Shown: piece after piece, positions 1-64,000 of the stretch
Layout: every line of letters begins with the position of its first letter
How positions within the stretch are numbered: the first letter of the stretch is position 1
From: Sphingomicrobium sp.
Lineage (GTDB): Bacteria; Pseudomonadota; Alphaproteobacteria; Sphingomonadales; Sphingomonadaceae
Assembly (NCBI GenBank): GCA_036563485.1
Contig: DATCMI010000001.1
Location: 1,861,501 to 1,925,500, forward strand
Length of the DNA stretch: 64,000 nt
Reading direction: 5' to 3'
Notes under the pieces: generated by a model
Database searches by the model: none
What the model saw: the letters and a program-made list of their open reading frames with translations, nothing else
What the model was told of the DNA's origin: nothing
Translations under genes and position numbers: made by a program

Positions 1-992
1 TTGGCTGCTTCGAATTCCTGGTCGAACAGGCCGCCGTCGTTGAAGTGCACGGATTGGGCCTTGGCCCAACCACCGAAGTTCCGGTCGATCTGGAACAGCT
101 GCATGTTGCGGAACTGCCCCTTGTACTTCGCCGCCACCGCCGGGTTGCGCGGACGGAAGTAATTGCGCGCGATCACTTCCTGCGCCTCAGGCGTATAGAG
201 GAACTTCAAATAGGCTTCCGCCGCGGCGCGCGAACCCTCCCGGTCGACGACCTTGTCGACGACGGCGACCGGCGGCTCCGCGAGGATCGAGACCGACGGA
301 TAGACAATGTCGAACTTGCCGGGCGCCAGCTTCTTGACGGTGAGTAGCGCTTCATTTTCCCAGGCGATCAGCACGTCGCCCTGGCCGCGCTCGACGAAGG
401 TCGTCGTCGCGCCGCGGGCGCCGCTGTCGAGCACCGGAACGTTGCGCAGGACCTTGGCGAGGAAGAGCTTCGCCTGCTGCGGCGACCCATACTTCTTCTG
501 CGCGTAGCCCCAGGCCGCGAGATAATTCCAGCGCGCGCCGCCGCTCGTCTTCGGGTTGGGCGTGATCACCTTGATGCCCGGCCGGATGAGGTCGTCCCAG
601 TCCTGGATCTTCTTCGGATTGCCTTTGCGGACCAGAAGCACGATCGTCGAATAATAAGGCGTGCTGTTGTTCGGCAGGCGCTTCTGCCAGTTCGGCGCGA
701 TCAGCCCCTTCTTCGCAATGGCGTCGACGTCATAGCCCAGCGCGAGCGTGACGACGTCCGCGGGAAGGCCGTCGATCACCGCGCGCGCCTGCTTCCCCGA
801 CCCGCCGTGACTTTGCTTGATGGTGATCGGCTTGCCGTAGCGCTTTTTGAAGACGGCATTGATCTGCTGGTACAGCTCGCGGGTCGGATCGTAGGACACG
901 TTGAGCAGTTCGGTAGGTGCGGCGCTTGCGCTGGCCGGCAAAATGGCCGTCGACAATGCCGCGGCTAAGGCGAACTTCCTGATGATCGTCAT
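1..992 (-). CDS. sbp: Sulfate ABC transporter periplasmic substrate-binding protein (3' end cut by window edge)
   Basis: The reverse strand from 992 reads a signal peptide ([20 protein letters not shown], Ala-rich cleavage region) followed by hallmarks of the sulfate/thiosulfate-binding Sbp/CysP family: [13 protein letters not shown], the sulfate-contacting [14 protein letters not shown] segment and [15 protein letters not shown]. About 330 codons are visible; the family is usually 330-350 residues, so only the last few residues lie outside the window. The protein should capture sulfate in the periplasm for a CysTWA-type importer, whose genes would be expected to the left. A perfect dyad lies just upstream of the start. 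Product call is firm; choosing between Sbp and CysP is not possible from sequence alone. Confidence 0.93.
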
Positions 993-1030
993 GGACCGAC
1001 TCCCCTATTGAGCGGCCTGCTTCTAGATCC

Positions 1031-1045
1031 CTAGTCAATGACTAG
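1031..1045. promoter_or_regulatory. Perfect 7-bp dyad upstream of sbp, candidate operator
   Basis: CTAGTCA-A-TGACTAG is an exact inverted repeat with a one-base centre, 39 bp before the sbp start, in the only AT-rich part of the sbp-radC intergenic region. Position and symmetry fit a dimeric repressor or activator site controlling sulfate uptake. The regulator is unknown. Confidence 0.5.
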
Positions 1046-1110
1046 ACAATAGATGTGATTCTCATTTTGGCGCTGCCGGACAACGCTTCGGCGACGCTGA
1101 TGAATGCTGG

Positions 1111-1806
1111 CTAGATCAGTCCCATGGCGCGCATGCTGGTGCGGCCCTCCGCGCCGACAATCACATGGTCGTGCACCGTCACCTTCATGTGCCTGCCAGC
1201 TTCGACAAGGTCGCGCGTTAGGCGGATGTCCTGGCTGCTAGGCGTCGGATCGCCGCTCGGATGATTGTGGACGATGATGATCGCTGTGGCGCCCAGCGCA
1301 ATGGCTCGGGCAATGACTTCGCGGACGTGGACCGCGGCTTCGTCGACCGAACCCTGCCACAGCGCCTCGTTGGCGATCAGCATGTTCTTTGCGTTGAGGA
1401 ACAGGATCCGCACTTCCTCGACTCGGTGATGCGCCATTGCCGCGTGCAGGTAATCGCCGAGCGCGTCCCAGCTCGAGAGCACAGGGCGGCTCTCCATCCG
1501 GGTCTCCAGCAGGCGCAGGGCCGCCGCCTGAGCAATCTTCAGCGCCGCGATGGTCGCATCGCTCAGCCCTTCGCGGCGCAGCGTGTCGGCGCTTGCGGAC
1601 AGGAGAGGGCCGATTCCGCCAAAGTCGTGGATCAGTCGCTTGGCAAGCGGCTTGGTGTCGACGCGCGGCAGCGTCAGCGTCAGTAAATATTCAATCAGTT
1701 CATAGTCTTGGAAGGCGTCTGCTCCGGCATCGAGCAGTCGCTTGCGCAATCGGGCGCGATGTCCGCCGCTGTCATTCTTGCGATCGATGCTGACGTGCCC
1801 GTTCAT
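1111..1806 (-). CDS. radC: RadC family protein (JAB/MPN metalloprotease-like fold)
   Basis: This 231-residue protein has an N-terminal helix-hairpin-helix-like part (RLRKRLLDAGADAFQDYELI) and a C-terminal RadC/JAB domain with the metal-binding motif HNHPSGDPTPSSQDIRLT. RadC proteins are conserved but their cellular role is unresolved; the older 'DNA repair protein' label is weakly supported. I placed the start at 1806 because an AGGAG Shine-Dalgarno (1811-1815) lies five bases before that ATG and homologues begin about here. An upstream in-frame ATG at 1884 would add 26 residues of low similarity. It ends about 120 bp from sbp, on the same strand. Confidence 0.93.
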   Translation of the reverse strand: MNGHVSIDRKNDSGGHRARLRKRLLDAGADAFQDYELIEYLLTLTLPRVDTKPLAKRLIHDFGGIGPLLSASADTLRREGLSDATIAALKIAQAAALRLLETRMESRPVLSSWDALGDYLHAAMAHHRVEEVRILFLNAKNMLIANEALWQGSVDEAAVHVREVIARAIALGATAIIIVHNHPSGDPTPSSQDIRLTRDLVEAGRHMKVTVHDHVIVGAEGRTSMRAMGLI

Positions 1807-1921
1807 GCCGCTCCTGCCGCGACCAATCCGAGCAGTTGCGACTAGAACACAGCTGCGGCTTGGATGAAAGAGGTCGTGCCGCATCTGGAACGGTGATGCT
1901 TGGCGAGGGTTAGAAGGCGCG

Positions 1922-4900
1922 ATGGATCGACGGACGGGAGACGAGGGGGTCGCAGCGGCGGGGGAGACGCGCGTCGTCCGCGCCCGTCGCCCCTTATGGG
2001 CCCGTGTCGCGGTTTATGTCGGCGTCGGCATCCTCGCCTTACTTGTTCTCGGCGTTGCGGCGCTGTGGATTCAGCGCCGGCCCGTCGCTCGGCACTTCCT
2101 CAAGCAGGAGCTGCAGAGCCGCGGCGTCGACGCGAGCTACAAGCTCGACCGCGTCGGCTTCCGGACGCAGCAGGTCAGCGACCTCGTCATCGGCGACCCC
2201 AAGAACCCGGACCTCACCGCCAGGTTCGCGCAGATCCAGACGCGGCTGAAGCTAAACGGCAGCTTCGAAGTCTATCGCATCGTCGCTCGCGGGGTCCGGC
2301 TGAAAGGCAAGCTGGTGAACGGCCGCGTCAGCTGGGGCCAGATCGACAAGCTGATTCCGCCGCCGAGCAACAAGCCGTTCGCGCTTCCAGACTTCGCGGT
2401 CGATATCGCCGACAGCAGCATCGCGCTTGCGACGCCGTTCGGCCCGGCCGGGATCGCGGTCCAGGGCAGCGGCAAGCTGAGCGGCGGCTTCAAGGGTCGC
2501 GTTGCGCTTGCGAGCCCCCGAATCACCCCCGGCCGCTGCACTGCGGTTGGGCTGAATGCCAACGTGGCCATCTCCGTGGTCGCGCGCAGGCCAAGGGTTG
2601 CCGGTCCGGTCGGACTCGACCGGTTCGCATGCCCGGCAAGCCAGCTGGAGCTCGATCAGCCACGCTTCGAGGCTGAGGCAACCTTCAACGAGTCCTTCAC
2701 CAACGTCGATGGCCGCGGCCGGATGGCGACGCGCAGGATGGTGGCGGGCGCAAACGGGCTCGCCGCCTTCGTCGGCGACATCACTTACAAAGGACCGCTG
2801 ACGAACGTCCGCGGCCATGTGAAGCTTGCGGCCCAGAAGTCGCGGCTGGCGACGATCCTTGCCGATCGCACCGGCCTCGACGGCGATTATAGCCTCGGCC
2901 TCAAAGCCGGGACGTTCAGCCTGGTCGGCGGCTTCAACGCCACTAGCGCACAGCTCGCACCTTCGATGCTCGCCAGCGTGGTCGAGCCGCTCGCCGCAGC
3001 AAGTGGAACGCCGATCGGGCCGGTTGCGACCAGCATCGCCAAAGCGCTTCAGCGCACCGCGAGCAATTTCGACGCGCAGGGCCGGATCACCGTCGTCAAT
3101 TTCCCCGGCGGCGGCGCGGCGCGGATCGGCGACGCCAATGTACAGGGGCCGACCGGCGCCAAAGCGCGGATCACGGGCGGCAGCGGCGTGACCTACTACT
3201 GGCCTCAATCGGCGCTGAGGATCGACAGCGCGATCGAAATGGGCGGCGGCGGCCTGCCTTCGGGGCGCGTCGTGCTGCGGCAGCCCGGGCCGGGTGCCCC
3301 GCTCAGCGGGGTCGCCGATCTTGCGCCATACAGCGCCGGTGGCCAGCGGCTCGCGCTCGCGCCCATCCGCTTCGGCCCGGGTCCGCGCGGCTCGACGCAA
3401 GTCAGCACCGTGGCGCTGCTCGACGGCGCATTCCCGAACGGCCGCGTACGAGCCCTTCGCCTGCCGATCAATGGACGGCTCGGCCCCGGTGGAGCCTTTG
3501 CGGTCGGAACCGGCTGCGCGGTTGTCAGCTTCGATTATCTCAAGATCAGCGATCTCCAGCTTGGCGCCGCGCGAGTGCCGGTGTGCCCGGTCGGCCCGGC
3601 AATCGCTTACCGCGGGCCGAACGGCTCGGTGGTCGTGAGCGCGCGGCTGAACAACACCAGCCTTGCCGGCCGCATCGGCAGCTCGCCGATGCGCGTTTCC
3701 GCGGCCAGCGGTATCGTGAACGGCAAGCAGTTCGCGTTCAACAATGTCGCGCTGCGGCTCGGCAAGTCTGCGTCGCCGCTCGTCCTCAACGCCTCGCGGC
3801 TGGGCGGCAATTTCGCCGGTGCCGGCGTGGCGGGGACTTTCGACGGCGCGCACGGCAAGATCGGCAACGTTCCGCTCCTGCTCAGCAAGGCTTCGGGCAA
3901 GTGGAGCTTCGGCCGCAGCATCCTCCAGGTCGACGGTGCCGCGACGGTGTCGGACGACAATCCCGATCCGCGCTTTTATCCGCTGCGCACGAACGATCTT
4001 CGCTTCAGGCTCGCGGGTGATCGCATCACCGCCAACGGTTCGCTCCGGAATCCCGCAAGCGGGCGGCTGGTGACGAACGTCGATATCCAGCACCGGCTAT
4101 CGAGCGGCGCCGGCCAGGCGCTGCTCGACGTTCCGGGCCTCGCCTTCGGTCCCGACTTCCAGCCCGACCAGCTGACGCGCCTCACGGAAGGCGTCGTGGC
4201 GCTCGTCAACGGCACCGTTACGGGACAGGGGCGGATCAACTGGAGCGGCAGCGGCAAGGTCACCTCGACGGGCGATTTCGCGACGCGCGGCATGGACCTC
4301 GCAGCGCCGTTCGGGCCGGTGACGGGGCTCAGCACCAACCTCCACTTCACCGATTTGCTCAACCTCGAATCCGCGCCGGGCCAGCTCGCCACCGTCGCTT
4401 CGATCAACCCCGGCATCGAGGTCACGAATGGCGAGATCCGCTATTCGCTCCTGCCCAACAATCTCGTGCGTATCGAGCGCGGCGAGTGGCCGTTCATGGG
4501 TGGGCGACTGATCCTTCACGAAACGGTGCTCAACTTCGGAAGTCCGAGCGCCAAGCGCCTGACCTTCGAGCTGCAGGGATTCAACGCGAAGATGTTCGTC
4601 GACAGCCTCGGCTTCGAAGGCATTGAGATTACCGGCATCTTCGACGGCGTCCTGCCGATGATCTTCGACGAGAGCGGCGGGCGGATCGTGGGTGGGCGGC
4701 TCGAGTCCCGGCCGCCTGGCGGTCGGCTGCAATATCACGGCACCCGGCCGGCAGGCATGATGCCCGGCATCGCCTTCGACCTGTTCAGCGACATTCGCTA
4801 CCGCTCGATGGTCGTGCGCTTGAACGGCGACCTGGCCGGCGAATTCGCAACCCGGCTGACCATCGAAGGTCCGTCGCTTGGCCAGAGCAAGGGCTTCATC

Positions 4901-5164
4901 GCCGGCATGGTCAAGCGCGTCTTCTCGCAGATCCCGCTGCGGCTGAATGTGAACATCAACGCGCCATTCCGCGCCCTCATTCAAACCGCCAAGGCGTTCA
5001 AGGATCCGACCCAGGCGATCGCGCCGGTGATGCCGTTCCCGATCGATTCGCCGGCGCTGAAGGTCGAGGTGATCAATACCACCAAGCAGGAAGAGCAGAC
5101 CGTCGAACCCGCGGCGCCGCGGGAGCGTAGCAAGCAGTCACCACCACCCGGAGGAGCGAAGTGA
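1922..5164 (+). CDS. ydbH: YdbH family intermembrane phospholipid transport protein
   Basis: This 1080-residue AsmA-like protein has one N-terminal membrane anchor (about residues 25-50, VAVYVGVGILALLVLGVAAL) and then a long beta-rich periplasmic region typical of bridge-like lipid transporters. In E. coli, YdbH acts redundantly with TamB and YhdP to move phospholipids to the outer membrane, and works with the small lipoprotein YnbE. The same gene order follows here: the stop overlaps the next start (GTGA at 5161), and a ynbE- then a ydbL-like gene come next. Length is close to the family norm of about 880-1100. The start has a GAAGG Shine-Dalgarno. Because TamB is also encoded in this window, two AsmA-like systems are present. 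Confidence 0.88.
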   Translation: MDRRTGDEGVAAAGETRVVRARRPLWARVAVYVGVGILALLVLGVAALWIQRRPVARHFLKQELQSRGVDASYKLDRVGFRTQQVSDLVIGDPKNPDLTARFAQIQTRLKLNGSFEVYRIVARGVRLKGKLVNGRVSWGQIDKLIPPPSNKPFALPDFAVDIADSSIALATPFGPAGIAVQGSGKLSGGFKGRVALASPRITPGRCTAVGLNANVAISVVARRPRVAGPVGLDRFACPASQLELDQPRFEAEATFNESFTNVDGRGRMATRRMVAGANGLAAFVGDITYKGPLTNVRGHVKLAAQKSRLATILADRTGLDGDYSLGLKAGTFSLVGGFNATSAQLAPSMLASVVEPLAAASGTPIGPVATSIAKALQRTASNFDAQGRITVVNFPGGGAARIGDANVQGPTGAKARITGGSGVTYYWPQSALRIDSAIEMGGGGLPSGRVVLRQPGPGAPLSGVADLAPYSAGGQRLALAPIRFGPGPRGSTQVSTVALLDGAFPNGRVRALRLPINGRLGPGGAFAVGTGCAVVSFDYLKISDLQLGAARVPVCPVGPAIAYRGPNGSVVVSARLNNTSLAGRIGSSPMRVSAASGIVNGKQFAFNNVALRLGKSASPLVLNASRLGGNFAGAGVAGTFDGAHGKIGNVPLLLSKASGKWSFGRSILQVDGAATVSDDNPDPRFYPLRTNDLRFRLAGDRITANGSLRNPASGRLVTNVDIQHRLSSGAGQALLDVPGLAFGPDFQPDQLTRLTEGVVALVNGTVTGQGRINWSGSGKVTSTGDFATRGMDLAAPFGPVTGLSTNLHFTDLLNLESAPGQLATVASINPGIEVTNGEIRYSLLPNNLVRIERGEWPFMGGRLILHETVLNFGSPSAKRLTFELQGFNAKMFVDSLGFEGIEITGIFDGVLPMIFDESGGRIVGGRLESRPPGGRLQYHGTRPAGMMPGIAFDLFSDIRYRSMVVRLNGDLAGEFATRLTIEGPSLGQSKGFIAGMVKRVFSQIPLRLNVNINAPFRALIQTAKAFKDPTQAIAPVMPFPIDSPALKVEVINTTKQEEQTVEPAAPRERSKQSPPPGGAK

Positions 5165-5379
5165 GAAAGAGAGCAAGAACAGCCGCGCGGCTCGCCGCCG
5201 GCATCGCGGTCGCGGTGCCCCTGGCCGGCTGCATCACGGTGAAGACACCGGAAAAGCCGATCGACGTGAACCTCAACGTCGATATCAAGCAGCAGGTGAC
5301 CGTCCGGCTGCAGGAAGATGTCCAGCAGATGATCCGGAAAAACCCGGACGCGTTCCCGCCTGCGCCGACCAGGCCGTGA
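5161..5379 (+). CDS. ynbE: YnbE family outer-membrane lipoprotein
   Basis: A 72-residue lipoprotein with a basic n-region, hydrophobic core and lipobox LAGC (Cys about residue 22), followed by ITVKTPEKPIDVNLNVDIKQ, characteristic of YnbE. E. coli YnbE is the outer-membrane partner of YdbH and is thought to extend its hydrophobic groove by beta-strand pairing. The GTG start overlaps the ydbH stop as GTGA, and its own stop overlaps the next start, so the three genes are translationally coupled. Confidence 0.9.
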   Translation: MRKRARTAARLAAGIAVAVPLAGCITVKTPEKPIDVNLNVDIKQQVTVRLQEDVQQMIRKNPDAFPPAPTRP

Positions 5380-5750
5380 TGCGCTGCAGAATAGTTTTCC
5401 TCGTAGTTGCGCTGGCCGGTGCGGCTCCGCTCGCCGCGCAAGGACCCTCCCAGGTCTCGGCAGCGGTTGCAGCCGGCACGGTCGGTGAGCGCTACGACGG
5501 CTTCTTAGGGTTTGTGACGCCGCCCGGCGCCGAGCTTCGCCGGCAGGTGAACGCCATCAACATCAAGCGGCGCAGCCTCTACTTCCAGCTCGCTACCGGC
5601 AGGAACGCGACCGCCGACCTCGTCGCGCTTACCACTGCATGCGAGCTTTTCGCACGCCTCCCGGTCGGTCACGCCTACATGCTTCAGGACGGCGCCTGGC
5701 GCCGACGCGCGGCCGGGCAGTCCGCTCCCGTGCCCGATTACTGCCGCTGA
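5379..5750 (+). CDS. ydbL: YdbL family (DUF1318) periplasmic protein
   Basis: 123 residues with a cleavable signal peptide (MRCRIVFLVVALAGAAPLAA) and a DUF1318 body including GTVGERYDGFLGFV and a charged NAINIKRRSLY stretch. YdbL is a periplasmic modulator of the YdbH-YnbE pair. I chose ATG 5379, which overlaps the ynbE stop; a GTG three bases upstream is equally possible. The last 13 bases overlap the 3' end of the convergent gene. The C-terminus ends in Cys (VPDYCR), with a second Cys in the domain, so a disulfide is possible. Confidence 0.85.
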   Translation: MRCRIVFLVVALAGAAPLAAQGPSQVSAAVAAGTVGERYDGFLGFVTPPGAELRRQVNAINIKRRSLYFQLATGRNATADLVALTTACELFARLPVGHAYMLQDGAWRRRAAGQSAPVPDYCR

Positions 5751-6460
5751 ACCTCGAACGCGCTCCGGTAAGCGGGCTTCAGCGCTCCGATCAGCCGCGG
5801 CGTCACCGCGACCGACACTTCATATTCTCCCTCGGCATAAGGACCGGCGACATAAGGCGCCGCCACGAACTTCAGCGCTTCGAAGCGGCCGTTCCCGTCG
5901 GCATCGGCGGGAACGATGGCGAGCTCATGCAATTGCGGGCAGGCATCGAAGTCGCCGCCCAGCCTTTCGCCCTCGCGGCGCTTGAGGCGTTCGGCATCGA
6001 GCGCACGGCAGTAGCTTCGGCGAGTCAGTCGCTCCAGCGAAGCGCCGCTCGCGAACAGCGCGGTGGCAGCGATCTCGCGATTGGCTGTGCGGTCCCATAG
6101 CAATGCGCTGAATTCGTGATTGGGGTGCGCGCCGCCGGTGAAGCTTTCGATCGTGCCCTCTAGCGACAGCAGCTGTGGGGACTGGCCTGCCGTGTCCCAC
6201 CCGACGGCCAGATAATGCTTGTTGAATGGCCGCTCGTCGCTGCGCGCCATGACCTCGTCCTCGCGCGCCATCTTCTGCGCATCCTTCAGCGCGGCGGCGG
6301 CTTTTGTCTTCAACCGAGCATTAAGGGACGGGATTGCGGCTGCCTCGGCCGACCATTGGTAAGAGAAATCGAGCGCCTTCGTCTCGCGCTCGATCAGGAC
6401 CGGCTTCGCAGAGGCTGCGCCGACCGGGTCGAAGAGGAACAGAAGCAGTGCGATCGTCAT
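5738..6460 (-). CDS. DUF4163/DUF3298 (RsiV-like) periplasmic protein
   Basis: A 240-residue exported protein: short signal peptide, an N-terminal DUF4163-like domain (ETKALDFSYQWSAEAAAIP) and a C-terminal DUF3298 domain with the conserved TGGAHPN motif. These domains occur in anti-sigma factor RsiV and in polysaccharide deacetylase PdaC, where the fold can bind lysozyme or act as a sensor. Here there is no transmembrane anchor and no adjacent sigma factor, so a sensory role is only a possibility. It runs convergently with ydbL (13-bp overlap) and divergently from the atp operon. Confidence 0.75.
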   Translation of the reverse strand: MTIALLLFLFDPVGAASAKPVLIERETKALDFSYQWSAEAAAIPSLNARLKTKAAAALKDAQKMAREDEVMARSDERPFNKHYLAVGWDTAGQSPQLLSLEGTIESFTGGAHPNHEFSALLWDRTANREIAATALFASGASLERLTRRSYCRALDAERLKRREGERLGGDFDACPQLHELAIVPADADGNGRFEALKFVAAPYVAGPYAEGEYEVSVAVTPRLIGALKPAYRSAFEVQRQ

Positions 6461-6608
6461 GCGTGCCAGCCTAATGCCGACGCGCGCGGTTGACTATCGG
6501 CACCCCCCTTCATAAAGGAGCCGCGCCTTGGCGGTGCCGCTTTCCGCCATGTTCCTCGTCCGTGTCTGGCCCGTGAGTTTCAGCAGGGGCGACGCACAGG
6601 GGAGAAGC

Positions 6609-6947
6609 ATGGCTGAGGACGATACCGGCGAGGTCCCGAAGCTTCCAACAGATGCACGGCTCGAATCGCTCGATCAGCGGCTCGAGCGTTTGCAGCAGGC
6701 GGAAGCGAAGCGGACCGCAAGGGCGCAGCCGAACCCGGGCGACCGGCTCTGGCAGCAGCTTTTCGGTCATCTGATCGGGGCGCCGGTTGGCGGTGCCGTG
6801 ATCGGTTGGGGTCTGGACAGCGTGGCCGGAATGTTCGGTCACCGGACCTTTCCGCTGTTCTTCCTGCTGATGCTGTTCTTCGGGTTCGGCGTCGGCGTGA
6901 GGAATATCATGCGACTTTCCAAGACCCGGAACACCTCCGGGCACTGA
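6609..6947 (+). CDS. atpI: F0F1 ATP synthase assembly protein AtpI
   Basis: 112 residues: an acidic N-terminus, a short helical segment (LESLDQRLERLQQAEAKR), then two membrane helices separated by a Gly-rich turn, as in alphaproteobacterial AtpI. It assists c-ring assembly and opens the F0 operon. I chose ATG 6609 with a GGGGAGAAG Shine-Dalgarno; an upstream in-frame ATG at 6528 would add 27 residues with no family similarity. atpB follows 20 bp later. Confidence 0.85.
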   Translation: MAEDDTGEVPKLPTDARLESLDQRLERLQQAEAKRTARAQPNPGDRLWQQLFGHLIGAPVGGAVIGWGLDSVAGMFGHRTFPLFFLLMLFFGFGVGVRNIMRLSKTRNTSGH

Positions 6948-6967
6948 ACGAAGGCGAGAGGCAAAGC

Positions 6968-7744
6968 GTGGCCGCCGAAGGCAAGATCGACCCGATGCAC
7001 CAGTTTGCGGTGGAACCCATCGTTCCGCTGCACCTTGGCAAGTACGACATCAGCTTCACGACCAGTTCGCTGTGGCTGCTGATCGCGCTGGCGCTGATCT
7101 TCGGCTTCATGGCCATGGGCATGAAGCGCCAACTCGTGCCGGGCCGCTGGCAGATGGCGGCCGAGGGGCTGACCTCGTTCATCGACGACATGGTCCGGGT
7201 GAACATCGGCCCTGAGGGCAAGAAGTACGTCCCCTACATCTTCTCGCTGTTCAGCTTCATCCTGGTCGCCAACCTGCTGGGCCTGTTCCCGCTGGCGATC
7301 GTGCCCGGCCAGCACCAGTTCACCACCACCAGCCACTTCAGCATCACCGGCGTGCTCGCCGTGATGAGCTTCGCGATCGTCCTGATCGTCGGCTTCTGGC
7401 GCCACAAGCTTCACTTCTTCTCGCTGTTCGTGCCGCACGGCACGCCCGCGGTGATGGTCCCGCTTATCGCCGCGATCGAGTTCATCTCCTTCATGGTCCG
7501 TCCGTTCAGCCTCGCGCTGCGACTGTTCGTGGCGATGATCGCCGGCCACATCCTGATGGAAGTGTTCGGAAGCTTCATCGTCAGTGGCTTCAGCGGCGGC
7601 GCCGTCGGCTGGGGCGTCAGCCTGCTCAGCTTCATCTTCATCGTCGGCGTTTCGGCGCTCGAACTGCTCGTCTGCGCGATCCAGGCCTATGTGTTCGCGC
7701 TGCTGACGACGCTGTACCTAAACGACGCGATCAACCTTCACTAA
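6968..7744 (+). CDS. atpB: ATP synthase F0 subunit a
   Basis: 258 residues with several membrane helices and the proton-channel signature RPFSLALRLFVAMIAGH, whose second Arg corresponds to the essential aR210 of E. coli. Starts at GTG 6968 (VAAEGKIDPMHQF) behind GAGAGG; the ATG at 6995 is a weaker alternative. Subunit a forms the two proton half-channels beside the c-ring in the inner membrane. Order atpI-B-E-F'-F is the standard separate F0 operon of Alphaproteobacteria, with the F1 genes elsewhere. Confidence 0.95.
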   Translation: MAAEGKIDPMHQFAVEPIVPLHLGKYDISFTTSSLWLLIALALIFGFMAMGMKRQLVPGRWQMAAEGLTSFIDDMVRVNIGPEGKKYVPYIFSLFSFILVANLLGLFPLAIVPGQHQFTTTSHFSITGVLAVMSFAIVLIVGFWRHKLHFFSLFVPHGTPAVMVPLIAAIEFISFMVRPFSLALRLFVAMIAGHILMEVFGSFIVSGFSGGAVGWGVSLLSFIFIVGVSALELLVCAIQAYVFALLTTLYLNDAINLH

Positions 7745-7768
7745 GCTTTTCACTCAAGGAGTACCCAC

Positions 7769-7996
7769 ATGGATTTCGCTTCCGCTCAGGTCATCGGTGC
7801 CGGTCTTGCGGCAATTGGCGTCGGCGCTGCCGCGGTCGGCGTCGGCAACGTGTTCGGCTCGTTCCTCGAGAGCGCGCTTCGCAACCCGGCGGCTGCTGAC
7901 AGCCAGCAGGGCCGTCTGTTCATCGGCTTCGCGGCCGCCGAGCTTCTCGGCCTGATCGCGTTCGCCGTCGCGATGATCATCCTCTACGCCCGCTAA
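7769..7996 (+). CDS. atpE: ATP synthase F0 subunit c
   Basis: 75-residue hairpin of two membrane helices. Helix 1 is Gly/Ala-rich (GAGLAAIGVGAAAVGVGNVF), the polar loop contains ALRNPAA, and helix 2 carries the proton-binding Glu in FAAAELLGLIAF. The carboxylate is Glu, consistent with a proton-driven enzyme; there is no obvious Na+ ligand set. Strong Shine-Dalgarno (AAGGAG) eight bases before the ATG, as usual for the multicopy c subunit. Confidence 0.97.
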   Translation: MDFASAQVIGAGLAAIGVGAAAVGVGNVFGSFLESALRNPAAADSQQGRLFIGFAAAELLGLIAFAVAMIILYAR

Positions 7997-8031
7997 GAGC
8001 GCAAAAAGGCCCGAAGCGGCCGAGGACTGAC

Positions 8032-8523
8032 ATGCCTCAGATCGAGCAACTTCCCTTCATCTTCTTCTCGCAGCTGTTCTGGCTGCTGCTGGTGTTCGGC
8101 ACCATCTTCTTCGGCATCGGCCGCGGGATGCTGCCGAAGATCCAGGGCACCGTCGAGGAGCGTGAAAAGAAGATCTCCGGCGACCTCGAGCGTGCGCAGG
8201 CCGCGCGCGCCGAGGCCGAAGAGACCGAGGCCGCGTGGCGCGCCCGCATGGATGCGGCGCGCTCCGAAGCGGCCCGGGTCTCGCAGGAAGCCAAGCAGGA
8301 AAGCGCTCGCGAAACCGAGGCTCGTGTCCGGGCCGCGGCGGACAAGATCAACCTGAAGGTCGAAGGCGCCGAGGCCCAGATCCGCGAGGCCGTGACGTCG
8401 GCGCGAGCCGAGATCGAGGCCGTCGCTGCGGAAGCCACGCAGGAGATGGTCCGCCGCCTTACCGGGCTTGAGATCGACAGGCAGGAAGCCGCGCAGGCGG
8501 TAAAGGCAGAGCTCAATGTCTGA
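8032..8523 (+). CDS. atpF': ATP synthase F0 subunit b' (divergent b)
   Basis: 163 residues: one N-terminal membrane helix (FFSQLFWLLLVFGTIFFGIG) followed by a long Ala/Glu/Arg coiled coil, as in b' subunits of photosynthetic and alphaproteobacterial ATP synthases. It pairs with the b subunit encoded next to form the peripheral stalk. The 3' end overlaps atpF by 8 bp, which suggests coupled synthesis of the two stalk chains. Confidence 0.92.
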   Translation: MPQIEQLPFIFFSQLFWLLLVFGTIFFGIGRGMLPKIQGTVEEREKKISGDLERAQAARAEAEETEAAWRARMDAARSEAARVSQEAKQESARETEARVRAAADKINLKVEGAEAQIREAVTSARAEIEAVAAEATQEMVRRLTGLEIDRQEAAQAVKAELNV

Positions 8524-9106
8524 ATCGCCGCAGCCGCAGGATCCGGGTCAGCCGGCAGCCCACCCCGACGCTCACGCGTCCGTGGCGCATGAAGGCACGC
8601 CGCCGGCTCACGAAGAGCCCGGCGCCTTCTATCTCGCGCCGCCGTTCTGGATTTCGCTGGCGATGCTCTCGGTCATCGCGCTGCTGATCTGGAAGAAGGT
8701 GCCCGGCGCGATCGCCGGCGCACTCGACAGCAAGATTGCGGCGATCCGCGAGCAGCTCGCCGAGGCCGAGACGCTGCGCAAGGAAGCCGAAGCGCTGAAG
8801 GCCGAATATGAGTCCAAGGCTGCTGCCGTGGACAAGGATCGCGAGGCGCTGCTCGAGCGCGCGCGGCACGAAGCCGACGAAATCGTCGCGAAGGCCAAGA
8901 CCGACGCCGAGGCGCTGATCGGCCGCCGCACGCGCATGGCCGAGGACAAGATCGCGGCCGAAGAGCGCAGCGCCGTCGAGCAGCTGCGCGCCACCGCCGC
9001 GGACGCTGCGGCCAAGGCCGCCGCGCGCATCATCGCCGAGCGCCATGACGCGTCAACGGACGCGCAACTCGTCGACCGCGCGATCAAGGAAATCGCTGCC
9101 CGATAA
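8516..9106 (+). CDS. atpF: ATP synthase F0 subunit b
   Basis: 196 residues with a polar Pro/His-rich N-terminal extension of about 40 residues (SPQPQDPGQPAAHPDAHAS), a membrane helix (PPFWISLAMLSVIALLIW) and an extended charged coiled coil. It is the peripheral-stalk partner of b'. The extension before the membrane helix is longer than in E. coli b and is common in sphingomonads. Last gene of the F0 operon; a hairpin follows at 9142-9184. Confidence 0.92.
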   Translation: MSESPQPQDPGQPAAHPDAHASVAHEGTPPAHEEPGAFYLAPPFWISLAMLSVIALLIWKKVPGAIAGALDSKIAAIREQLAEAETLRKEAEALKAEYESKAAAVDKDREALLERARHEADEIVAKAKTDAEALIGRRTRMAEDKIAAEERSAVEQLRATAADAAAKAAARIIAERHDASTDAQLVDRAIKEIAAR

Positions 9107-9141
9107 AGCGTGCTTCGGCGAAAGCCGGAGGCCGGAGACGC

Positions 9142-9184
9142 AAAGGACTTCCGGTCGCCGGCTTGTCGCCGGGACCAGTCCTTT
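9142..9184. terminator. Bidirectional hairpin terminator between atpF and the CBS gene
   Basis: AAAGGACT (9142-9149) pairs exactly with AGTCCTTT (9177-9184), and inside it GGTC/GACC and CCGGC/GCCGG continue the stem around a TTGTC loop. The A-run and T-run at the two feet make it usable in both directions. It overlaps the stop codon of the convergent CBS gene. Confidence 0.75.
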
Positions 9185-9614
9185 AGCCTTGGCTGTGGCT
9201 GCCGCCGGGCTCGCTGACGCCTTCGAGCGCCTGGTGCGCGCTCTCGTCGTTCGTTTCGCGAGCTAGATCGCCGAGGCTGACGATACCGCACAGCCGCTCG
9301 TTCTCGTCGACGACGGGTAGCCGGCGGACCTGCGCCTCGCTCATCCGGCTGGCGACATCCTGGATGTCATCGTCCGTTCGCGCTGCGACGATGTTGTCGG
9401 TCATCAGCTCACGCACCGGCGTTTCCGGCCCGTAGCCCCTGGCAACGCCGCGAACGGCGATGTCGCGGTCGGTGATCATGCCGACGAGCCGGTCGCCGTC
9501 CGTGACCGGGATCGACCCAGCATCGGCGCTCAGCATGAACGAGGCTGCCTGCTGCGCGGTCTCGTCCGGACGAACGGTCTGAACGTCGCTCGTCATGACT
9601 TCACTGACTTTCAT
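9183..9614 (-). CDS. CBS-domain pair protein
   Basis: 143 residues made almost entirely of two CBS domains (SEVMTSDVQTVRPDETAQQA and VRELMTDNIVAARTDDDIQD, each followed by a GI-VS/MITDRDIA-type strand). Free-standing CBS pairs bind adenine nucleotides and often act as stress or energy sensors; the target is unknown. Its leader contains an exact EcfG promoter (9647-9672) and a long hairpin covering the Shine-Dalgarno, so stress control is likely. The C-terminal tail is low complexity (EPGGSHSQG). Confidence 0.9.
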   Translation of the reverse strand: MKVSEVMTSDVQTVRPDETAQQAASFMLSADAGSIPVTDGDRLVGMITDRDIAVRGVARGYGPETPVRELMTDNIVAARTDDDIQDVASRMSEAQVRRLPVVDENERLCGIVSLGDLARETNDESAHQALEGVSEPGGSHSQG

Positions 9615-9615
9615 G

Positions 9616-9667
9616 ATGGGTCTCCTTTAGGGAATTCGTTGGCTCGAACGAACCGCGGGAGACCCAT
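9616..9667 (-). promoter_or_regulatory. Long dyad sequestering the CBS-gene Shine-Dalgarno
   Basis: A perfect 10-bp inverted repeat (ATGGGTCTCC at 9616-9625, GGAGACCCAT at 9658-9667) encloses a second one (TTCGTT at 9635-9640, AACGAA at 9647-9652). On the CBS transcript the 3' arm is the Shine-Dalgarno AAAGGAGA, so folding would hide it. The EcfG start point would fall inside this dyad, so only a transcript initiated further upstream (for example read-through from paaZ) would contain the complete hairpin. Confidence 0.6.
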
Positions 9668-9672
9668 GTTCC
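9647..9672 (-). promoter_or_regulatory. EcfG (general stress sigma) promoter for the CBS gene
   Basis: Read on the minus strand: GGAAC (9672-9668), 17 bases, CGTT (9650-9647), an exact match to the alphaproteobacterial EcfG consensus GGAAC-N16/17-CGTT. It lies wholly between the paaZ stop and the CBS start, with predicted initiation near 9640, about 25 bp before the ATG. Confidence 0.75.
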
Positions 9673-9677
9673 TCTCG

Positions 9678-11696
9678 TTACGGCACGTTCTCGGTCAGCA
9701 GGTCATAGGTAGCGACCAGTTCGTCGCGCTGGTTGAAGACCTCTACCGCCCATCGCACGACGCCGGTTTCCTCGCTCTTCAGCGACTTGGCGCGCACGGT
9801 CAGCTCGACCCGCATCGAGTCGCCGGGGTAAAGCGGTGTTAGGAAGCGCAAATTCTCCAGGCCAGTATTGGCGAGCACCGGGCCGGGATCCGGATCGACG
9901 AACAGCCCGGCCGCGAAGCTCAGGATCAAATAGCCGTGCGCGACCCGGCCTTCGAAGATCGGCGAGGCTTTCGCTGCCTCTTCGTCCATGTGGGCGTAGA
10001 ATGTGTCGCCGGTGAAGTGGGCGAAATGCTCGATATCCTCGAGGCTGACGGTCCGGCCCTTCGTTTTGAGCGTGTCGCCGATCTCGAGCTCGCCCATCCG
10101 CTTGCGGAACGGGTGCGTGTCGATGACGTGCTTGGGTCCGCCGGGGATATACTGCTCGGTGATGGCAGCGATCATCGCGGGCGAGGACTGGATGGCGGTG
10201 CGCTGCATGTAGTGCTTCACGCCGCGCACCCCGCCCATTTCCTCGCTGCCGCCGGCCCGGCCTGGGCCGCCGTGGACGAGGACGGGCAGGGGTGAGCCAT
10301 GGCCGGTCGATTCCGCGGCATTGTCGCGGTTGATGACCAGCATGCGCCCGTGAAAAGCGGCTGCGCCCTGGATGAAGTCGCGTGCCGCATCTGATGAATG
10401 AGTGAAGAGCGACAGCGCCAGGCTTCCGCGGCCGCGGTTGGCGAGCGCGATTGCATCGTCGATGTCGCGATAGGGCATGATCGTCGAAACCGGCCCGAAC
10501 GGCTCGCAGTCGTGGACCGCCTGCGTGCCCCACGGATCATCGGTCCGCAGCAGGACCGGCGGCAGGAACGCGCCGCCGGGGATTGGCGGCTCGGCATTTG
10601 GATCACCGGCGACGATCCGTGCGCCCGCTGCTTCGAGCTGGCGGATCTTCTCGATTACGTCGTCGCGCTGGCTGGCGTTGACCAGCGCACCCATGCGCGT
10701 GTCGTCCGCGCGCGGGTCGCCGACCTTCGTCTTTGCTAGCCGCTCGGCCAACGCTTCCTGCACAGCGTCGAGATATTGCGCGGGCGCCATCGCGCGGCGG
10801 ATGGCCGTGCACTTCTGCCCCGCCTTGACCGTCATCTCCGTCGCGACTTCCTTGATGAAGAGGTCGAACTCGGGCGTGCCGGGCGCCGCGTCCGGGCCAA
10901 GCAAAGAGGCGTTGAGGCTGTCCTGCTCGGCCACAAACCGGACGGACTCGCGAACCACCGTCGGGTGCGACTTGAGCTTCAGCGCCGTATGCGCCGACCC
11001 GGTAAAGCTCACCGCGTCCTGGCCGGTCAGATGTTCGAACAGGTCGCCGACGCCGCCCACGATCAGCTGGATCGCGCCGGGCGGAAGCACCTCCGCCTCG
11101 ATCATCACCCGAAACGCCGCTTCGGCAAGATAGGCCGTCGCCGAGGCCGGCTTCACGATGCAAGGCACGCCGGCCAGCAGCGTGGGCGCGATCTTCTCCA
11201 GCATGCCCCAAACAGGGAAGTTGAAGGCGTTGATGTGCACTGCCGCGCCGTGCAGCGGGGTAAAGATGTGCTGGCCGACGAACGTGCCCTTTTTCGACAA
11301 GCCTTCCAGCTGCCCGTCGAGCAGGACGCGGGCGTCGGGAAGCTCGCGGCGCCCCTTCGAGGAGAAGGAGAAGAGGGTGCCCGCGCCGCCCTCGATGTCG
11401 ATCCAGCCGTCCTTGCGTGTCGCGCCGGTCTGGTAATTGAGCTCGTACAGCTCTTCCTTGCGCGCCATGATCGCAAGGCCGAGTGCCTTCAACATCCGCG
11501 CGCGGTCATGAAAGGTCAGCTTGCGAAGCGCAGGCCCGCCGACTTCGCCGGCATGCTGCAGCATGGCGGCAAAATCGATCCCGCCCGAGCCCGTCGTGGC
11601 GACCGGCGCACCGTCGATTGCGCTCGGCAGCACGGTCGCGCCATCGCCGGCGACCCATCGGTCGCGCTCGTAGTTGAGAAGTTGAAGTGTCTTCAT
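9678..11696 (-). CDS. paaZ: Bifunctional oxepin-CoA hydrolase / 3-oxo-5,6-dehydrosuberyl-CoA semialdehyde dehydrogenase
   Basis: 672 residues, the usual PaaZ length. Residues 1 to about 520 form an aldehyde dehydrogenase domain with catalytic Cys in GQKCTAIRRAM and the general-base region FVAEQDSLNASLLGPD. Residues about 530-672 are a MaoC-like hydratase domain (HFTGDTFYAHMDEEAAKASP...GRVAHGYLIL). It opens the oxepin ring of epoxidised phenylacetyl-CoA and oxidises the resulting semialdehyde. Shine-Dalgarno AGGAAC precedes ATG 11696. It lies apart from paaABCE and on the opposite strand, so it is a separate transcription unit of the same pathway. Confidence 0.96.
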   Translation of the reverse strand: MKTLQLLNYERDRWVAGDGATVLPSAIDGAPVATTGSGGIDFAAMLQHAGEVGGPALRKLTFHDRARMLKALGLAIMARKEELYELNYQTGATRKDGWIDIEGGAGTLFSFSSKGRRELPDARVLLDGQLEGLSKKGTFVGQHIFTPLHGAAVHINAFNFPVWGMLEKIAPTLLAGVPCIVKPASATAYLAEAAFRVMIEAEVLPPGAIQLIVGGVGDLFEHLTGQDAVSFTGSAHTALKLKSHPTVVRESVRFVAEQDSLNASLLGPDAAPGTPEFDLFIKEVATEMTVKAGQKCTAIRRAMAPAQYLDAVQEALAERLAKTKVGDPRADDTRMGALVNASQRDDVIEKIRQLEAAGARIVAGDPNAEPPIPGGAFLPPVLLRTDDPWGTQAVHDCEPFGPVSTIMPYRDIDDAIALANRGRGSLALSLFTHSSDAARDFIQGAAAFHGRMLVINRDNAAESTGHGSPLPVLVHGGPGRAGGSEEMGGVRGVKHYMQRTAIQSSPAMIAAITEQYIPGGPKHVIDTHPFRKRMGELEIGDTLKTKGRTVSLEDIEHFAHFTGDTFYAHMDEEAAKASPIFEGRVAHGYLILSFAAGLFVDPDPGPVLANTGLENLRFLTPLYPGDSMRVELTVRAKSLKSEETGVVRWAVEVFNQRDELVATYDLLTENVP

Positions 11697-11709
11697 CAGT
11701 TCCTGTCCA

Positions 11710-12039
11710 TCATGGCGTGCTGCGGATTTCGCGCAGCTTGAAGCCGTTGATCTGCTGACCGAAATCGCACTGGAAGGAGCGCTTAGACGCGCCCTCGCCG
11801 ACGGTGCCCCAGACGATGATCTTGCCTACCGAGCGCTGCTCGACATCGATCACGTGAACGGCCCCATATTGCTGCGCCCGAGCCACGCATTGCTGCCGTG
11901 CGATCGGCTGCAGCGCTTCGTTGCTCTGCGGCGCGCCGCGCGCGCTGGCGGCGACCGTCGACACCGCCGAAGCGGCCATCATCGGCACGCATCCGCCGAC
12001 CAAGAGGGCGCACAGCGAAAGCGCGGCTGCATGCTTCAT
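11710..12039 (-). CDS. Small lipoprotein of unknown function
   Basis: 109 residues with a lipobox (LLVGGC, Cys about residue 17) and a short mature domain containing two further Cys. I do not recognise a named family; similar short lipoproteins occur in sphingomonads. It sits between paaZ and an SDR gene on the same strand with 13-bp and 1-bp gaps, so it is probably co-transcribed, but nothing in it suggests a catabolic role. Confidence 0.75.
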   Translation of the reverse strand: MKHAAALSLCALLVGGCVPMMAASAVSTVAASARGAPQSNEALQPIARQQCVARAQQYGAVHVIDVEQRSVGKIIVWGTVGEGASKRSFQCDFGQQINGFKLREIRSTP

Positions 12040-12040
12040 G

Positions 12041-12793
12041 TCACACCATCCTCAGCTTGTAGGTGCGGGCCTCCGGAAGGCTCGACGACAAGCCGCCATC
12101 GACGACGATCGCCTGCCCATTGACGTAGCTCGCCTCGTCCGACGCAAGGAAGAGAGCGGCGCGGGCGATCTCTTCCGGCTCGCCGCCGCGCTGGAGCGGG
12201 TTCAATTCGCCGATCCGGTCTTCCTTGCCGCTCGCCCGTGCTCGCTCGTACATCGGCTTGGTCATGCCGGTCTCGATCAGGCCGGGGCAGATCGCGTTGA
12301 CGCGAACCCCGGTGCCCGCGAGCTGCTGCGCGGCATTTTGGACGAGGCTGATCACGCCTGCCTTCGAAGCCGAATAGGCGGCGCCGCCTGCGCCAGAGCG
12401 TACGCCGGCAACGCTCGCCGTGCAGACGATCGAACCCCGGCCGCGCCCGGCGATCAGCGGCGCCGAATATTTGATCGCCAGGAACGGGCCGATCAGGTTG
12501 ATCCGCAGCGTCTCGGCCCACTCCGCCGCGCTTTGCACCGCGATCGAGTCCCAGCCGCCGGAAATGCCGGCATTGGCGAACATGATGTCCAGCCCGCCAT
12601 GCCTTTCGGCCGTGCGCTCGACCAGCTCGCGAATTTGTTCGTCGTCGCCCGCGTCGCACTGGAAGTCTGCGCCCGGGCTAATGTCCGCGCCGACGACGGT
12701 GGCGCCTTCGCTCCGGAACAATTCCAGGCTCGCTTTTCCGATCCCCGATGCCGCGCCGGTGATGATTGCAACCTTGCCTGACAGTCTGCCCAT
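12041..12793 (-). CDS. Short-chain dehydrogenase/reductase
   Basis: 250 residues of classical SDR architecture: cofactor motif TGAASGIG near the N-terminus, NAG motif (FANAGISGG) and catalytic YSASK. The Asp at the end of beta-2 (VVGADIS) favours NAD(H). I started at ATG 12793, directly before the [10 protein letters not shown] strand; in-frame upstream ATGs would add unconserved residues. It is divergent, with 46 bp between, from the acyl-CoA dehydrogenase gene. By context it may oxidise or reduce a hydroxy/oxo-acyl intermediate; the substrate is not predictable. Confidence 0.88.
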
Positions 12794-12839
12794 CTGCCGC
12801 TCATAGCCACGCACGCGACTTGCTGATAGCGCTTGCGTC

Positions 12840-14075
12840 ATGGACTTCAGCCTTGCTCCGCAACAGACCGAGTGGCGCGACAAGGTTCGCGCTTTCATGG
12901 ACGAACATGTCCGGCCCCGGTGCGGCGATTACGATGCCCAGCAGCGCGAGGGCGAGCGGTGGAAAGTCCTGCCGGTTGTCGAAGACCTGAAGGAAAAGGC
13001 CCGGGCCGAAGGGCTGTGGAACCTGTTCATGCCGCCGTCCCATGGCGCAACACCGGTCGACGAGAGCTTCACCTTCGACGGACCGGCGCTCAGCAACCTC
13101 GAATATGCCTTTTGCGCCGAAGAGATGGGCCGCGTCGCCTGGGCGTCGGAAGTGTTCAACTGCTCGGCGCCGGACACCGGCAATATGGAGGTGCTCAACC
13201 GCTACGGCACGCGCGAGCAAAAGGACGAGTGGCTGAAGCCGCTGATGGATGGCGAGATTCGCTCCGCCTTCCTGATGACGGAGCCCGGCGTTGCTTCGTC
13301 GGACGCGACCAACATCGAATGTCGCGTCGAAATGCGCGGCAACGAATATGTGATCAACGGCCGGAAATGGTGGTCGAGCGGCGCGGGCGATCCTCGCTGC
13401 AAGGTCGCGATCCTGATGGGCAAGACCGACCCGAAAGCCGAGACCTATCGCCAGCAGTCGATGATCCTGATGCCGCTAGATGCGGAGGGCGTCACCATCA
13501 CCCGCCACTTGCCGGTGTTCGGCTATGACGACGCGCCGCACGGGCACATGGAGATCGAGCTGAAGGCCGTACGGGTGCCGCCTTCGAACATGCTGCTTGG
13601 GGAGGGGCGCGGCTTCGAGATCGCGCAGGGTCGGCTCGGTCCAGGGCGCATCCACCATTGCATGCGCACCATCGGCGCTGCGGAAGAAGCCCTCGAGGCC
13701 ATGGTCAAGCGGCTGATGAGTCGCACCGCCTTCGGCAAGACCATCTCCGAGCAGGGTGTCTGGGAAGAGCGCATCGCGGATGCCCGCATCAACATCGAAA
13801 TGACCCGCCTGCTGTGCCTGAAGGCCGCCGACATGATGGACCGCGCGGGCAACAAGGCGGCGCAGGGCGAGATCGCCATGATCAAGGTCGCCGCGCCGCT
13901 GATGGCGCTGAAGATCATCGACGATGCGATCCAGGCGTTCGGCGCTGCCGGCGTGTCCGAGGATGTCGGCCTGGCGCGCGCTTATGCCTCGATCCGCACC
14001 TTGCGTCTGGCCGACGGCCCCGACGAAGTGCACCGCCGCGCGATTGCCCGGCTCGAGTATAAGAAGCACCGGTGA
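12840..14075 (+). CDS. Acyl-CoA dehydrogenase family protein (ACAD10/11-like)
   Basis: 411 residues with acyl-CoA dehydrogenase features: FAD/substrate motif [19 protein letters not shown], central [16 protein letters not shown] and C-terminal [20 protein letters not shown]. Its stop overlaps the start of a phosphotransferase gene (GTGA, 14072-14075). This pairing is known from the vertebrate ACAD10/ACAD11 fusion and from Pseudomonas LvaA/LvaC, where a 4-hydroxyacyl-CoA is phosphorylated and then eliminated to an enoyl-CoA. I infer a similar 4-hydroxyacyl-CoA role rather than ordinary beta-oxidation. Confidence 0.88.
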
Positions 14076-15091
14076 GCGATCAGGCACTGGACGACGAAGC
14101 GCTCGGGCGCTGGCTCGAAGCCAATGTGCCGGGCTTCCGGACGCCGTTCGATATCAGCAAATTCCCGTCGGGGCAGTCGAACCCGACTTACCGGATCACG
14201 ACGGTTGCCGGCGAATATGTGCTGCGCCGCAAGCCGTTTGGGCCGCTGCTGCCGTCGGCTCACGCTGTCGATCGCGAATATCGGCTGCTCGCCGCCTTGT
14301 TCCCGCTCGGCTTTCCCGTGCCGCGGCCGCTGGCGCTGTGCGAGGACCAAGCAGTCATCGGGGCGATCTTCTACGTGATGGAGCTGGCGCCCGGCCGCGC
14401 CTATGCGGATGGGGCGCTCCCAGGTTTCGCGCCGGATCAGCGGCGGCGCGTCTACGAGCAGCTGGTCGACACGTTGGCCGACCTCCACAACATCGACCCC
14501 GAAGCTGCCGGCCTCGGCGATTACGGCAAGCCCGGCAATTATTTCGAGCGGCAGGTCGCGCGGTGGACCAAGCAATATCGCGACAGCCAGACGGACCAGC
14601 TTCCGGCGATGGAAAAACTCATCGACTATCTGCCCGCGAGCCTTCCCCACCAGTCGCGCGTGTCGATCGTCCATGGGGATTATCGCATCGACAATGCGAT
14701 GTTCGACGTTCAGCCGCGGCTGACCGCAGTGCTCGATTGGGAACTGTCGACCCTTGGCGATCCGCTTGCCGATTTTTCCTATTTAGCCATGCAGTGGGTG
14801 ATGCCGGCCGACGGCGGTGCGGGTCTTGCCGGACTGAACCTCGAGCAGCTGGGCATTCCGACGCTGGAGGAGATGGTCGAGCGCTATTCCGGACGGGCGC
14901 AAGTGCCCGTCGCCGACAAGCTCGACTGGTATTTCGCGTACAATCTGTTCCGGCTCGCCGGCATCATCCAGGGCATTAAGAAGCGTGTGATCGACGGCAC
15001 CGCCAGCCATGCGCAAGCGGCGGAGATCGCCAAGCGCGTGCCTTTCCTTGCAGACGCCGCCTGGGCCTTCGCGCAGAAAGCCGGCGGCTAG
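14072..15091 (+). CDS. APH-fold phosphotransferase paired with acyl-CoA dehydrogenase
   Basis: 339 residues of the aminoglycoside-phosphotransferase fold: N-terminal [20 protein letters not shown], catalytic loop [13 protein letters not shown] and metal-binding [17 protein letters not shown]. This subfamily does not act on antibiotics; the characterised relatives (LvaA, and the N-terminal domain of ACAD10/11) phosphorylate 4-hydroxyacyl-CoA. GTG start overlaps the dehydrogenase stop, so the two are co-translated. The stop codon shares CTAG with the convergent OsmC gene. Confidence 0.88.
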
Positions 15092-15492
15092 CCTGCTGCA
15101 ATCTCCAGCGGGACGCCTTCGCGGACCGAATTGCCGATGATGGTGATCTGGCGCGCACGATCGATCAGCTCGCTCGGGTCGCTCCCGTCGGCAAGCGTGC
15201 AGCGGACATGCATGCGGGCTGCCGTCGCGCGTCGGGGCGAGCCGCCGAAGTCGACGCTGACGCTGACGCCGAGATCCTCGATGATCAGGCCCATCTCGTC
15301 CGCGAGCGCCTGAAGGTCGTTGCAGAAGCAGCCGCCGATCGCCAGCGCCAGGAGCTCGCCACCGTTGAAGCCGAGGCCCATGCCTCCCGCGGTCCCATCG
15401 GGGCGATCAGCAATGACGCTGTGGCCGCGTGATCGGCCGACGGTGGCCCGCGTACCGGGCAGCAGCCGATACTCGATGGTTGTCGTTCCCAA
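15088..15492 (-). CDS. OsmC family protein lacking the second redox cysteine
   Basis: 134 residues with the OsmC/Ohr-type core: a Gly-rich FNGGELLALAIGGCFCNDL segment carrying the first conserved Cys. The second Cys normally found late in the domain (A-x-x-x-CP motif) is replaced by ARQITIIGNSV, so classic organic hydroperoxide reduction through a Cys pair is unlikely. Another Cys occurs in MHVRCTLADG. It is 3 bp downstream of paaG on the same strand, so it is in a paaG-led unit. Confidence 0.85.
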   Translation of the reverse strand: MGTTTIEYRLLPGTRATVGRSRGHSVIADRPDGTAGGMGLGFNGGELLALAIGGCFCNDLQALADEMGLIIEDLGVSVSVDFGGSPRRATAARMHVRCTLADGSDPSELIDRARQITIIGNSVREGVPLEIAAG

Positions 15493-15495
15493 GGC

Positions 15496-16278
15496 TCAGC
15501 GCCCTTTGAAGCTTGGCTGGCGTTTTTCCAGGAAGGCAGCGACGCCTTCCCGGTAATCCTCGGTGAAGCCGAGGCGGCGCATAGCGGCGGCCTGGCGCTC
15601 CAGCTCTTCGTCGAGGCTGTGCTGCCAGCTCGACCGAATCATCTCCTTGATCGCGGCCAGCCCAAGCGGCGGCAGCGAGGCGAGTTTGGCAGCAAGGGCG
15701 TCGACCTCGGCGTCCAGCGCTTCGTCCTCGACCGCTTTCCAGATCAGGCCCCATTCGGCGGCCTTGTCAGCCAACAGCGGCTCGCCGGTGAGCGCCAGCC
15801 CCAGCGCGCGTGCTTGGCCGACCAACCGCGGCAGCGCCCAGGTCCCGCCGCTGTCCGGGATCAATCCGATCGCTGAGAAGCTCTGAATGAACTTCGCCGA
15901 TTTGGCGGCAACGACAAGGTCGCAGGCGAGCGCGATGTTCGCACCCGCGCCCGCGGCGACCCCGTTGACCCGTGCGATCACCGGTTGCGGAAGCGACGTG
16001 AGGATGTGGATCAACGGGTTCCAGCACTGTGTTACGGTCTCCCCAAGGTCGACCGCCTGGCCAGGCGCGACCGCACGGTCGTTCAGGTCCTGGCCCGCGC
16101 AAAATCCGCGTCCTGCTCCCGTCAGCACGACCACGCGCGCATCGCCGAGCCGAGCCAACGCATCGCGAAGCTCCTCGTGCATCCGCACGGTGAAGCTGTT
16201 CAGGCGATCGGGCCGGTTGAGCGTGATTCGGGCGACCGGCCCGTCCGCCTTGAAGTCGATCGTCTCGTAGCCGCTCAT
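15496..16278 (-). CDS. paaG: 2-(1,2-epoxy-1,2-dihydrophenyl)acetyl-CoA isomerase
   Basis: 260 residues of the crotonase superfamily (oxyanion-hole strands RGFCAGQDLNDR and NGVAAGAGANIALACDLVVA) with PaaG-typical SFSAIGLIPDSGGTWALPRLVG, including the acidic active-site region. It converts the ring epoxide of phenylacetyl-CoA to the oxepin that PaaZ opens. Translation of the upstream zinc-ribbon gene overlaps its start (ATGA, 16275-16278). Confidence in the PaaG assignment over other enoyl-CoA hydratases comes from sequence pattern plus context. Confidence 0.92.
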   Translation of the reverse strand: MSGYETIDFKADGPVARITLNRPDRLNSFTVRMHEELRDALARLGDARVVVLTGAGRGFCAGQDLNDRAVAPGQAVDLGETVTQCWNPLIHILTSLPQPVIARVNGVAAGAGANIALACDLVVAAKSAKFIQSFSAIGLIPDSGGTWALPRLVGQARALGLALTGEPLLADKAAEWGLIWKAVEDEALDAEVDALAAKLASLPPLGLAAIKEMIRSSWQHSLDEELERQAAAMRRLGFTEDYREGVAAFLEKRQPSFKGR

Positions 16279-16496
16279 GCCCGCGCGTAGCTTTCGAGAT
16301 AGCCGCAGCGCCCGCAGCGATAGGTCGTGACCTCCGCCTGGTCGTCCTTCGACTGCTTGACTCCGGTCCAGATGCTCTTGCGCGGCTCGCCGCCTTGCCA
16401 GGTCGCCACCCCGGCCATGCCGTAGGAGCCCTGGTCGACAAGGAAGCCTTCATCCATGCGCCCGCCGCACTTTGGACAGTCTCCCACGCCTTGCAT
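16275..16496 (-). CDS. Small two-CXXC zinc-ribbon protein
   Basis: 73 residues with two Cys pairs, CPKC near the N-terminus and CGRC near the C-terminus, which would form one zinc ribbon around a Trp/Gly-rich middle (VATWQGGEPRKSIW). Very strong Shine-Dalgarno AAGGAGGG with a three-base spacer before ATG 16496. Function unknown; it overlaps paaG by 4 bp and diverges from paaI, so it is embedded in the phenylacetate region. Confidence 0.8.
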   Translation of the reverse strand: MQGVGDCPKCGGRMDEGFLVDQGSYGMAGVATWQGGEPRKSIWTGVKQSKDDQAEVTTYRCGRCGYLESYARA

Positions 16497-16565
16497 AAAC
16501 CCTCCTTTTCGTGGCTGCGGCACGGGTCGCACGACCGATTGGCAGGTGCAAGACGGGGGAGCGGG

Positions 16566-16991
16566 ATGACCGAAGACGAACTGGCCCGCCGCGTTGCTGA
16601 GTGCATGCTCGCCGCAGAGGGCACCGGTCCGGCATGGGGCATCGTCATTGAGGAAGCGCGCGCCGGCTATGCGCGGCTGTCGATGAAGGTGCGTGGCGAC
16701 ATGCTCAACGGGCATGGCATCGTCCATGGCGGGATGGTGTTCGCGCTCGCCGACACCGCCTTTGCTTACGTCTGCAACGGACGAAACGAGAAGACCGTAG
16801 CCGCGCAAGCGAGCGTCACCTTCCTTGCCAGTGCGGAGGAGGGGCAGACGCTAGTCGCCGAAGCCGAGGAAGTTGCTACGTCAGGCCGCAGCGGCGTTAC
16901 GCGGGTTTCGGTGCGCACGACCGAGGGCCGGACAATTGCCGAGTTCACAGGCACTTCGCGCACAGTCGGCGGAGCGGTTGTCGACATTTGA
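16566..16991 (+). CDS. paaI: Hydroxyphenylacetyl-CoA thioesterase
   Basis: 141-residue hotdog-fold thioesterase with the PaaI signature GHGIVHGGMVFALADTAFAY. PaaI hydrolyses dead-end ring-hydroxylated CoA esters and so rescues CoA in the phenylacetate pathway. I started at ATG 16566 behind GGGGGAGCGGG; an upstream in-frame ATG would overlap the divergent zinc-ribbon gene. paaA begins 32 bp after its stop, so it is probably the first gene of the paaI-ABCE operon. Confidence 0.93.
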   Translation: MTEDELARRVAECMLAAEGTGPAWGIVIEEARAGYARLSMKVRGDMLNGHGIVHGGMVFALADTAFAYVCNGRNEKTVAAQASVTFLASAEEGQTLVAEAEEVATSGRSGVTRVSVRTTEGRTIAEFTGTSRTVGGAVVDI

Positions 16992-17023
16992 ACGTTCACG
17001 CCTGACAGACTAGATCGGAAGCC

Positions 17024-18004
17024 ATGTATACGACCGAGCTTCAGAAGAGCGCCAAGATCGAGAATCTCGAGGACCCGAAGCTGCTCGAGGCCTTCGAGGG
17101 GCGGGTTGCCGCCGACGAGTTTATCGAGCCCAAGGACTGGATGCCCGAGGCTTATCGCCGGACCCTAACGCGGCAGATCAGCCAGCATGCACATAGCGAA
17201 ATCGTCGGCATGCTTCCGGAGGGCAATTGGATCACGCGGGCGCCATCGCTTCGGCGCAAGGCGATCCTGCTCGCCAAGGTGCAGGACGAGGCTGGCCACG
17301 GCCTCTATCTCTATTGCGCCGCGGAGACGCTCGGCACGAGCCGTGAGCAGATGATCGAGGCGCTGCACAGCGGCAAAGCCAAATATTCGACCATCTTCAA
17401 TTATCCGACGCTGACCTGGGCCGACATCGGCGCGATCGGCTGGTTGGTCGATGGCGCCGCAATCATGAACCAGGTGCCGCTGCAGCGGACGTCCTATGGA
17501 CCCTATGCGCGGGCGATGGTTCGCATCTGCAAGGAAGAGAGCTTCCACCAGCGCCAGGGCTATGAGATCATGATCGCGCTTGCGAACGGCACGGCCGATC
17601 AGAAGCGCATGGCGCAGGACGCGCTCAATCGCTGGTGGTGGCCGAGCCTGATGATGTTCGGCCCGCCCGATGAAAATTCGCCCAACACCGCGCAATCCAT
17701 GCGCTGGCGGATCAAGCGCGAGACGAATGACGAGCTCCGCCAGAAGTTCGTCGACATCACCGTGCCGCAGGCTGATTTCCTAGGCCTGACCGTCCCCGAC
17801 CCCGATCTCAAGTGGAACGAGGACAAGGGTGGCTACGACTTCGGGGAAATTGACTGGGACGAATTCTACGCCGTCGTGAAAGGCGAAGGTCCAGTCGCCA
17901 AGGAGCGCATGAAGGCCCGCCGGGACGCTTGGGAAGACGGCGCGTGGGTCCGCGAAGCCGCCGAGGCGTACGAAGCCAAGCGCCGCGCGAGGAAGGCGGC
18001 GTGA
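17024..18004 (+). CDS. paaA: Phenylacetyl-CoA 1,2-epoxidase, catalytic subunit A
   Basis: 326 residues; a di-iron ferritin-like oxygenase subunit. Iron-ligand helices are visible as [13 protein letters not shown] and [13 protein letters not shown] (two E-x-x-H motifs). With PaaC it forms the catalytic core that adds one oxygen atom across the phenylacetyl-CoA ring. The GTG of paaB overlaps the stop (GTGA at 18001). Confidence 0.97.
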
Positions 18005-18285
18005 GTGGTGACTGGCCGCTCTGGGAAGTCTTCGTCCGTGCCAAGGGCGGTCTTTCGCATCGCCACGTTGGCAGCGTTCATGCTCCTGACGCGCAGCTCG
18101 CGCTCGCCCATGCGCGCGACACCTACACGCGGCGCCTCGAAGGGGTGAGCCTGTGGGTGGTGCCGTCGAACGAGATCGTCGCGTCCGATCCTGACCACGC
18201 CGGCGAGCTGTTCGAACCGGCGGAAAGCAAGATCTACCGCCACCCGACATTTTACGAGATCCCGGACGAGGTGAAGCACATCTAA
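18001..18285 (+). CDS. paaB: Phenylacetyl-CoA 1,2-epoxidase subunit B
   Basis: 94 residues ([20 protein letters not shown]..., [19 protein letters not shown]), the usual size of PaaB. It bridges PaaAC heterodimers and is needed for electron transfer. GTG start at 18001 overlaps the paaA stop; the paaC ATG shares one base with the paaB stop (TAATG). Confidence 0.96.
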
Positions 18286-19109
18286 TGCCGTCGCTGCCGC
18301 CGATCCGGCCCGAAGACGAGGCGGTCGCTGCGCGCGTGCGCCCGCTTGGTGCGTTCGATGCACCGGACCTTGAGGACCATCACGCCGTCCGCACCGAGAT
18401 GCTGCTGCGGCTCGGCGACGATGCGCTGGTGCTCGGCCAGCGCCTCAGCGAATGGTGCGGGCACGGTCCGGTGCTCGAAGTCGACATCAGTCTCGCCAAT
18501 CTCGCGCTGGACCTTGTCGGACAGGCTAACCTGCTGCTCGGCGAAGCGGGGGACGCGGACGATCTCGCCTTTCGCCGCGACGTCCTCGATTTCGGCAATT
18601 GCCTGCTGGTGGAGCAGCCGAATGGCGACTTTGCTCAGACCATCGCGCGGCACCTGCTCTACACCAGCTGGCAGCACATGCTGCTGCAGCGGCTGACCCA
18701 ATCTCCGGACCAGTTCCTGCGCGAATTCGCCGCCAAGGCGGTGAAGGAAGTCGCCTATCACCGCGACCTTGCGTCCGAATGGACGATCCGGCTCGGCGAC
18801 GGCACCGATAAGAGCGCTCGGCGCATGGCCGACGGGCTTGAGTGGAACTGGCGTTTCGTCCCCGAGCTGTTCGAGGTCGATGAGGTCATGCAAGCCGCAA
18901 TCGACAGCGGCAACGTGCCCGATCCGCGAGACTTCGAAGCCGATTATCGCGCAGCTATCGGCAAGGTCCTCAAGGAGGCTCAGCTGGAAACACCAGGCGA
19001 CCAGCGCCCCATTCTGGGCGGCCGGCGTGGGCACCACAGCGAGCATCTTGGGCACCTTCTGGCAATCATGCAGTTCCTGCCGCGCACTTACCCCGACGCG
19101 ACCTGGTAG
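18285..19109 (+). CDS. paaC: Phenylacetyl-CoA 1,2-epoxidase structural subunit C
   Basis: 274 residues, homologous to PaaA in fold but with degenerate iron ligands, as expected for PaaC; recognisable segments are LGQRLSEWCGHGPVLEVDIS and FAAKAVKEVAYHRDLASEW. Together with PaaA it forms the substrate-binding core. paaE begins two bases after the stop, leaving no room for the paaD that lies here in most bacteria. Confidence 0.95.
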   Translation: MPSLPPIRPEDEAVAARVRPLGAFDAPDLEDHHAVRTEMLLRLGDDALVLGQRLSEWCGHGPVLEVDISLANLALDLVGQANLLLGEAGDADDLAFRRDVLDFGNCLLVEQPNGDFAQTIARHLLYTSWQHMLLQRLTQSPDQFLREFAAKAVKEVAYHRDLASEWTIRLGDGTDKSARRMADGLEWNWRFVPELFEVDEVMQAAIDSGNVPDPRDFEADYRAAIGKVLKEAQLETPGDQRPILGGRRGHHSEHLGHLLAIMQFLPRTYPDATW

Positions 19110-19110
19110 A

Positions 19111-20184
19111 ATGGCCGAGCATTTCCACGCGCTGCGCGTCGCCGAGGTGATCGCGGAAACGAGCGACGCCAATTCGATCCGCTTCGAAATGCCGCCCGAG
19201 CTGCGCGAGCGCTTCGCATTCCGGCCGGGCCAGCATTTGACGCTGCGGGCCGAGATCGACGGCGAGGATGTTCGGCGCAACTACTCGCTCTGCACCGCTC
19301 CCGACGAGAATGACTGGATGGTCACCGTCAAGCGCATCGCCGGCGGCCGCTTTTCCAACTGGGTCGGCGACAATGTGAGGGCCGGCGACACGATCGAGGT
19401 TATGCCGCCGCACGGCAGCTTCACGACGGACTTTAGCGCAGGTCGCTCTCGGCACCTGGTCGGCATTGCGGGCGGCTCAGGCATCACGCCGGTCATGTCG
19501 CTGATCCGAAGCACGTTGAAAGCCGAGCCGAACAGCCGCTTCACCTTGCTCTACGGGAATCGCGACAGCAGCTCGGTGATCTTCCTCGAGCAGCTCGCGG
19601 CGCTCAAGGACAAGCATCTCGGGAGGCTCGAAATCTATCACTTTCTCGATGCCGAGGAGCAGGACATCGAGCTGTTCAACGGCATGCTGACCCGCGAGCG
19701 GCTCGACGAAATCATCCCCGCGCTGATCCCCGACGCCAAGGACGTTGACGGCTGGTTCATCTGCGGTCCCGGGCCGATGATGGACGCTGCCGAAGGCGCG
19801 CTTCTGGACGGCGGCACGCCCAAGGAGCGCATTCACATCGAGCGTTTCACCGCTGATCGCCCGCCCGAGGCAATCGCGCGCGAAATGGCTCATCTGCAGA
19901 CGCAGGCGGAAGGCGTGACCATGACGGTGACGCTCGACGGCCGCACCCGCAAAGTGCCGTTCACCGCCGGCAACATCCTCGACAGCGCACGTGAGGCGGG
20001 GCTGCCGGCACCATTCGCCTGCAAGGCCGGCGTCTGCGCGACCTGCCGTGCGCGGATCACGGGCGGCAAGGTCGAAATGGCAGCGCGCTACGGGCTCACC
20101 GACGAAGAGGTGGCTGCCGGCTACGTCCTGACTTGCCAGTCGGTACCGCTGGGTGATGGAGTGGCGGTAGATTACGACGCCTGA
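19111..20184 (+). CDS. paaE: Phenylacetyl-CoA epoxidase reductase subunit E
   Basis: 357 residues with three domains: FAD-binding (RRNYSLCTAPDEN), NAD(P)-binding (VGIAGGSGITPVMSLI ... FICGPGPMMDAAE) and a C-terminal plant-type 2Fe-2S ferredoxin domain (CKAGVCATCR plus a distal LTCQS Cys). It passes NADPH electrons to the PaaABC core. ATG 19111 is one base past the paaC stop. The 2Fe-2S cluster normally needs maturation help from PaaD, which is absent here. Confidence 0.95.
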   Translation: MAEHFHALRVAEVIAETSDANSIRFEMPPELRERFAFRPGQHLTLRAEIDGEDVRRNYSLCTAPDENDWMVTVKRIAGGRFSNWVGDNVRAGDTIEVMPPHGSFTTDFSAGRSRHLVGIAGGSGITPVMSLIRSTLKAEPNSRFTLLYGNRDSSSVIFLEQLAALKDKHLGRLEIYHFLDAEEQDIELFNGMLTRERLDEIIPALIPDAKDVDGWFICGPGPMMDAAEGALLDGGTPKERIHIERFTADRPPEAIAREMAHLQTQAEGVTMTVTLDGRTRKVPFTAGNILDSAREAGLPAPFACKAGVCATCRARITGGKVEMAARYGLTDEEVAAGYVLTCQSVPLGDGVAVDYDA

Positions 20185-20202
20185 GTTCGCTAATCGCCTC
20201 TG

Positions 20203-21396
20203 ATGCTGACCGAGACCAAGGGCCGCAGCCTTTCCGACCTACCACCGGTCAAGTCGGATTCGCTCCTCGAACTGATCGCGCTGTGCAACGCCGATCCAAG
20301 GCCCGAGAAGATCGATGTCGGTGTCGGCGTGTTCCGCGACGGTGCGGGCAACACGCCGATCCTGAAGGTCATCAAGGAGGCCGAGCAGCGGCTCGTCGAT
20401 AGCCAGCAAACCAAGGCTTACCTCGGCAGCGCCGGCGACAAGCGTTACGCCGAGCTGCTGCGCCCGGTCCTGCTCGGCGAGCATGCCGGTGACGAGCGGA
20501 TTGCCGGCGTCCAGACCCCCGGCGGCTGCGGCGCGCTTCGCCTTGCCTTCGAACTCATCGGTGCGATCAACCCCGGCGCGAAGATCCTGGTCGGCACCCC
20601 GACCTGGCCGAACCACGCCGCGATCATCAAGGGCGTCGGTCTCGAGATCAGCGAATATTCATATTACGAGCGCGGGCAGGGGGCGATCCGCTTCGATGCG
20701 ATGCTGGACGCTCTTCGGTCAGCGCGCGCCGGCGATGTCGCCTTGCTCCATGGCTGCTGCCATAACCCGACCGGCGCCGACCTTGACGAGGACCAATGGC
20801 GGCAGGTCCGCGATGTCGTCGTCGAGCGCGGGCTGATCCCGCTGATCGATATCGCTTACCAGGGTTTCGGCCGCGGGCTCGACGAAGATGCCTACGGCGT
20901 GCGCCTGATGATCGAGAGCTGCGACGACGTCGTTGTCGCGCAAAGCTGCGACAAGAATTTCAGCGTCTATCGCGATCGGGTCGGCTCCTTGTGGGTGAAG
21001 ACTGCTTCTGTGGAAGCGACCGCAACGGCGGTGGCGCACGTCTTTCAATTGGCCCGCGAGATGTGGTCGATGCCGCCTGATCATGGCGCCGCGGCGGTCG
21101 GCATCGTGCTGGACGATCCCGAGCTGCGCACGCGCTGGCTGAGCGAGCTCACCGCCATGCGTGACCGCATCAATGCGGTGCGCCAGACCATCGCGTCGGC
21201 CGACCCGCGTCTCGCCTTCATCGGCCGCCAGTTCGGCATGTTCTCCATGTTGCCGCTTTCCAAGGAGCAGGTGCTGAAGCTGCGCGAGGACAAGGCGATC
21301 TACATGGCCGACAGCGGCCGCTTCAATGTGGTCGGCATGAGCGACGAACAGGTCGAGCGATTTACGGCCGCGGTCGTGGACGCGATGAATGGCTGA
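20203..21396 (+). CDS. Class I aromatic amino acid / aspartate-type aminotransferase
   Basis: 397 residues of fold-type I PLP aminotransferase, closest in pattern to the AspC/TyrB subgroup: PTWPNHAAI, HGCCHNPTGADLDEDQW, IDIAYQGFG and PLP-Lys in SCDKNFSVYRDRVG. It starts 19 bp after paaE and overlaps the 2-oxoacid dehydrogenase E1 start by 8 bp. In this position the likely substrate is phenylalanine (to phenylpyruvate); that specificity is inferred from context. Confidence 0.88.
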   Translation: MLTETKGRSLSDLPPVKSDSLLELIALCNADPRPEKIDVGVGVFRDGAGNTPILKVIKEAEQRLVDSQQTKAYLGSAGDKRYAELLRPVLLGEHAGDERIAGVQTPGGCGALRLAFELIGAINPGAKILVGTPTWPNHAAIIKGVGLEISEYSYYERGQGAIRFDAMLDALRSARAGDVALLHGCCHNPTGADLDEDQWRQVRDVVVERGLIPLIDIAYQGFGRGLDEDAYGVRLMIESCDDVVVAQSCDKNFSVYRDRVGSLWVKTASVEATATAVAHVFQLAREMWSMPPDHGAAAVGIVLDDPELRTRWLSELTAMRDRINAVRQTIASADPRLAFIGRQFGMFSMLPLSKEQVLKLREDKAIYMADSGRFNVVGMSDEQVERFTAAVVDAMNG

Positions 21397-23446
21397 TCGC
21401 GACCCGGGCCGCGTCACCGCCGAAGTGGACTGGCGCGAGGTTGCGCGTCTCGTCCTCACCAGCCGGGAGCTGGACCGGCTCGAGGAACAGGAGCTCGTTC
21501 CGGCCCGGAAGGTCCTCTACCAATTCAGCGCCCGCGGCCATGACATGGCCCAGGTGCTGCTCGGGCTGCACCTCAAGGACGGCGACGGCGCGTTCGGCTA
21601 CTACCGCTCGCGGCCGATGCTCTTATCCTTGGGCGTCCCGCTTGCCGATGCGCTCGGCTCCGGCATGGGCCTCGCCGGCGGCTATTCGAACGGGCGCGAC
21701 ATCGGCGTGGTGTTCAACTTCCCCAACGTCGGCGGGGCGCACGCCTTCCCGATGGCGGGCGGGGTCGGCGCGCAATATACGCCGGCGGCGGGTTGGGCGC
21801 AGGCGATCGCCTATAAGCAGGAGGTCCTCGGCCAAGGCCCGTCGGACGCGATCAGCCTCGTGCTCGGCGGGGACGCGAGCTGCGCGACCGGCGGATTTTG
21901 GTCTGCGCTAACAATTGCAACGACACAACGTTTGCCGCTGCTCATCTACGTTGAGGACAACGGCTACGGCATCTCCGTGCCGTCCGAATACCAGACGCCG
22001 GGCAAGGACATCGCCGCGAACCTCGCGAGCTTCAACGGGCTGAAGATCTTCAACGGCGATGGCACCGATCCGGCCGAAGCCGCGCTGCTGGTCGAGCAGG
22101 CGGTGCGCTATGTGCGCACGGAGCGCGCGCCGGTGCTTCTGCGCCTGCGCGTGCCGCGGCTCGAGGGGCACAGCGCTCAGGACACGCAGGCCTACAAGAG
22201 CGAGGCGGAGATCGAAGCGGAATGGTCACGCGACCCGCTGCCGAAGCTGAAGGCGCATTGCGCAAAGCTGCAGATCGGCGACGAAGCCTGGAGCGACCTT
22301 GAGCGCGAGGTCGGCTGGCAGGTTCAGGCGGCGCTTGCGGAAGCGGAGAGCCGCGGCATTTCGTCGCCAGCCGATGTCACTCGCCACGTCTTCTATGAAG
22401 GCGAGATGCAACAGGTCGGCGGGTTGTGGAACAGCGGCTACACGCCGCCGGCCGCATCGAGCGAACCGCAAGGCTCAGGCCAGCGCATCAATATGGTGAC
22501 AGCCATTCGCCGGGTGCTGGAGCAGGAGCTCGAAGCCAACCCCCGCGTGCTTGTGTTCGGCGAGGACGTCGGACCGAAGGGCGGAGTCCATGCGGTGACT
22601 CTCGGACTTCAGGAGAAGTTCGGCCGCAACCGCGTGTTCGATACGTCGCTCAATGAAGAAGGCATCGTCGGGCGGGCGCAGGGCATGGCGCTGGCCGGGC
22701 TTATGCCGGTCCCTGAAATCCAGTTCCGCAAATATGCCGAGCCCGCGACCGAGCAGATCCACGATATGGGCACGATGCGCTGGCGCACCCACAATCGCTT
22801 CGCGGCGCCAATGGTGCTTCGCGTCCCCGGCGGTTTCTTCAAGTGCGGTGACCCGTGGCATTCGATGACCAACGAAGTCGAGTTCGTGCACAATCCCGGT
22901 TGGAAGGTGGCCGTGCCCTCGAACGCGGAAGATGCCGTCGGATTGCTGCGCGGCAGTTTGCGGGGCAACGACCCGGTGCTGTTCTTCGAACATCGCGCAA
23001 TGCTCGACGACAGCTGGGCTCGGCGATCCTGGCCGGGCGATGATTATGTGCTCGAGTTCGGCCGCGCCAAGAAGACTCGCGAAGGCGACAAGATCACGAT
23101 CGTCACCTGGGGCGCGATGGTGCCGCGCTGCGAAGCGGCCGCGGAAGGCTTTAGCGCCGACGTGATCGACTTGCGCACCCTGCAGCCGTGGGACCGCGTG
23201 ATGGTCCTGGAAAGCGTACGCAAGACGCGCCGCTGCCTGATCGTTCACGAGGACCTTCGCACCGGCGGCTTCGGGGCGGAGATTGCCGCGGTCGTCGCAG
23301 ACGAAGCCTTTCTCGACCTCGACGCGCCGGTTGCGCGGGTGACGATGCCCGACATTCCGAGCCCGCATCACCCGAAGCTTCTCGAATGGGCAGTGCCGTC
23401 GCCGCAGCGGATCCGCGACGAGATTGAACGGCTGGTGGGCTTTTAA
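21389..23446 (+). CDS. 2-oxoacid dehydrogenase E1, fused alpha and beta subunits
   Basis: 685 residues. Residues 1 to about 360 are the alpha part with the thiamine-diphosphate motif GGDASCATGGFW...EDNGYGISVP. Residues about 370-685 are the beta part (VFGEDVGPKGGVHAVTLGL, PEIQFRKYAEPATEQIHDMG, VHEDLRTGGFGAE). The fusion is in-frame, without an intervening stop. It resembles branched-chain E1 rather than pyruvate E1. E2 follows three bases later; no E3 gene is nearby, so the general dihydrolipoamide dehydrogenase is probably shared. By context the substrate may be phenylpyruvate. Confidence 0.92.
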   Translation: MADRDPGRVTAEVDWREVARLVLTSRELDRLEEQELVPARKVLYQFSARGHDMAQVLLGLHLKDGDGAFGYYRSRPMLLSLGVPLADALGSGMGLAGGYSNGRDIGVVFNFPNVGGAHAFPMAGGVGAQYTPAAGWAQAIAYKQEVLGQGPSDAISLVLGGDASCATGGFWSALTIATTQRLPLLIYVEDNGYGISVPSEYQTPGKDIAANLASFNGLKIFNGDGTDPAEAALLVEQAVRYVRTERAPVLLRLRVPRLEGHSAQDTQAYKSEAEIEAEWSRDPLPKLKAHCAKLQIGDEAWSDLEREVGWQVQAALAEAESRGISSPADVTRHVFYEGEMQQVGGLWNSGYTPPAASSEPQGSGQRINMVTAIRRVLEQELEANPRVLVFGEDVGPKGGVHAVTLGLQEKFGRNRVFDTSLNEEGIVGRAQGMALAGLMPVPEIQFRKYAEPATEQIHDMGTMRWRTHNRFAAPMVLRVPGGFFKCGDPWHSMTNEVEFVHNPGWKVAVPSNAEDAVGLLRGSLRGNDPVLFFEHRAMLDDSWARRSWPGDDYVLEFGRAKKTREGDKITIVTWGAMVPRCEAAAEGFSADVIDLRTLQPWDRVMVLESVRKTRRCLIVHEDLRTGGFGAEIAAVVADEAFLDLDAPVARVTMPDIPSPHHPKLLEWAVPSPQRIRDEIERLVGF

Positions 23447-23449
23447 GGC

Positions 23450-24673
23450 ATGATCGAAGTCCGCGTTCCCGACGAGCAGGAAGGCACCAAGGCGGTCGTC
23501 CGCGCCTGGCTGAAGCAGGTCGGCGATGCGATCGCCGAGAACGATCCTTTGGTTGAGCTCGAAACCGACAAGGTGACTCAAGAAGTGCCCGCGCCGGCCG
23601 CTGGCGTTCTAGCTGAGATCCTCCTCGACACTGATGCGGAAGCCGTGCCCGGCGCATTGCTGGCGCGCATCAGCACCGAAGACGGCGTTCGTCTCGAGCG
23701 CAGTGCGGAGCACGAGGTCGAACGGCGTTTTGCACAAAGGGCTGAGCAGCGCCCTTCGACTTCGCTCAGGACGAACGAAGCTGGCGCCGGGCAGGAAACG
23801 CGCCTGTCTCCCTCCGTCCGTCGCGCTTGCTTGCAGCACGGGATCGACGCGAGCCGAATAGAGGGGACCGGCCGCAACGGCCGCGTGACGCGCGAGGATG
23901 TCGACCGGGCGGTTGCCATGGCCACCGTCAGCCATGTCGACGATGGACCGAAGGCAATCTCGCAGCCGCGCGTCGCGGAGCCGTTCAGTGCGACCGACAT
24001 CCCGCACGACCGGATGCGCAGGAGCATCGCCGACAATATGGCGCGGGCGGTGGCCGAGCAGCCGCACGTTACCGCCGTGTTCGAAGCGGACTTTTCGGCC
24101 ATTGCCGCGCACAAGGCGGCGCTCGCGGCCCGTGGCACCAAGCTCAGCTACACTGCCTACATCGTCAAAGCCGCCGCCGATGCCATGGCAGTCGCGCCCG
24201 CGATCAATGGTCGCTGGGAAGAAGACCGGATTGCCATCTCGCCGACCATCGACATCGGCGTCGGCACCGCGCTCGGCGAAAAGGGTCTTGTCGTTCCCGT
24301 GGTCAAGGACGCCGGCAACCTCAGCCTTGAGCAGATTGGCGCCCGTCTCGATGACCTGACGCGCCGCGCGCGGGAAGGTAAGCTCGAGCGGTCGGACGTA
24401 TCCGGCGGCAGCTTCACCATCTCCAACCACGGGGTCTCCGGCTCGTTGGTCGCCGCGCCGATCATCCTCCACCAGGGTCAGGCGGCGATCCTGGGCGTCG
24501 GCAAGCTCGAAAAGCGCGTCGTCGTCCGCGAGATCGGCGGTCAGGACGCGATCCTCGTTCGCCCGATGGCTTTTGTGACCCTCACCATCGACCATCGCGT
24601 CGTCGACGGGCACCAGACCAACGCGTGGCTGTCGCGCTTCGTCGAGATCGTCGAAAGCTGGCCGGCCCCGTAG
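23450..24673 (+). CDS. 2-oxoacid dehydrogenase E2 (dihydrolipoamide acyltransferase)
   Basis: 407 residues: one N-terminal lipoyl domain with the lipoylated Lys in ELETDKVTQEVPAP, a linker, a peripheral-subunit-binding domain (PSVRRACLQHGIDASRIEGT) and a C-terminal acyltransferase core ending in the catalytic DHRVVDGHQTNAW. The linker contains a stretch encoded by a dispersed palindromic repeat (about 23740-23785), visible as RPSTSLRTNE. It hands the acyl group to CoA and so would release phenylacetyl-CoA if E1 uses phenylpyruvate. Confidence 0.92.
   Translation: MIEVRVPDEQEGTKAVVRAWLKQVGDAIAENDPLVELETDKVTQEVPAPAAGVLAEILLDTDAEAVPGALLARISTEDGVRLERSAEHEVERRFAQRAEQRPSTSLRTNEAGAGQETRLSPSVRRACLQHGIDASRIEGTGRNGRVTREDVDRAVAMATVSHVDDGPKAISQPRVAEPFSATDIPHDRMRRSIADNMARAVAEQPHVTAVFEADFSAIAAHKAALAARGTKLSYTAYIVKAAADAMAVAPAINGRWEEDRIAISPTIDIGVGTALGEKGLVVPVVKDAGNLSLEQIGARLDDLTRRAREGKLERSDVSGGSFTISNHGVSGSLVAAPIILHQGQAAILGVGKLEKRVVVREIGGQDAILVRPMAFVTLTIDHRVVDGHQTNAWLSRFVEIVESWPAP
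23740..23785. repeat. Dispersed palindromic repeat inserted in frame in the E2 linker
   Basis: The core CCCTTCGACTTCGCTCAGGA followed by CGAACGAA forms an imperfect TTCG...CGAA hairpin and matches a short repeat I know from intergenic regions of many sphingomonads. The same DNA gives the telltale peptides FVLSEVEG and VRPERSRR in the reverse frames. Here it lies inside a coding sequence, between the lipoyl and subunit-binding domains, and keeps the frame open. Confidence 0.6.
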
Positions 24674-24726
24674 GAACCTAAATCGTCTTGAACGCTTCGT
24701 CTTTGGCGAAGGTGATGGAGAAGACG

Positions 24727-25431
24727 ATGGCGCAACGCGATAACCGCACCCGGCCGGGCGGAAGTGATCGCTCGGGCAATGCGACGCAGCTCGCGGTAAT
24801 TGGAGCAGGCCTTGCGGCTGCGGCCGGCACCGCTGCATTTCTTCTTGCCAAGCGCACCGGAAGCGGCGGCGCACCGATCGAGAATATCAGCGATGCCCCG
24901 GACCACGTCTGGCGTCGCGGCACCGAGCGTTACGACGCCAATCTGGTCGGCAACACAGTGACGATCGGCAAGCCGGCCGATGAGCTCTACCGCGAGTGGC
25001 GCGACTTCACGAAATTCCCTCGCTTCATGGAGAATGTCGAACAGATCGTCTCGGACGGAAACGGCGTATCCGAATGGACGATCAAGGCTCCGGCCGGGAC
25101 CACGGTCCGAGTTCGCACCAGAATCACCGAGGACTCGCCCCGCCGGATCGCGTGGGAAAGCGAGCCCGATTCACAGATCAGGACCGAAGGCGCCGTCGAG
25201 TTCATCGAGGCCGCACCAGGCCGCGGCACGATGGTGCGCCTGACCATGCGCTACGATCCGCCGGGCGGCATCCTCGGCAAGGGGTTCGCAAAGCTGATGC
25301 AGCGCGAGCCAAAGATCCAGGGCCGGCGCGACCTTCGCCGGTTCAAGCAGCTGATGGAAAATGGCGAGATCGCGGTGAACGCGTCGCCCTCGGGCCGTGC
25401 GTCTGAAACACCCACCGAAGCCCGAATTTAG
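24727..25431 (+). CDS. SRPBCC-domain membrane-anchored protein
   Basis: 234 residues: one N-terminal membrane helix (LAVIGAGLAAAAGTAAFLLA) and then an SRPBCC/polyketide-cyclase-like START domain beginning at VTIGKPADELYREWRDFTKFPRFMENVE. I started at ATG 24727 with GGAG six bases before; in-frame ATG 24715 is possible. Proteins of this type often travel with stress genes. The ligand is unknown. The next gene begins 9 bp later with the Shine-Dalgarno AGGAGG, so they form an operon. Confidence 0.82.
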   Translation: MAQRDNRTRPGGSDRSGNATQLAVIGAGLAAAAGTAAFLLAKRTGSGGAPIENISDAPDHVWRRGTERYDANLVGNTVTIGKPADELYREWRDFTKFPRFMENVEQIVSDGNGVSEWTIKAPAGTTVRVRTRITEDSPRRIAWESEPDSQIRTEGAVEFIEAAPGRGTMVRLTMRYDPPGGILGKGFAKLMQREPKIQGRRDLRRFKQLMENGEIAVNASPSGRASETPTEARI

Positions 25432-25440
25432 GAGGAATTC

Positions 25441-26661
25441 ATGCGCGCACTGACCTGGCATGGACGCCACGACGTTCGGGTCGACACTGTCCCCGATCCG
25501 GAAATCGTCAATCCACGAGACGCGATCCTGCGGGTAACCTCAACCGCGATTTGCGGCTCCGACCTTCACTTGTACGACGCCTATATTCCGACGCTTCGCG
25601 CCGGCGACGTCCTGGGTCATGAATTCATGGGCGAAGTGGTCGAGGTCGGCGCGAAGAGCACGCTGAAAAAGGGGCAGCGCGTCGTCGTTCCATTCACGAT
25701 CAGCTGCGGCCAATGCTTCTTCTGCAACAAGCAGCAATTTAGCGCCTGCGATAACAGCAACCCGACCGAGACGTTCGAAGCGTCGCGCCTGCTGATGGGT
25801 CATCCGATGGGCGCGGCTTTTGGTTATGCGCATCTCACCGGCGGCTACGCCGGTGGGCAGGCGGAATATGTGCGCGTGCCGTTCTCCGACGTGGGGCCGA
25901 TCGTCGTTCCGGACCATCTGGAGGACGACGAAGTGCTGTTCCTGTCCGACATTCTGCCGACCGGTTGGATGGGGGCGGAAAATGCCGACATAGAACCCGG
26001 CGACACGGTGGCCGTGTGGGGCTGCGGCCCGGTTGGCCTGTTCGCAATTCAGTCGGCCAAGCTGTTGGGCGCGCACCGCGTGATCGCCATCGACCATTAC
26101 CCGCGCCGGCTCGAGCTGGCGAAGCAAATGGGCGCGGAGGTCCTCGATTATCGCGAAGTCGACGTTCGCGAAGCGCTCGACGAAATGACCGGCGGCATCG
26201 GCCCCGATGCGTGCATCGACTGCGTCGGCATGGAAAGCCATGGGCTGACCGTCGACAACATCGTCGATACCGTGAAGGCCCATACCTTCCTCGGCACCGA
26301 GCGGCCCCACGCGCTGCGTCAGATGATCCTGGCCTGCCGCAAGGGCGGACGGATTTCCATTCCCGGCGTCTACGGCGGGTTCGCCGACAAATTCCCGCTC
26401 GGCCAAATGATGGAGAAGGGACTGACCGTGAAACAGGGTCAGACCCACGTTCAGAAATATACCAAGCCGCTGCTCGAACTGATCGAGCAGGGAAAAGTCG
26501 ACACCACGTTCCTGATTTCACACCACGCGCCGCTGGAGCAGGCCGCGGAGATGTACCGCCACTGGCACGACGAGCAAGACGCCTACACCAAGATCGTCCT
26601 CAAGACCGAGGCGGCAACCCCCAGCAAGACCTCCAAGGAGCAAAAGCATGAGCTCGCGTAA
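25441..26661 (+). CDS. Zinc-dependent alcohol dehydrogenase (glutathione-independent formaldehyde dehydrogenase-like)
   Basis: 406 residues of the medium-chain dehydrogenase family: catalytic zinc site [12 protein letters not shown] and GHEFMGEV, structural zinc loop [16 protein letters not shown], and NAD-binding [20 protein letters not shown]. The long loop and length resemble formaldehyde dehydrogenase-like enzymes rather than classical ethanol dehydrogenases. Shine-Dalgarno AGGAGG. The 3' end overlaps the next SDR gene by 14 bp. Substrate not assignable. Confidence 0.88.
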
Positions 26662-27424
26662 ACTCGCCATCGTCACTGGTGCTTCGAGCGGTATCGGGCT
26701 CGAGCTCGCCAAATGCGCGGCGCGTGACGGTTATGACCTCATCGTCGCGGCAGACACGCCCTTCGTGGAAGCTGGCCCAGCGCTCCAGGAGTTCGGTGTC
26801 GACATCGATCAGTTCGAGGCCGACCTCGCGACGCAGCAAGGTGTCGATCAACTGTTGCAGAAGATCGGCAACCGGCAGGTTGACGTGCTGGTGGCGAATG
26901 CCGGCCACGGGCTCGGCCACGGCTTTCTCGATCAAAGCCCGCAGGAATGGCAACACGTCATCAACACCAACATCACGGGAACGCTGCTGTTGATCCAGCC
27001 GATCGTCCAGAAAATGGTCGAGCGCGGCGAGGGCCGCGTCCTGATCACCGGTTCGATCGCTGGTCATTTGGCGGGCGCCTTCCAGGCCGTCTACAACGGA
27101 TCGAAAGCGTTCATCGACAGCTTCGCCGCAGCGCTGAATGAAGAGATCAAGGACAGCGGCGTCACGATTACCTGCCTCAAACCCGGCGCTACGGAGACGA
27201 ACTTCTTTCACCGCGCCGAACTTGAGGACACAAAAATCGGGCAGGCCAAGAAGGACGATGCCGCCGATGTCGCGAAGGCCGGCTGGGACGGCATGAACAG
27301 CGGCGAACCGGCAGTCATATACGGTCTCAAGAACAAGATGCAGGTCGCGGCTGCCGGCATGATGACCGACGCCACCACCGCGAAGCTTCACCGCGCCCAG
27401 ACGGAGCCAGGCTCAGGCGAGTAA
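26648..27424 (+). CDS. Short-chain dehydrogenase/reductase
   Basis: 258 residues, SDR family: [32 protein letters not shown] and catalytic Ser ([11 protein letters not shown]) and Tyr-Lys (VYNGSK). Overlaps the alcohol dehydrogenase gene by 14 bp, so the two are translationally coupled and may act on the same alcohol or aldehyde. This SRPBCC-ADH-SDR arrangement looks like a stress-tolerance cassette; that reading is inference. Confidence 0.86.
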
Positions 27425-27433
27425 CGCTTCGGC

Positions 27434-27458
27434 GGAACAGTTTCGGCCGCGAAACGCT
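27434..27458 (+). promoter_or_regulatory. EcfG-like promoter (one mismatch) before the AI-2E transporter gene
   Basis: GGAAC (27434-27438), 16 bases, CGCT (27455-27458) against the EcfG consensus GGAAC-N16/17-CGTT. The GTG start lies only 8 bases past the -10, so the transcript would be leaderless or nearly so. A small GTTTCG/CGAAAC hairpin overlaps the spacer. Confidence 0.4.
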
Positions 27459-27466
27459 AGGCGGTT

Positions 27467-28525
27467 GTGGAGCTGAACACGAAAGAGGCAGCAGCAGGCG
27501 AGGACACGCGCTTCGTGCGCCGGGTGGTTGTCGTCATCGGGCTCGTTGCACTCGCCTTCGTCGCGTGGAAGCTTCGCGAAGTCCTGCTGATGCTGTTCGG
27601 CGCCGTCGTCGTGGCCTCGATTGTCCGCGCGATCGCCGATCCGATCAGCCGCTGGAGCCGGCTGCCGAGCGGCGTCGCCGTCGCCTTGGCGGCTCTGATC
27701 ATCTTCGCCATCATCGGCTCGGTTGTCTGGCTAATCGGCGGAATGTTCGCCGAGCAGTTCGACGTGCTGACGAAGACGCTTCCGCAGTCGATCGACAAGC
27801 TTCAGGCATGGATTGCCGAGCTCGGCCTGACGACCCAGCTGCAGAACTGGCGCGCGGCCATCAGCAGCGGCAGCGGCATCCTGTCCACGGTCAGCAGTTT
27901 CGCCAGTTCCGCGGCCAACGCAGTGGCCAACATCCTGATCGTCATCTTCGGCGGCATCTTCCTTGCGGCCGAGCCGAAATTCTACCGCACCGGCGCGATC
28001 AAGCTGATCCCGCAGGACAAGCGCGCAACGGTCACCGAAGCGATCCTCGAGTCCGAACGCGCGCTGCGCCTGTGGCTCAAGGGGCAGTTGATTGCGATGA
28101 TTGTCATCGGCTTCCTCACGGGTGCGGCCTTGTGGCTGCTCGGCGTCGAGTCCTGGCTCGTGCTCGGCCTGCTCGCCGGGCTGCTCGAATTCATCCCGTT
28201 CGCCGGGCCGATCATCGCCGCCATTCCCGCAGTCCTGATCGCGTTAGCGCAGAGCACCGACCTCGCCTTGTGGGTGATTGGCGCCTACGTGCTCGTCCAG
28301 CACGCCGAGGCCTATCTGCTGCAGCCGCTGATCCAGCAATATGCTGTCGATCTGCCGGCAGTGATCCTGCTGTTCTCGCTGCTGACGTTCGGCGTGCTGT
28401 TCGGCACGATCGGCGTCGTCCTCGCGGCGCCGCTGGCTGTCGTGTCCTATGTCCTGGTGAAGCGCCTGTACGTCATCGAGACGCTGGAGACGGACACGCC
28501 GATACCAGGCGAAGAGAAGAGCTAG
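27467..28525 (+). CDS. AI-2E transporter family (PerM/TqsA-like) membrane protein
   Basis: 352 residues with about eight membrane helices. Family features include LLEFIPFAGPIIAAIPAVLI and the C-terminal TFGVLFGTIGVVLAAPLAVV. Members have been described as autoinducer exporters or Na+/H+ antiporters; the actual substrate here is unknown. GTG start 27467 has no evident Shine-Dalgarno, consistent with the EcfG-like promoter eight bases upstream. The stop shares CTAG with the convergent phosphoesterase gene. Confidence 0.88.
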   Translation: MELNTKEAAAGEDTRFVRRVVVVIGLVALAFVAWKLREVLLMLFGAVVVASIVRAIADPISRWSRLPSGVAVALAALIIFAIIGSVVWLIGGMFAEQFDVLTKTLPQSIDKLQAWIAELGLTTQLQNWRAAISSGSGILSTVSSFASSAANAVANILIVIFGGIFLAAEPKFYRTGAIKLIPQDKRATVTEAILESERALRLWLKGQLIAMIVIGFLTGAALWLLGVESWLVLGLLAGLLEFIPFAGPIIAAIPAVLIALAQSTDLALWVIGAYVLVQHAEAYLLQPLIQQYAVDLPAVILLFSLLTFGVLFGTIGVVLAAPLAVVSYVLVKRLYVIETLETDTPIPGEEKS

Positions 28526-29250
28526 ATTTCCAGCACCGCGTAACGCTTGCCGAACAGCGGCTTCAACACGAACTGCGCGACATTGTAGACCGGCTTGCCG
28601 ACCGGCGTGCGCCCTTCAAAATTGCCGTGGTGGGCATGGCCGTGGACGACCGCCTTTACATGGTCGAAGCGGTCGATCGGCTCGGCAAGCCGCTGTGAGC
28701 CCAGATACTGATAAATTTCCGCGGGTTCGCCGGTCAGCGTTTCTTCTGTGGGCGAATAGTGAAGCACGGCAACGCTGCGCTCGGTCCGCAGCGTGCGCAG
28801 CTGGTTCTCCAGCTTGCGCGCTTCGGACATCACCTCGTCGACGAACGCCTTGGCGATCGGCTCTCCGAAGGGGGCAAGCTCGCCGCGGCCGTAGCCGCCC
28901 ATGAAGCCTTTGACGCCCGCAAAGCCCACCCCGTCGATCTCCACCGCCTGTTCGTCGAGCACGGTCATGCCGGCGTCACGCAAAATTTCGGTGACATGCT
29001 CCGGCTGCCCGCACTCATAGTCGTGATTGCCGAGGACGCCGACGACCGGGATCGAGCAGGTGCGGATGTCGTCCGCCAGGATCTCGGCCTCGCGCGTCTT
29101 GCCAAAATTGGTGAGGTCGCCGCACAGCACCAGCACGTCCGCTTCCGCCGAGATCTCGTGGAAGAGATCGCGGTAGGGCGCGCTGTCGCTCTCCTGCACG
29201 TGCAGGTCGCCGATCGCTGCTACGCGCAGCTTGCCGTTTTCATTCGCCAT
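28522..29250 (-). CDS. Calcineurin-like metallophosphoesterase
   Basis: 242 residues with all four metallophosphoesterase blocks: AIGDLHVQE (D-x-H), LCGDLTNFG (GD), VLGNHDYE (GNHD) and VVHGHAHHG (GHxH). These bind two metal ions and hydrolyse phosphoesters. I started at ATG 29250 (MANENGKLRV), which overlaps the stop of the upstream nucleotidyltransferase gene by 11 bp. Coupling to a nucleotidyltransferase suggests the two act on the same nucleotidylated product. Confidence 0.9.
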   Translation of the reverse strand: MANENGKLRVAAIGDLHVQESDSAPYRDLFHEISAEADVLVLCGDLTNFGKTREAEILADDIRTCSIPVVGVLGNHDYECGQPEHVTEILRDAGMTVLDEQAVEIDGVGFAGVKGFMGGYGRGELAPFGEPIAKAFVDEVMSEARKLENQLRTLRTERSVAVLHYSPTEETLTGEPAEIYQYLGSQRLAEPIDRFDHVKAVVHGHAHHGNFEGRTPVGKPVYNVAQFVLKPLFGKRYAVLEI

Positions 29251-30019
29251 ATTGTTCTTCGAGGTTCCCGACTGCTTCCGAAAAGCCCCATTTCTCGACA
29301 TCGACCGCATAGTCACGGGGGCTGAAGATGCGGCCGCGGCAGACCTTCTTGCCGGGGCCCTCGATGTCCTGCTGGTCACGCAGCCGCTCGAGCAGCTCGT
29401 CCATCAGCCATTGCGGCACCAGGTCGCGCTCGCTCGGATAGACAAAGCGGAAGTTGAGCAGCGCCATCAGCAGCACTTCCCAATAAAGCTCCATGTGGCT
29501 GAGCAGCCGCCGCCAGTCGATCTCGTTGTGGCGTTTGAGGATCATGTGGGCGACGTCCGCGCCGTCGTAGCGGTGATGGTCCTGGACGAAGATCTTCGAC
29601 CAGATGAACTGCGTCGGCGGCACCAGGTTGACCTTGGCGCCGAACAGCTCCGTCTCCGGCGCATTGACGAACCATTCGTCAGTCACGTGCGTCGTAACTG
29701 TGGGCATGTTCGTGATCACGTCCACGAACAATTCGCCGCGGGTGATGCGGGACAGCCAGCGCTCGTCCACGATCTCGACGCCGAAGCCGTGCTCCTTGAA
29801 GAAGTGGAGCAGTTTCAACGCGTCCCCGGCCTTGGTGAACACGTCGACGTCCTTGGTCGGCCGGTCGATGCCGGTGTAGCAGGACAAAGCGTAGGTGCCG
29901 GACACCAGGAACGGAATCCCCGAGTCCGCCATCAGCTGGAGCACTTGCGAATAGAAGGCCTCCGCCGCGGGCGGCGGCTGAATCAATGGCGCGCGTTTCT
30001 CTTCGACCTGCTGGTCCAT
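29240..30019 (-). CDS. Nucleotidyltransferase-fold protein
   Basis: 259 residues. The N-terminal part shows a nucleotidyltransferase pattern: FLVSGTYALSCYTGIDRPTK followed by DVDVF (D-x-D metal pair) and a later acidic strand (ELFVDVIT). The remainder is helical and Trp-rich and matches no family I can name. It is the first gene of a two-gene unit with the metallophosphoesterase. An enzyme adding a nucleotide and one removing it is a reasonable reading, but toxin-antitoxin or housekeeping roles are equally open. Confidence 0.7.
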   Translation of the reverse strand: MDQQVEEKRAPLIQPPPAAEAFYSQVLQLMADSGIPFLVSGTYALSCYTGIDRPTKDVDVFTKAGDALKLLHFFKEHGFGVEIVDERWLSRITRGELFVDVITNMPTVTTHVTDEWFVNAPETELFGAKVNLVPPTQFIWSKIFVQDHHRYDGADVAHMILKRHNEIDWRRLLSHMELYWEVLLMALLNFRFVYPSERDLVPQWLMDELLERLRDQQDIEGPGKKVCRGRIFSPRDYAVDVEKWGFSEAVGNLEEQYGE

Positions 30020-30088
30020 GGGCCGGTCAACGGGAGCCGGGCGCGGCGGTTCCCGCGTGCCGTTTCGGCGCGCGAAAGAGGGAGCGGG

Positions 30089-30445
30089 TCAGTTCAGCGG
30101 GGTGATGTCCGGCTCGCAGGTCTTCTCGAGCCACTGGCTGAAGCGCGCGTAAACGATCAGCGGCCCGCCGATCAGCACGAGCAGCACCAACGACAGCGGG
30201 AAGGCCAGGAACCTCTCGGTAACGAGCGAGCCTGTCATGGCGGCGTGTGGGACCGCATAACCGGCCCAGTGCAGGCCATCGGCCACGGTCACCGGCGGCC
30301 AGGTCCCGGAGTTCAGATACTCGCGCCCCTGGTAGAACCAGATGCCGGGCACGACGAGCAGCGCGAGGCAGCCGATCGGAAAGATGAGCCCACCAAGGTT
30401 GCCGATCGGCGCAACGACGGAGCGCAAAGCATGGCTGACGGACAT
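30089..30445 (-). CDS. Small membrane protein, unknown function
   Basis: 118 residues with two strong membrane helices (LGGLIFPIGCLALLVVPGIW and FPLSLVLLVLIGGPLIVYA) joined by a loop. Shine-Dalgarno AGGGGGATC before ATG 30445. The frame stays open further upstream only by reading through the tRNA-Arg gene, so the short start is right. No family recognised. Confidence 0.7.
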   Translation of the reverse strand: MSVSHALRSVVAPIGNLGGLIFPIGCLALLVVPGIWFYQGREYLNSGTWPPVTVADGLHWAGYAVPHAAMTGSLVTERFLAFPLSLVLLVLIGGPLIVYARFSQWLEKTCEPDITPLN

Positions 30446-30515
30446 GGCGATCCCCCTGAGACTTGAACGTGAATCTCGTTTACTTTGCGCTAAACGAGCT
30501 GCGATTTCCAGAGGA

Positions 30516-30592
30516 TGGCGCACCCAAGAGGATTCGAACCTCTGACCTCTGCCTTCGGAGGGCAGCGCTCTATCCAGCTGAGCTATGGGTGC
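30516..30592 (-). tRNA. tRNA-Arg (anticodon CCG)
   Basis: The minus strand gives the acceptor stem GCACCCA/TGGGTGC, a D arm (AGCTCAGCTGGATAGAGC), an anticodon stem CTGCC/GGCAG around the loop CTCCGAA (anticodon CCG, codon CGG), and the TTCGAATCC T-loop. The 3' CCA is encoded (30516-30518). Length 77 with CCA. Single isolated tRNA gene. Confidence 0.96.
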
Positions 30593-30621
30593 GTGCCGGC
30601 GCGGCTTAGCCGCGAGCGGCG

Positions 30622-31692
30622 TCAGCGGCAAGGCGCGAGGAAAGCCTTAAGTTCACGATGTAGCGCTGCACGCGCCGAACCCACGATCATGCCGACGTGG
30701 CCGGACGCTATGCCGACCTTGTCGCCGCTCGGGGCTGTGACAGCTGGCGCGATGCGGTCGTGGTCTGCGGTGAGATGGAGTTGAGGAACGCCGATCCTGT
30801 CGGTCACCAGCCTGCCGCCGACGTTCCACTCGCCGGACCCAGTCAGATCGCGGCCGAACAGCTCCGCAATCAGTTCTTCGGCGGCTCGGTAGGGCAGCGG
30901 TTCGCCCTCGTTCGCCCATTCCTCCAGTTCGACGAAGCGCCGAGCCTCGGCACTGCCGGGCGCGAGCTTGGCGAACTGCGCGAACTTGCCGACCGTGCGT
31001 TCCGGATCGAGCGACCAGAAGGCGGCCTGCAAGACCTCCATGGGCAAGGCGCCGAGCTGCCGCGCGGCTGCTTGCGAGTGTCGCCACATGTCTTGCAGCG
31101 CGGCCTTCGAGGGATCTGGGTAAGCGGCGAACGTCCACGGCGCGGCGATCGTCGCGAGGCGCTCGACATTGGTCAGGTTTGCGGCGGCAATGGCCATCGT
31201 CCCGCCAAGGCAATAGCCGACCAGCGCTGCAGGCTCGCCAGCTTGCGCGAGCATGGGCAGCAGCAGCTCCTCGACGTGGCCCGCGACGGTCAGGCCCGCC
31301 CGTTCGCGCGCCGGGCCCCAGTCGAGGAGCAGTGCGCGCCGGCCCATGCCTGCTACGGCATCCGCGAGCGACACCTGCTGATCGAGGTCGAGAATGCGCG
31401 GCGGATTGATCAGCGACGGGACGAGCACTGCCGGCGGACCGTCGCCGCCATGATCGCGGAGCGAAGCACCGCCGACCCGTGCAACTTCCGGCCTGGGCGT
31501 TGCGCGTTGGTGGCCCGGCGCCCGTTCGTAAGCTCGAAGCCCGGCGAGCGCATCGGCGCCGAGCTGCGGATCGCGCGCCGAGACCTCGCGCACCAGCTCG
31601 AGGAACAGCGGCAGCGGACGCGGTGCGCGTTCATGTTGCGGCGCACACTGCTCCGGTAGTAAGCCGTCATCCGCGTTTCGGGAGCTGTTCAT
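30622..31692 (-). CDS. Short PhaC-like alpha/beta hydrolase (polyhydroxyalkanoate synthase family)
   Basis: 356 residues. It has the PHA-synthase version of the lipase box, with Cys as nucleophile ([15 protein letters not shown]), the catalytic Asp region ([10 protein letters not shown]) and the His region ([10 protein letters not shown]). That is the PhaC triad, but the length is far below class I synthases (about 580) and near class III PhaC; no PhaE partner is seen. It could be a true short synthase or a related thioesterase/hydrolase. The start at 31692 overlaps the divergent phaR start by two bases; the exact start is uncertain. Confidence 0.82.
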
Positions 31693-32209
31693 GGCGAAGT
31701 CTTCGGGCAAGGTGACGATCAAGAAGTACGCGAACCGGCGGCTTTATGACACCGAAAGCTCCGCATACATCACGCTCGACCGCCTCGCGCACATGGTGCG
31801 TGAAGGCCGGGAGTTCGAAGTTGTCGATGCGAAGACAGGCGAGGACATCACCCGCCAGGTGCTGACGCAGATCATCGTCGATGAAGAAGCGCGCGGTTCG
31901 ACCATGCTTCCGATCAACTTCCTGAAGCAGCTGATCGGGCTGTACGGAAACTCGATGCAGAGCTTCGTGCCGCAATATCTCGAGGCAGCGATGGAGGCTT
32001 TCCAGCGCAACCAGTCGGCGGCGCGCGATGCGTTCGGCGGCAATATGTTTGCCGAGATCGCGAAGCGGAACATGGCGATGTTCGAGGATGCGGCGCAGGC
32101 GCTGTCGGGCAAGGCGAAGCCGGAGGCAAAATCGGCCGGCAGTGATGTCGACCAGCTGAAGGCCGAACTCGCGGCCTTGCAAGCCAAGGTCGACAAGCTA
32201 AGCCGCTGA
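31691..32209 (+). CDS. phaR: Polyhydroxyalkanoate synthesis repressor PhaR
   Basis: 172 residues: an N-terminal PHA-accumulation-regulator DNA-binding domain (KKYANRRLYDTESSAYITLD) and central PHB-binding segments, then a C-terminal coiled coil (DQLKAELAALQAKVDKL). PhaR senses PHA granules and represses granule-protein genes. It is divergent from the PhaC-like gene with overlapping start codons, so each promoter must lie inside the other's coding region. Confidence 0.95.
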   Translation: MAKSSGKVTIKKYANRRLYDTESSAYITLDRLAHMVREGREFEVVDAKTGEDITRQVLTQIIVDEEARGSTMLPINFLKQLIGLYGNSMQSFVPQYLEAAMEAFQRNQSAARDAFGGNMFAEIAKRNMAMFEDAAQALSGKAKPEAKSAGSDVDQLKAELAALQAKVDKLSR

Positions 32210-32214
32210 CGATC

Positions 32215-32670
32215 ATGAAGCCCATCTTGTTCGGAGCGCTCGCGCTCGCCGCCGCCGCGCCCGTCGTGGCCCAGACCGGACCCGACCTTAGCTACGCAAA
32301 TCCTGTCGCAGGCAATTGGCGCTATGGGCCGACGGCGACCGGCAGCGAGGCGGCGTTCGTGACGGCCGCCGGAGGCCCGCAATTGATCCTCCGCTGCACG
32401 CGCGCGACGCGACGCATCGCGATCATCAAGCCGGCGCCTGCTGCCGCACCGAACCTTTGGGTGTGGACCAGCCTCCAGGCGCGGAGCGTTTCGGCAACCT
32501 TCGATGCGGCGACAGGAAGGGCCAGCGCCGAACTTACCGCCTTCGATGGGTTGTTTGATGCGATGGCGTCGAGCCGCGGGCGCATCGGATTCAGCACGCC
32601 CGGCACAACGCCGCTGGTCGTCCCGGCATGGGGAGAAGTCGCGCGCCTTGTCGAGGATTGCCGCGCCTGA
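32215..32670 (+). CDS. Secreted hypothetical protein
   Basis: 151 residues with a clear signal peptide (MKPILFGALALAAAAPVVAQ) and a small beta-rich mature domain with two Cys (ILRCTRATRR ... VEDCRA). I do not recognise a family. It begins five bases after phaR and so is probably co-transcribed with it. Confidence 0.78.
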   Translation: MKPILFGALALAAAAPVVAQTGPDLSYANPVAGNWRYGPTATGSEAAFVTAAGGPQLILRCTRATRRIAIIKPAPAAAPNLWVWTSLQARSVSATFDAATGRASAELTAFDGLFDAMASSRGRIGFSTPGTTPLVVPAWGEVARLVEDCRA

Positions 32671-32727
32671 GCCTGGACCCTGCTCCCGGCGCGAAGCTGC
32701 GAAGTCTGACCGAATCTTGCGCGAATA

Positions 32728-32741
32728 CAAGACTTGTCTTG
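32728..32741. promoter_or_regulatory. Palindrome upstream of leader element A
   Basis: CAAGAC-TT-GTCTTG is an exact 6-bp inverted repeat with a two-base centre, in an AT-richer stretch 57 bp before the tiny ORF of element A. It could be an operator for that transcript. No factor can be named. Confidence 0.4.
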
Positions 32742-32798
32742 CAACTGCGGAAGACGGATGTTCGTTTCGGCTTCAACGCAGCGAAAGGAGGTGATCCG

Positions 32799-32849
32799 AT
32801 GTCTCATGGTTCAGCAGGGAGGTCGGAAAGGGGTGTTCGTAGGCCCTAA
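32799..32849 (+). CDS. Tiny ORF of element A (16 codons)
   Basis: ATG 32799 to TAA 32849 encodes a 16-residue basic peptide beginning MSH. It follows an unusually complete Shine-Dalgarno with a four-base spacer. The first three codons are identical to those of the tiny ORF in element B. Translation is likely from the signal strength; the peptide may matter less than the act of translation. Confidence 0.45.
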   Translation: MSHGSAGRSERGVRRP

Positions 32850-32891
32850 GAGCTGACGAACGGCCACACCTTCTGGCCGCTGACCATGTCG

Positions 32892-32925
32892 AAGGGCATC
32901 GCTGCTTAGGCAGCGGTGCCCTTTA
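32892..32925 (+). terminator. Terminator of element A
   Basis: Stem AAGGGCATCGCTGC / GCAGCGGTGCCCTT with loop TTAG (32906-32909) and a T-rich tail. Its apex, CTGC-TTAG-GCAG (32902-32913), also matches the CTGC-N3/4-GCAG pattern described for PhaR binding, so the same DNA may serve as an operator for the gene at 33017. Confidence 0.75.
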
Positions 32926-32966
32926 CATTATCTGCAGTAGCGAAGTTCTGACTTCATTAGGGAACC

Positions 32967-32992
32967 GGAACGGCTTTAAAGTGTCTTTCGCT
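32967..32992 (+). promoter_or_regulatory. EcfG-like promoter (one mismatch) before the Ser/Lys-rich gene
   Basis: GGAAC (32967-32971), 17 bases, CGCT (32989-32992), one base from the EcfG consensus. Initiation near 33000 leaves a leader containing the GGAGGGAAA Shine-Dalgarno of the gene at 33017. The AT-rich spacer supports promoter function. Confidence 0.45.
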
Positions 32993-33016
32993 CCAACAAC
33001 GGAGGGAAACGAGAAA

Positions 33017-33769
33017 ATGGCTAAATCCGCACGGAAATCCTCTTCTGGTTCCAATTCATCCAAATCTTCGTCGCAGGGGTCCTCGGGCTCCGAAAACACG
33101 GTCGACAAGCTCGCCAAGGCAGCGATGAGCAAGGAAATGCTCGCTGCCGGCCTTGCCGCCGCAGCCGCGGCGATCAGCGCCAGCCCTGCGGCGCGCAAGA
33201 AAATCCGCGACGCCGGCCTCGACGCCGCGGACACCGCCGAGCGTGCTGCCGGAAGCGTCCTGTCAAGCGCGACCAAGCTCGGTTCGATTATCGCCGAAGC
33301 GGTTGCCGACGCGGCCCAGCGCGTGATGAGCGGCAAGTGGACGGGCGAATCGGGAAGCGGCGGCTCAAGTTCGTCGGCGCGCGGCAGCTCCGGTCGGTCG
33401 AGCGGCGGCGCGTCGTCGTCCGGTTCGTCGCGGAGCTCGAAATCCAGCTCGTCCTCGTCGCGCGGCAGTGCGTCGAAGGCATCGGGCAGCGGCGCATCGC
33501 GGTCGCGCAGCAGCGCCTCGAAATCTGGGGCGAGCAGTTCGAAGTCGAGCGCCAGCGGCAGCAAGTCGGGCACCTCGCGTGCGAAATCGTCGAGTGCCGG
33601 GTCGAGTCGCTCGAGCGCCGGCAAATCTGCTGGCAGCAAGTCGACGTCGTCGCGCAGTAGCTCGGCCAAGTCGGGCGGCGCGAAGCGCGGCGGCAGCAGC
33701 TCGCGCGGGGGCCGCGGCTCCAGCGGCGGCACCTCGGGCAGCGGCAATCCGGGCGGCGGGAACTCCTAA
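33017..33769 (+). CDS. Ala-rich helical domain plus Ser/Lys/Gly-rich low-complexity tail (possible PhaF-like granule protein)
   Basis: 250 residues. Residues about 25-110 are Ala-rich and probably helical (KLAKAAMSKEMLAAGLAAAA). Residues 115-250 consist almost entirely of Ser, Lys, Arg, Gly and Ala with SSKS/SGSK-type repeats. The layout resembles Pseudomonas PhaF, a phasin with a basic histone-like tail that ties PHA granules to DNA, and the gene lies in a PHA locus. The similarity is of architecture only. The tail encodes a long open frame on the opposite strand, which I regard as an artefact. The stop overlaps that of the convergent ABC gene. Confidence 0.7.
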   Translation: MAKSARKSSSGSNSSKSSSQGSSGSENTVDKLAKAAMSKEMLAAGLAAAAAAISASPAARKKIRDAGLDAADTAERAAGSVLSSATKLGSIIAEAVADAAQRVMSGKWTGESGSGGSSSSARGSSGRSSGGASSSGSSRSSKSSSSSSRGSASKASGSGASRSRSSASKSGASSSKSSASGSKSGTSRAKSSSAGSSRSSAGKSAGSKSTSSRSSSAKSGGAKRGGSSSRGGRGSSGGTSGSGNPGGGNS

Positions 33770-35550
33770 GCCGCTCGATCCTCGAACTGCAGGCGAGCCA
33801 AGCGCGCGTACAACCCTCCGCGCGCGCTTAGGCTCGCATGCGTTCCTTCCTCAACGATCCGGCCGTGGTCCATCACGACGATGCGGTCGGCAGCGCGCAC
33901 TGTCGCAAGCCGATGCGCGATGACGATCGTCGTCCGCTCCTCCATCAGCCGATCGAGCGCGTCCTGCACCAGCCGCTCGCTTTCAGCGTCGAGGGCCGAT
34001 GTCGCTTCGTCGAGCAGCAGCAAGGGGGCATCGCGCAGCAGCGCCCTCGCGATCGCAATGCGCTGGCGCTGACCACCTGAAAGCCGCGCGCCGCCTTCGC
34101 CCATGAATGTGTCGAGACCTTGGGGCAGCGCGCGCAGGAACTCCTCGGCATTCGCATCCCGCGCCGCTTGCCACAGCTCGTCTTCACTGGCGTCCCAATT
34201 CCCGTAGCGAAGGTTGTCGCGCGCCGTCGCGGCGAAGATCACCACCTCCTGCGGGACCATGGCGATGCGCTGGCGGACATCCGCGGGATCGGCGTCGCGC
34301 AGGTCGACGCCGTCAAGCAGCACGCGCCCGTCAAGCGGGTCGTAGAAACGCTCCGCGAGCTGGAAGAGCGTTGTCTTGCCGGCGCCCGACGGTCCCACGA
34401 CGGCAAGCCGTTCGCGCGGCGTAACTGTCAGCGTGAAGCCGTCCAGCGCGGAAACTTCCGGCCGGGTCGGATAGCGGAAGCTGACATTTTCGAACGCAAG
34501 GCTGCCGGACGCCGGCTCGGGAAGCCGCTTCGGCTCCGCCGGCGCTCGGATTTCCGGCTCGGCGTGAAGTAGTTCGGACAAGCGCTCCGACGCGCCGGCG
34601 GCGCGAAGCAGGTCGCCATAGACCTCCGACAAATTGCCGAACGCGCCGGCAAGCAGGCCGCCGTAGAGCACGAACGCCGCGATCGTGCCGCCGGTGATCT
34701 TGCCCGCTGCGACCTCGATCGCACCCTGCCAGATGATCAAGGTGATCGCCCCGAAGATCAGGAAGATGACGATTGCAGTCATCACCGCGCGCACCAGGAT
34801 CCGCCGCTTCGCGGTTGCGAAGACATTTTCGACCGCCGCGGTGAAGCGGGACGCCTCGCGCGCCTGCTGGTTGAATGCCTGGACGATCTTCATCGCGCCG
34901 AGCACCTCGCTCGTGACCGTCCCGACGTCGGCAATCCGGTCCTGGCTTCGCGTCGAAATCGTGCGCACCCGCCGGCCGAGGATGGCGATGGGCAGGACGA
35001 CCAGCAGCGATGCGCCAAGGATCATCAGCGCCAGCTTCGGCGCAAGCGCCAGCAGGATGCCGATGCAAACGATTCCAAGGATGGTGTTGCGAAGCGCCAC
35101 CGACACCGTCGTGCCGACGACCTGTTCGATGATTGTGGTATCGACGGTGATGCGCGACGTGATTTCCGCCGGCCGGTTCTCCTCGAAGAAGCCTGGAGAC
35201 AGCCGCAGCAGGTTGCGATGCACGGCAAGCCGAATATCGGCGACGGTCCGCTCGCCGATCCACGAGACGAAATAAAAGCGGACGGCAGTCGCGAGCGCCA
35301 TCACGCCGACCAGCAGCAGCAGATACTGGAACCAGCGGGCGATATCGCGTCCAGTGCCGCCGCCTGCGCTGAAGCCTTTGTCGATGATCAGCTTGAAGGC
35401 GTAGGGCACGCCCGACGTCGCCGCGGCGGCGACCAGCAGCGCCAGTGCTGCAACGGCGATATGCCCTGGGTAGCGGAGCGCGAAGCTCCACACCATCCGC
35501 AGGTTCTTGATCGATCGGCCCTTGGGTCGGCTATCTGGGTTGGCGGCCAT
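33766..35550 (-). CDS. ABC exporter half-transporter (membrane domain plus ATPase)
   Basis: 594 residues: six-helix type I exporter domain (residues about 20-320) followed by a nucleotide-binding domain with Walker A GPSGAGKTT, signature LSGGQRQRIA and Walker B LLLLDEATSALD. Such proteins work as dimers; MsbA-like lipid flippases and drug exporters share this layout. No partner gene adjoins it, so a homodimer is likely. Substrate unknown. Confidence 0.92.
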   Translation of the reverse strand: MAANPDSRPKGRSIKNLRMVWSFALRYPGHIAVAALALLVAAAATSGVPYAFKLIIDKGFSAGGGTGRDIARWFQYLLLLVGVMALATAVRFYFVSWIGERTVADIRLAVHRNLLRLSPGFFEENRPAEITSRITVDTTIIEQVVGTTVSVALRNTILGIVCIGILLALAPKLALMILGASLLVVLPIAILGRRVRTISTRSQDRIADVGTVTSEVLGAMKIVQAFNQQAREASRFTAAVENVFATAKRRILVRAVMTAIVIFLIFGAITLIIWQGAIEVAAGKITGGTIAAFVLYGGLLAGAFGNLSEVYGDLLRAAGASERLSELLHAEPEIRAPAEPKRLPEPASGSLAFENVSFRYPTRPEVSALDGFTLTVTPRERLAVVGPSGAGKTTLFQLAERFYDPLDGRVLLDGVDLRDADPADVRQRIAMVPQEVVIFAATARDNLRYGNWDASEDELWQAARDANAEEFLRALPQGLDTFMGEGGARLSGGQRQRIAIARALLRDAPLLLLDEATSALDAESERLVQDALDRLMEERTTIVIAHRLATVRAADRIVVMDHGRIVEEGTHASLSARGGLYARLARLQFEDRAA

Positions 35551-35603
35551 GCGCGCTCCCTAACAGCGGTGGCGCGACCCCTCAAATCGTCTAGGTTCAT
35601 CGC

Positions 35604-35628
35604 GGAACGTGGAAAGGGTAGGGCCGTT
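35604..35628 (+). promoter_or_regulatory. EcfG promoter before the small membrane protein
   Basis: GGAAC (35604-35608), 16 bases, CGTT (35625-35628): an exact EcfG consensus match. The coding ATGs at 35632 and 35638 are so close that transcription should begin at or next to the start codon, giving a leaderless mRNA. Confidence 0.75.
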
Positions 35629-35637
35629 TCGATGGTG

Positions 35638-35958
35638 ATGGATTCACACGCAACCAGGCTCCGCCAGCTCGGACGGGTGCTCGTCTGGATCGGCCAGTTC
35701 ATCGGCGGCGCATTGGTCGTGCTGGTGCCCGTCGCCATCGTCGTGTTCGACCTCGACATCCTCCAGACGACACTGGTCAGCCTTGTCCTGATGGTCGCGG
35801 TGATCGGCATGGTGCTGGCCGGCGACCGGCTCGCGCGGCCCGCGATTGATCCAACCCTCGTCCGTCCGGAAGGTGAGCCGGACCGGCGCCTGGAGGCGCT
35901 CTCCGACTCTTACGTGGAACGGATCGATCGGCCGAAGCGCTCGCGCGCCAAGGTCTAG
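35638..35958 (+). CDS. Small two-helix membrane protein under EcfG-type promoter
   Basis: 106 residues: two membrane helices (LVWIGQFIGGALVVLVPVAI and LVSLVLMVAVIGMVLAG) and a charged C-terminal tail ending RPKRSRAKV. I prefer ATG 35638 over 35632 because the -10 element ends at 35628 and initiation should fall around 35635-35638. No family recognised; expression under general stress is predicted. Confidence 0.72.
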   Translation: MDSHATRLRQLGRVLVWIGQFIGGALVVLVPVAIVVFDLDILQTTLVSLVLMVAVIGMVLAGDRLARPAIDPTLVRPEGEPDRRLEALSDSYVERIDRPKRSRAKV

Positions 35959-36001
35959 GCCGAGTCGAGCTTATCCACAGTCAACTATCGCAGTGCAGCA
36001 G

Positions 36002-36012
36002 CTGCGGCGCAG
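36002..36012. promoter_or_regulatory. PhaR-type operator upstream of phaZ
   Basis: CTGC-GGC-GCAG matches the CTGC-N3/4-GCAG pattern described for Paracoccus PhaR. It lies 67 bp before the depolymerase start, in a TGC-rich run that includes GCAGCAGCTGC just upstream. phaR itself is encoded 4 kb away. Confidence 0.5.
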
Positions 36013-36078
36013 CATCGCTTGCCTGTGGAGCAAAGCAACGCCACATCTGTTCTCCTTGGGGGCAGTGGAAGAGGTTGA

Positions 36079-37308
36079 ATGCTTTACGACGCCTATGAAG
36101 TGCAGCGCTCGCTTCTCGCAGGTGCGAGCAAGCTGGCCGGAATGGGCGCCGGATGGCTGAACAATCCCGCAAATCCCCTCGGCTACAGCGCCATGGGGCC
36201 GATGGTGGCGGCCAGCCTCGAGGTCTTCGCCCATGCATCGGCTCCCCGTGGCAAGCCGGAGTTCGGCATTCATAGCGTGAAGGTCGGGCGCAAGGACGTG
36301 CCGGTCCATGAAGAAGTGGTGCTCCGCAAGCCTTTCGGGCAGCTGAAGCATTTCGCGCGCGAAGGCGGCGGCAAGGGTCCGCCGCTGCTGATCGTGGCGC
36401 CCATGTCCGGCCATTATGCGACCTTGCTGCGCGGCACCGTCCATCGGATGCTCGAAAGCGCCGACGTCTACATCACCGACTGGCGCGATGCGAAGCTGGT
36501 GCCGGTCAGCGAGGGCAGCTTCGACCTCGAAGATTATGTCGATTACCTGATTGAGTTTCTCGAGCATATTGGTGAAGCCACCGGCGAACGTCCGCACATG
36601 CTCGCCGTATGCCAGCCGTCGGTTCCGGCCTTTGCGGCGACTGCGGTGATGAACGCCGCAAAGAACCGCTGGCGTCCGAAGACGCTCACCATGATGGGCG
36701 GGCCGATCGACACGCGTAAGGCGCCAACGGCGGTCAACACGCTTGCGACCGAGCGTCCGCACGCCTGGTTCCAGAGCAATGTGATCGCCACGGTGCCGAT
36801 GATCTATCCGGGCGCGGGGCGGAAGGTCTATCCAGGCTTCCTCCAGCTCGCCGGGTTCATGACCATGAACCTCGGCTCGCACCTCGTCAGCCATTGGGAG
36901 ATGTTCAAGCATCTTGTCGTCGGCGACGAAGAGAGCGCAACGGCGACCCAGAAATTCTATGAGGAATATCGTTCCGTCTGCGACATGACGGCGGAATTCT
37001 ACCTGCAGACCGTCGACGTCGTGTTCCAGCGGCACCTGCTGCCCGACGGGCAGATGGAGCACCGTGGCCGCATCGTTGACCCGGCTGCGATCCGCGACAC
37101 AGCGCTGCTCGCGATCGAAGGCGAGCGCGACGACATTTCGGGGATCGGTCAGACGAAGGCCGCGCTCGACATCGCGACCAAGCTGCCGGCTGCGAAGAAG
37201 CAGTACCTTCTTGCGAAGGAGGTCGGCCACTACGGCATTTTCAACGGCCGCAAGTGGCGCGACAGGATTGCGCCTGTCGTTGAGAAGTTCATCGCTGCCA
37301 ACGATTAA
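36079..37308 (+). CDS. phaZ: Intracellular polyhydroxyalkanoate depolymerase
   Basis: 409 residues, matching the Cupriavidus PhaZ1-type intracellular PHB depolymerases. Features: N-terminal LYDAYEVQRSLLAGASKLAG, VAPMSGHYATLLRGTV, Cys nucleophile in MLAVCQPSVPAFAATAVMN, and His region AKEVGHYGIFNGRKWR. It mobilises stored PHA to hydroxyacyl units. A PhaR-like operator precedes it and element B follows 41 bp after its stop. Confidence 0.95.
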   Translation: MLYDAYEVQRSLLAGASKLAGMGAGWLNNPANPLGYSAMGPMVAASLEVFAHASAPRGKPEFGIHSVKVGRKDVPVHEEVVLRKPFGQLKHFAREGGGKGPPLLIVAPMSGHYATLLRGTVHRMLESADVYITDWRDAKLVPVSEGSFDLEDYVDYLIEFLEHIGEATGERPHMLAVCQPSVPAFAATAVMNAAKNRWRPKTLTMMGGPIDTRKAPTAVNTLATERPHAWFQSNVIATVPMIYPGAGRKVYPGFLQLAGFMTMNLGSHLVSHWEMFKHLVVGDEESATATQKFYEEYRSVCDMTAEFYLQTVDVVFQRHLLPDGQMEHRGRIVDPAAIRDTALLAIEGERDDISGIGQTKAALDIATKLPAAKKQYLLAKEVGHYGIFNGRKWRDRIAPVVEKFIAAND

Positions 37309-37375
37309 GCTATTGAACTTGCAGGATTGAATCCCATCTTCCGCTCAGTTTCAACAAGCGAAAGGAGGTGGTCTG

Positions 37376-37441
37376 ATGTCTCATTGTCATATGCCCAAAG
37401 CGGCTAAGGTGAGCGCAGCCTCCAATGGAGTGCGTGCTTAA
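37376..37441 (+). CDS. Tiny ORF of element B (21 codons)
   Basis: ATG 37376 to TAA 37441 encodes a 21-residue basic peptide starting MSHCHMPKAAK. Same start context and first three residues as the ORF in element A. A stem formed by its 5' and downstream sequence would be disrupted by translating ribosomes. Confidence 0.45.
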   Translation: MSHCHMPKAAKVSAASNGVRA

Positions 37442-37472
37442 CGTCAGGCCGCTTTCTTAGGCAGGACAATGG

Positions 37473-37505
37473 AAAGGCCGTCCGGGGCTCCCCGGGCGGC
37501 CTTTT
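37473..37505 (+). terminator. Strong rho-independent terminator of element B
   Basis: AAAGGCCG-T-CCGGGG / CCCCGG-G-CGGCCTTT with a CT loop and a TTTT tail. The A-run on the other foot means it can also serve the convergent MFS gene, whose stop is at 37508. Confidence 0.88.
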
Positions 37506-37507
37506 GA

Positions 37508-38959
37508 TTATGTGCCGCCCCGCGCGCGCACCGGGCGCAGCACCGTCAGCGACACCAACGCGCCCGCCGCCGCGACGGCGGCCGCCACCAACATGGCATT
37601 GCGGAAGCCGGCGAACAGTGCATTCCCTTCACTTGCGAGCACGGAGCCGAGCAATGCTGTGGCGATGAGGCCGCCGGCCCGGGCGACGGCGCTGTTGAAC
37701 CCTGAAGCCATGGCGACATGCTGCTCCTCGACCGAGCCCAGCACGGACGAGGTCAGGGGTGCCACCGCGATCGTCATTCCTGCCGCCATCACCAGGATGG
37801 CGGGGAACGGACCCGTCCAGTAGCGGCTCTCCGGCGTGATGAGCAGGGCCATGGCTAACCCCGCGGCGACGACAAGCGGCCCCGCAGCTAGTTGGACACG
37901 CGCGCCCACGCGCGCGGCGACGCTGCCCATGGTCGGCGACAGCAGGGTCATCAGGATCGGCAGCGGCAGCATCGCCAACCCCGCCTGCGATGGCGAGTAG
38001 CCGCCGCTGCTGATCAGCACGTACGGGATCAGCAGCATCGCCGAGCCGAAAGCGCCGTAGAGCAGGAAGGTCAGCAGGTTCAGGCCTGAAAAGCAGCGGT
38101 TGCGGAACAGGTTGAGCGGCATCATCGCGCGGCTTCCCCGCCGGTGCTCGATGAACAGGAACAGGCCGAACAAGCCCACTCCCGCCGCAAGCGACAGGAC
38201 GGCGGCACCTGTGAAGCGGCCCACCGCCGACCACAAGGTCAATCCGTAAGTGAGACCGCCGAGCGAAAGCGTCGCAACGACAGCGCCGCCATAGTCGGTG
38301 CGTCCGCCCGCACCTTCGCGGCTCTCGGCAACGAACCGGACCGCGAGAACGATCGCCCCAAGCGCGAGAGGAAGGTTGATGTAGAAAATGGCCGGCCAGC
38401 CGACGTTCGCCACAAGCCAGCCGCCGATGAGCGGGGCCAGGGCGGCAGACGCCGCGCCGGCAGCCGCCCAGATGCCCACGGCCCGGCCGCGCTTTTCACC
38501 GGAGAAGGCGGCGTTGAGCAGCGCCAAGCTGTTCGGCAGCAACAGCGCTGCGCCAATGCCTTGGCCGGCACGCGCGGCGAGCAGGAGCGGGAGGGTCGGC
38601 GCAAGGGCGCAGACCAGCGAAGTGACTGCGAAGATGGAGGTGCCGACGACCAGCAGCCGACGTCGTCCAAAGTGGTCGCCGAGCGCACCGCCGAGCAGCA
38701 ACAGCGCGGTCAATGGCAGAAGGTAGGCGTTCACCACCCACTGCACGTCCTGCGCCCCGGCCGAATAACTCTCGCGAATTGCCGGGAGGGCGACGTTGAG
38801 AACTGACCCTTCGACGAAGCTCAGGCTCGACGCGAGGATGCAGGCGACGAGCGTCCACCGGGGATCAGTATCCGCTGATCTCCCCGCCAGCCGGCTACGC
38901 CCCCCGGCGCGGTTCAATCGACGTGTTCGGCCAATGCCGCTTCGACCATCCGGCGCCAC
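37508..38959 (-). CDS. MFS transporter, DHA2 (14-helix drug exporter) type
   Basis: 483 residues with about 14 membrane helices and MFS motifs: LGGALGDHFGRRRLLVVG (motif A) and ARAGQGIGAALLLPNSLALL (motif C-like). DHA2 pumps export drugs or other small molecules by proton antiport. The GTG at 38959 overlaps the upstream gene by 46 bp; a TTG at 38917 that overlaps its stop as TTGA would fit as well, leaving about 28 residues before the first helix. Confidence 0.9.
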   Translation of the reverse strand: MAPDGRSGIGRTRRLNRAGGRSRLAGRSADTDPRWTLVACILASSLSFVEGSVLNVALPAIRESYSAGAQDVQWVVNAYLLPLTALLLLGGALGDHFGRRRLLVVGTSIFAVTSLVCALAPTLPLLLAARAGQGIGAALLLPNSLALLNAAFSGEKRGRAVGIWAAAGAASAALAPLIGGWLVANVGWPAIFYINLPLALGAIVLAVRFVAESREGAGGRTDYGGAVVATLSLGGLTYGLTLWSAVGRFTGAAVLSLAAGVGLFGLFLFIEHRRGSRAMMPLNLFRNRCFSGLNLLTFLLYGAFGSAMLLIPYVLISSGGYSPSQAGLAMLPLPILMTLLSPTMGSVAARVGARVQLAAGPLVVAAGLAMALLITPESRYWTGPFPAILVMAAGMTIAVAPLTSSVLGSVEEQHVAMASGFNSAVARAGGLIATALLGSVLASEGNALFAGFRNAMLVAAAVAAAGALVSLTVLRPVRARGGT

Positions 38960-39165
38960 GTTTCGGGGTCGCCTTCGGCGGCCATCCGCTCGTCGGGCTC
39001 ACGCATGGTATGAAGAACCGCAAGCGCCTGGTTCACATGTTCGCGCCAAACCTGGTCGATCTTCTCGCCGGCTGACGGGTCGCTGCCTTCGGCATTGCTG
39101 CTGTGCGCGGCGCCTGCGAGCACCCGGGCGACGCGTTCGATGAGCGGCATTTCAGAAACGGGCAT
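38914..39165 (-). CDS. Small cytosolic protein, unknown function
   Basis: 83 residues, acidic and helical, with two conserved-looking Trp (IDQVWREHV, DPETWRRMVEAAL). Shine-Dalgarno GGGAGGA before ATG 39165. Its end overlaps the MFS gene, so the two are co-transcribed. Short proteins of this type are frequent in sphingomonads; function unknown. Confidence 0.7.
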   Translation of the reverse strand: MPVSEMPLIERVARVLAGAAHSSNAEGSDPSAGEKIDQVWREHVNQALAVLHTMREPDERMAAEGDPETWRRMVEAALAEHVD

Positions 39166-39230
39166 GTTCGGTCCTCCCTTTTGTTCCTTCAAACCGCTTG
39201 CCGGGCTTTAGGTTCAAGAAGTGCCCGCGT

Positions 39231-40214
39231 TCAGCCGCGCTCGCCTCCGCTCGCCTTGCCCGTGGGACAGCTTGCCATTTGGGCGAGGCTGGCCTCGATC
39301 AGCGGACGCGCCTGATTTAGCGTCAGGCTCGCCAATTGCTTCAGCGTTCGGGTGCGCCCGACATCCTGCGCGACCAAATAGCCGACGTAATAAGCATAGC
39401 GTGGCGGGAAGGCGCCGTCCGGGTTCGGACGACCCTGGAACATGGCGGCGAGATCCTCATTTGCCGTTGAATCCAGCTTTGTGGCAATCGAGCAAACCGC
39501 CCCCCGACGATCCTTTTCGACCGCCTCGCGAAGGGAAACCGGAAACGTCAGGAGCAAGGAGGCGTCGTCCGCGCCTGGGTTGAGCTGCGCCGCCACGTAG
39601 ACTGCAAGTCCCTCGCTCCACAGGCCGCACCACACCGCCTCGCATTCGTCGAAGCTGCGGCTATGATAAAGATGGAACAGCTCGTGGTGGAAGAAGGGCT
39701 GGATCGGCGTCGTCTTGTAGAGCTTGTCGATCATGTCCGCGCCGAACATGAGATAACCCTTGCCCTCTAGGGTCCGCGTTCCGCCGTCAAATTCGCCGAG
39801 GCTGTTGACAAGCAACACGGGCGGATAGCCGGTCATTGGCCCGAACGCGCGTTCGAAGCTCGCCTGTGATGGAGCCATGGAGGCGGCAAACTCCCGTGCC
39901 ACGCGCGTGATGCCTTGGCGTTGCTCGGGATAGGCCTTCAAGCCCTTGAGCAGGTGGGCGTCATACTTCTCCTCGGTGGCCCCACGCATCCGGCGGTGAT
40001 CGTAGAATCCCGGTAGGATTTTCGCGAACTCGCTCTTGAACCGGGCAGTGCGCTCGGCGTCAGGAAGACTTGCGGTGGCCTCCCAAACGCGCGCGAACTC
40101 GTCTGTGTAGTCGACGAGCTGCAAACCCTTGGATGCCGGCTGCGCGAACGCAGGCGCCGCGGTGAGCGATAGCAGCACCGCGAGAAGGACAGCGATGCGA
40201 CGCAGGCCGCTCAT
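39231..40214 (-). CDS. Secreted putative zinc metalloprotease (HExxH ... E)
   Basis: 327 residues with a signal peptide (IAVLLAVLLSLTAAPAFA). The mature part has HHELFHLYHSRSF (HExxH) and, about 25 residues on, LWSEGLAVYV, whose Glu fits the third zinc ligand of gluzincins. I recognise the motif but not the family. The start at 40214 overlaps the upstream thiolase stop (ATGA), which is odd for an exported protein. Peptidase activity is inferred from the motif. Confidence 0.72.
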   Translation of the reverse strand: MSGLRRIAVLLAVLLSLTAAPAFAQPASKGLQLVDYTDEFARVWEATASLPDAERTARFKSEFAKILPGFYDHRRMRGATEEKYDAHLLKGLKAYPEQRQGITRVAREFAASMAPSQASFERAFGPMTGYPPVLLVNSLGEFDGGTRTLEGKGYLMFGADMIDKLYKTTPIQPFFHHELFHLYHSRSFDECEAVWCGLWSEGLAVYVAAQLNPGADDASLLLTFPVSLREAVEKDRRGAVCSIATKLDSTANEDLAAMFQGRPNPDGAFPPRYAYYVGYLVAQDVGRTRTLKQLASLTLNQARPLIEASLAQMASCPTGKASGGERG

Positions 40215-41395
40215 CACAGGATCTCGAACAGCCCCGCCGCACCCATGCCGCCGCCGACGCACATCGTGACGACGGCATATTTCTCGCCGCGGCGCTTGCC
40301 TTCGATCAGAGCGTGGCCGACGAGCCGCGCGCCGCTCATGCCGTAAGGGTGACCGATTGAGATCGCGCCGCCGTTCACGTTCAGCCGCTCCTCGGGGATG
40401 CCGAGCTTGTCCATGCAGTAGAGCACCTGCACGGCGAAGGCCTCGTTGAGCTCCCACAAGCCAATGTCGTCGACCTTCAGCCCGAAGCGCTCGAGCAGCT
40501 TCGGCACCGCGAACACCGGGCCGATCCCCATCTCGTCCGGCTCGGTCCCCGCAACCGCCATGCCGACATAGCGGCCGAGCGGCTCGAGGCCGCGCTTCTC
40601 GGCAAGTTCGCTGCTCATCAGCACGCTGGCCGACGCGCCGTCGCTCAGCTGGCTGGCATTGCCGGCGGTGATGATCTTCTCCGGGCCGCGCACCGGCTCC
40701 AGCTTTGCGAGGCCATCCAGCGTCGTTTCCGGCCGGTTGCCCTCGTCGCGGTCGAGCGTGATCTCCTGGAACGAGACTTCGCCCGTGTCCTTGTTTTTCA
40801 CCCCCATCTTGGCCGTCACGGGAATGATCTCGTCGTCGAACTTGCCGCTGCGCTGGGCCTCGGCGGTGCGCTGCTGCGAGCGGAGTGCGAACTCGTCGCA
40901 GCGCTCGCGGCTGATGCCATAGCGGTGGCCGACCACTTCGGCGGTGTCGATCATCGGCATGTAGACGCCGTTGTGCATGCTCAGCAGCTCCGGATCGGGC
41001 CCGAGCCGCATTTCACCGGTCTGGACGAGCGAAATGGATTCGACGCCGCCGGCGACGACCACGTCCATGCGATCGACGATGATCTGCTTCGCGGCGGTGG
41101 CAATCGACATCAGGCCCGACGCGCATTGGCGGTCGAGCGACATGCCGGCGACCGTCACCGGAAGGCCTGCCCGCAACGCCGCGGTCCGGCCGATTGTCGT
41201 CTGCACACCCTGCTGCAGCGCGGCGCCCATGATCACATCGTCGATCTCGGCCGGGTCGACCTTCGCCCGCTCCACGGCGGCGCGGATCGGATGGGCCGCA
41301 AGGGTCGGGGAGGGGGTCGCGTTGAACGCGCCGCGATAGGCTTTGCCGATGCCGGTACGGGCAGTCGAAACGATCACGGCGTCACGCAAAGTCAT
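40214..41395 (-). CDS. Acetyl-CoA acyltransferase (thiolase)
   Basis: 393 residues with all thiolase landmarks: nucleophile Cys in [33 protein letters not shown] and the second active-site Cys in TMCVGGGMG. Degradative type. It could cleave 3-oxoacyl-CoA in fatty acid breakdown; whether it also serves as the paa thiolase (PaaJ) cannot be told, and its distance from the paa genes argues against that. Confidence 0.93.
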
Positions 41396-41401
41396 TCTCC
41401 C

Positions 41402-41857
41402 TCAAAGGATCACCAGGCCGAGCCACAAGGCGGAAAGTGCAGGCTTCTCCTGCCCCTCAATTTCCACCGTCACCTCGTGGCGCATCAATATCTGTCCCGG
41501 CCCTTTCTCGTCGACCGAGTCAAGCGTGAACCGCCCGCGAACACGGCTTCCGCACCGCACCGGCGCAAGGAACCGAACCCGCTCGAAGCCATAGTTCACG
41601 ACCATCTTCAGGCCGTCGGGCAGAAGCATCGCTTCCGCCCCCATCCGCGACAGTAGGGACAGCGACAGGAAGCCGTGGGCGATGGTACCGCCGAACGGCG
41701 TCTGCGCTGCGGCGGCAGGGTCGATATGGATGAACTGCCGGTCCTCCGTTACGTCCGCAAACGCATCGATCCGCGCCTGGTCGATGGTGAGCCAGGACGA
41801 TACGCCCACCTCGCTTCCGACGCGATCGCGGATGTGGTCGAGCGCTGCGATCGGCAT
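41402..41857 (-). CDS. MaoC-like (R)-enoyl-CoA hydratase
   Basis: 151-residue hotdog hydratase with the active-site pattern DRQFIHIDPAAAAQTPFGGTIAHGFLSLSL (Asp and His dyad). Such enzymes hydrate enoyl-CoA to (R)-3-hydroxyacyl-CoA and can supply PHA synthesis. Six bases before the thiolase gene and one-base overlap with the MscS gene upstream, so all are one transcript. Confidence 0.9.
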   Translation of the reverse strand: MPIAALDHIRDRVGSEVGVSSWLTIDQARIDAFADVTEDRQFIHIDPAAAAQTPFGGTIAHGFLSLSLLSRMGAEAMLLPDGLKMVVNYGFERVRFLAPVRCGSRVRGRFTLDSVDEKGPGQILMRHEVTVEIEGQEKPALSALWLGLVIL

Positions 41858-42948
41858 CAGCCTTTCGCCTGCGGTGCGGCGTAGGGCATTACCAGGGTCC
41901 CGTCTGGGGCCGCGGTGTAGGTCGTCTGGGTCGGGTAGGCGAATTCCATCCCGCGCGCCGCGAATTCCCGGAGCAGGCGCATCATGATCGCCGCACGGTC
42001 GTCGGCATTCACATCGGGGTCGAGGCTGCCGCTGTCGTAAATCAGCTCATGGTCAAGGCTCGACGGTCCGAACGCGGTGACGGCGCAGCGGACGAAGGTG
42101 CAGCCGGCCCGCGCGCACACTGCGCTTTCGGCCACTTCCGGAACCGTCGCCAGCAGGTCCGGGTCGGTATGATAGACCAGCCCGAACGTGATCGTCGCGC
42201 GGCGGCTGTGCCCCTCGGCGAGATTGTGAATCTCCCGCTCGAGCAGCTTGGTGTTGGCCATCACCACCTGTTGCCCAGTGATCGCCCGCAGCCGCGTCGT
42301 CTTCAGTCCGATCCGCTCAACGGTGCCGGTGGTCTGGTCGAAACGGATGGTGTCGCCCCGGCGGAACGGCTTGTCGAACAGGATCGCAAGCGCCGCGAAC
42401 AGATCGGAAAAGATGCCCTGCGCCGCCAGGCCGATGGCGATGCCGCCGATGCCGAGCCCGGCCACCAGGGCAGTGACGTTGACTCCGAGGTTGTCGAGGA
42501 TGACGATGATCGCGATCGCGAACAGCGCGACGCTGACCAGCACACGGATCAGCGAAAAGGCATTGCCGAGGGTCGTCTCTGCATCTTCCCGCACACGCCG
42601 CCCGATGACCCCAAGGATCAGCTCGCGCGCCCAGATGGCGCCCTGCGCCGCGGCAGCGATGATGAAGAGGATGTCGAACAGCCGCCCGACCCGCGGCGGC
42701 GGCTCGGCGAAGGTAGTCACCACGTCGATCGCGGCAAAGATCATAAAGGCGAGGGTGGTCTTCGCCAGCACCCTGCCGATTACGGACTTCCAGGTCGTGC
42801 AGTCCGGATCGGCCGCGCTGATCCGGGCGCCGATGCCGCGCAGGATGAGCATGACGACGACCAGCCCCGCCGCGACGGCTGCGCCGAGCAGCAGTGCGTC
42901 GAGGTTCGCGGAGAACCAGGCAAGGGTTCGCTCGACCTTCGGCGTCAT
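41857..42948 (-). CDS. MscS-family mechanosensitive channel
   Basis: 363 residues. Several N-terminal membrane helices, then the MscS pore helix and beta domain (VNVTALVAGLGIGGIAIGLA, DLFAALAILFDKPFRRGDTI). It would open under osmotic down-shock. The end overlaps the MaoC start (TGATG). Confidence 0.92.
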   Translation of the reverse strand: MTPKVERTLAWFSANLDALLLGAAVAAGLVVVMLILRGIGARISAADPDCTTWKSVIGRVLAKTTLAFMIFAAIDVVTTFAEPPPRVGRLFDILFIIAAAAQGAIWARELILGVIGRRVREDAETTLGNAFSLIRVLVSVALFAIAIIVILDNLGVNVTALVAGLGIGGIAIGLAAQGIFSDLFAALAILFDKPFRRGDTIRFDQTTGTVERIGLKTTRLRAITGQQVVMANTKLLEREIHNLAEGHSRRATITFGLVYHTDPDLLATVPEVAESAVCARAGCTFVRCAVTAFGPSSLDHELIYDSGSLDPDVNADDRAAIMMRLLREFAARGMEFAYPTQTTYTAAPDGTLVMPYAAPQAKG

Positions 42949-42982
42949 TCAGCCGCCTCTTGGCGGCGACCGGCAGCCTGGG

Positions 42983-44071
42983 TCAAGCGGCGGCCGCCGC
43001 CTCCTGCGCTGCGGCTTGCTCGCGGACCGCCGCCGCGCTTGCTGCGCGTTCCTGCGGCTTCGGCTTGCGCCTGCGGACGCGTCGCGCTCCCTGCGCCAGA
43101 TATTCAAGCAATCCGACCTCGGTGCTCGACAGGCGCTTGCGCGGCCGCGGCCGTTCAAGTCCGCCGAGTGGGTCGCGCGGATCCTCTTTCACGGCTTCGA
43201 GAAGACGCGGGTGGACATAGGACTTGCGGCTGATCGCCGGCGTGTTGCCGAGCGCCTCGGCTACCGGCTCGACCACGGTCTTGACGCTGATCCGGGTATC
43301 GTCCGCCTTTTTCAGCATCTGGTCGAACGCAATGACGCTCGCGCCCCAGGTGCGGAAATGCTTGGCGGTGAAGTCGCTGCCTGTCGCTTCCTTGATATAG
43401 TCGTTGACGTCGCCTGACGAGATCGGCCTCGGCTCCCCATCGTCGCCGATATACTGGAACAGCATCTGGCCGGGCAGGTCCTGGCAGCGCTTGCAGATGC
43501 GCTTCAGGTTGCTGTCGGTGATCTTCACTTCGTGAACGATGCCGTGCTTGCCGGTGAACTTCATCGACAGCGACTGTCCTTTCCGCCGCAGGTGCCGCGT
43601 CCGCAAGGTCGTCGCGCCGAAGCTTTTGTTCTGCTTGGCATATTGCTCATTGCCGATGCGAATATGCTCGTGGTCGAGCAGGCGGACGATGGCGGCGAGC
43701 ACCGTCTCACGCGACAGCTTGCGCTTGCGAAGGTCCTGTTCGACACGCCTGCGCAAGCGAGGCAGCGCCTTGCCGAATTCGAGCAGGCCGTCGAACTTCG
43801 CCGTCTCCCGCTTCTCGCGGAACAGCGGATGATAGCGATATTGTTTGCGGCCGCGCGCGTCGACGCCGGTGGCCTGAAGGTGCCCGTTCGGGTCGGCGCA
43901 GAACCACGCATTCTCATAAGCGGGCGGAAGGCCGATCGCGTTCAACCGGTCGATCTCGTCGCGGTCAGTGATGCGGTTGCCTTCGGCGTCGAAATAGCCC
44001 CAGGCGTTCTTGATCCGCTGGCGGCTGATCCCCGGTTCCGTATCGCTGCTGTGCCTTAGCAATGGCTTCAC
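42983..44071 (-). CDS. DNA topoisomerase IB (poxvirus-like)
   Basis: 362 residues of bacterial topoisomerase IB: N-terminal DNA-binding part (RIKNAWGYFDAEGNRITDRD), catalytic ADFTAKHFRTW-type segment (FTAKHFRTWGASVIAF) and nucleophile Tyr in ISRKSYVHPRLLEA. Basic Ala-rich C-terminal tail. Relaxes supercoils by single-strand nicking through a 3'-phosphotyrosine. I chose GTG 44071 with a GGGAG Shine-Dalgarno; the longer frame upstream overlaps the divergent gene and is not conserved. Confidence 0.9.
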   Translation of the reverse strand: MKPLLRHSSDTEPGISRQRIKNAWGYFDAEGNRITDRDEIDRLNAIGLPPAYENAWFCADPNGHLQATGVDARGRKQYRYHPLFREKRETAKFDGLLEFGKALPRLRRRVEQDLRKRKLSRETVLAAIVRLLDHEHIRIGNEQYAKQNKSFGATTLRTRHLRRKGQSLSMKFTGKHGIVHEVKITDSNLKRICKRCQDLPGQMLFQYIGDDGEPRPISSGDVNDYIKEATGSDFTAKHFRTWGASVIAFDQMLKKADDTRISVKTVVEPVAEALGNTPAISRKSYVHPRLLEAVKEDPRDPLGGLERPRPRKRLSSTEVGLLEYLAQGARRVRRRKPKPQERAASAAAVREQAAAQEAAAAA

Positions 44072-44141
44072 TCGTCTCCCTGGCGGTCTTAAGCGAGCGA
44101 GAGAGCGCGCAGGTTCCTGACGCTGGTCGAAAGGATGTCCG

Positions 44142-44696
44142 ATGAAATTGCGTGACGCGCGGGTGTTGATCGTGGCCGCCGACGGCTTTGAAGAGTGGGA
44201 GCTGTTCGGGCCGCGCCAAATCTTGCGCGAGCGTGGGGCCGATGTGCGCCTCGCGTCGCTGACCCGCGATCCGATCCAAGCGACGGTCCGGGACGACCCG
44301 GGCAAGACGATCCGCCCAGACCTCGCGATTGACGCGGTCGACGTCGAAGCGTTTGACGCGCTGATGCTCCCCGGCGGGCTCCGCAATCCGGATCAGCTGC
44401 GCATGCACGCCAATGCGATCGCCCTGATCCGCCGCTTCGCCGAGCAGGGCAAGCCGATTGCTGCGATCTGCCACGGCCCGTGGCTGCTGATCGAAGCTGA
44501 CCTGGTCCGCGGCCGTATCGTGACGAGTTGGCCCTCCATTCGCACCGACCTCAAGAATGCAGGTGCGCAGGTCGTCGACGAGCCGGCAGTGACGGACGGC
44601 AACATTGTCACCAGCCGTAACCCTGACGATGTCGACGCTTTCACGGCCGCACTCGGCGAATTGATCGAGAAGGCGCCGGAGCGGACGACGTCCTAA
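44142..44696 (+). CDS. DJ-1/PfpI family protein
   Basis: 184 residues with the DJ-1/PfpI nucleophile elbow (AICHGPWLLIEADLV) and the conserved acidic residue in AADGFEEWELFGP. Family members are proteases, chaperones, glyoxalases or deglycases; YhbO/PfpI-like stress protection is likely. Diverges from topoisomerase IB. Confidence 0.9.
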   Translation: MKLRDARVLIVAADGFEEWELFGPRQILRERGADVRLASLTRDPIQATVRDDPGKTIRPDLAIDAVDVEAFDALMLPGGLRNPDQLRMHANAIALIRRFAEQGKPIAAICHGPWLLIEADLVRGRIVTSWPSIRTDLKNAGAQVVDEPAVTDGNIVTSRNPDDVDAFTAALGELIEKAPERTTS

Positions 44697-44732
44697 CCGT
44701 CTGGAAACCATTTACGCCTTACTCCTGCTTGC

Positions 44733-45242
44733 ATGCAGGCAGCACTCGCAACCAAGATCGAAGACAATGTCATCCGCGCGGCATGCGCGAGCTTCGGCGC
44801 CGCATGCGCCATTGCCGCGTACGTCTGGCTTTCGGCCTCGCTCGCTCAGCCGACGCTGGGCGCGTACGCCGGAGGTGCGGGCGCTCTCGCCTATCTGTGT
44901 TGCGGGCGCGTGCTCGCCGCTCTCGTCGGCAACTCGGAGCGGATGGCAACCCCGCCCTTCGAGCTTCGCCACTACGAAGCGCCCGAACTTGAAGAGCTTC
45001 TGCTTACCGAGCGCGTCCAGCCAGACGCCGGCGATGCGCTGGTGCTCGACGACATCCTCGAACAGCTCGGCCCCGACTCCCGCGTCGTTCGGCTGTTCGA
45101 TCGAAGCGCAATGCCGACGCCTGCGGAGCTCAAGTCACGGATCGACGACCATCTGGGGCGCAGCGCCGGCGACGCCGAGAGTTCGGACGCGTCGCAGGCT
45201 CTTCACCAGGCGCTTGCGGAGCTGCGCCGCTCGATCCGCTAA
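44733..45242 (+). CDS. Membrane-anchored hypothetical protein
   Basis: 169 residues: two N-terminal membrane helices (AACASFGAACAIAAYVWLSA and AYAGGAGALAYLCCGRVLAA), then an acidic cytoplasmic part with ALVLDDILEQLGPDSRVVRLFD. Not recognised. Its stop overlaps that of the convergent gene by 4 bp. Confidence 0.72.
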   Translation: MQAALATKIEDNVIRAACASFGAACAIAAYVWLSASLAQPTLGAYAGGAGALAYLCCGRVLAALVGNSERMATPPFELRHYEAPELEELLLTERVQPDAGDALVLDDILEQLGPDSRVVRLFDRSAMPTPAELKSRIDDHLGRSAGDAESSDASQALHQALAELRRSIR

Positions 45243-45574
45243 TCGTCGGCGACCGTCAGCGCCTCGATCATCAAGTCTGTCGAACCGTCGGGCTGCGTCG
45301 CGGCTTCACCGACGCGCGCAATGTCGGCGAGGATCGCTCCAGGTACTCTGATTTCCGCCTCGCCAAGCCCGGCGCAGATGCGATCCGCAACTCGATCCGA
45401 ATCGGCGCCGATGATGCGCAGATTGAGCTTGTGACGTTCCCCCGTGAACGTCAGCGACTGCCAATCCACGCTTTCCACCATGCTAAGCAGAATCCTATCC
45501 GGCTCGACTTCAGCTCGCGCGACCAGCGCGCGCAGCAGTGCCGACGCTGCCGGCGACATCGCCAGCCGCATCAT
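45239..45574 (-). CDS. Hypothetical cytosolic protein
   Basis: 111 residues (from ATG 45574, Shine-Dalgarno GGAGGGGGA): helical N-terminus then a beta-rich part (ESVDWQSLTFTGERHKLNLR). Homologues in sphingomonads are likely, but I cannot name the family. A second ATG directly follows the first, and an upstream start would lack a Shine-Dalgarno. Confidence 0.7.
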   Translation of the reverse strand: MMRLAMSPAASALLRALVARAEVEPDRILLSMVESVDWQSLTFTGERHKLNLRIIGADSDRVADRICAGLGEAEIRVPGAILADIARVGEAATQPDGSTDLMIEALTVADD

Positions 45575-45803
45575 TGGTCCCCCTCCCGAAGGAAAGCCGA
45601 ACGCGAGCGACGGTTCTCGGACGCGGATCGCGCCCGTTCCGCAGATCGAACACAAACCTTGGATCCCCCATGGCTTCCCGGCCGAACGTCGTTGGACTCG
45701 TGTCGTTCAGGCGCAGGAATTTTTCCACCTCTCTAAGCAAATGCACTTGTCGTATTCCTCATCAGTCGTTGCGCGACTCGGCTGCCGTTTTCTTCCCAAC
45801 GCA

Positions 45804-45830
45804 TTTCCTACTTGTCTAGGAAAATTCCTA
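45804..45830. promoter_or_regulatory. Double palindromic operator of the S24 regulator
   Basis: TTTCCTA (45804-45810), six bases, TAGGAAA (45817-45823), then TTCCTA (45825-45830), which pairs with the same TAGGAA half. Three TAGGAA half-sites thus alternate in orientation within 27 bp, ending 21 bp before the regulator start. The layout fits autoregulation by the LexA-like protein. Confidence 0.65.
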
Positions 45831-45850
45831 TAAGTAATGAGCCTTCAACC

Positions 45851-46495
45851 ATGTTGCCGGATCCCCGCCTGACCCTGGAGCGCCTGTGCGCCGAACGCGG
45901 GGAGGACTTCGCCGGCCTGTCCCGCATGCTCGGGCGCAACCCTGCCTACATTCAGCAGTTCGTCCGCCGCGGAGTGCCCAAGCGGCTGAAGGAGGAGGAG
46001 CGGCGCAAGCTCGCACGCTACTTTTCGATTTCGGAAAGCCTGCTCGGCGGTCCTTCGGAGCCCAGCGAAGGGGCCGGCCTCGTCTCGATCAAGCGGCATC
46101 CGGTGTCGGTTTCGGCAGGCCCGGGCGCAGTCGTGAACGAGGAGCTTGGCAAACCTTATTTCGGCTTCAACGAGCGCTGGCTGAAAGCGCTGACGGCGAG
46201 CGGCCCCGCGAAATTGTCGATCGTCCGCGTCGACGGCGATTCGATGGCGCCGACGCTCAATGACGGCGACGACATCCTGGTCGATCTCGGCGATTGCCTC
46301 GACCGGCTACGCGACGGAATCTACGTTCTTCGCATCGACGATGCGGTGGTGGTGAAGCGCATCGCCCTCCATCCCAGCGGTAGGCGGGTGACGATCCAGT
46401 CCGACAATCCGGCCTATCCCGACTGGCCCGACTGCAGCATGGACGACATCAACTGCATCGGCCGGGTGATCTGGTCAGGGCGCCGGATCGTCTAG
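45851..46495 (+). CDS. LexA/CI-like S24-family transcriptional regulator
   Basis: 214 residues: an N-terminal helix-turn-helix-like region (LSRMLGRNPAYIQQFVRRGV) and a C-terminal S24 peptidase domain with Ser in VDGDSMAPTLNDGDDILVDL and Lys in DAVVVKRIAL, the dyad used for self-cleavage. No Ala-Gly cleavage site is certain, though VSVSAGPGAVV contains an Ala-Gly in the expected place. Start ATG 45851 has no clear Shine-Dalgarno. The operator array lies just upstream. It could be a stress or former prophage regulator; no phage genes are near. Confidence 0.88.
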   Translation: MLPDPRLTLERLCAERGEDFAGLSRMLGRNPAYIQQFVRRGVPKRLKEEERRKLARYFSISESLLGGPSEPSEGAGLVSIKRHPVSVSAGPGAVVNEELGKPYFGFNERWLKALTASGPAKLSIVRVDGDSMAPTLNDGDDILVDLGDCLDRLRDGIYVLRIDDAVVVKRIALHPSGRRVTIQSDNPAYPDWPDCSMDDINCIGRVIWSGRRIV

Positions 46496-46672
46496 CCCGC
46501 GGCTGACGCGACGGCGATCGAACAGCCAGACGGCGACGGCGATCGCTGCTCCGGCGGCGAGCCCGAGCAGCGATCCGCCCACGGGGTCGCCGACCGCCAA
46601 CCCGGCGACGAAGCCGATCGGGATGAACAGGGTCAGGAAACATCCCCCGGCGCGGGCGCGGCTGCTCTGCAT
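46475..46672 (-). CDS. Small membrane protein
   Basis: 65 residues with two Gly/Ala-rich membrane helices (FLTLFIPIGFVAGLAVGDPV and LLGLAAGAAIAVAVWLF). The end overlaps the S24 gene by 21 bp on the opposite strand. ATG 46672 preferred over 46684 because a GGGG stretch lies upstream. Function unknown. Confidence 0.55.
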   Translation of the reverse strand: MQSSRARAGGCFLTLFIPIGFVAGLAVGDPVGGSLLGLAAGAAIAVAVWLFDRRRVSRGLDDPAP

Positions 46673-46782
46673 GACCGGCCCCATGGCAGAGCGCGGTCAC
46701 CAACGCCACCGCGGCATGGTCAACGCTTTGTTCACGACATTTGTCGGCAGTCGCGAAACGGCAGTGCGCTAATGCGCTCATC

Positions 46783-46992
46783 ATGGGTCCTGCCTACATC
46801 AACAATCGTGCGTCACTCGCCGACGCTTCAGAGCTGATCGAGCGCTATGGCGACCAGGCGTTCGGCAAGGCTGCAGCGCTTGCCGAGCAGAGCCGCGACG
46901 CCGGCAATGTCCGCCGCTTCTGCCACTGGCGACAGATCCAGCGCGTCATCGCCGCGCTAAGCAGCCCCGAACCGATCGGCATCGTCCACTAA
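46783..46992 (+). CDS. Small conserved protein (sphingomonad type)
   Basis: 69 residues, helical, with the pattern ELIERYGDQAFGKAAALAEQ and NVRRFCHWRQIQRVIAAL. I recall near-identical short proteins across sphingomonads annotated only as hypothetical. Monocistronic, between the regulator region and tamA. Confidence 0.72.
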   Translation: MGPAYINNRASLADASELIERYGDQAFGKAAALAEQSRDAGNVRRFCHWRQIQRVIAALSSPEPIGIVH

Positions 46993-47072
46993 ACCACTGA
47001 ATCCCCAAGCCGACCCGCGCCCGCCGTTCAGACTGGCGCCGTTCAGGAGCGCTGGCTAAGGCTGCTCTCCAC

Positions 47073-49073
47073 ATGAGTGGGCGGGGATCAGGTGTTTCGG
47101 CCGCGCGGCGGCTGTGCGCGGCTGCGTGCGCCCTTGCATGGGCAAGCGCAGCGGCGGGACAGGCCGTCCAGCCGCTGCCGGATCCCGCCGAACTCGACCC
47201 CAATGCACCGCTTGCGCCGCTGCCCGACCTTGGCGTGGACTGGCCTGACCTCAACACGGCGGAGCCAGCGCCTGTCGTACCGGCTCCCACCGCACCGGCG
47301 CCGACCCGCTCGCACGCCCTTGCCGCTGACGCTTCCGGTGAGGTCCGCTATGCCGTGAGCATCCAGGGCATGACGGCCATCGGCAATTCCGAAGAATTGC
47401 TCGAAAGCTTCCGCCGCCAATCAACCCTCGAGGCCGAGCGGAGGGAAGCGGCCAACGCCGCGCAGATCGGCCGCCGCGCGAGCGCCGATGCGGAGCTGCT
47501 CACCGAATTGCTGCGCAGCCAGGGCTATTATGATGCCGAGGTCGTGGCACGGACCGAGCGCACCGGTGGCCTGGTCCAGGTGATCCTCGATGCGGAGCCG
47601 GGCACCCAGTACCGCTTCGCATCCGTCGAGCTGCCGGGCCTCGAGGCTGCGGGGGCGGAGACCGCAAGGCTTCGCGACACCTTCGGCATCAAAGCCGGCG
47701 ACCCGGTGATCGCCGAAGACGTGATCGCCGGCGGCGTTCTGCTGACCCAGGCGCTGGGCGAAGAGGGCTTTGCCCAAGCGAAGCTCGGCGAGCAGGACAT
47801 CGAGGTCAATCACCAGACCCATCTCGCGACCCTGTCGCTGCCCGTCGATCCGGGGCCGGTCGCGCGGTTCGGCACCATAAGGGTCAACGGCCGGCCGCCG
47901 TTCAGCGCACGCCACATCGGCACAATCGCCCGCTTTAAGCGCGGCGACCGGTTCCGCCGCTCCGACGTCGACGACCTTCGCCGCGCGCTCATAGCGACCA
48001 CTTTGGTGTCTGCCGCCGACATCAAGCTGGTGCCCGTCGCAGGCGGCAATGTGGTCGACGTGGAGGTCGCGCTGGAGCCGGCGCCGAGCCACACCATCGC
48101 GGGAGAAGTCGGTTACGGCACTGGCCAAGGGGCGCGCCTCGAAGCGAGCTGGACCGACCGCAACTTCTTCAACCCCGAAGGCGCGCTCACCGTCCGGGCG
48201 ATCGCCGGCACCAACGAGCAGCTCGGCGGCCTGCAGTTCCGCCGCGCGAATTTTCGCCGCCGCGACCAGGTGCTGAACCTAACCTTCTCGGCCTCGCACC
48301 GCCGCTTCGACGCTTATGAGGCGCGCACCGTGCTTCTCGCCGGCAATATCGAACGGCAGAGCAACTTCATCTGGCAGAAGAAGTGGACGTACAGCTATGG
48401 CGCGCAGTTCCTCGGCACTGACGAGCGCGGCGTGTTCAGCCCCTCCGGCACGAAGGACACCCGCAAGTTCGCCATCGCCGCATTGCCGCTCAGCCTCGGC
48501 TATGACGGCAGCGACAGCCTGCTCGACCCGACCCGCGGCTTCCGCCTGAGCGGCTGGCTAAGCCCTGAATTCTCCCTCGGCTCCGACCGGCTAGGCTATG
48601 GACGAATGCAGTTCGACGCCAGCGCGTACCGGCCAGTGTCGGAGCGTGTCGTCGTCGCCGGCCGCGTCCGCCTGGGCACGATCCTCGGCGCCAGCTCGTT
48701 CGATCTTGCGCCCTCCCGGCGCTTCTACTCGGGCGGCGGCGGTTCGGTGCGCGGCTACGGCTACCAGCAGCTTGGTCCCAAGGACATCGACGGCGACCCG
48801 ATCGGCGGCCGCGGCCTCGCCGAGTTCGCGCTGGAAGCCCGCGTCCGCCTGCCGCAATTCGGCGGCAATTTCGGCATCGTGCCCTTTGTCGACGGCGGGT
48901 CGCTCAGCACCGATGCGACTCCCGGTCTCGACAACTGGCGCTTCGCGGCCGGCGTTGGCCTGCGCTACTATTCGACTTTCGGGCCGATCCGCCTCGACCT
49001 CGGCGTCCCGCTCAATCAGCAGAAGGGCGATGGCCCTGTCGCGGTCACGGTCTCGCTCGGCCAGGCCTTCTGA
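47073..49073 (+). CDS. tamA: Translocation and assembly module outer-membrane protein TamA
   Basis: 666 residues: signal peptide, a Pro-rich linker (residues 35-90), POTRA domains (for example YYDAEVVARTERTGGLVQVI) and a C-terminal Omp85 beta-barrel (PSRRFYSGGGGSVRGYGYQQ, the conserved VRGY lid-lock motif, and a final strand ending in Phe). It inserts outer-membrane proteins and cooperates with TamB, whose gene overlaps the stop (TGATG at 49073). The Pro/Ala-rich linker is longer than in enterobacteria. Confidence 0.94.
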   Translation: MSGRGSGVSAARRLCAAACALAWASAAAGQAVQPLPDPAELDPNAPLAPLPDLGVDWPDLNTAEPAPVVPAPTAPAPTRSHALAADASGEVRYAVSIQGMTAIGNSEELLESFRRQSTLEAERREAANAAQIGRRASADAELLTELLRSQGYYDAEVVARTERTGGLVQVILDAEPGTQYRFASVELPGLEAAGAETARLRDTFGIKAGDPVIAEDVIAGGVLLTQALGEEGFAQAKLGEQDIEVNHQTHLATLSLPVDPGPVARFGTIRVNGRPPFSARHIGTIARFKRGDRFRRSDVDDLRRALIATTLVSAADIKLVPVAGGNVVDVEVALEPAPSHTIAGEVGYGTGQGARLEASWTDRNFFNPEGALTVRAIAGTNEQLGGLQFRRANFRRRDQVLNLTFSASHRRFDAYEARTVLLAGNIERQSNFIWQKKWTYSYGAQFLGTDERGVFSPSGTKDTRKFAIAALPLSLGYDGSDSLLDPTRGFRLSGWLSPEFSLGSDRLGYGRMQFDASAYRPVSERVVVAGRVRLGTILGASSFDLAPSRRFYSGGGGSVRGYGYQQLGPKDIDGDPIGGRGLAEFALEARVRLPQFGGNFGIVPFVDGGSLSTDATPGLDNWRFAAGVGLRYYSTFGPIRLDLGVPLNQQKGDGPVAVTVSLGQAF

Positions 49074-52000
49074 TGACCGAAGTCGCCGTTGAGGAACGGC
49101 AGGACAGCGCAGTTCGCGAGAAAGTCGTTCTTCGCCGCGACTGGCCGACCCGCCTCCTCAACGAGCTGTTCGCTCTCTTTGTCGGCCTGCTTTTCGCGGT
49201 CGCCGCGATCATCGTGCTCCTCGACACCGCGCCCGGCCATCGCTTCGTCGCCGACCGCATCGCCGGCCTCGAGACCGCGTCGGGGTTGAAGTTTCACATC
49301 GGCCGCATCGACGGTTCGATCTTCGGCAAGGCGCACCTGCGCAACGTCCGCGTCGCCGACCAGCAGGGCGTGTTCCTGACCTCGCCCGACATTGTCCTCG
49401 ACTGGACCCCGGCCGCCTGGCTCGGCAACAAGCTGTCGGTCGATGAGCTCACTGCCGAGCGCGTCACGCTCATCCGGTTGCCCAAGACGAAGCCGAGCAC
49501 GAGCAAGGGCCCAATCCTACCTGGCTTCGACATCCATATCGGCGAGCTTCGCATCGATCGCCTCGAGATCCGGCCGCAGGTCAGCGGCAGGGCGCGAAGC
49601 GGGCGGCTTTGGGGCAAGGCCGACATCCGCTCCGGCCGCGCATTGGTCGAGCTCAACGCGCTGATCGACGGTGGCGGCGACCGCATCGCCTTCCGTCTCG
49701 ATTCCGAGCCGGATCACAACAAGTTTGACGTTGCGGCGCGCGTCGTCGCGCCCGCGGATGGGCTTCTTCCGGCGCTCGTCGGCGTAAAGCGCGCCATCAA
49801 CGTCGACGTGGATGGGGCGGGCAGTTGGTCGCGCTGGCGCGGGCAGGCGTCGCTCGACCTTTCCGGCCGCCCGACGGCTCGGCTCGCGATCGGCGTCGAT
49901 CAGGGGCGCTACCGGCTTCAGGGCCGCCTCGCGCCGGCGCAGTTCCTGCGCGGAAAGCTTCAGCGCCTGACCAGCCCGGCCATCAATGTTCGCGGCGACG
50001 CGCGCTTCGTAAACCGGATCCTCGATGGCCAGCTCACGGCCGCCTCGCCGCAGCTCCGCGCGGTAGCGAGGGGCGCCGTCGACCTCGCCAACAACCGGTA
50101 CCGGGGCGTGCGGCTCGGCGTCGACCTGCTCCGCCCGCCCGCGCTGTTCCCGAACATGACGGGCAGGAACGTGCGTATGCTTTGGACGCTGGACGGCGCC
50201 TTCGGCAGCGCGGAATACTCGTACCGCCTGACATCCGAATATGTGAGGTTCGACGACACCGGTTTCACTGGCTTGCGCGCGGAGGGGCGGGGCCGTCTCA
50301 GCGCCTGGCCGATGCGCGTTCCGCTGCGGCTCTCGGCGAAGGCGATCACCGGCGTGGGCGATGTCGCCGGCGCGATGCTCGCGAACCCCAGGATCGAAGG
50401 CTGGCTCGACATCACGCCGAAGCTCGTGCGCGGCTCGAACCTCCGCCTCACCAGCGCCAAGTGGACGGGCAAGCTCTCGGTCTTGCTGGATCTCGCCACC
50501 GGGCGCTTCGAAGTCCTGCTTTCGGGCGCCATGCAGCGCTACCTCATTCCCGGTCTCGGCGTGGTCGATGTGATGACCGACCTGCGCGTGGAGCCTGGCC
50601 CGGGGGGCAAGGGCAGCCATGTGGTCGGCACGGCCAAGGCATGGGTCCGCCGCCTCGACAACAGCTTCTTTCGGGAGCTGACCGGCGGCCTGCCTTCGCT
50701 CACCACGAACCTTGAGCGCGGCAATGACGGCAGCGTGCGCTTCACCAACCTGCAGCTCTATTCGCCCAAGCTCAGGCTTTCGGGCTCCGGCCAACGGCTG
50801 CGCGACGGCAGCTTCCACATCGTGGCGAGCGGCCGGCAGGCTCGATACGGTCCGCTGCGGCTGACGCTCGATGGGGACATTGAGCGGCCCCGGCTCGACA
50901 TCTTCCTTGATCGGCCGAACGAGTCGCTCGGCATCCGAGGCATGCGGCTGCTCCTGAACCCGGTCCCTGCCGGCTTCGATTATCGCGCCAGCGGCGGGTC
51001 CAAGCTCGGCCCGTTCACCAGCAGTGGGCAGATCCTGCTCGCACCGAACAGGCCCACCGTAATTGCGGTGGACAGCCTCGAGGCCGGCGGTGCCCGGGCA
51101 AGCGGCCGCCTTCGTTCCGACCCGGGGGGCTTCACCGGGCGCCTGACCCTGGCCGGCGCGCTCGCAGGGACGCTCGACTTCTCGCCGATTTCGGGCGCTC
51201 AGCGGATCGACGCGCACCTGACAGCGAACAATGCCCGCTTCCCTGACGCCTTCGCGGTGCGCAGCGGCCGCATCGACGGTGCCATTCTCCTCGCCGAAGG
51301 GCGCACGACACTAGACGGCGTCGCCGATGTCCGCGGCGTGGAGGTAAGCGGCCTCACGCTCGCCCGGCTCACGGCCAATGCCAGGCTGGTCAACGGCGCA
51401 GGCCAGGTCCGCGCCGCCTTCGCGGGCCGACGCGGCGCTGCTTTTGCTTTTTCGACGCTCGCCGAAGTCTCGCCCGACACGATCCGGCTGACCGGTAGCG
51501 GGCGCATCGAGCGGCAGCCGCTGGTGCTGAGACAGGCGGCGGTCCTGACCCGAGCCGGCGATGGTTGGGCGCTCGCGCCGACCAGCCTGGCGTTCGGCGG
51601 CGGCAGCGCGACCGTCTCTGGCCGCAGCGGCTCGGCGCCCGAGGTCCACGCCCAGGTGGCCAGCATGCCGCTCGAAGTGCTCGACCTGTTCTGGCCTGGG
51701 CTCGACCTCACCGGCTCCGCCAGCGGCCGTGTTGATTATGCATGGAAGTCGAACCGCAGCGGCCGTCTCGACCTGAAGGTCCGGGGCCTGAGCCGCGCGG
51801 GGCTGGTGGTCGCGTCCAAGCCGATCGATGTCGCCGTCGCTGCATTGGTCACCGGCAACCAGGCCGGCCTGCGCGCCGTCGCAGCGAGCGACGGGAAGAT
51901 CGTTGGCCGGGCTCAGGCCCGCTTCGCGCCGCTCGGCGGCGGCGCTCTGGTTGCCGAGCTGATGAACGCACCCCTGTTCGCCCAGCTTCGCTATTCCGGC

Positions 52001-53248
52001 CCGGCGGACACCTTGTGGCGGCTGACGGGCAGCGAAGTGATCGACATGTCCGGCCCGCTCGCGGTCGCTGCCGATGTCGGCGGTCGAATGGCCGATCCGG
52101 TGATCCGGGGTTCGCTGCGGACGCAAAATGCTCGCCTCGAGAGCCAGGTCACCGGAATGGTGGTCGACCAGCTGGCGGCGAGCGCGCGCTTCTCCGGGCC
52201 GCAGCTGATCTTCAGCCAGATTGCCGGCCGCACCAGCGGCGGCGGCTCGGTCAGCGGCAGCGGAAGCGTGACCTTCGCACAAGGGCAGGCGCTGATGAAC
52301 CTCGCCTTCCGCGCGGAGGACGCCTTGCTGCTGAACCGCGACGATGTCGCTGCGCGGGTGACCGGCCCGCTGCGGCTTCGCTCCGACGCGAACGGCGGAA
52401 TCATCTCCGGCGATTTCCGGCTCAACAAGGGCCGCTTCCAGCTTGGTCGGGCGAGCGCTGCCGCCGCCGTGCCGCGGCTCAACGTCCGCGAAACCGGGCT
52501 CGATGAAGATGAGGTGATCGAAAGGGCGGCCGTCCACCGCTGGCGGCTCGATCTAGACGTCGCCGGCAGCAACCTCGCCGTTACCGGCCTCGGCATCGAC
52601 AGTCGGTGGACCACGGACCTCAAGATCGGCGGATTCGCGGACGCGCCACGCTTCACCGGCCGCGCCGACCTCGTCCAAGGCAATTACGATTTCGCCGGCC
52701 GCATCTTTCGCCTCGATCGGGGCGTCATCCGCTTCCAGGGCGAAAGCCCGCCCAATCCGCTGCTCGACATCCACGCGGAGGCTGCGGTCCAGGGGCTCGA
52801 TGCCAATGTCATCGTGCAAGGCACAGGGCTTAAGCCGGAAATCACCTTCACCAGTTCGCCGGCTCTTCCGCAGGACGAGCTTTTGTCGCGCCTGCTGTTC
52901 GGCACGTCGATTACCAACCTCTCGGCACCCGAAGCGCTTCAGCTCGCGTCGGCGGTGGCGGCGCTGCAGTCGGGCTCCGGCAGCCTTGATCCGATCAACG
53001 CCTTGCGGCGCGCAGTCGGGCTCGACCGCCTCCGCATTGTCTCCGCAGACGTCGCGACTGGACAGAAGACGTCGATTGCCGCCGGCAAGTACATCACCCG
53101 CAGGCTGTTCGTCGAAGTCGTCACGGACGGGCAGGGCTATTCGGCGACCCAGGCGGAATATCAGATCACGCGGTGGATCTCGTTGCTCGCGACCCTCTCC
53201 ACGATCGGTCGGTCCAGCACCAGCGTCCGCTTCAGCAAGGATTATTAG
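49073..53248 (+). CDS. tamB: Translocation and assembly module inner-membrane protein TamB
   Basis: 1391 residues: a single N-terminal membrane helix (LLNELFALFVGLLFAVAAII), a very long AsmA-like beta-helical periplasmic region, and the conserved C-terminal DUF490 domain (ALPQDELLSRLLFGTSITNL ... ITRWISLLATLSTIGRSSTS). TamB bridges the periplasm; current evidence assigns it to phospholipid transport along with YdbH and YhdP, as well as to OMP assembly with TamA. Translationally coupled to tamA. Confidence 0.95.
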   Translation: MTEVAVEERQDSAVREKVVLRRDWPTRLLNELFALFVGLLFAVAAIIVLLDTAPGHRFVADRIAGLETASGLKFHIGRIDGSIFGKAHLRNVRVADQQGVFLTSPDIVLDWTPAAWLGNKLSVDELTAERVTLIRLPKTKPSTSKGPILPGFDIHIGELRIDRLEIRPQVSGRARSGRLWGKADIRSGRALVELNALIDGGGDRIAFRLDSEPDHNKFDVAARVVAPADGLLPALVGVKRAINVDVDGAGSWSRWRGQASLDLSGRPTARLAIGVDQGRYRLQGRLAPAQFLRGKLQRLTSPAINVRGDARFVNRILDGQLTAASPQLRAVARGAVDLANNRYRGVRLGVDLLRPPALFPNMTGRNVRMLWTLDGAFGSAEYSYRLTSEYVRFDDTGFTGLRAEGRGRLSAWPMRVPLRLSAKAITGVGDVAGAMLANPRIEGWLDITPKLVRGSNLRLTSAKWTGKLSVLLDLATGRFEVLLSGAMQRYLIPGLGVVDVMTDLRVEPGPGGKGSHVVGTAKAWVRRLDNSFFRELTGGLPSLTTNLERGNDGSVRFTNLQLYSPKLRLSGSGQRLRDGSFHIVASGRQARYGPLRLTLDGDIERPRLDIFLDRPNESLGIRGMRLLLNPVPAGFDYRASGGSKLGPFTSSGQILLAPNRPTVIAVDSLEAGGARASGRLRSDPGGFTGRLTLAGALAGTLDFSPISGAQRIDAHLTANNARFPDAFAVRSGRIDGAILLAEGRTTLDGVADVRGVEVSGLTLARLTANARLVNGAGQVRAAFAGRRGAAFAFSTLAEVSPDTIRLTGSGRIERQPLVLRQAAVLTRAGDGWALAPTSLAFGGGSATVSGRSGSAPEVHAQVASMPLEVLDLFWPGLDLTGSASGRVDYAWKSNRSGRLDLKVRGLSRAGLVVASKPIDVAVAALVTGNQAGLRAVAASDGKIVGRAQARFAPLGGGALVAELMNAPLFAQLRYSGPADTLWRLTGSEVIDMSGPLAVAADVGGRMADPVIRGSLRTQNARLESQVTGMVVDQLAASARFSGPQLIFSQIAGRTSGGGSVSGSGSVTFAQGQALMNLAFRAEDALLLNRDDVAARVTGPLRLRSDANGGIISGDFRLNKGRFQLGRASAAAAVPRLNVRETGLDEDEVIERAAVHRWRLDLDVAGSNLAVTGLGIDSRWTTDLKIGGFADAPRFTGRADLVQGNYDFAGRIFRLDRGVIRFQGESPPNPLLDIHAEAAVQGLDANVIVQGTGLKPEITFTSSPALPQDELLSRLLFGTSITNLSAPEALQLASAVAALQSGSGSLDPINALRRAVGLDRLRIVSADVATGQKTSIAAGKYITRRLFVEVVTDGQGYSATQAEYQITRWISLLATLSTIGRSSTSVRFSKDY

Positions 53249-53329
53249 GCGCGCGTTGCCGACTGTCGGGGGTGCATTGCCTGCCAGCGCTAACCTTGGC
53301 TAGGCTGCGGCTGAGCAGGGGAGGGCGCG

Positions 53330-54769
53330 ATGAGAAACTGGAACTTCCGCAAACGGGTGATCTCGCGCGAGGAGATGCCCGAGGAGCATCGGCTCAAGCA
53401 GTCTTTGTCCTGGCCTCACCTGGTCGCGCTCGGCGTCGGCGCGATCGTCGGCACCGGCATTTTGACGCTAATCGGCGTGGGCGCGGGGAAGGCGGGCCCG
53501 GCCGTCATCCTTTCGTTCGCGATCGCGGGAATCATCTGCGCCTGTGCGGCGCTCGCTTATGCCGAGGTCGCGACGATGATCCCGGCGTCCGGCGCCGCCT
53601 ACACTTACTCCTACGTCGTGTTCGGTGAGCTTCTCGCCTGGATGGTCGGCGTGGCCCTGATCCTCGAATATACGCTTGTGGTCAGCGCAGTTGCCGTCGG
53701 CTGGTCAGGCTATGCTTCCGGGTTCCTGGAATCCGTCGGTCTCGGTTTGCCGGCAGCGCTGATCAACGGCCCCGAATTGGGCGGCGTCCTCAACGTACCC
53801 GCCATCTTCATCATTTTCGTCGTCGCTCTGGCGCTGATCGCCGGCACCCGGGAAAGCGCGACGGTCAACGCGGTCCTCGTGCTGGTCAAAATCGCGGCGC
53901 TCGCGCTGTTCATCGCCGTGACCCTGCCGGTGTTCGACCCGGCGCACTTCCACCCGTTCATGCCCAACGGCTTTCCGCGCAACGGACCTCCGGGTCACGA
54001 GGTCGGGGTGATGGCGGCCGCAGCGATCATCTTCTTCGCCTTCTACGGATTCGATGCGATCGCCACCGCCGCGGAGGAAGCCAAGAACCCGAGCCGCGAT
54101 CTTGCCATCGGAATCGTCGGATCGATGTTGGTATGCGTGCTCATCTACATGGCGGTCGCTGCCGCTGCGATCGGTGCTGTCGTTTACACCGGCTTCGCGG
54201 ACAGCGCCGAGCCGCTCGCTCTGATCCTGAGAGAGATCGGCCAGGACTGGGCGGCGCGGATCCTCGGGGCGTCCGCCGTGATCGCGCTGCCGACGGTGAT
54301 CCTCGCCTTCTTCTACGGGCAGAGCCGCATCTTCTTCACCGTCGCGCGCGACGGCCTGCTGCCCCCCAGCCTTGCCCGTGTGTCCAGCCGCGGATCGCCG
54401 GTGCGGATCACCATCTTCACCGCGATCGTCTGCTCAGTATTCGCGGGGCTGATCCCGCTGACCGCTATCGCCGCGCTCGCGAACGCCGGCACGCTTGCTG
54501 CGTTCGTCGCCGTTTGCGCCGCAATGCTCGTCCTGCGGCGCCGCGAGCCCAACGCCGAGCGCCGCTTCCGCGCTCCGTTGGCGCCGCTGGTCGGCACGGT
54601 CGGCATTCTGGGCTGCCTTTACCTGTTCATCAGCCTGCCGAACCGAACGCAGATCTTCTTCCTCGCCGCACAAGCGATCGGTCTCGTCCTATACTTCGTC
54701 TACGGCAGCAGGGCCGCGGAACGGGCGCGGAGCGCTAGCGCTTCAGGAAGCCCTCAAGCTCCTGCTTGA
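53330..54769 (+). CDS. APC-superfamily amino acid permease
   Basis: 479 residues with about 12 membrane helices. The first helix carries ALGVGAIVGTGILTLIGVGA, the Gly-rich substrate-binding signature of APC transporters, and IIFFAFYGFDAIATAAEEAK is the helix 6 motif of the cationic amino acid transporter subgroup. Shine-Dalgarno GGGAGG. The 3' end overlaps the convergent PilZ gene by 35 bp. Confidence 0.92.
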   Translation: MRNWNFRKRVISREEMPEEHRLKQSLSWPHLVALGVGAIVGTGILTLIGVGAGKAGPAVILSFAIAGIICACAALAYAEVATMIPASGAAYTYSYVVFGELLAWMVGVALILEYTLVVSAVAVGWSGYASGFLESVGLGLPAALINGPELGGVLNVPAIFIIFVVALALIAGTRESATVNAVLVLVKIAALALFIAVTLPVFDPAHFHPFMPNGFPRNGPPGHEVGVMAAAAIIFFAFYGFDAIATAAEEAKNPSRDLAIGIVGSMLVCVLIYMAVAAAAIGAVVYTGFADSAEPLALILREIGQDWAARILGASAVIALPTVILAFFYGQSRIFFTVARDGLLPPSLARVSSRGSPVRITIFTAIVCSVFAGLIPLTAIAALANAGTLAAFVAVCAAMLVLRRREPNAERRFRAPLAPLVGTVGILGCLYLFISLPNRTQIFFLAAQAIGLVLYFVYGSRAAERARSASASGSPQAPA

Positions 54770-55643
54770 GCTCAGGCACCGATAGCCGCTGCCACCGCGG
54801 GTCCCAGGGTGAATCGAGTGCGTCGACCCTATTGAGGTAGGCCGGGCGAACCCATTCGCTCGGCGCCACCGCGGGCGACGAGCGGCCCAGCAGGGCCATG
54901 TCGAATTCGGAGTGGAACCGCAGGCCGACCTGATCGCCGACCGCCCAGGTGACAGTGCCTGACACCGAAACCGCGGGGCCAAGCTCCAGCAGGGGTTCGG
55001 CGCCGACCCTTACCGGCTCGCGGCACTCGAGCATCGCGCCCGTCGCGGAGATGTTGCGGACGCGAACGGTCGACGTCTGGTAATCGTGATAGAGCGTGCC
55101 GGACCAGATCAGAGGATGTCGCGGCGCGCGCCGCTGCTCATCGCCGGGCTCCTGCCTTGCGGCCCCGGCGGGTTGGTCGGTCGCTGCGACGAAATCCATA
55201 TCGGGAAAGGAGCGGCTGATCGCGTCGCGGAGCACGGCGGCGCGCTGGTCGTCCGAACAGTCGAGCTGAGTCTCGTGGGCGAATTCCAGGCCGATGCGGT
55301 CGCCGCGAATCCAGCGGACGGCACATTCGATGGTGCCGTGCTCGCCGAGGTGGAGGTCGACGCGGTCCCACAACTTGGCGGCGATTTGACCGCTGATCAT
55401 CGCTCCGCCACCGGAGAGGTTCACGAGCGTGACCTGGTGGCGGGTGCCCTCGTGGCTGAGTTCCACCGTCTCTGCGGTAAGTCGGTGACGATCGGTGCCG
55501 CGGCTATTGGCGCGCCGGCTTTCTTCCCGCGGCACGGCGACGCTTTGCAAGTCGTCGCTCTTCGTGCCCTTTGGCATCTTGGCCTTCAGGATCGGCTGCT
55601 CCGCGCGGCTCTGCCCGCCAAAGATCTTCGCTCTGATATTCAT
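54735..55643 (-). CDS. Double PilZ-domain protein (cyclic-di-GMP binding)
   Basis: 302 residues with two PilZ domains. Domain 1 (about residues 45-140) has RGTDRHRL and NLSGGGAMI; domain 2 (about residues 170-270) has RRAPRHPLIW and NISATGAML. RxxxR plus D/NxSxxG is the c-di-GMP site, and both copies keep it. No output domain is visible, so it likely acts on a partner. Target process (motility, exopolysaccharide) not indicated by neighbours. Confidence 0.88.
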   Translation of the reverse strand: MNIRAKIFGGQSRAEQPILKAKMPKGTKSDDLQSVAVPREESRRANSRGTDRHRLTAETVELSHEGTRHQVTLVNLSGGGAMISGQIAAKLWDRVDLHLGEHGTIECAVRWIRGDRIGLEFAHETQLDCSDDQRAAVLRDAISRSFPDMDFVAATDQPAGAARQEPGDEQRRAPRHPLIWSGTLYHDYQTSTVRVRNISATGAMLECREPVRVGAEPLLELGPAVSVSGTVTWAVGDQVGLRFHSEFDMALLGRSSPAVAPSEWVRPAYLNRVDALDSPWDPRWQRLSVPELKQELEGFLKR

Positions 55644-55803
55644 CCGCTCGTTCCGTAGACCTTGCCCCGGTACAGCTTAGGCGCCGGGTGGTTACGGAAT
55701 CGTGCATTGGTTCGGATGAGGATGCCGGTGATGCCGATGGAGGGATGGGAAGGTGGGAGGGTCCCTCCACCGGCGTCCCGAAAGGATCCAAGTTACCGCA
55801 AAA

Positions 55804-57216
55804 TTAAGAAGAATAATACATGTCGAATTCGACCGGGCTCGGTGTCGTTTCCCAGCGCATCACTTCGTCCCACTTCAGCTCGATATAGCTGTCGATCTGG
55901 TCGTCGCTGAAGACGTCTCCGCGGGTCAGGAAGGCGCGGTCGGCGGCAAGGCTGACGAGCGCTTCGCGAAGCGAGCCGCACACGGTGGGCACGTTCACCA
56001 GCTCCTGCGGCGGCAGGTCGTAGAGGTTCTTGTCCATCGGATCGCCGGGGTGGATGCGGTTCTGGATGCCGTCGAGCCCCGCCATCATGATCGCCGCATA
56101 AGCGAGATATGGGTTGGCCATCGCATCGGGGAAGCGGAACTCGACCCGCTTCGACTTCTCGCCCGTGCCGTAGGGGATGCGGCAGGACGCCGACCGGTTG
56201 CGGCTTGAATAGGCGAGCAGGACCGGCGCCTCGAAGCCCGGCACCAGCCGCTTGTAGCTGTTGGTCGTCGGATTCGTGAAGGCGTTCAGCGCGCGGGCGT
56301 GCTTGATGACGCCGCCGATGAAATTGAGCGCCATCTCGCTAAGGCCGGCATAGCCGTTCCCGGCGAACAGCGGCTTGCCGTCCTTCCAGATCGAAAAGTG
56401 GGTGTGCATGCCGCTGCCATTATCCTTAGCGATCGGCTTGGGCATGAAGGTCGCCGTCTTGCCGTAGGCATGGGCCACCATGTGCACGACATATTTGTAG
56501 ATCTGCATGCGGTCGGCGGTCTCGACGAGGCCACCGTAGGTAAGGCCGAGCTCATGCTGCGACGCGGCGACTTCATGGTGATGCTTGTCGCACGGCAGGC
56601 CCATGTCGAGCATGGTCGAGACCATCTCGGCGCGGATGTCCTGGGCGCTGTCGACCGGCGCGACCGGGAAGTAGCCGCCCTTCGCGCGCGGCCGGTGCGC
56701 CTGGTTGCCGCCTTCATATTCGCGGCCGGTGTTGGTCGGCAGCTCGATATCGTCGATCCGGTAATAGCTGACGTTGTAGCCGTCCTCGAAGCGCACGTCG
56801 TCGAACATGAAGAATTCGGCTTCAGGCCCGACGAACACGGTGTCGCCGATGCCGGTCTGCTTCAGATAGGCTTCGGCGCGCGTGGCCGTCGAACGCGGGT
56901 CCCGGCCGTAAAGCTCGCCGGTCGAAGGCTCCACGACGTTGCAGAACAACACCATCATCGGCGTCGCGCTGAACGGGTCGACATAGGCCGCGTCGAGATC
57001 CGGCTTCAGGATCATGTCGCTCTCGTTGATCGCCTTCCAGCCGGCGATGGACGAGCCGTCGAACATGAAACCGTCGGTCAGCTGGTCCTCATCGATGACG
57101 CCGGAGGCCATGGTCAGGTGCTGCCACTTCCCCTTGGGATCGGTGAACCGGAGGTCGACCCACTCGATTTCCTCGTCCTTGATGCGCGAAAGGATCGTGC
57201 CTGCGTCGTTGGCCAT
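55804..57216 (-). CDS. glnA: Glutamine synthetase type I
   Basis: 470 residues, GSI type: [18 protein letters not shown], metal-binding [28 protein letters not shown] and the adenylylation Tyr in [12 protein letters not shown]. Incorporates ammonia into glutamine. I started at ATG 57216 ([12 protein letters not shown]). Unlike most Alphaproteobacteria, no glnB lies directly upstream: the divergent neighbour is a membrane protein. Confidence 0.96.
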
Positions 57217-57410
57217 GATGTTTCCCGATGCTCCTGCCTGCCGTTGCGCCCGATCGCATGCCGCCGTCACCCGGCGGGCGGCCGGGTTCGAGCGAGGTGA
57301 TTCGAGCTTGTGAGTCCAGATTCCCCAGCAGCGCGCCGGAGTCAGGGGTGCGGCGAATATTTCACGGGCGACGTCGCAATCACTTCGCCGATTGCCTCCT
57401 TCTCGCGGCC

Positions 57411-57716
57411 ATGCGAGTTGGCGCCGCCATGATGACCATAGCGATCACCGTTTCGGTGGTGACAGCAATCCTGTTGATTCACTGGGCCTATGTGGACTTC
57501 CGCTTCCGCTATCGCGAAGGAATCATGTGGTTCTGGATGTTGAACCCGGCGCCGCCCCTGATGTGGATTGGCCGTGCGCTGCTGGTCGCTGCGCTGATCT
57601 TCGCTTTGTGCATGTATTGGATTGGGGCGAGCAAGCTGTTCATCATCATCCTTGGCGCATTGTTGCTTCTTCATCTCATCAGCCTGATCTTGCTTGAGGT
57701 TCTTGAACCGCGGTGA
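57411..57716 (+). CDS. Small membrane protein, unknown function
   Basis: 101 residues with three membrane helices and an aromatic loop ([20 protein letters not shown]). ATG 57411 or 57429 may be the true start. Divergent from glnA with 194 bp between, in which I see no other gene. Not recognised. Confidence 0.68.
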
Positions 57717-57797
57717 GCCGGTCGGCGAAGCGCCACCAGAGCCGTTCTTCAGCCCCTTCACAGACCGAAAAGGCCTCGCTATCAGACCCGCCAATCG

Positions 57798-57817
57798 CAC
57801 CGCTTCAGCAAGCGGTG
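57798..57817. promoter_or_regulatory. Perfect 8-bp stem-loop upstream of petA
   Basis: CACCGCTT-CAGC-AAGCGGTG, 58 bp before the petA start, no T-run on either side. It may be a leader structure, an operator, or terminator of the small membrane gene; the missing U-tract argues against the last. Confidence 0.4.
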
Positions 57818-57875
57818 AGAGCGCGCTCACCTGCCTCCCGGCATGTGCAGTACCATCGCGTCAAAAAGGGGAATG

Positions 57876-58466
57876 ATGGCCACCAGGGCAGGGTCCGCTG
57901 AGGTTCCGGAAACCGCAGGCGAGATGAATGAGGAAAACGGGGTTCGCCGGCGCGACTTTCTCAATGTCGCCGCTGTGAGCTTCGCTGGCGTGGGCGGCGT
58001 CGTCGCCCTTGCGCCGTTGCTTATCCAGATGGCGCCGTCGGCGGACGTCCTGGCGCTGTCGACGACTGAAGTCGACATCGCCAAGGTCCAGCCGGGGCAA
58101 GGCATCAAGGTTAGCTGGCGCAAGCAGCCGGTGTTCATCCGCAACCTGACGCCCAAGGAGATCGCCGAGGCGAATGCCGTGCCGATGTCGCACCTTCGCG
58201 ATCCGCAGACGCTCGCACAGCGCACCAAGCCCGGCAAGGCAAACTGGCTGATCACGCTCGGCGTCTGCACGCACCTCGGCTGCGTGCCGCTCGGCATCGG
58301 CGAGGGTGAGAACCGCGGACCGTTCGGCGGCTATTTCTGCCCGTGCCACGGGTCAGCCTACGACACTGCAGCGCGCATCCGGTCCGGCCCCGCGCCGATC
58401 AACCTGGTGGTGCCGGAATATTCGTTCACGGGGCCGACGACCGTCGTCATCGGCGCGGAGGGGTAA
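57876..58466 (+). CDS. petA: Cytochrome bc1 complex Rieske iron-sulfur protein
   Basis: 196 residues: an N-terminal Tat-type membrane anchor (RRRDFLNVAAVSFAGVGGVV) and a C-terminal Rieske domain with CTHLGC and CPCHGS, the two 2Fe-2S binding boxes. It accepts the first electron from ubiquinol. ATG 57876 follows an AAAGGGG Shine-Dalgarno; a second ATG is three bases earlier. First gene of petABC. Confidence 0.96.
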   Translation: MATRAGSAEVPETAGEMNEENGVRRRDFLNVAAVSFAGVGGVVALAPLLIQMAPSADVLALSTTEVDIAKVQPGQGIKVSWRKQPVFIRNLTPKEIAEANAVPMSHLRDPQTLAQRTKPGKANWLITLGVCTHLGCVPLGIGEGENRGPFGGYFCPCHGSAYDTAARIRSGPAPINLVVPEYSFTGPTTVVIGAEG

Positions 58467-58475
58467 AGCGAAGCC

Positions 58476-59792
58476 ATGAGTTTTTCCTGGGCGAAGGCCT
58501 ACGAACCCAAGCACCCGCTCATGCGCTGGTTCGACGACCGGCTGCCGCTTCCGCGCCTGGTCTACGGGGCGATCGGCGGCGGCTATCCGGTGCCGCGCAA
58601 CCTCAACTACTTCTGGAATTTCGGCGTCCTCGCCGGGATCTTCCTGATGATCCAGATCATCACCGGGATCGTCCTGGCGATGCATTATACGGCGTCGGTC
58701 GAAGGCGCGTTCAATTCGGTCGAGCACATCATGCGCGACGTGAACGCGGGTTGGCTGCTCCGCTATGTTCACATGAACGGGGCGAGCTTCTTCTTCATCG
58801 TCACCTACGTCCACATCTTCCGCGGCCTCTACTACGGTTCGTACAAAGCGCCGCGTGAGCTGGTTTGGATGCTCGGCCTCGTCATCTACCTGCTGATGAT
58901 GGCGACCGCCTTCATGGGCTACGTGCTTCCCTGGGGCCAGATGAGCTACTGGGGCGCGCAGGTCATCACCGGCTTCTTCTCGGCCTTCCCGATCGTCGGC
59001 GAGCCGCTGCGGGTCTTCCTGCTCGGCGGCTATGCGCCGGACCAGGCTGCGCTCAGCCGGTTCTTCGCGCTTCACTATCTGCTTCCGTTCGTGATCGCCG
59101 CCGTGGTGATCCTGCACATCTGGGCGCTTCACATCCCCGGTTCGAGCAACCCGACCGGCGTCGATGTGAAGGACGAGCGCGACACTTTGCCGTTCCATCC
59201 TTACTATACGGCGAAGGACGGCTGGTTCGCCGGCGCGGTGCTGCTGGTATTCGCGTTGGTCACCTTCTTCACGCCGAACCTTCTCGGCCACCCCGACAAT
59301 TACATTCCGGCAAACCCGCTGGCGACACCGGCGCACATCGTGCCGGAATGGTATTTCTGGCCGTTCTACGCGATCCTTCGCGCCTTCACGGTGGACTTCA
59401 TCCTGCCCGCGAAGCTGTGGGGCGTGCTCGCCATGTTCTCGGCGATCCTGCTGCTCTTCTTCCTGCCGTGGCTGGACAAGTCGCCGGTGCGCTCGGGTTC
59501 CTACAGGCCGGTGTTCAAGCGCTTCTTCTGGATCCTCGTCGCCGACATCCTCCTTCTTGGCGTCTGCGGCGTGATGCCGGTCGAGCAGCCGTGGATCGCG
59601 CTCAGCCAAATCGCGACCATGTATTATTTCCTTCACTTCCTGGTGATCCTGCCGCTGGTGTCGGCCTTTGAAACGCCGCTTCCGCTGCCGAGCTCGATCA
59701 GTGAATCGGTGCTCCACGGCGAAGAGGCCGAAGCGGCGCCCGCCGGATCGAAGAAGCGCCCCGCGGCCGGCGCAACGACTGCAGCCGAGTAA
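58476..59792 (+). CDS. petB: Cytochrome b of bc1 complex
   Basis: 438 residues, eight membrane helices. Haem-ligand histidines lie in [20 protein letters not shown] and [20 protein letters not shown], and the Qo-site motif is [16 protein letters not shown]. Ala/Glu-rich C-terminal tail. Carries electrons through haems bL and bH across the inner membrane. Confidence 0.97.
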
Positions 59793-59809
59793 GAGAGGGC
59801 GACTAGAAC

Positions 59810-60730
59810 ATGCGTTTCATCCTCGGCTTCATCGGCGTCGTCTTCGCCGGGATCCTCGCCATCTCGCTGATCAGCAGCGGGCTCGATTACTTCAACAATC
59901 CGCCCGAAGAGACGGCTCAGCACAAGCTGCACAAGCATCCGAAGGACCTGCACCTCGCCAGCGACGGCGCGTTCGGCAAGTTCGACAATGCCCAGCTGCA
60001 GCGCGGCTTCCAGGTGTACACGGAGGTCTGCGCGGCCTGCCACGCGCTCGAGCGCGTTTCCTTCCGGGACCTCCATGCGCTTGGCTATAGCGAGGCGGAG
60101 ATCAAGAAGATCGCGTCCGACTGGAAGACGCAGGTGCCGTCGATCAATCCTGACACGGGTGAAGTTGCGGGCCGCAAGGCGCTGCCGTCCGACCGCTTCC
60201 CGTCGCCGTTCGCCAACGAAACTGCGGCGCGTGCGGCGAACAACAACGCCTATCCGCCGGACCTGTCGCTGATCACCAAATCGCGTGAGGGTGGGGCTGC
60301 CTACATCTATTCGCTGCTGACCGGATATCAGAACCAGTCGCCGGCGCTGGTGAAGGAATTCCCGGACGCGAAGACGCCTGCGGGGCTGCACTACAACCCC
60401 TATTTCGCCAACCTCAACATCGCCATGCCGCCGCCGCTCACCAGCAACGGGCAGGTCACTTATGCCGACGGTACGCCGGCCACGGTCGACCAGATGGCGA
60501 AGGACGTCTCGGCGTTCCTCGTTTGGGCCGGTGAGCCGAAGCTGGACTCGCGCCGCGCCTCGGGACTTGCCGTTACGATCTTCCTGCTGATCGCGTCGAT
60601 CCTCGGCTATCTGGCTTATCGCCAGACCTGGCATCAGGTGAAGCGGGGCGTCCGGGTCACTGGGGCACTCGATCCGGAGAACCAGGCGAAGAGCCGCCAC
60701 GCGAAAGCCGATGCTGGCATCGCGGGCTGA
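59810..60730 (+). CDS. petC: Cytochrome c1
   Basis: 306 residues. Haem-binding CAACHAL (CxxCH) near residue 70, the Met-ligand region NIAMPPPLTSNG and a C-terminal membrane anchor (VTIFLLIASILGYLAYRQTW). The N-terminus is a membrane segment/signal (RFILGFIGVVFAGILAISLI). Passes electrons to cytochrome c. A terminator follows. Confidence 0.96.
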   Translation: MRFILGFIGVVFAGILAISLISSGLDYFNNPPEETAQHKLHKHPKDLHLASDGAFGKFDNAQLQRGFQVYTEVCAACHALERVSFRDLHALGYSEAEIKKIASDWKTQVPSINPDTGEVAGRKALPSDRFPSPFANETAARAANNNAYPPDLSLITKSREGGAAYIYSLLTGYQNQSPALVKEFPDAKTPAGLHYNPYFANLNIAMPPPLTSNGQVTYADGTPATVDQMAKDVSAFLVWAGEPKLDSRRASGLAVTIFLLIASILGYLAYRQTWHQVKRGVRVTGALDPENQAKSRHAKADAGIAG

Positions 60731-60756
60731 GCCGCCCGTCGAAATTGATTAGCTTG

Positions 60757-60793
60757 CCGCCGGCGTGCCCAATAGCACGTCGGCGGTTTTCTT
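60757..60793 (+). terminator. Terminator of the petABC operon
   Basis: CCGCCGGCGTGC / GCACGTCGGCGG with an internal wobble, loop CCAATA and tail TTTTCTT. It ends 33 bp before the M28 peptidase start, so that gene has its own promoter. Confidence 0.88.
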
Positions 60794-60825
60794 ATGGCAT
60801 TGCCGTTTTGTGGGGGAGACGCATC

Positions 60826-62430
60826 GTGCGCACATTCAATTCGCTGTTACTGACATCCGCTGCCTTGTTCCTGGCGGCGCCCGCCGCTGCCGCGCCGAAC
60901 GACATGGCACGGGTCATCGACGAAGGCATGAACCGCAGCCAGGTGATGCTGACCGCCCATGAGTTGATGGACGGCATCGGCCCGCGCCTGACCAAGTCCA
61001 CCAACATGACGCGCGCGGAAAATTGGGCGATCGCCAAGTTCCAGCGCTACGGGCTCACCAACGTCCATCGCGAGCCGTTCGACTTCGGCCGCGGCTGGGA
61101 CCTCATCGGCTCCAGCGTGCGGATGGTCTCGCCGCGCGCCATCGAGCTGACCGCCATTCCCGTCGCCTGGACCCCGCCGACCAACGGCGCAGTCACCGCG
61201 CCGATCGTGGTCGCGCCGATGAACAAAAGGGAGCAGTTCGCGGCATATCGCGGGAAGCTCGCGGGCAAGATCGTCCTGACCAGCCTGCCGGGCGAGGGCA
61301 GCGAGCCCAAGGAAGCGCCGTTCAAGCGCTTGTCCGGCGAGGAAATCGGCAAGCTCGACCAATATGAGCAGCCGAAGTACGACCCCGACAGCGCCGCGAA
61401 CATCCGCAAGCAGGTGCAGTTCGCCCGCGATCTCGACGCCTTTCTTGCAAGCGAGGGCGCGGTTGCGCGGGCGAAGATCGCCTATCGCGACGGCAAGCTG
61501 GTGTCGGGCGAAGGCTACAACCACCAGGTCGGGGCAACGGACAAGGTGCCGACGGTTGAGATCGCGGCCGAGGATTATCGCCGATTGGCTCGGCTCGCCA
61601 GGACCGGCCAGGCGCCGGTCCTAGAGATCCGCATCGACGCTCGGTTCCTGGACGGCGACACGATGGCCAACAACATCATCGCCGACATTCCAGGGGCCGA
61701 TCCCAAGGCCGGTTACGTCATGGCTGGTGCTCACTTCGACAGTTGGATCGCGGGTGACGGCGCGGCCGACAATGGCGCCGGCAGCGTCGTCGTCATGGAA
61801 GCGGCGCGCATCCTTCGGCAACTTGGTGTCCGGCCGAAGCGGACGATCCGCTTCGCCCTCTGGTCTGGAGAGGAACAGGGCCTGTTCGGCTCGATCAACT
61901 ATGTCCAGAATCACATCGCCAGACGCCCCGTTACGATGGGACAGGTCGGCTTCGTCAATTACATCGCCGGCAAGGATGCCTATCCGATGACGCCGCTGCC
62001 GGGCTATTCGGATCTGAAGGCCTATTTCAACATGGACAATGGCTCGGGCAAGCTGCGCGGCGTCTATGCGGAAGGCAATGCCGCCGCGGTTCCCCTGCTC
62101 CGTGAATGGCTGTCGCCGTTCAACAGCATGGGCGCGAGCGCGGTCGTGGCCGGGCCAACCCGCGGCACCGACCATGAGTTCTTCACTTATGCCGGGCTGC
62201 CGGGCTTCCAGTTCATCCAGGATCCGCTGGATTACGAAAGCCGCGTCCATCACTCGAGCATCGACACCGTCGACCATCTGAAGGCCGCGGACCTGCGCCA
62301 GGCTTCGGTGGTGCTTGCCGGGATGCTGCTCCAGGCGGCGAACAGCGACAGGGAGCTGCCGCGCATGCCGCTGCCGGGTCAACCCGTGCCGACGGATCCG
62401 TTCAAGTACGAATATCCCGATCCCAAGTAA
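60826..62430 (+). CDS. Secreted M28-family zinc aminopeptidase/carboxypeptidase
   Basis: 534 residues with signal peptide (SLLLTSAALFLAAPAAAAPN). A PA-type insert lies at about residues 120-300. The zinc ligands are in GAHFDSWIAGDGAADNGAG, the catalytic Glu pair in WSGEEQGLFGS, then FNMDNGSG and HHSSIDTVDH. GTG start with GGGGGAGACG. Acts in the periplasm or outside on peptides. Confidence 0.9.
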   Translation: MRTFNSLLLTSAALFLAAPAAAAPNDMARVIDEGMNRSQVMLTAHELMDGIGPRLTKSTNMTRAENWAIAKFQRYGLTNVHREPFDFGRGWDLIGSSVRMVSPRAIELTAIPVAWTPPTNGAVTAPIVVAPMNKREQFAAYRGKLAGKIVLTSLPGEGSEPKEAPFKRLSGEEIGKLDQYEQPKYDPDSAANIRKQVQFARDLDAFLASEGAVARAKIAYRDGKLVSGEGYNHQVGATDKVPTVEIAAEDYRRLARLARTGQAPVLEIRIDARFLDGDTMANNIIADIPGADPKAGYVMAGAHFDSWIAGDGAADNGAGSVVVMEAARILRQLGVRPKRTIRFALWSGEEQGLFGSINYVQNHIARRPVTMGQVGFVNYIAGKDAYPMTPLPGYSDLKAYFNMDNGSGKLRGVYAEGNAAAVPLLREWLSPFNSMGASAVVAGPTRGTDHEFFTYAGLPGFQFIQDPLDYESRVHHSSIDTVDHLKAADLRQASVVLAGMLLQAANSDRELPRMPLPGQPVPTDPFKYEYPDPK

Positions 62431-62479
62431 GGGAGGGGAGGGCGCTAGGCCTCCCGCGCTGCCGCGGCTAAGTTGTTGA

Positions 62480-62504
62480 GGAACGGAGGTTCCTCAGGAT
62501 CGTT
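62480..62504 (+). promoter_or_regulatory. EcfG promoter before the Tyr/Gly-rich lipoprotein
   Basis: GGAAC (62480-62484), 16 bases, CGTT (62501-62504): exact EcfG consensus. An 8-bp dyad, TGAGGAAC/GTTCCTCA (62477-62496), overlaps the -35, so a repressor could compete with sigma. Predicted initiation near 62512; the gene starts at 62541 behind AGGTG. Confidence 0.75.
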
Positions 62505-62540
62505 GCACGCCTGTCTCCTCTTGGACTTGGCAGGTGTAAC

Positions 62541-63128
62541 ATGCGTATCCCGTATATTTCCGCTCTTGCTGCCGGAGCGCTCGCGCTCGGCGGTTGCGCT
62601 TACGGCGGCCTCGGTGTCGGCGTCGGTGACCCTTATTACGGCTATGGCTACAACTCGAACTACGGCTACGGCAGCGCGGCCTACGGCTATTACGACCGCT
62701 ACGCCTATCGCAGCCCGTACGGCTATGGCTACTCGCCTTATGGGTACTCGCCCTACGGCTACAACGGTGGCGGTTCCAGCATCAGCATCGGCATCGGCAC
62801 TGGCGGCGGCTATTATGGCGGCTACTCGCCATTCGGCTGGTATAATAATTACTATTATCCGGGCAGCGGCTACTATGTGTACGACCGCTATCGCCGGGCG
62901 TACCCGATGACGACCCAGCAGCGTCAATATTGGTCGCAGCGCTCGCCTGCAGTCACCACCCGAAGCACGACGACGAGCAGCACGCGCGTTCGCCCCAACT
63001 GGAGCGGATTCGACCGCCAGACGGCGAGCCGCGAACAGCGGCAGGCCGTCCGCCAACAAAGGCAAGCAGTCCGCGAGCAGCGCCGGGCTACGCGGGAGCA
63101 GCGGCGCACCTCGACGCGCGACGAGTAA
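62541..63128 (+). CDS. Tyr/Gly-rich stress-type lipoprotein with Arg/Gln-rich repeat tail
   Basis: 195 residues. Lipobox LGGC gives a lipidated Cys at about residue 19. Residues 20-110 are Tyr/Gly/Pro-rich with PYGYGYSPYGY-type repeats. Residues 160-190 are basic heptad-like repeats (REQRQAV, RQQRQAV, REQRRAT). Low complexity at both ends suggests an outer-membrane or surface protein in cell-envelope stress. Transcription by EcfG is predicted. A strong terminator follows. Confidence 0.82.
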   Translation: MRIPYISALAAGALALGGCAYGGLGVGVGDPYYGYGYNSNYGYGSAAYGYYDRYAYRSPYGYGYSPYGYSPYGYNGGGSSISIGIGTGGGYYGGYSPFGWYNNYYYPGSGYYVYDRYRRAYPMTTQQRQYWSQRSPAVTTRSTTTSSTRVRPNWSGFDRQTASREQRQAVRQQRQAVREQRRATREQRRTSTRDE

Positions 63129-63145
63129 AGGTCCGCTGGCGACAG

Positions 63146-63172
63146 AAGGGCGGCCTTCCGGCCGCCCTTTTT
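63146..63172. terminator. Bidirectional terminator after the lipoprotein gene
   Basis: AAGGGCGGCC / GGCCGCCCTT, a perfect 10-bp stem with loop TTCC and a TTTTT tail. Overlaps the stop region of the convergent MaoC gene. Confidence 0.9.
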
Positions 63173-63624
63173 CATGCGGCTGCCGGCCGCCGAGCGATCA
63201 GTACGATCGACGTGTAGGTCATCACCTCGACACCGTCCTGGTTGGTGACGACGGTCTTGGACCGGAAGGAGCCCATTTCCGGGCGGCTCGTGGACGGACG
63301 CTTGTCGACGATCGTGCTATGTACGTGCAGCTTATCGCCGGGGAACACCGGCTTTTTCCAGCGCAGCTCGTCGATGCCCGGAGAGCCGAGCCCTGCCTGC
63401 TTGCTGTCGATCACATGGCGAGCGATGACAGCCATCGTCATCGCGGTCGTATGCCAGCCGCTGGCGGCAAGCCGGCCGAAGTGGGTTTTTGCGGCCGCCT
63501 CGTCGGATAAGTGGAACGGTTGAGGATCGTACTTTCGGGCGAAGTCGATCACTTCCTCGCGCGTGACGTCGTAGGAGCCGAAATAAGTTTCGGCTCCCAC
63601 GTCGAGGTCTTCGAAATAGATCAT
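63172..63624 (-). CDS. MaoC-family dehydratase
   Basis: 150 residues, hotdog fold with the MaoC pattern FARKYDPQPFHLSDEAAAKTHFG and ASGWHTTAMTM (Asp/His catalytic region). Hydrates an enoyl-CoA; substrate unspecified. Convergent to the lipoprotein gene and downstream of the TonB receptor on the same strand. Confidence 0.88.
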   Translation of the reverse strand: MIYFEDLDVGAETYFGSYDVTREEVIDFARKYDPQPFHLSDEAAAKTHFGRLAASGWHTTAMTMAVIARHVIDSKQAGLGSPGIDELRWKKPVFPGDKLHVHSTIVDKRPSTSRPEMGSFRSKTVVTNQDGVEVMTYTSIVLIARRPAAA

Positions 63625-63673
63625 CGCCAGTCCTTCGCCGCAAAGCTGCGGTGAAGCAATCGGAACGCCGCTC

Positions 63674-64000
63674 CTAGAAGCGGCGGCCGACCTTGAGCCC
63701 GATCATCCGCGGGCGCGTGTAGCTGGTGTAAATGCGTCCGCCGAGCGGGGTCAGGTTATCCGGATCGCCGCACGTCGTCTCCAGGCACTGGATCGCCTTC
63801 GAAACCTGGCCGCGGGTATCGAACAGGTTCTTGACGTAGACGTCGGCAGTCCAAGCTCCGCGGTCAATGCCGGCAGACAGGTCCACTTGGGTGTAGCTCG
63901 GCATGTTCCCGAAGACGCTGTTCTCGAACAGGCGAAGGTCACGGGTGCGCTTGCCTTCATAAGTGATGAGGCCCTGCACGTTCGCCTTCATCTGGGGCGC
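63674..64000 (-). CDS. TonB-dependent receptor, C-terminal fragment (cut by window edge)
   Basis: 109 codons are visible, open to the window edge. They read as the end of a TonB-dependent outer-membrane receptor barrel: alternating strands such as YTQVDLSAGIDRGAWTADVY, VKNLFDTRGQ (the common NLFD-type strand) and a C-terminal Phe (IGLKVGRRF). Two Cys in CLETTCGDP form a likely extracellular disulfide. Substrate unknown. Confidence 0.88.
   Translation of the reverse strand, partial: APQMKANVQGLITYEGKRTRDLRLFENSVFGNMPSYTQVDLSAGIDRGAWTADVYVKNLFDTRGQVSKAIQCLETTCGDPDNLTPLGGRIYTSYTRPRMIGLKVGRRF

Follow-up and report, generated by a model that had tools for sequence, protein, structure and literature searches.

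Direct formation of phenylacetyl-CoA from phenylpyruvate has been described in the phenylglycine biosynthesis of Streptomyces pristinaespiralis, where it is reportedly carried out by the pyruvate dehydrogenase (PDH)-like complex PglB/PglC (PMC7089894). A study of Phaeobacter inhibens reports a direct conversion of phenylalanine to phenylacetyl-CoA via phenylpyruvate in which phenylacetate is skipped (PMC7497051). A 2026 survey of the phenylacetyl-CoA pathway took PaaK as the anchor gene when inspecting genomic context and evaluated PaaA and PaaC as further markers; the word phenylpyruvate is absent from its main text (PMC13186573). We describe here a locus in a 64,000-nucleotide window (the whole stretch of DNA analysed) of a Sphingomicrobium genome, which has the PaaABC(D)E, PaaG, PaaZ and PaaI steps in common with the canonical PaaK-dependent catabolon, but which appears to be entered without PaaK. 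The proposed reaction is the same as that described for PglB/PglC; however, PglB/PglC is biosynthetic, and its alpha and beta parts are encoded individually within an antibiotic cluster, whereas here a fused E1, its own E2 and an aminotransferase lie in a catabolic paa operon. The Phaeobacter route is likewise phenylacetate-free, but reportedly employs a ferredoxin oxidoreductase (Ior type) and not an E1-E2 complex as proposed here. The branched-chain 2-oxoacid dehydrogenase (BCKDH) of P. putida, BkdA1A2B-LpdV, shares the E1/E2 chemistry, but has separate alpha and beta E1 genes. Among the papers listed by full-text searches of the open PMC library, none describes in its title or abstract opening a phenylpyruvate complex of fused E1 and E2 encoded in paa operons.

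The genes paaABCE, an aromatic-type aminotransferase gene, the fused E1 gene and a lipoyl E2 gene form one tight run (17024-24673, Table 1), in which neighbouring genes overlap or stand at most 18 nt apart. The aminotransferase gene begins 18 nt after the end of paaE and overlaps the E1 gene by 8 nt, and E2 follows after 3 nt, an arrangement that the first-pass annotation had described and that we confirm at the coordinates of Table 1. The paa cluster extends past the span noted there, with paaG, paaI and paaZ also present. The paaI model covers residues 80-190, and its true start is thus probably downstream of 16395. No PaaD match was found in the window, the paaC-paaE junction being without paaD. 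No paaF, paaH or paaJ was seen at the locus, and an E3 query had no match in the window, so that the proposal of a self-contained module is not supported. In the PDB, the aminotransferase is related to variants of E. coli AspAT and to 1ay4, an aromatic aminotransferase.

Table 1. Features of the locus. Positions are those of the window; scores are profile bit scores with the family cut-off.
Feature	Position	Strand	Length and evidence
paaZ, bifunctional oxepin-CoA hydrolase / aldehyde dehydrogenase	9678..11696	-	672 aa; TIGR02278, 983 bits, cut-off 563
paaG, 1,2-epoxyphenylacetyl-CoA isomerase	15496..16278	-	260 aa; TIGR02280, 364 bits, cut-off 345
paaI, hydroxyphenylacetyl-CoA thioesterase	within 16395..16991	+	TIGR02286, 139 bits, cut-off 119
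paaA, phenylacetyl-CoA epoxidase subunit	17024..18004	+	326 aa; TIGR02156, 536 bits, cut-off 280
paaB	18001..18285	+	94 aa, GTG start, overlaps paaA; TIGR02157, 142 bits, cut-off 85
paaC	18285..19109	+	274 aa, 1-nt overlap with paaB; TIGR02158, 248 bits, cut-off 133
paaE, epoxidase reductase	19111..20184	+	357 aa; TIGR02160, 421.4 bits, cut-off 420.8 (only just over)
Aromatic / aspartate-family aminotransferase	20203..21396	+	397 aa; NF006719 aromatic amino acid transaminase, 480 bits, cut-off 377
Fused E1 alpha-beta, 2-oxoacid dehydrogenase, proposed phenylpyruvate dehydrogenase E1	21389..23446	+	685 aa, single frame
E2 acyltransferase	23450..24673	+	407 aa; lipoyl PF00364, E3-binding PF02817, 2-oxoacid_dh PF00198

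We consider it very probable, judging from gene content and sequence comparison, that the aminotransferase and the fused E1-E2 form a ligase-free route from phenylalanine via phenylpyruvate to phenylacetyl-CoA that bypasses PaaK. The aminotransferase would convert phenylalanine to phenylpyruvate, and the fused E1 would act both as the thiamine diphosphate (ThDP)-dependent decarboxylase and as the reductive acylator of the lipoyl arm, such that E1 and E2 together would yield phenylacetyl-CoA, with NADH formed via a dihydrolipoyl dehydrogenase (E3) encoded elsewhere. Phenylacetyl-CoA would then pass directly to the epoxidase PaaABCE and on to PaaG and PaaZ, without the PaaK ligase, its ATP cost, or free phenylacetate; external phenylacetate is probably not usable through PaaK by this organism. 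Substrate specificity, co-transcription, the E3 that serves the complex and growth behaviour are those that we infer.

The genome comprises 2.33 Mb in one contig and is 99.93% complete. The absence of paaK noted in the first-pass annotation for the window extends to the entire genome, in which the best match to the TIGR02155 profile scores 28.5 bits (cut-off 646) over 106 positions and is partial (G000:C1:1661773). PDH is encoded elsewhere (E1 alpha/beta with TIGR03182 at 486 bits and PRK11892 at 814 bits, pdhC and lpd), and the possibility that E1-E2 is a second PDH was rejected for this reason. The lpd gene, for dihydrolipoyl dehydrogenase, is near pdhC at about 0.41 Mb; a same-operon E3 is frequent but not essential, and many bacteria share E3 between complexes. 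SucA and SucB were assigned by size and nearness. The genome also encodes a homologue of phenylalanine 4-monooxygenase, whose score of 238 bits falls narrowly short of the cut-off of 264.75, and the E1-E2 route therefore need not be the sole phenylalanine route.

Both proteins have the features expected of their enzyme classes. The E1 contains PF00676 (E1_dh, 44-325), PF02779 (Transket_pyr, 367-539) and PF02780 (Transketolase_C, 558-675), and thus the alpha and beta domains of an alpha2beta2-type 2-oxoacid dehydrogenase, together with ThDP-site residues and a catalytic His in both parts. Residues N191, H261 and H491 are invariant among 32 aligned E1 proteins and match their counterparts in E1 enzymes of solved structure; the ThDP motif GDG reads GDA in the window's protein. 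The E2 has lipoyl, E3-binding and catalytic domains with HxxxDG; in a set of 73 E2 proteins to which it belongs, DHRxxDG is found in 71 and a lipoyl-lysine motif in all 73. The fused E1 is 61-81% identical to relatives of its own order, with the next two-domain match among those listed at 37%, and by sequence it is a distinct family; stretches aligning with the E1 active site are nearly invariant within it and unlike those of BCKDH and PDH. The pocket-lining residues are those that we take from solved E1 structures, and we have given the pocket reasoning little weight on that account; it draws on sequence alone, the predicted E1 structure (mean pLDDT 66, pTM 0.68; fold like E1 beta and transketolase-type enzymes) having served for fold comparison only. 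A search of a phage collection, which gave 18 records all below 60% identity, was dropped.

Presence of the fused E1 tracks that of the epoxidase. In the order sample, paaA is found in 23/23 E1-bearing genomes and 38/173 others (Fisher 7e-14), in 8/8 and 38/173 when the own genus is removed (1e-5), and in the class sample in 4/4 and 44/381 (2e-4), all by tests that ignore shared ancestry. Among named E1-bearing genomes the figure is 48/50, the exceptions being an Oleiphilaceae MAG and Methylobacterium Leaf123. The genes are also physically linked, with paaA within the fetched locus in 28 of the 50 and any of paaA, paaC, paaE or paaZ in 34. In 41 of 80 loci an aminotransferase of this cluster, and in 47 an Lrp-type regulator, is found no more than two genes away from E1. 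The gene caller is crude and overlooks genes such as the L033 aminotransferase, which tblastn detects, so that neighbour counts are lower bounds. None of paaA, paaC, paaE and paaZ was seen at 24 of the 80 loci, or at 13 of the 49 loci of at least 21 kb.

The gene orders differ between lineages. The own clade has paaABCE-AT-E1-E2 (AT, aminotransferase), Allosphingosinicella has lrp<>AT-E1-E2 then paaZ/paaG/paaJ/paaA (L056), and a Hyphomonadaceae locus has lrp<>E1-E2-AT then paaZ/paaG/paaABCDE (L096). A Pseudomonas locus reads paaJ-paaK-paaABCDE-paaZ then lrp<>E1-E2 (L076), and the Rhizobium CCGE531 and AB2/73 plasmids read paaK, paaZEDCBA, lrp<>E1-E2-AT. On a quick tree, with gains and losses pooled, the label 'paa nearby' changes 13 times if short contigs are counted as negative and five times if loci below 21 kb without paa are left out.

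The relationship to PaaK is less uniform. In the own genus, 14 of 15 sampled genomes (this one included) are without a PaaK match at E 1e-30. PaaK is nevertheless present in 28 of the 50 named E1-bearing genomes, with 25 scoring above the family cut-off, and E1 is thus not a general PaaK substitute; Sphingomonas alba, S. cremea and S. edaphi (L048, L049 and L047) are among the isolates that lack it. Avoidance of PaaK in the order sample (6/23 vs 30/38, p = 1e-4) loses significance when the own genus is removed (5/8 vs 30/38, p = 0.37), with a PaaK fragment in G033 counted as present and weaker CoA-ligase matches of 241 bits or less as absent, and we have rejected a strict family-wide replacement. 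Absence of paaK is not a feature of the E1 family as a whole.

Taken with the separate BCKDH described below, the E1/paaA co-occurrence, the linkage to paa in several orders and the absence of PaaK in 14/15 genomes of the genus strongly support the putative PaaK-independent route put forward in the first-pass annotation, with phenylpyruvate as its presumed substrate. We further propose, with somewhat less assurance, that the fused E1 and E2 represent a family of dedicated phenylpyruvate dehydrogenases in Alpha-, Beta- and Gammaproteobacteria, as yet without a name, which would provide a ligase-free phenylalanine entrance, has been joined to paa more than once in different orders, and would be the apparent sole entrance in small-genome sphingomonads and several Hyphomonadaceae, where PaaK is missing. 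If so, genomes with paaABCE but without PaaK need not be broken, since they retain a phenylalanine entrance with a lower ATP cost and no free phenylacetate, and PaaK-anchored surveys would miss such clusters. The E1-E2 pair could also be a tool for phenylacetyl-CoA production from phenylalanine.

Among the alternatives, a broad aromatic and branched-chain 2-oxoacid dehydrogenase with phenylpyruvate as one of several substrates overlaps with our explanation and is a possibility of some weight, although we think it the less probable. Aspartate and aromatic aminotransferases are broad in substrate, the Lrp-type regulator suggests an amino-acid input, and E1-E2 is kept in some genomes without a canonical BCKDH. 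Ten of the 50 E1-bearing genomes (four Pseudomonas, Pararobbsia, Shinella lacus, Martelella, two Pseudoroseomonas and Methylobacterium) have no orthologue of the own BCKDH E1 alpha at E 1e-70 and nine of these have PaaK, so that in these the complex might act on branched-chain acids or have a wide substrate range. However, the linked genes are those of phenylacetyl-CoA, and none of the 10 neighbour-cluster representatives scanned is specific for another aryl-acetyl-CoA.

That E1-E2 is simply a BCKDH with a fused E1, beside the paa genes by chance, is improbable. Those same ten genomes would fit it, as would the solved structures nearest to E1 and E2, and the fold, which include BCKDHs. The Lrp-type regulator beside E1 in many loci, including the lrp<>E1-E2(-E3) order of Shinella and Martelella, recalls bkdR, the layout in Pseudomonas being bkdR-bkd. 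However, this genome has a separate canonical BCKDH away from the locus. The E1 alpha of that complex, a bkdA1-like gene at about 1159.9-1161.1 kb (G000:C1), matches the 2-oxoisovalerate dehydrogenase of P. putida with E 6e-151, and position was the basis for assigning the E1 beta and E2; the fused E1 is not the bkdA1/bkdA2 orthologue, and we rejected E1-E2 as the BCKDH of this genome. The other 40 E1-bearing genomes also have a separate BCKDH E1 alpha (E 1e-70; 39 with at least 55% identity and one with 42%), which in the same assemblies lies within 20 kb of paaA in 0/39 cases (nearest 31 kb; same-contig pairs only, and contig breaks could hide some). The signature of the fused E1 is also unlike that of 31 BCKDH E1 alpha sequences. 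Provision of phenylacetyl-CoA by a non-PaaK acyl-CoA ligase, with E1-E2 serving, for example, an acetoin or pyruvate-type reaction, is very unlikely, since, although there are the weak partial TIGR02155 match and PDH-like and transketolase-like matches of E1 below cut-offs, the genome is without a full-length PaaK, has a complete PDH elsewhere, and the conserved E1/paa linkage would be left unexplained.

A phenylpyruvate dehydrogenase function, if correct, would be testable in Sinorhizobium meliloti. Strain 1021 encodes on pSymB (27348-29372) a fused E1 that is 68% identical, adjoined by an E2 and an Lrp-type regulator, where we presume the SMb20020 tag to be placed. It is probably the gene 'pdh SMb20020', which PMC12542648 gives as a 2-oxoglutarate dehydrogenase E1. 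Rhizobium, Sinorhizobium and Shinella also carry members of the family on large plasmids. Sequence records at present name such proteins 'pyruvate dehydrogenase' or 'transketolase C-terminal domain-containing protein'.

The aminotransferase, the fused 2-oxoacid dehydrogenase E1 and its E2 lie in one tight run behind paaABCE, and the gene order and coordinates recorded in the first-pass annotation are correct. Its interpretation, a self-contained phenylalanine module bypassing free phenylacetate and the phenylacetate-CoA ligase PaaK, holds for the most part, the exceptions being self-containment, which is given up because the window contains no E3 match, and avoidance of PaaK as a general property. 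PaaD, PaaK and an Lrp-type gene were likewise without a match in the window (tblastn, E 1e-5, with the queries used). We note that PaaD is present in some other sphingomonads and Hyphomonadaceae, and that a dehydrogenase of the same kind as the window's zinc alcohol dehydrogenase lies downstream of E2 at loci L038, L039 and L042-L046 of the E1 relatives.

Features of the locus, of E1 and of related sequences (nucleotide positions are those of the window unless stated)
Feature	Position	Strand	Description
paaZ	9678-11696	opposite to paaA-E2 run	
paaG	15496-16278	opposite to paaA-E2 run	
paaI			immediately upstream of paaA
paaA-paaB-paaC-paaE-aminotransferase-fused E1-E2	17024-24673	+	successive genes, overlaps or gaps ≤18 nt
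paaC-paaE junction	region 18285-20184		no paaD
Aminotransferase	20203-21396		aromatic type
E1	21389-23446		685 aa, fused
E2	23450-24673		407 aa
REP-like core	23753-23776		E2 linker, lipoyl to E3-binding domain; read in frame as PSTSLRTNE
Genes downstream of E2	24688-27424		SRPBCC-type protein; zinc alcohol dehydrogenase related to formaldehyde dehydrogenase; SDR
E1 versus BCKDH E1 alpha	residues 70-76		GYYRSRP for PTYRQQG
E1 versus BCKDH E1 alpha	residues 114-116		three-residue insert
E1 versus BCKDH E1 alpha	residues 124-132		GGVGAQYTP for GNLATQYPQ
E1 versus BCKDH E1 alpha	residue 171		Trp171 for His
PaaK-like trace	G000:C1:1661773-1662084 (window's own genome)		partial match inside a 608-aa frame
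E1 relative, S. meliloti 1021 pSymB (L167)	NC_003078.1 27348-29372		with E2 and Lrp-type regulator

E1 keeps the expected residues of both its parts (alpha-part His261 and Asn191, beta-part His491), as E2 keeps the lipoyl-lysine and the HxxxDG motif. Relative to 31 E1 alpha sequences of the branched-chain 2-oxoacid dehydrogenase (BCKDH), the alpha part differs in nearly invariant stretches, of which the table gives examples; read from the alignment, these departures suggest a different substrate site, without telling which substrate it takes. Phenylpyruvate is the oxoacid whose oxidative decarboxylation yields phenylacetyl-CoA, and because the neighboring genes encode both an aromatic-type aminotransferase and the consumption of phenylacetyl-CoA, we infer that it is the substrate of E1. 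The aminotransferase would supply phenylpyruvate, and E1-E2 would convert it to phenylacetyl-CoA for downstream consumption. Overall, phenylpyruvate is probably a main substrate of E1-E2.

The window lies in a complete genome of 2.33 Mb. E1_dh matches five frames there: the E1 alpha subunits of PDH and BCKDH, the E1 described here, a 1024-aa frame that is probably SucA and, weakly, one of 648 aa that is probably Dxs. E2 matches number four: PdhC, the present E2, the one adjoining BCKDH E1, and one close to the SucA site that is probably SucB. The PDH E1 subunits (486 and 814 bits against the PDH equivalogs), PdhC and Lpd all exceed their NCBIfam cut-offs, and BCKDH E1 alpha matches the P. putida 2-oxoisovalerate dehydrogenase at E 6e-151; BCKDH E1 beta and E2, below the cut-offs of PDH-type models, are assigned by their position after E1 alpha. 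Since PDH, BCKDH and the probable SucA/SucB are thus accounted for elsewhere, the present E1-E2 is the fourth 2-oxoacid dehydrogenase complex of this genome. No PaaK (TIGR02155) exceeds the cut-off of 646 genome-wide, the best match, and sole PaaK-like trace, reaching 28.5 bits over 106 positions. The genome also encodes a homologue of phenylalanine 4-monooxygenase, which scores 238 bits against a cut-off of 264.75, and conversion of phenylalanine to tyrosine may therefore be an additional route.

The closest E1 relatives among named genomes are in small-genome Sphingomonas and Sphingomicrobium (up to 88% identity). In an order sample of 196 genomes the family has 22 full-length sequences, counting that of the window, at 61-100% identity, and a single fragment at 73%; the remaining matches listed reach at most 47% over the beta half and 37% over both domains. 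The named genomes hold 289 relatives, the best 80 of which, used here as loci, are mostly from sphingomonads and Hyphomonadaceae, with others from Pseudomonas, Shinella, Martelella, Pararobbsia, Candidimonas, Pseudoroseomonas and elsewhere. E1 also occurs in 4 of 385 genomes sampled class-wide (E 1e-120) and in 90 plasmid records (60-80% identity), of which Sinorhizobium accounts for 76 and Rhizobium for 9.

The expected association of E1-E2 with the epoxidase gene paaA is borne out, whereas that with absence of paaK fails as a general rule. In the order sample paaA is present in 23/23 E1-bearing versus 38/173 other genomes, and without the window's own genus in 8/8 versus 38/173 (Fisher p = 1e-5, shared ancestry ignored); the class sample gives 4/4 versus 44/381. 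Among 50 E1-bearing named genomes, drawn from the best 80 of 289 relatives, 48 have paaA; the two that lack it are an Oleiphilaceae MAG and Methylobacterium Leaf123, where the gene calls place no E2 after E1. Among paaA genomes of the order sample, PaaK is found in 6/23 with E1 versus 30/38 without (p = 1e-4), but this avoidance disappears when the own genus is removed (5/8 versus 30/38, p = 0.37), and 28 of the 50 named genomes have PaaK at E 1e-100, 25 of them over the cut-off. PaaK absence is therefore a trait of the own genus (14/15 sampled genomes) and some others, not of the whole E1 family; these others include the genomes of L074, L086, L092, L095, L096 and L100, several of which are MAGs, where incompleteness may contribute. 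BCKDH E1 alpha is absent (E 1e-70) in 10 of the 50 genomes, nine of which have PaaK, and a wider or different role of E1-E2 is possible in these ten.

E1 is also physically linked to paa genes. At least one of paaA, paaC, paaE and paaZ lies within the fetched DNA at 56/80 loci (36/49 among those of at least 21 kb) and in 34 of the 50 genomes, 28 having paaA itself no more than 11.6 kb from E1. In the same assemblies, none of the 39 genomes having both genes places BCKDH E1 alpha within 20 kb of paaA; eight pairs share a contig (nearest 31 kb), and close pairs may be missed where contigs break. Gene order varies: the aminotransferase precedes E1 in sphingomonads and follows E2 in Hyphomonadaceae and Rhizobium, and the paa genes are upstream, downstream or divergent depending on the genome (neighbor clusters carry NCBIfam names from single representatives). 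Rhizobium CCGE531 has paaK, paaZEDCBA, an Lrp-type regulator, E1, E2 and the aminotransferase in one 16 kb block; Rhizobium AB2/73 has the same order, the stretch ending within paaK. On one plasmid of S. meliloti Rm41, E1 (start 29658) and paaA (start 73555) are 44 kb apart. Thirteen loci of at least 21 kb lack paaA/C/E/Z (L067, L071, L077, L080, L084, L085, L088, L090, L094, L098, L105, L106 and L111); twelve have an Lrp-type gene beside E1 and twelve have paaA elsewhere in the genome, L111 having neither. At five of them (L084, L094, L098, L105 and L106) the gene after E2 belongs to the dihydrolipoyl dehydrogenase cluster.

The conversion of phenylpyruvate to phenylacetyl-CoA is already known: two papers describe a PDH-like complex, PglB/C, that performs it in phenylglycine biosynthesis (PMC7089894) and direct conversion of phenylalanine to phenylacetyl-CoA in Phaeobacter inhibens (PMC7497051). 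PglB/C is described in a biosynthetic role, whereas a catabolic setting is proposed for the present E1-E2. A 2026 pathway survey anchors context inspection on PaaK and also assesses PaaA and PaaC as markers (PMC13186573). Searching open full-text literature by title and abstract found nothing tying the fused-E1 family to phenylalanine catabolism, and neither this family nor its catabolic setting nor the PaaK-less clade seems to have been described there. The "pdh SMb20020" named a 2-oxoglutarate dehydrogenase E1 in a recent paper (PMC12542648) is probably the pSymB E1 relative, and probably misnamed.

The REP-like core in the E2 linker is the only match in the 64 kb, with none in 100 shuffles. 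Among 20 loci from the window's E1 clade, short REP-like cores occur at 4 (L036, L042, L048 and L049) and only inside E2, and the E2 linkers of other relatives contain different repeat-like peptides, such as VRPEPVEGL..FDKLRTNG and TPAKAGAQ. These sequences, which we take to be dispersed sphingomonad repeats, look like repeat elements that landed in frame in a tolerant linker.
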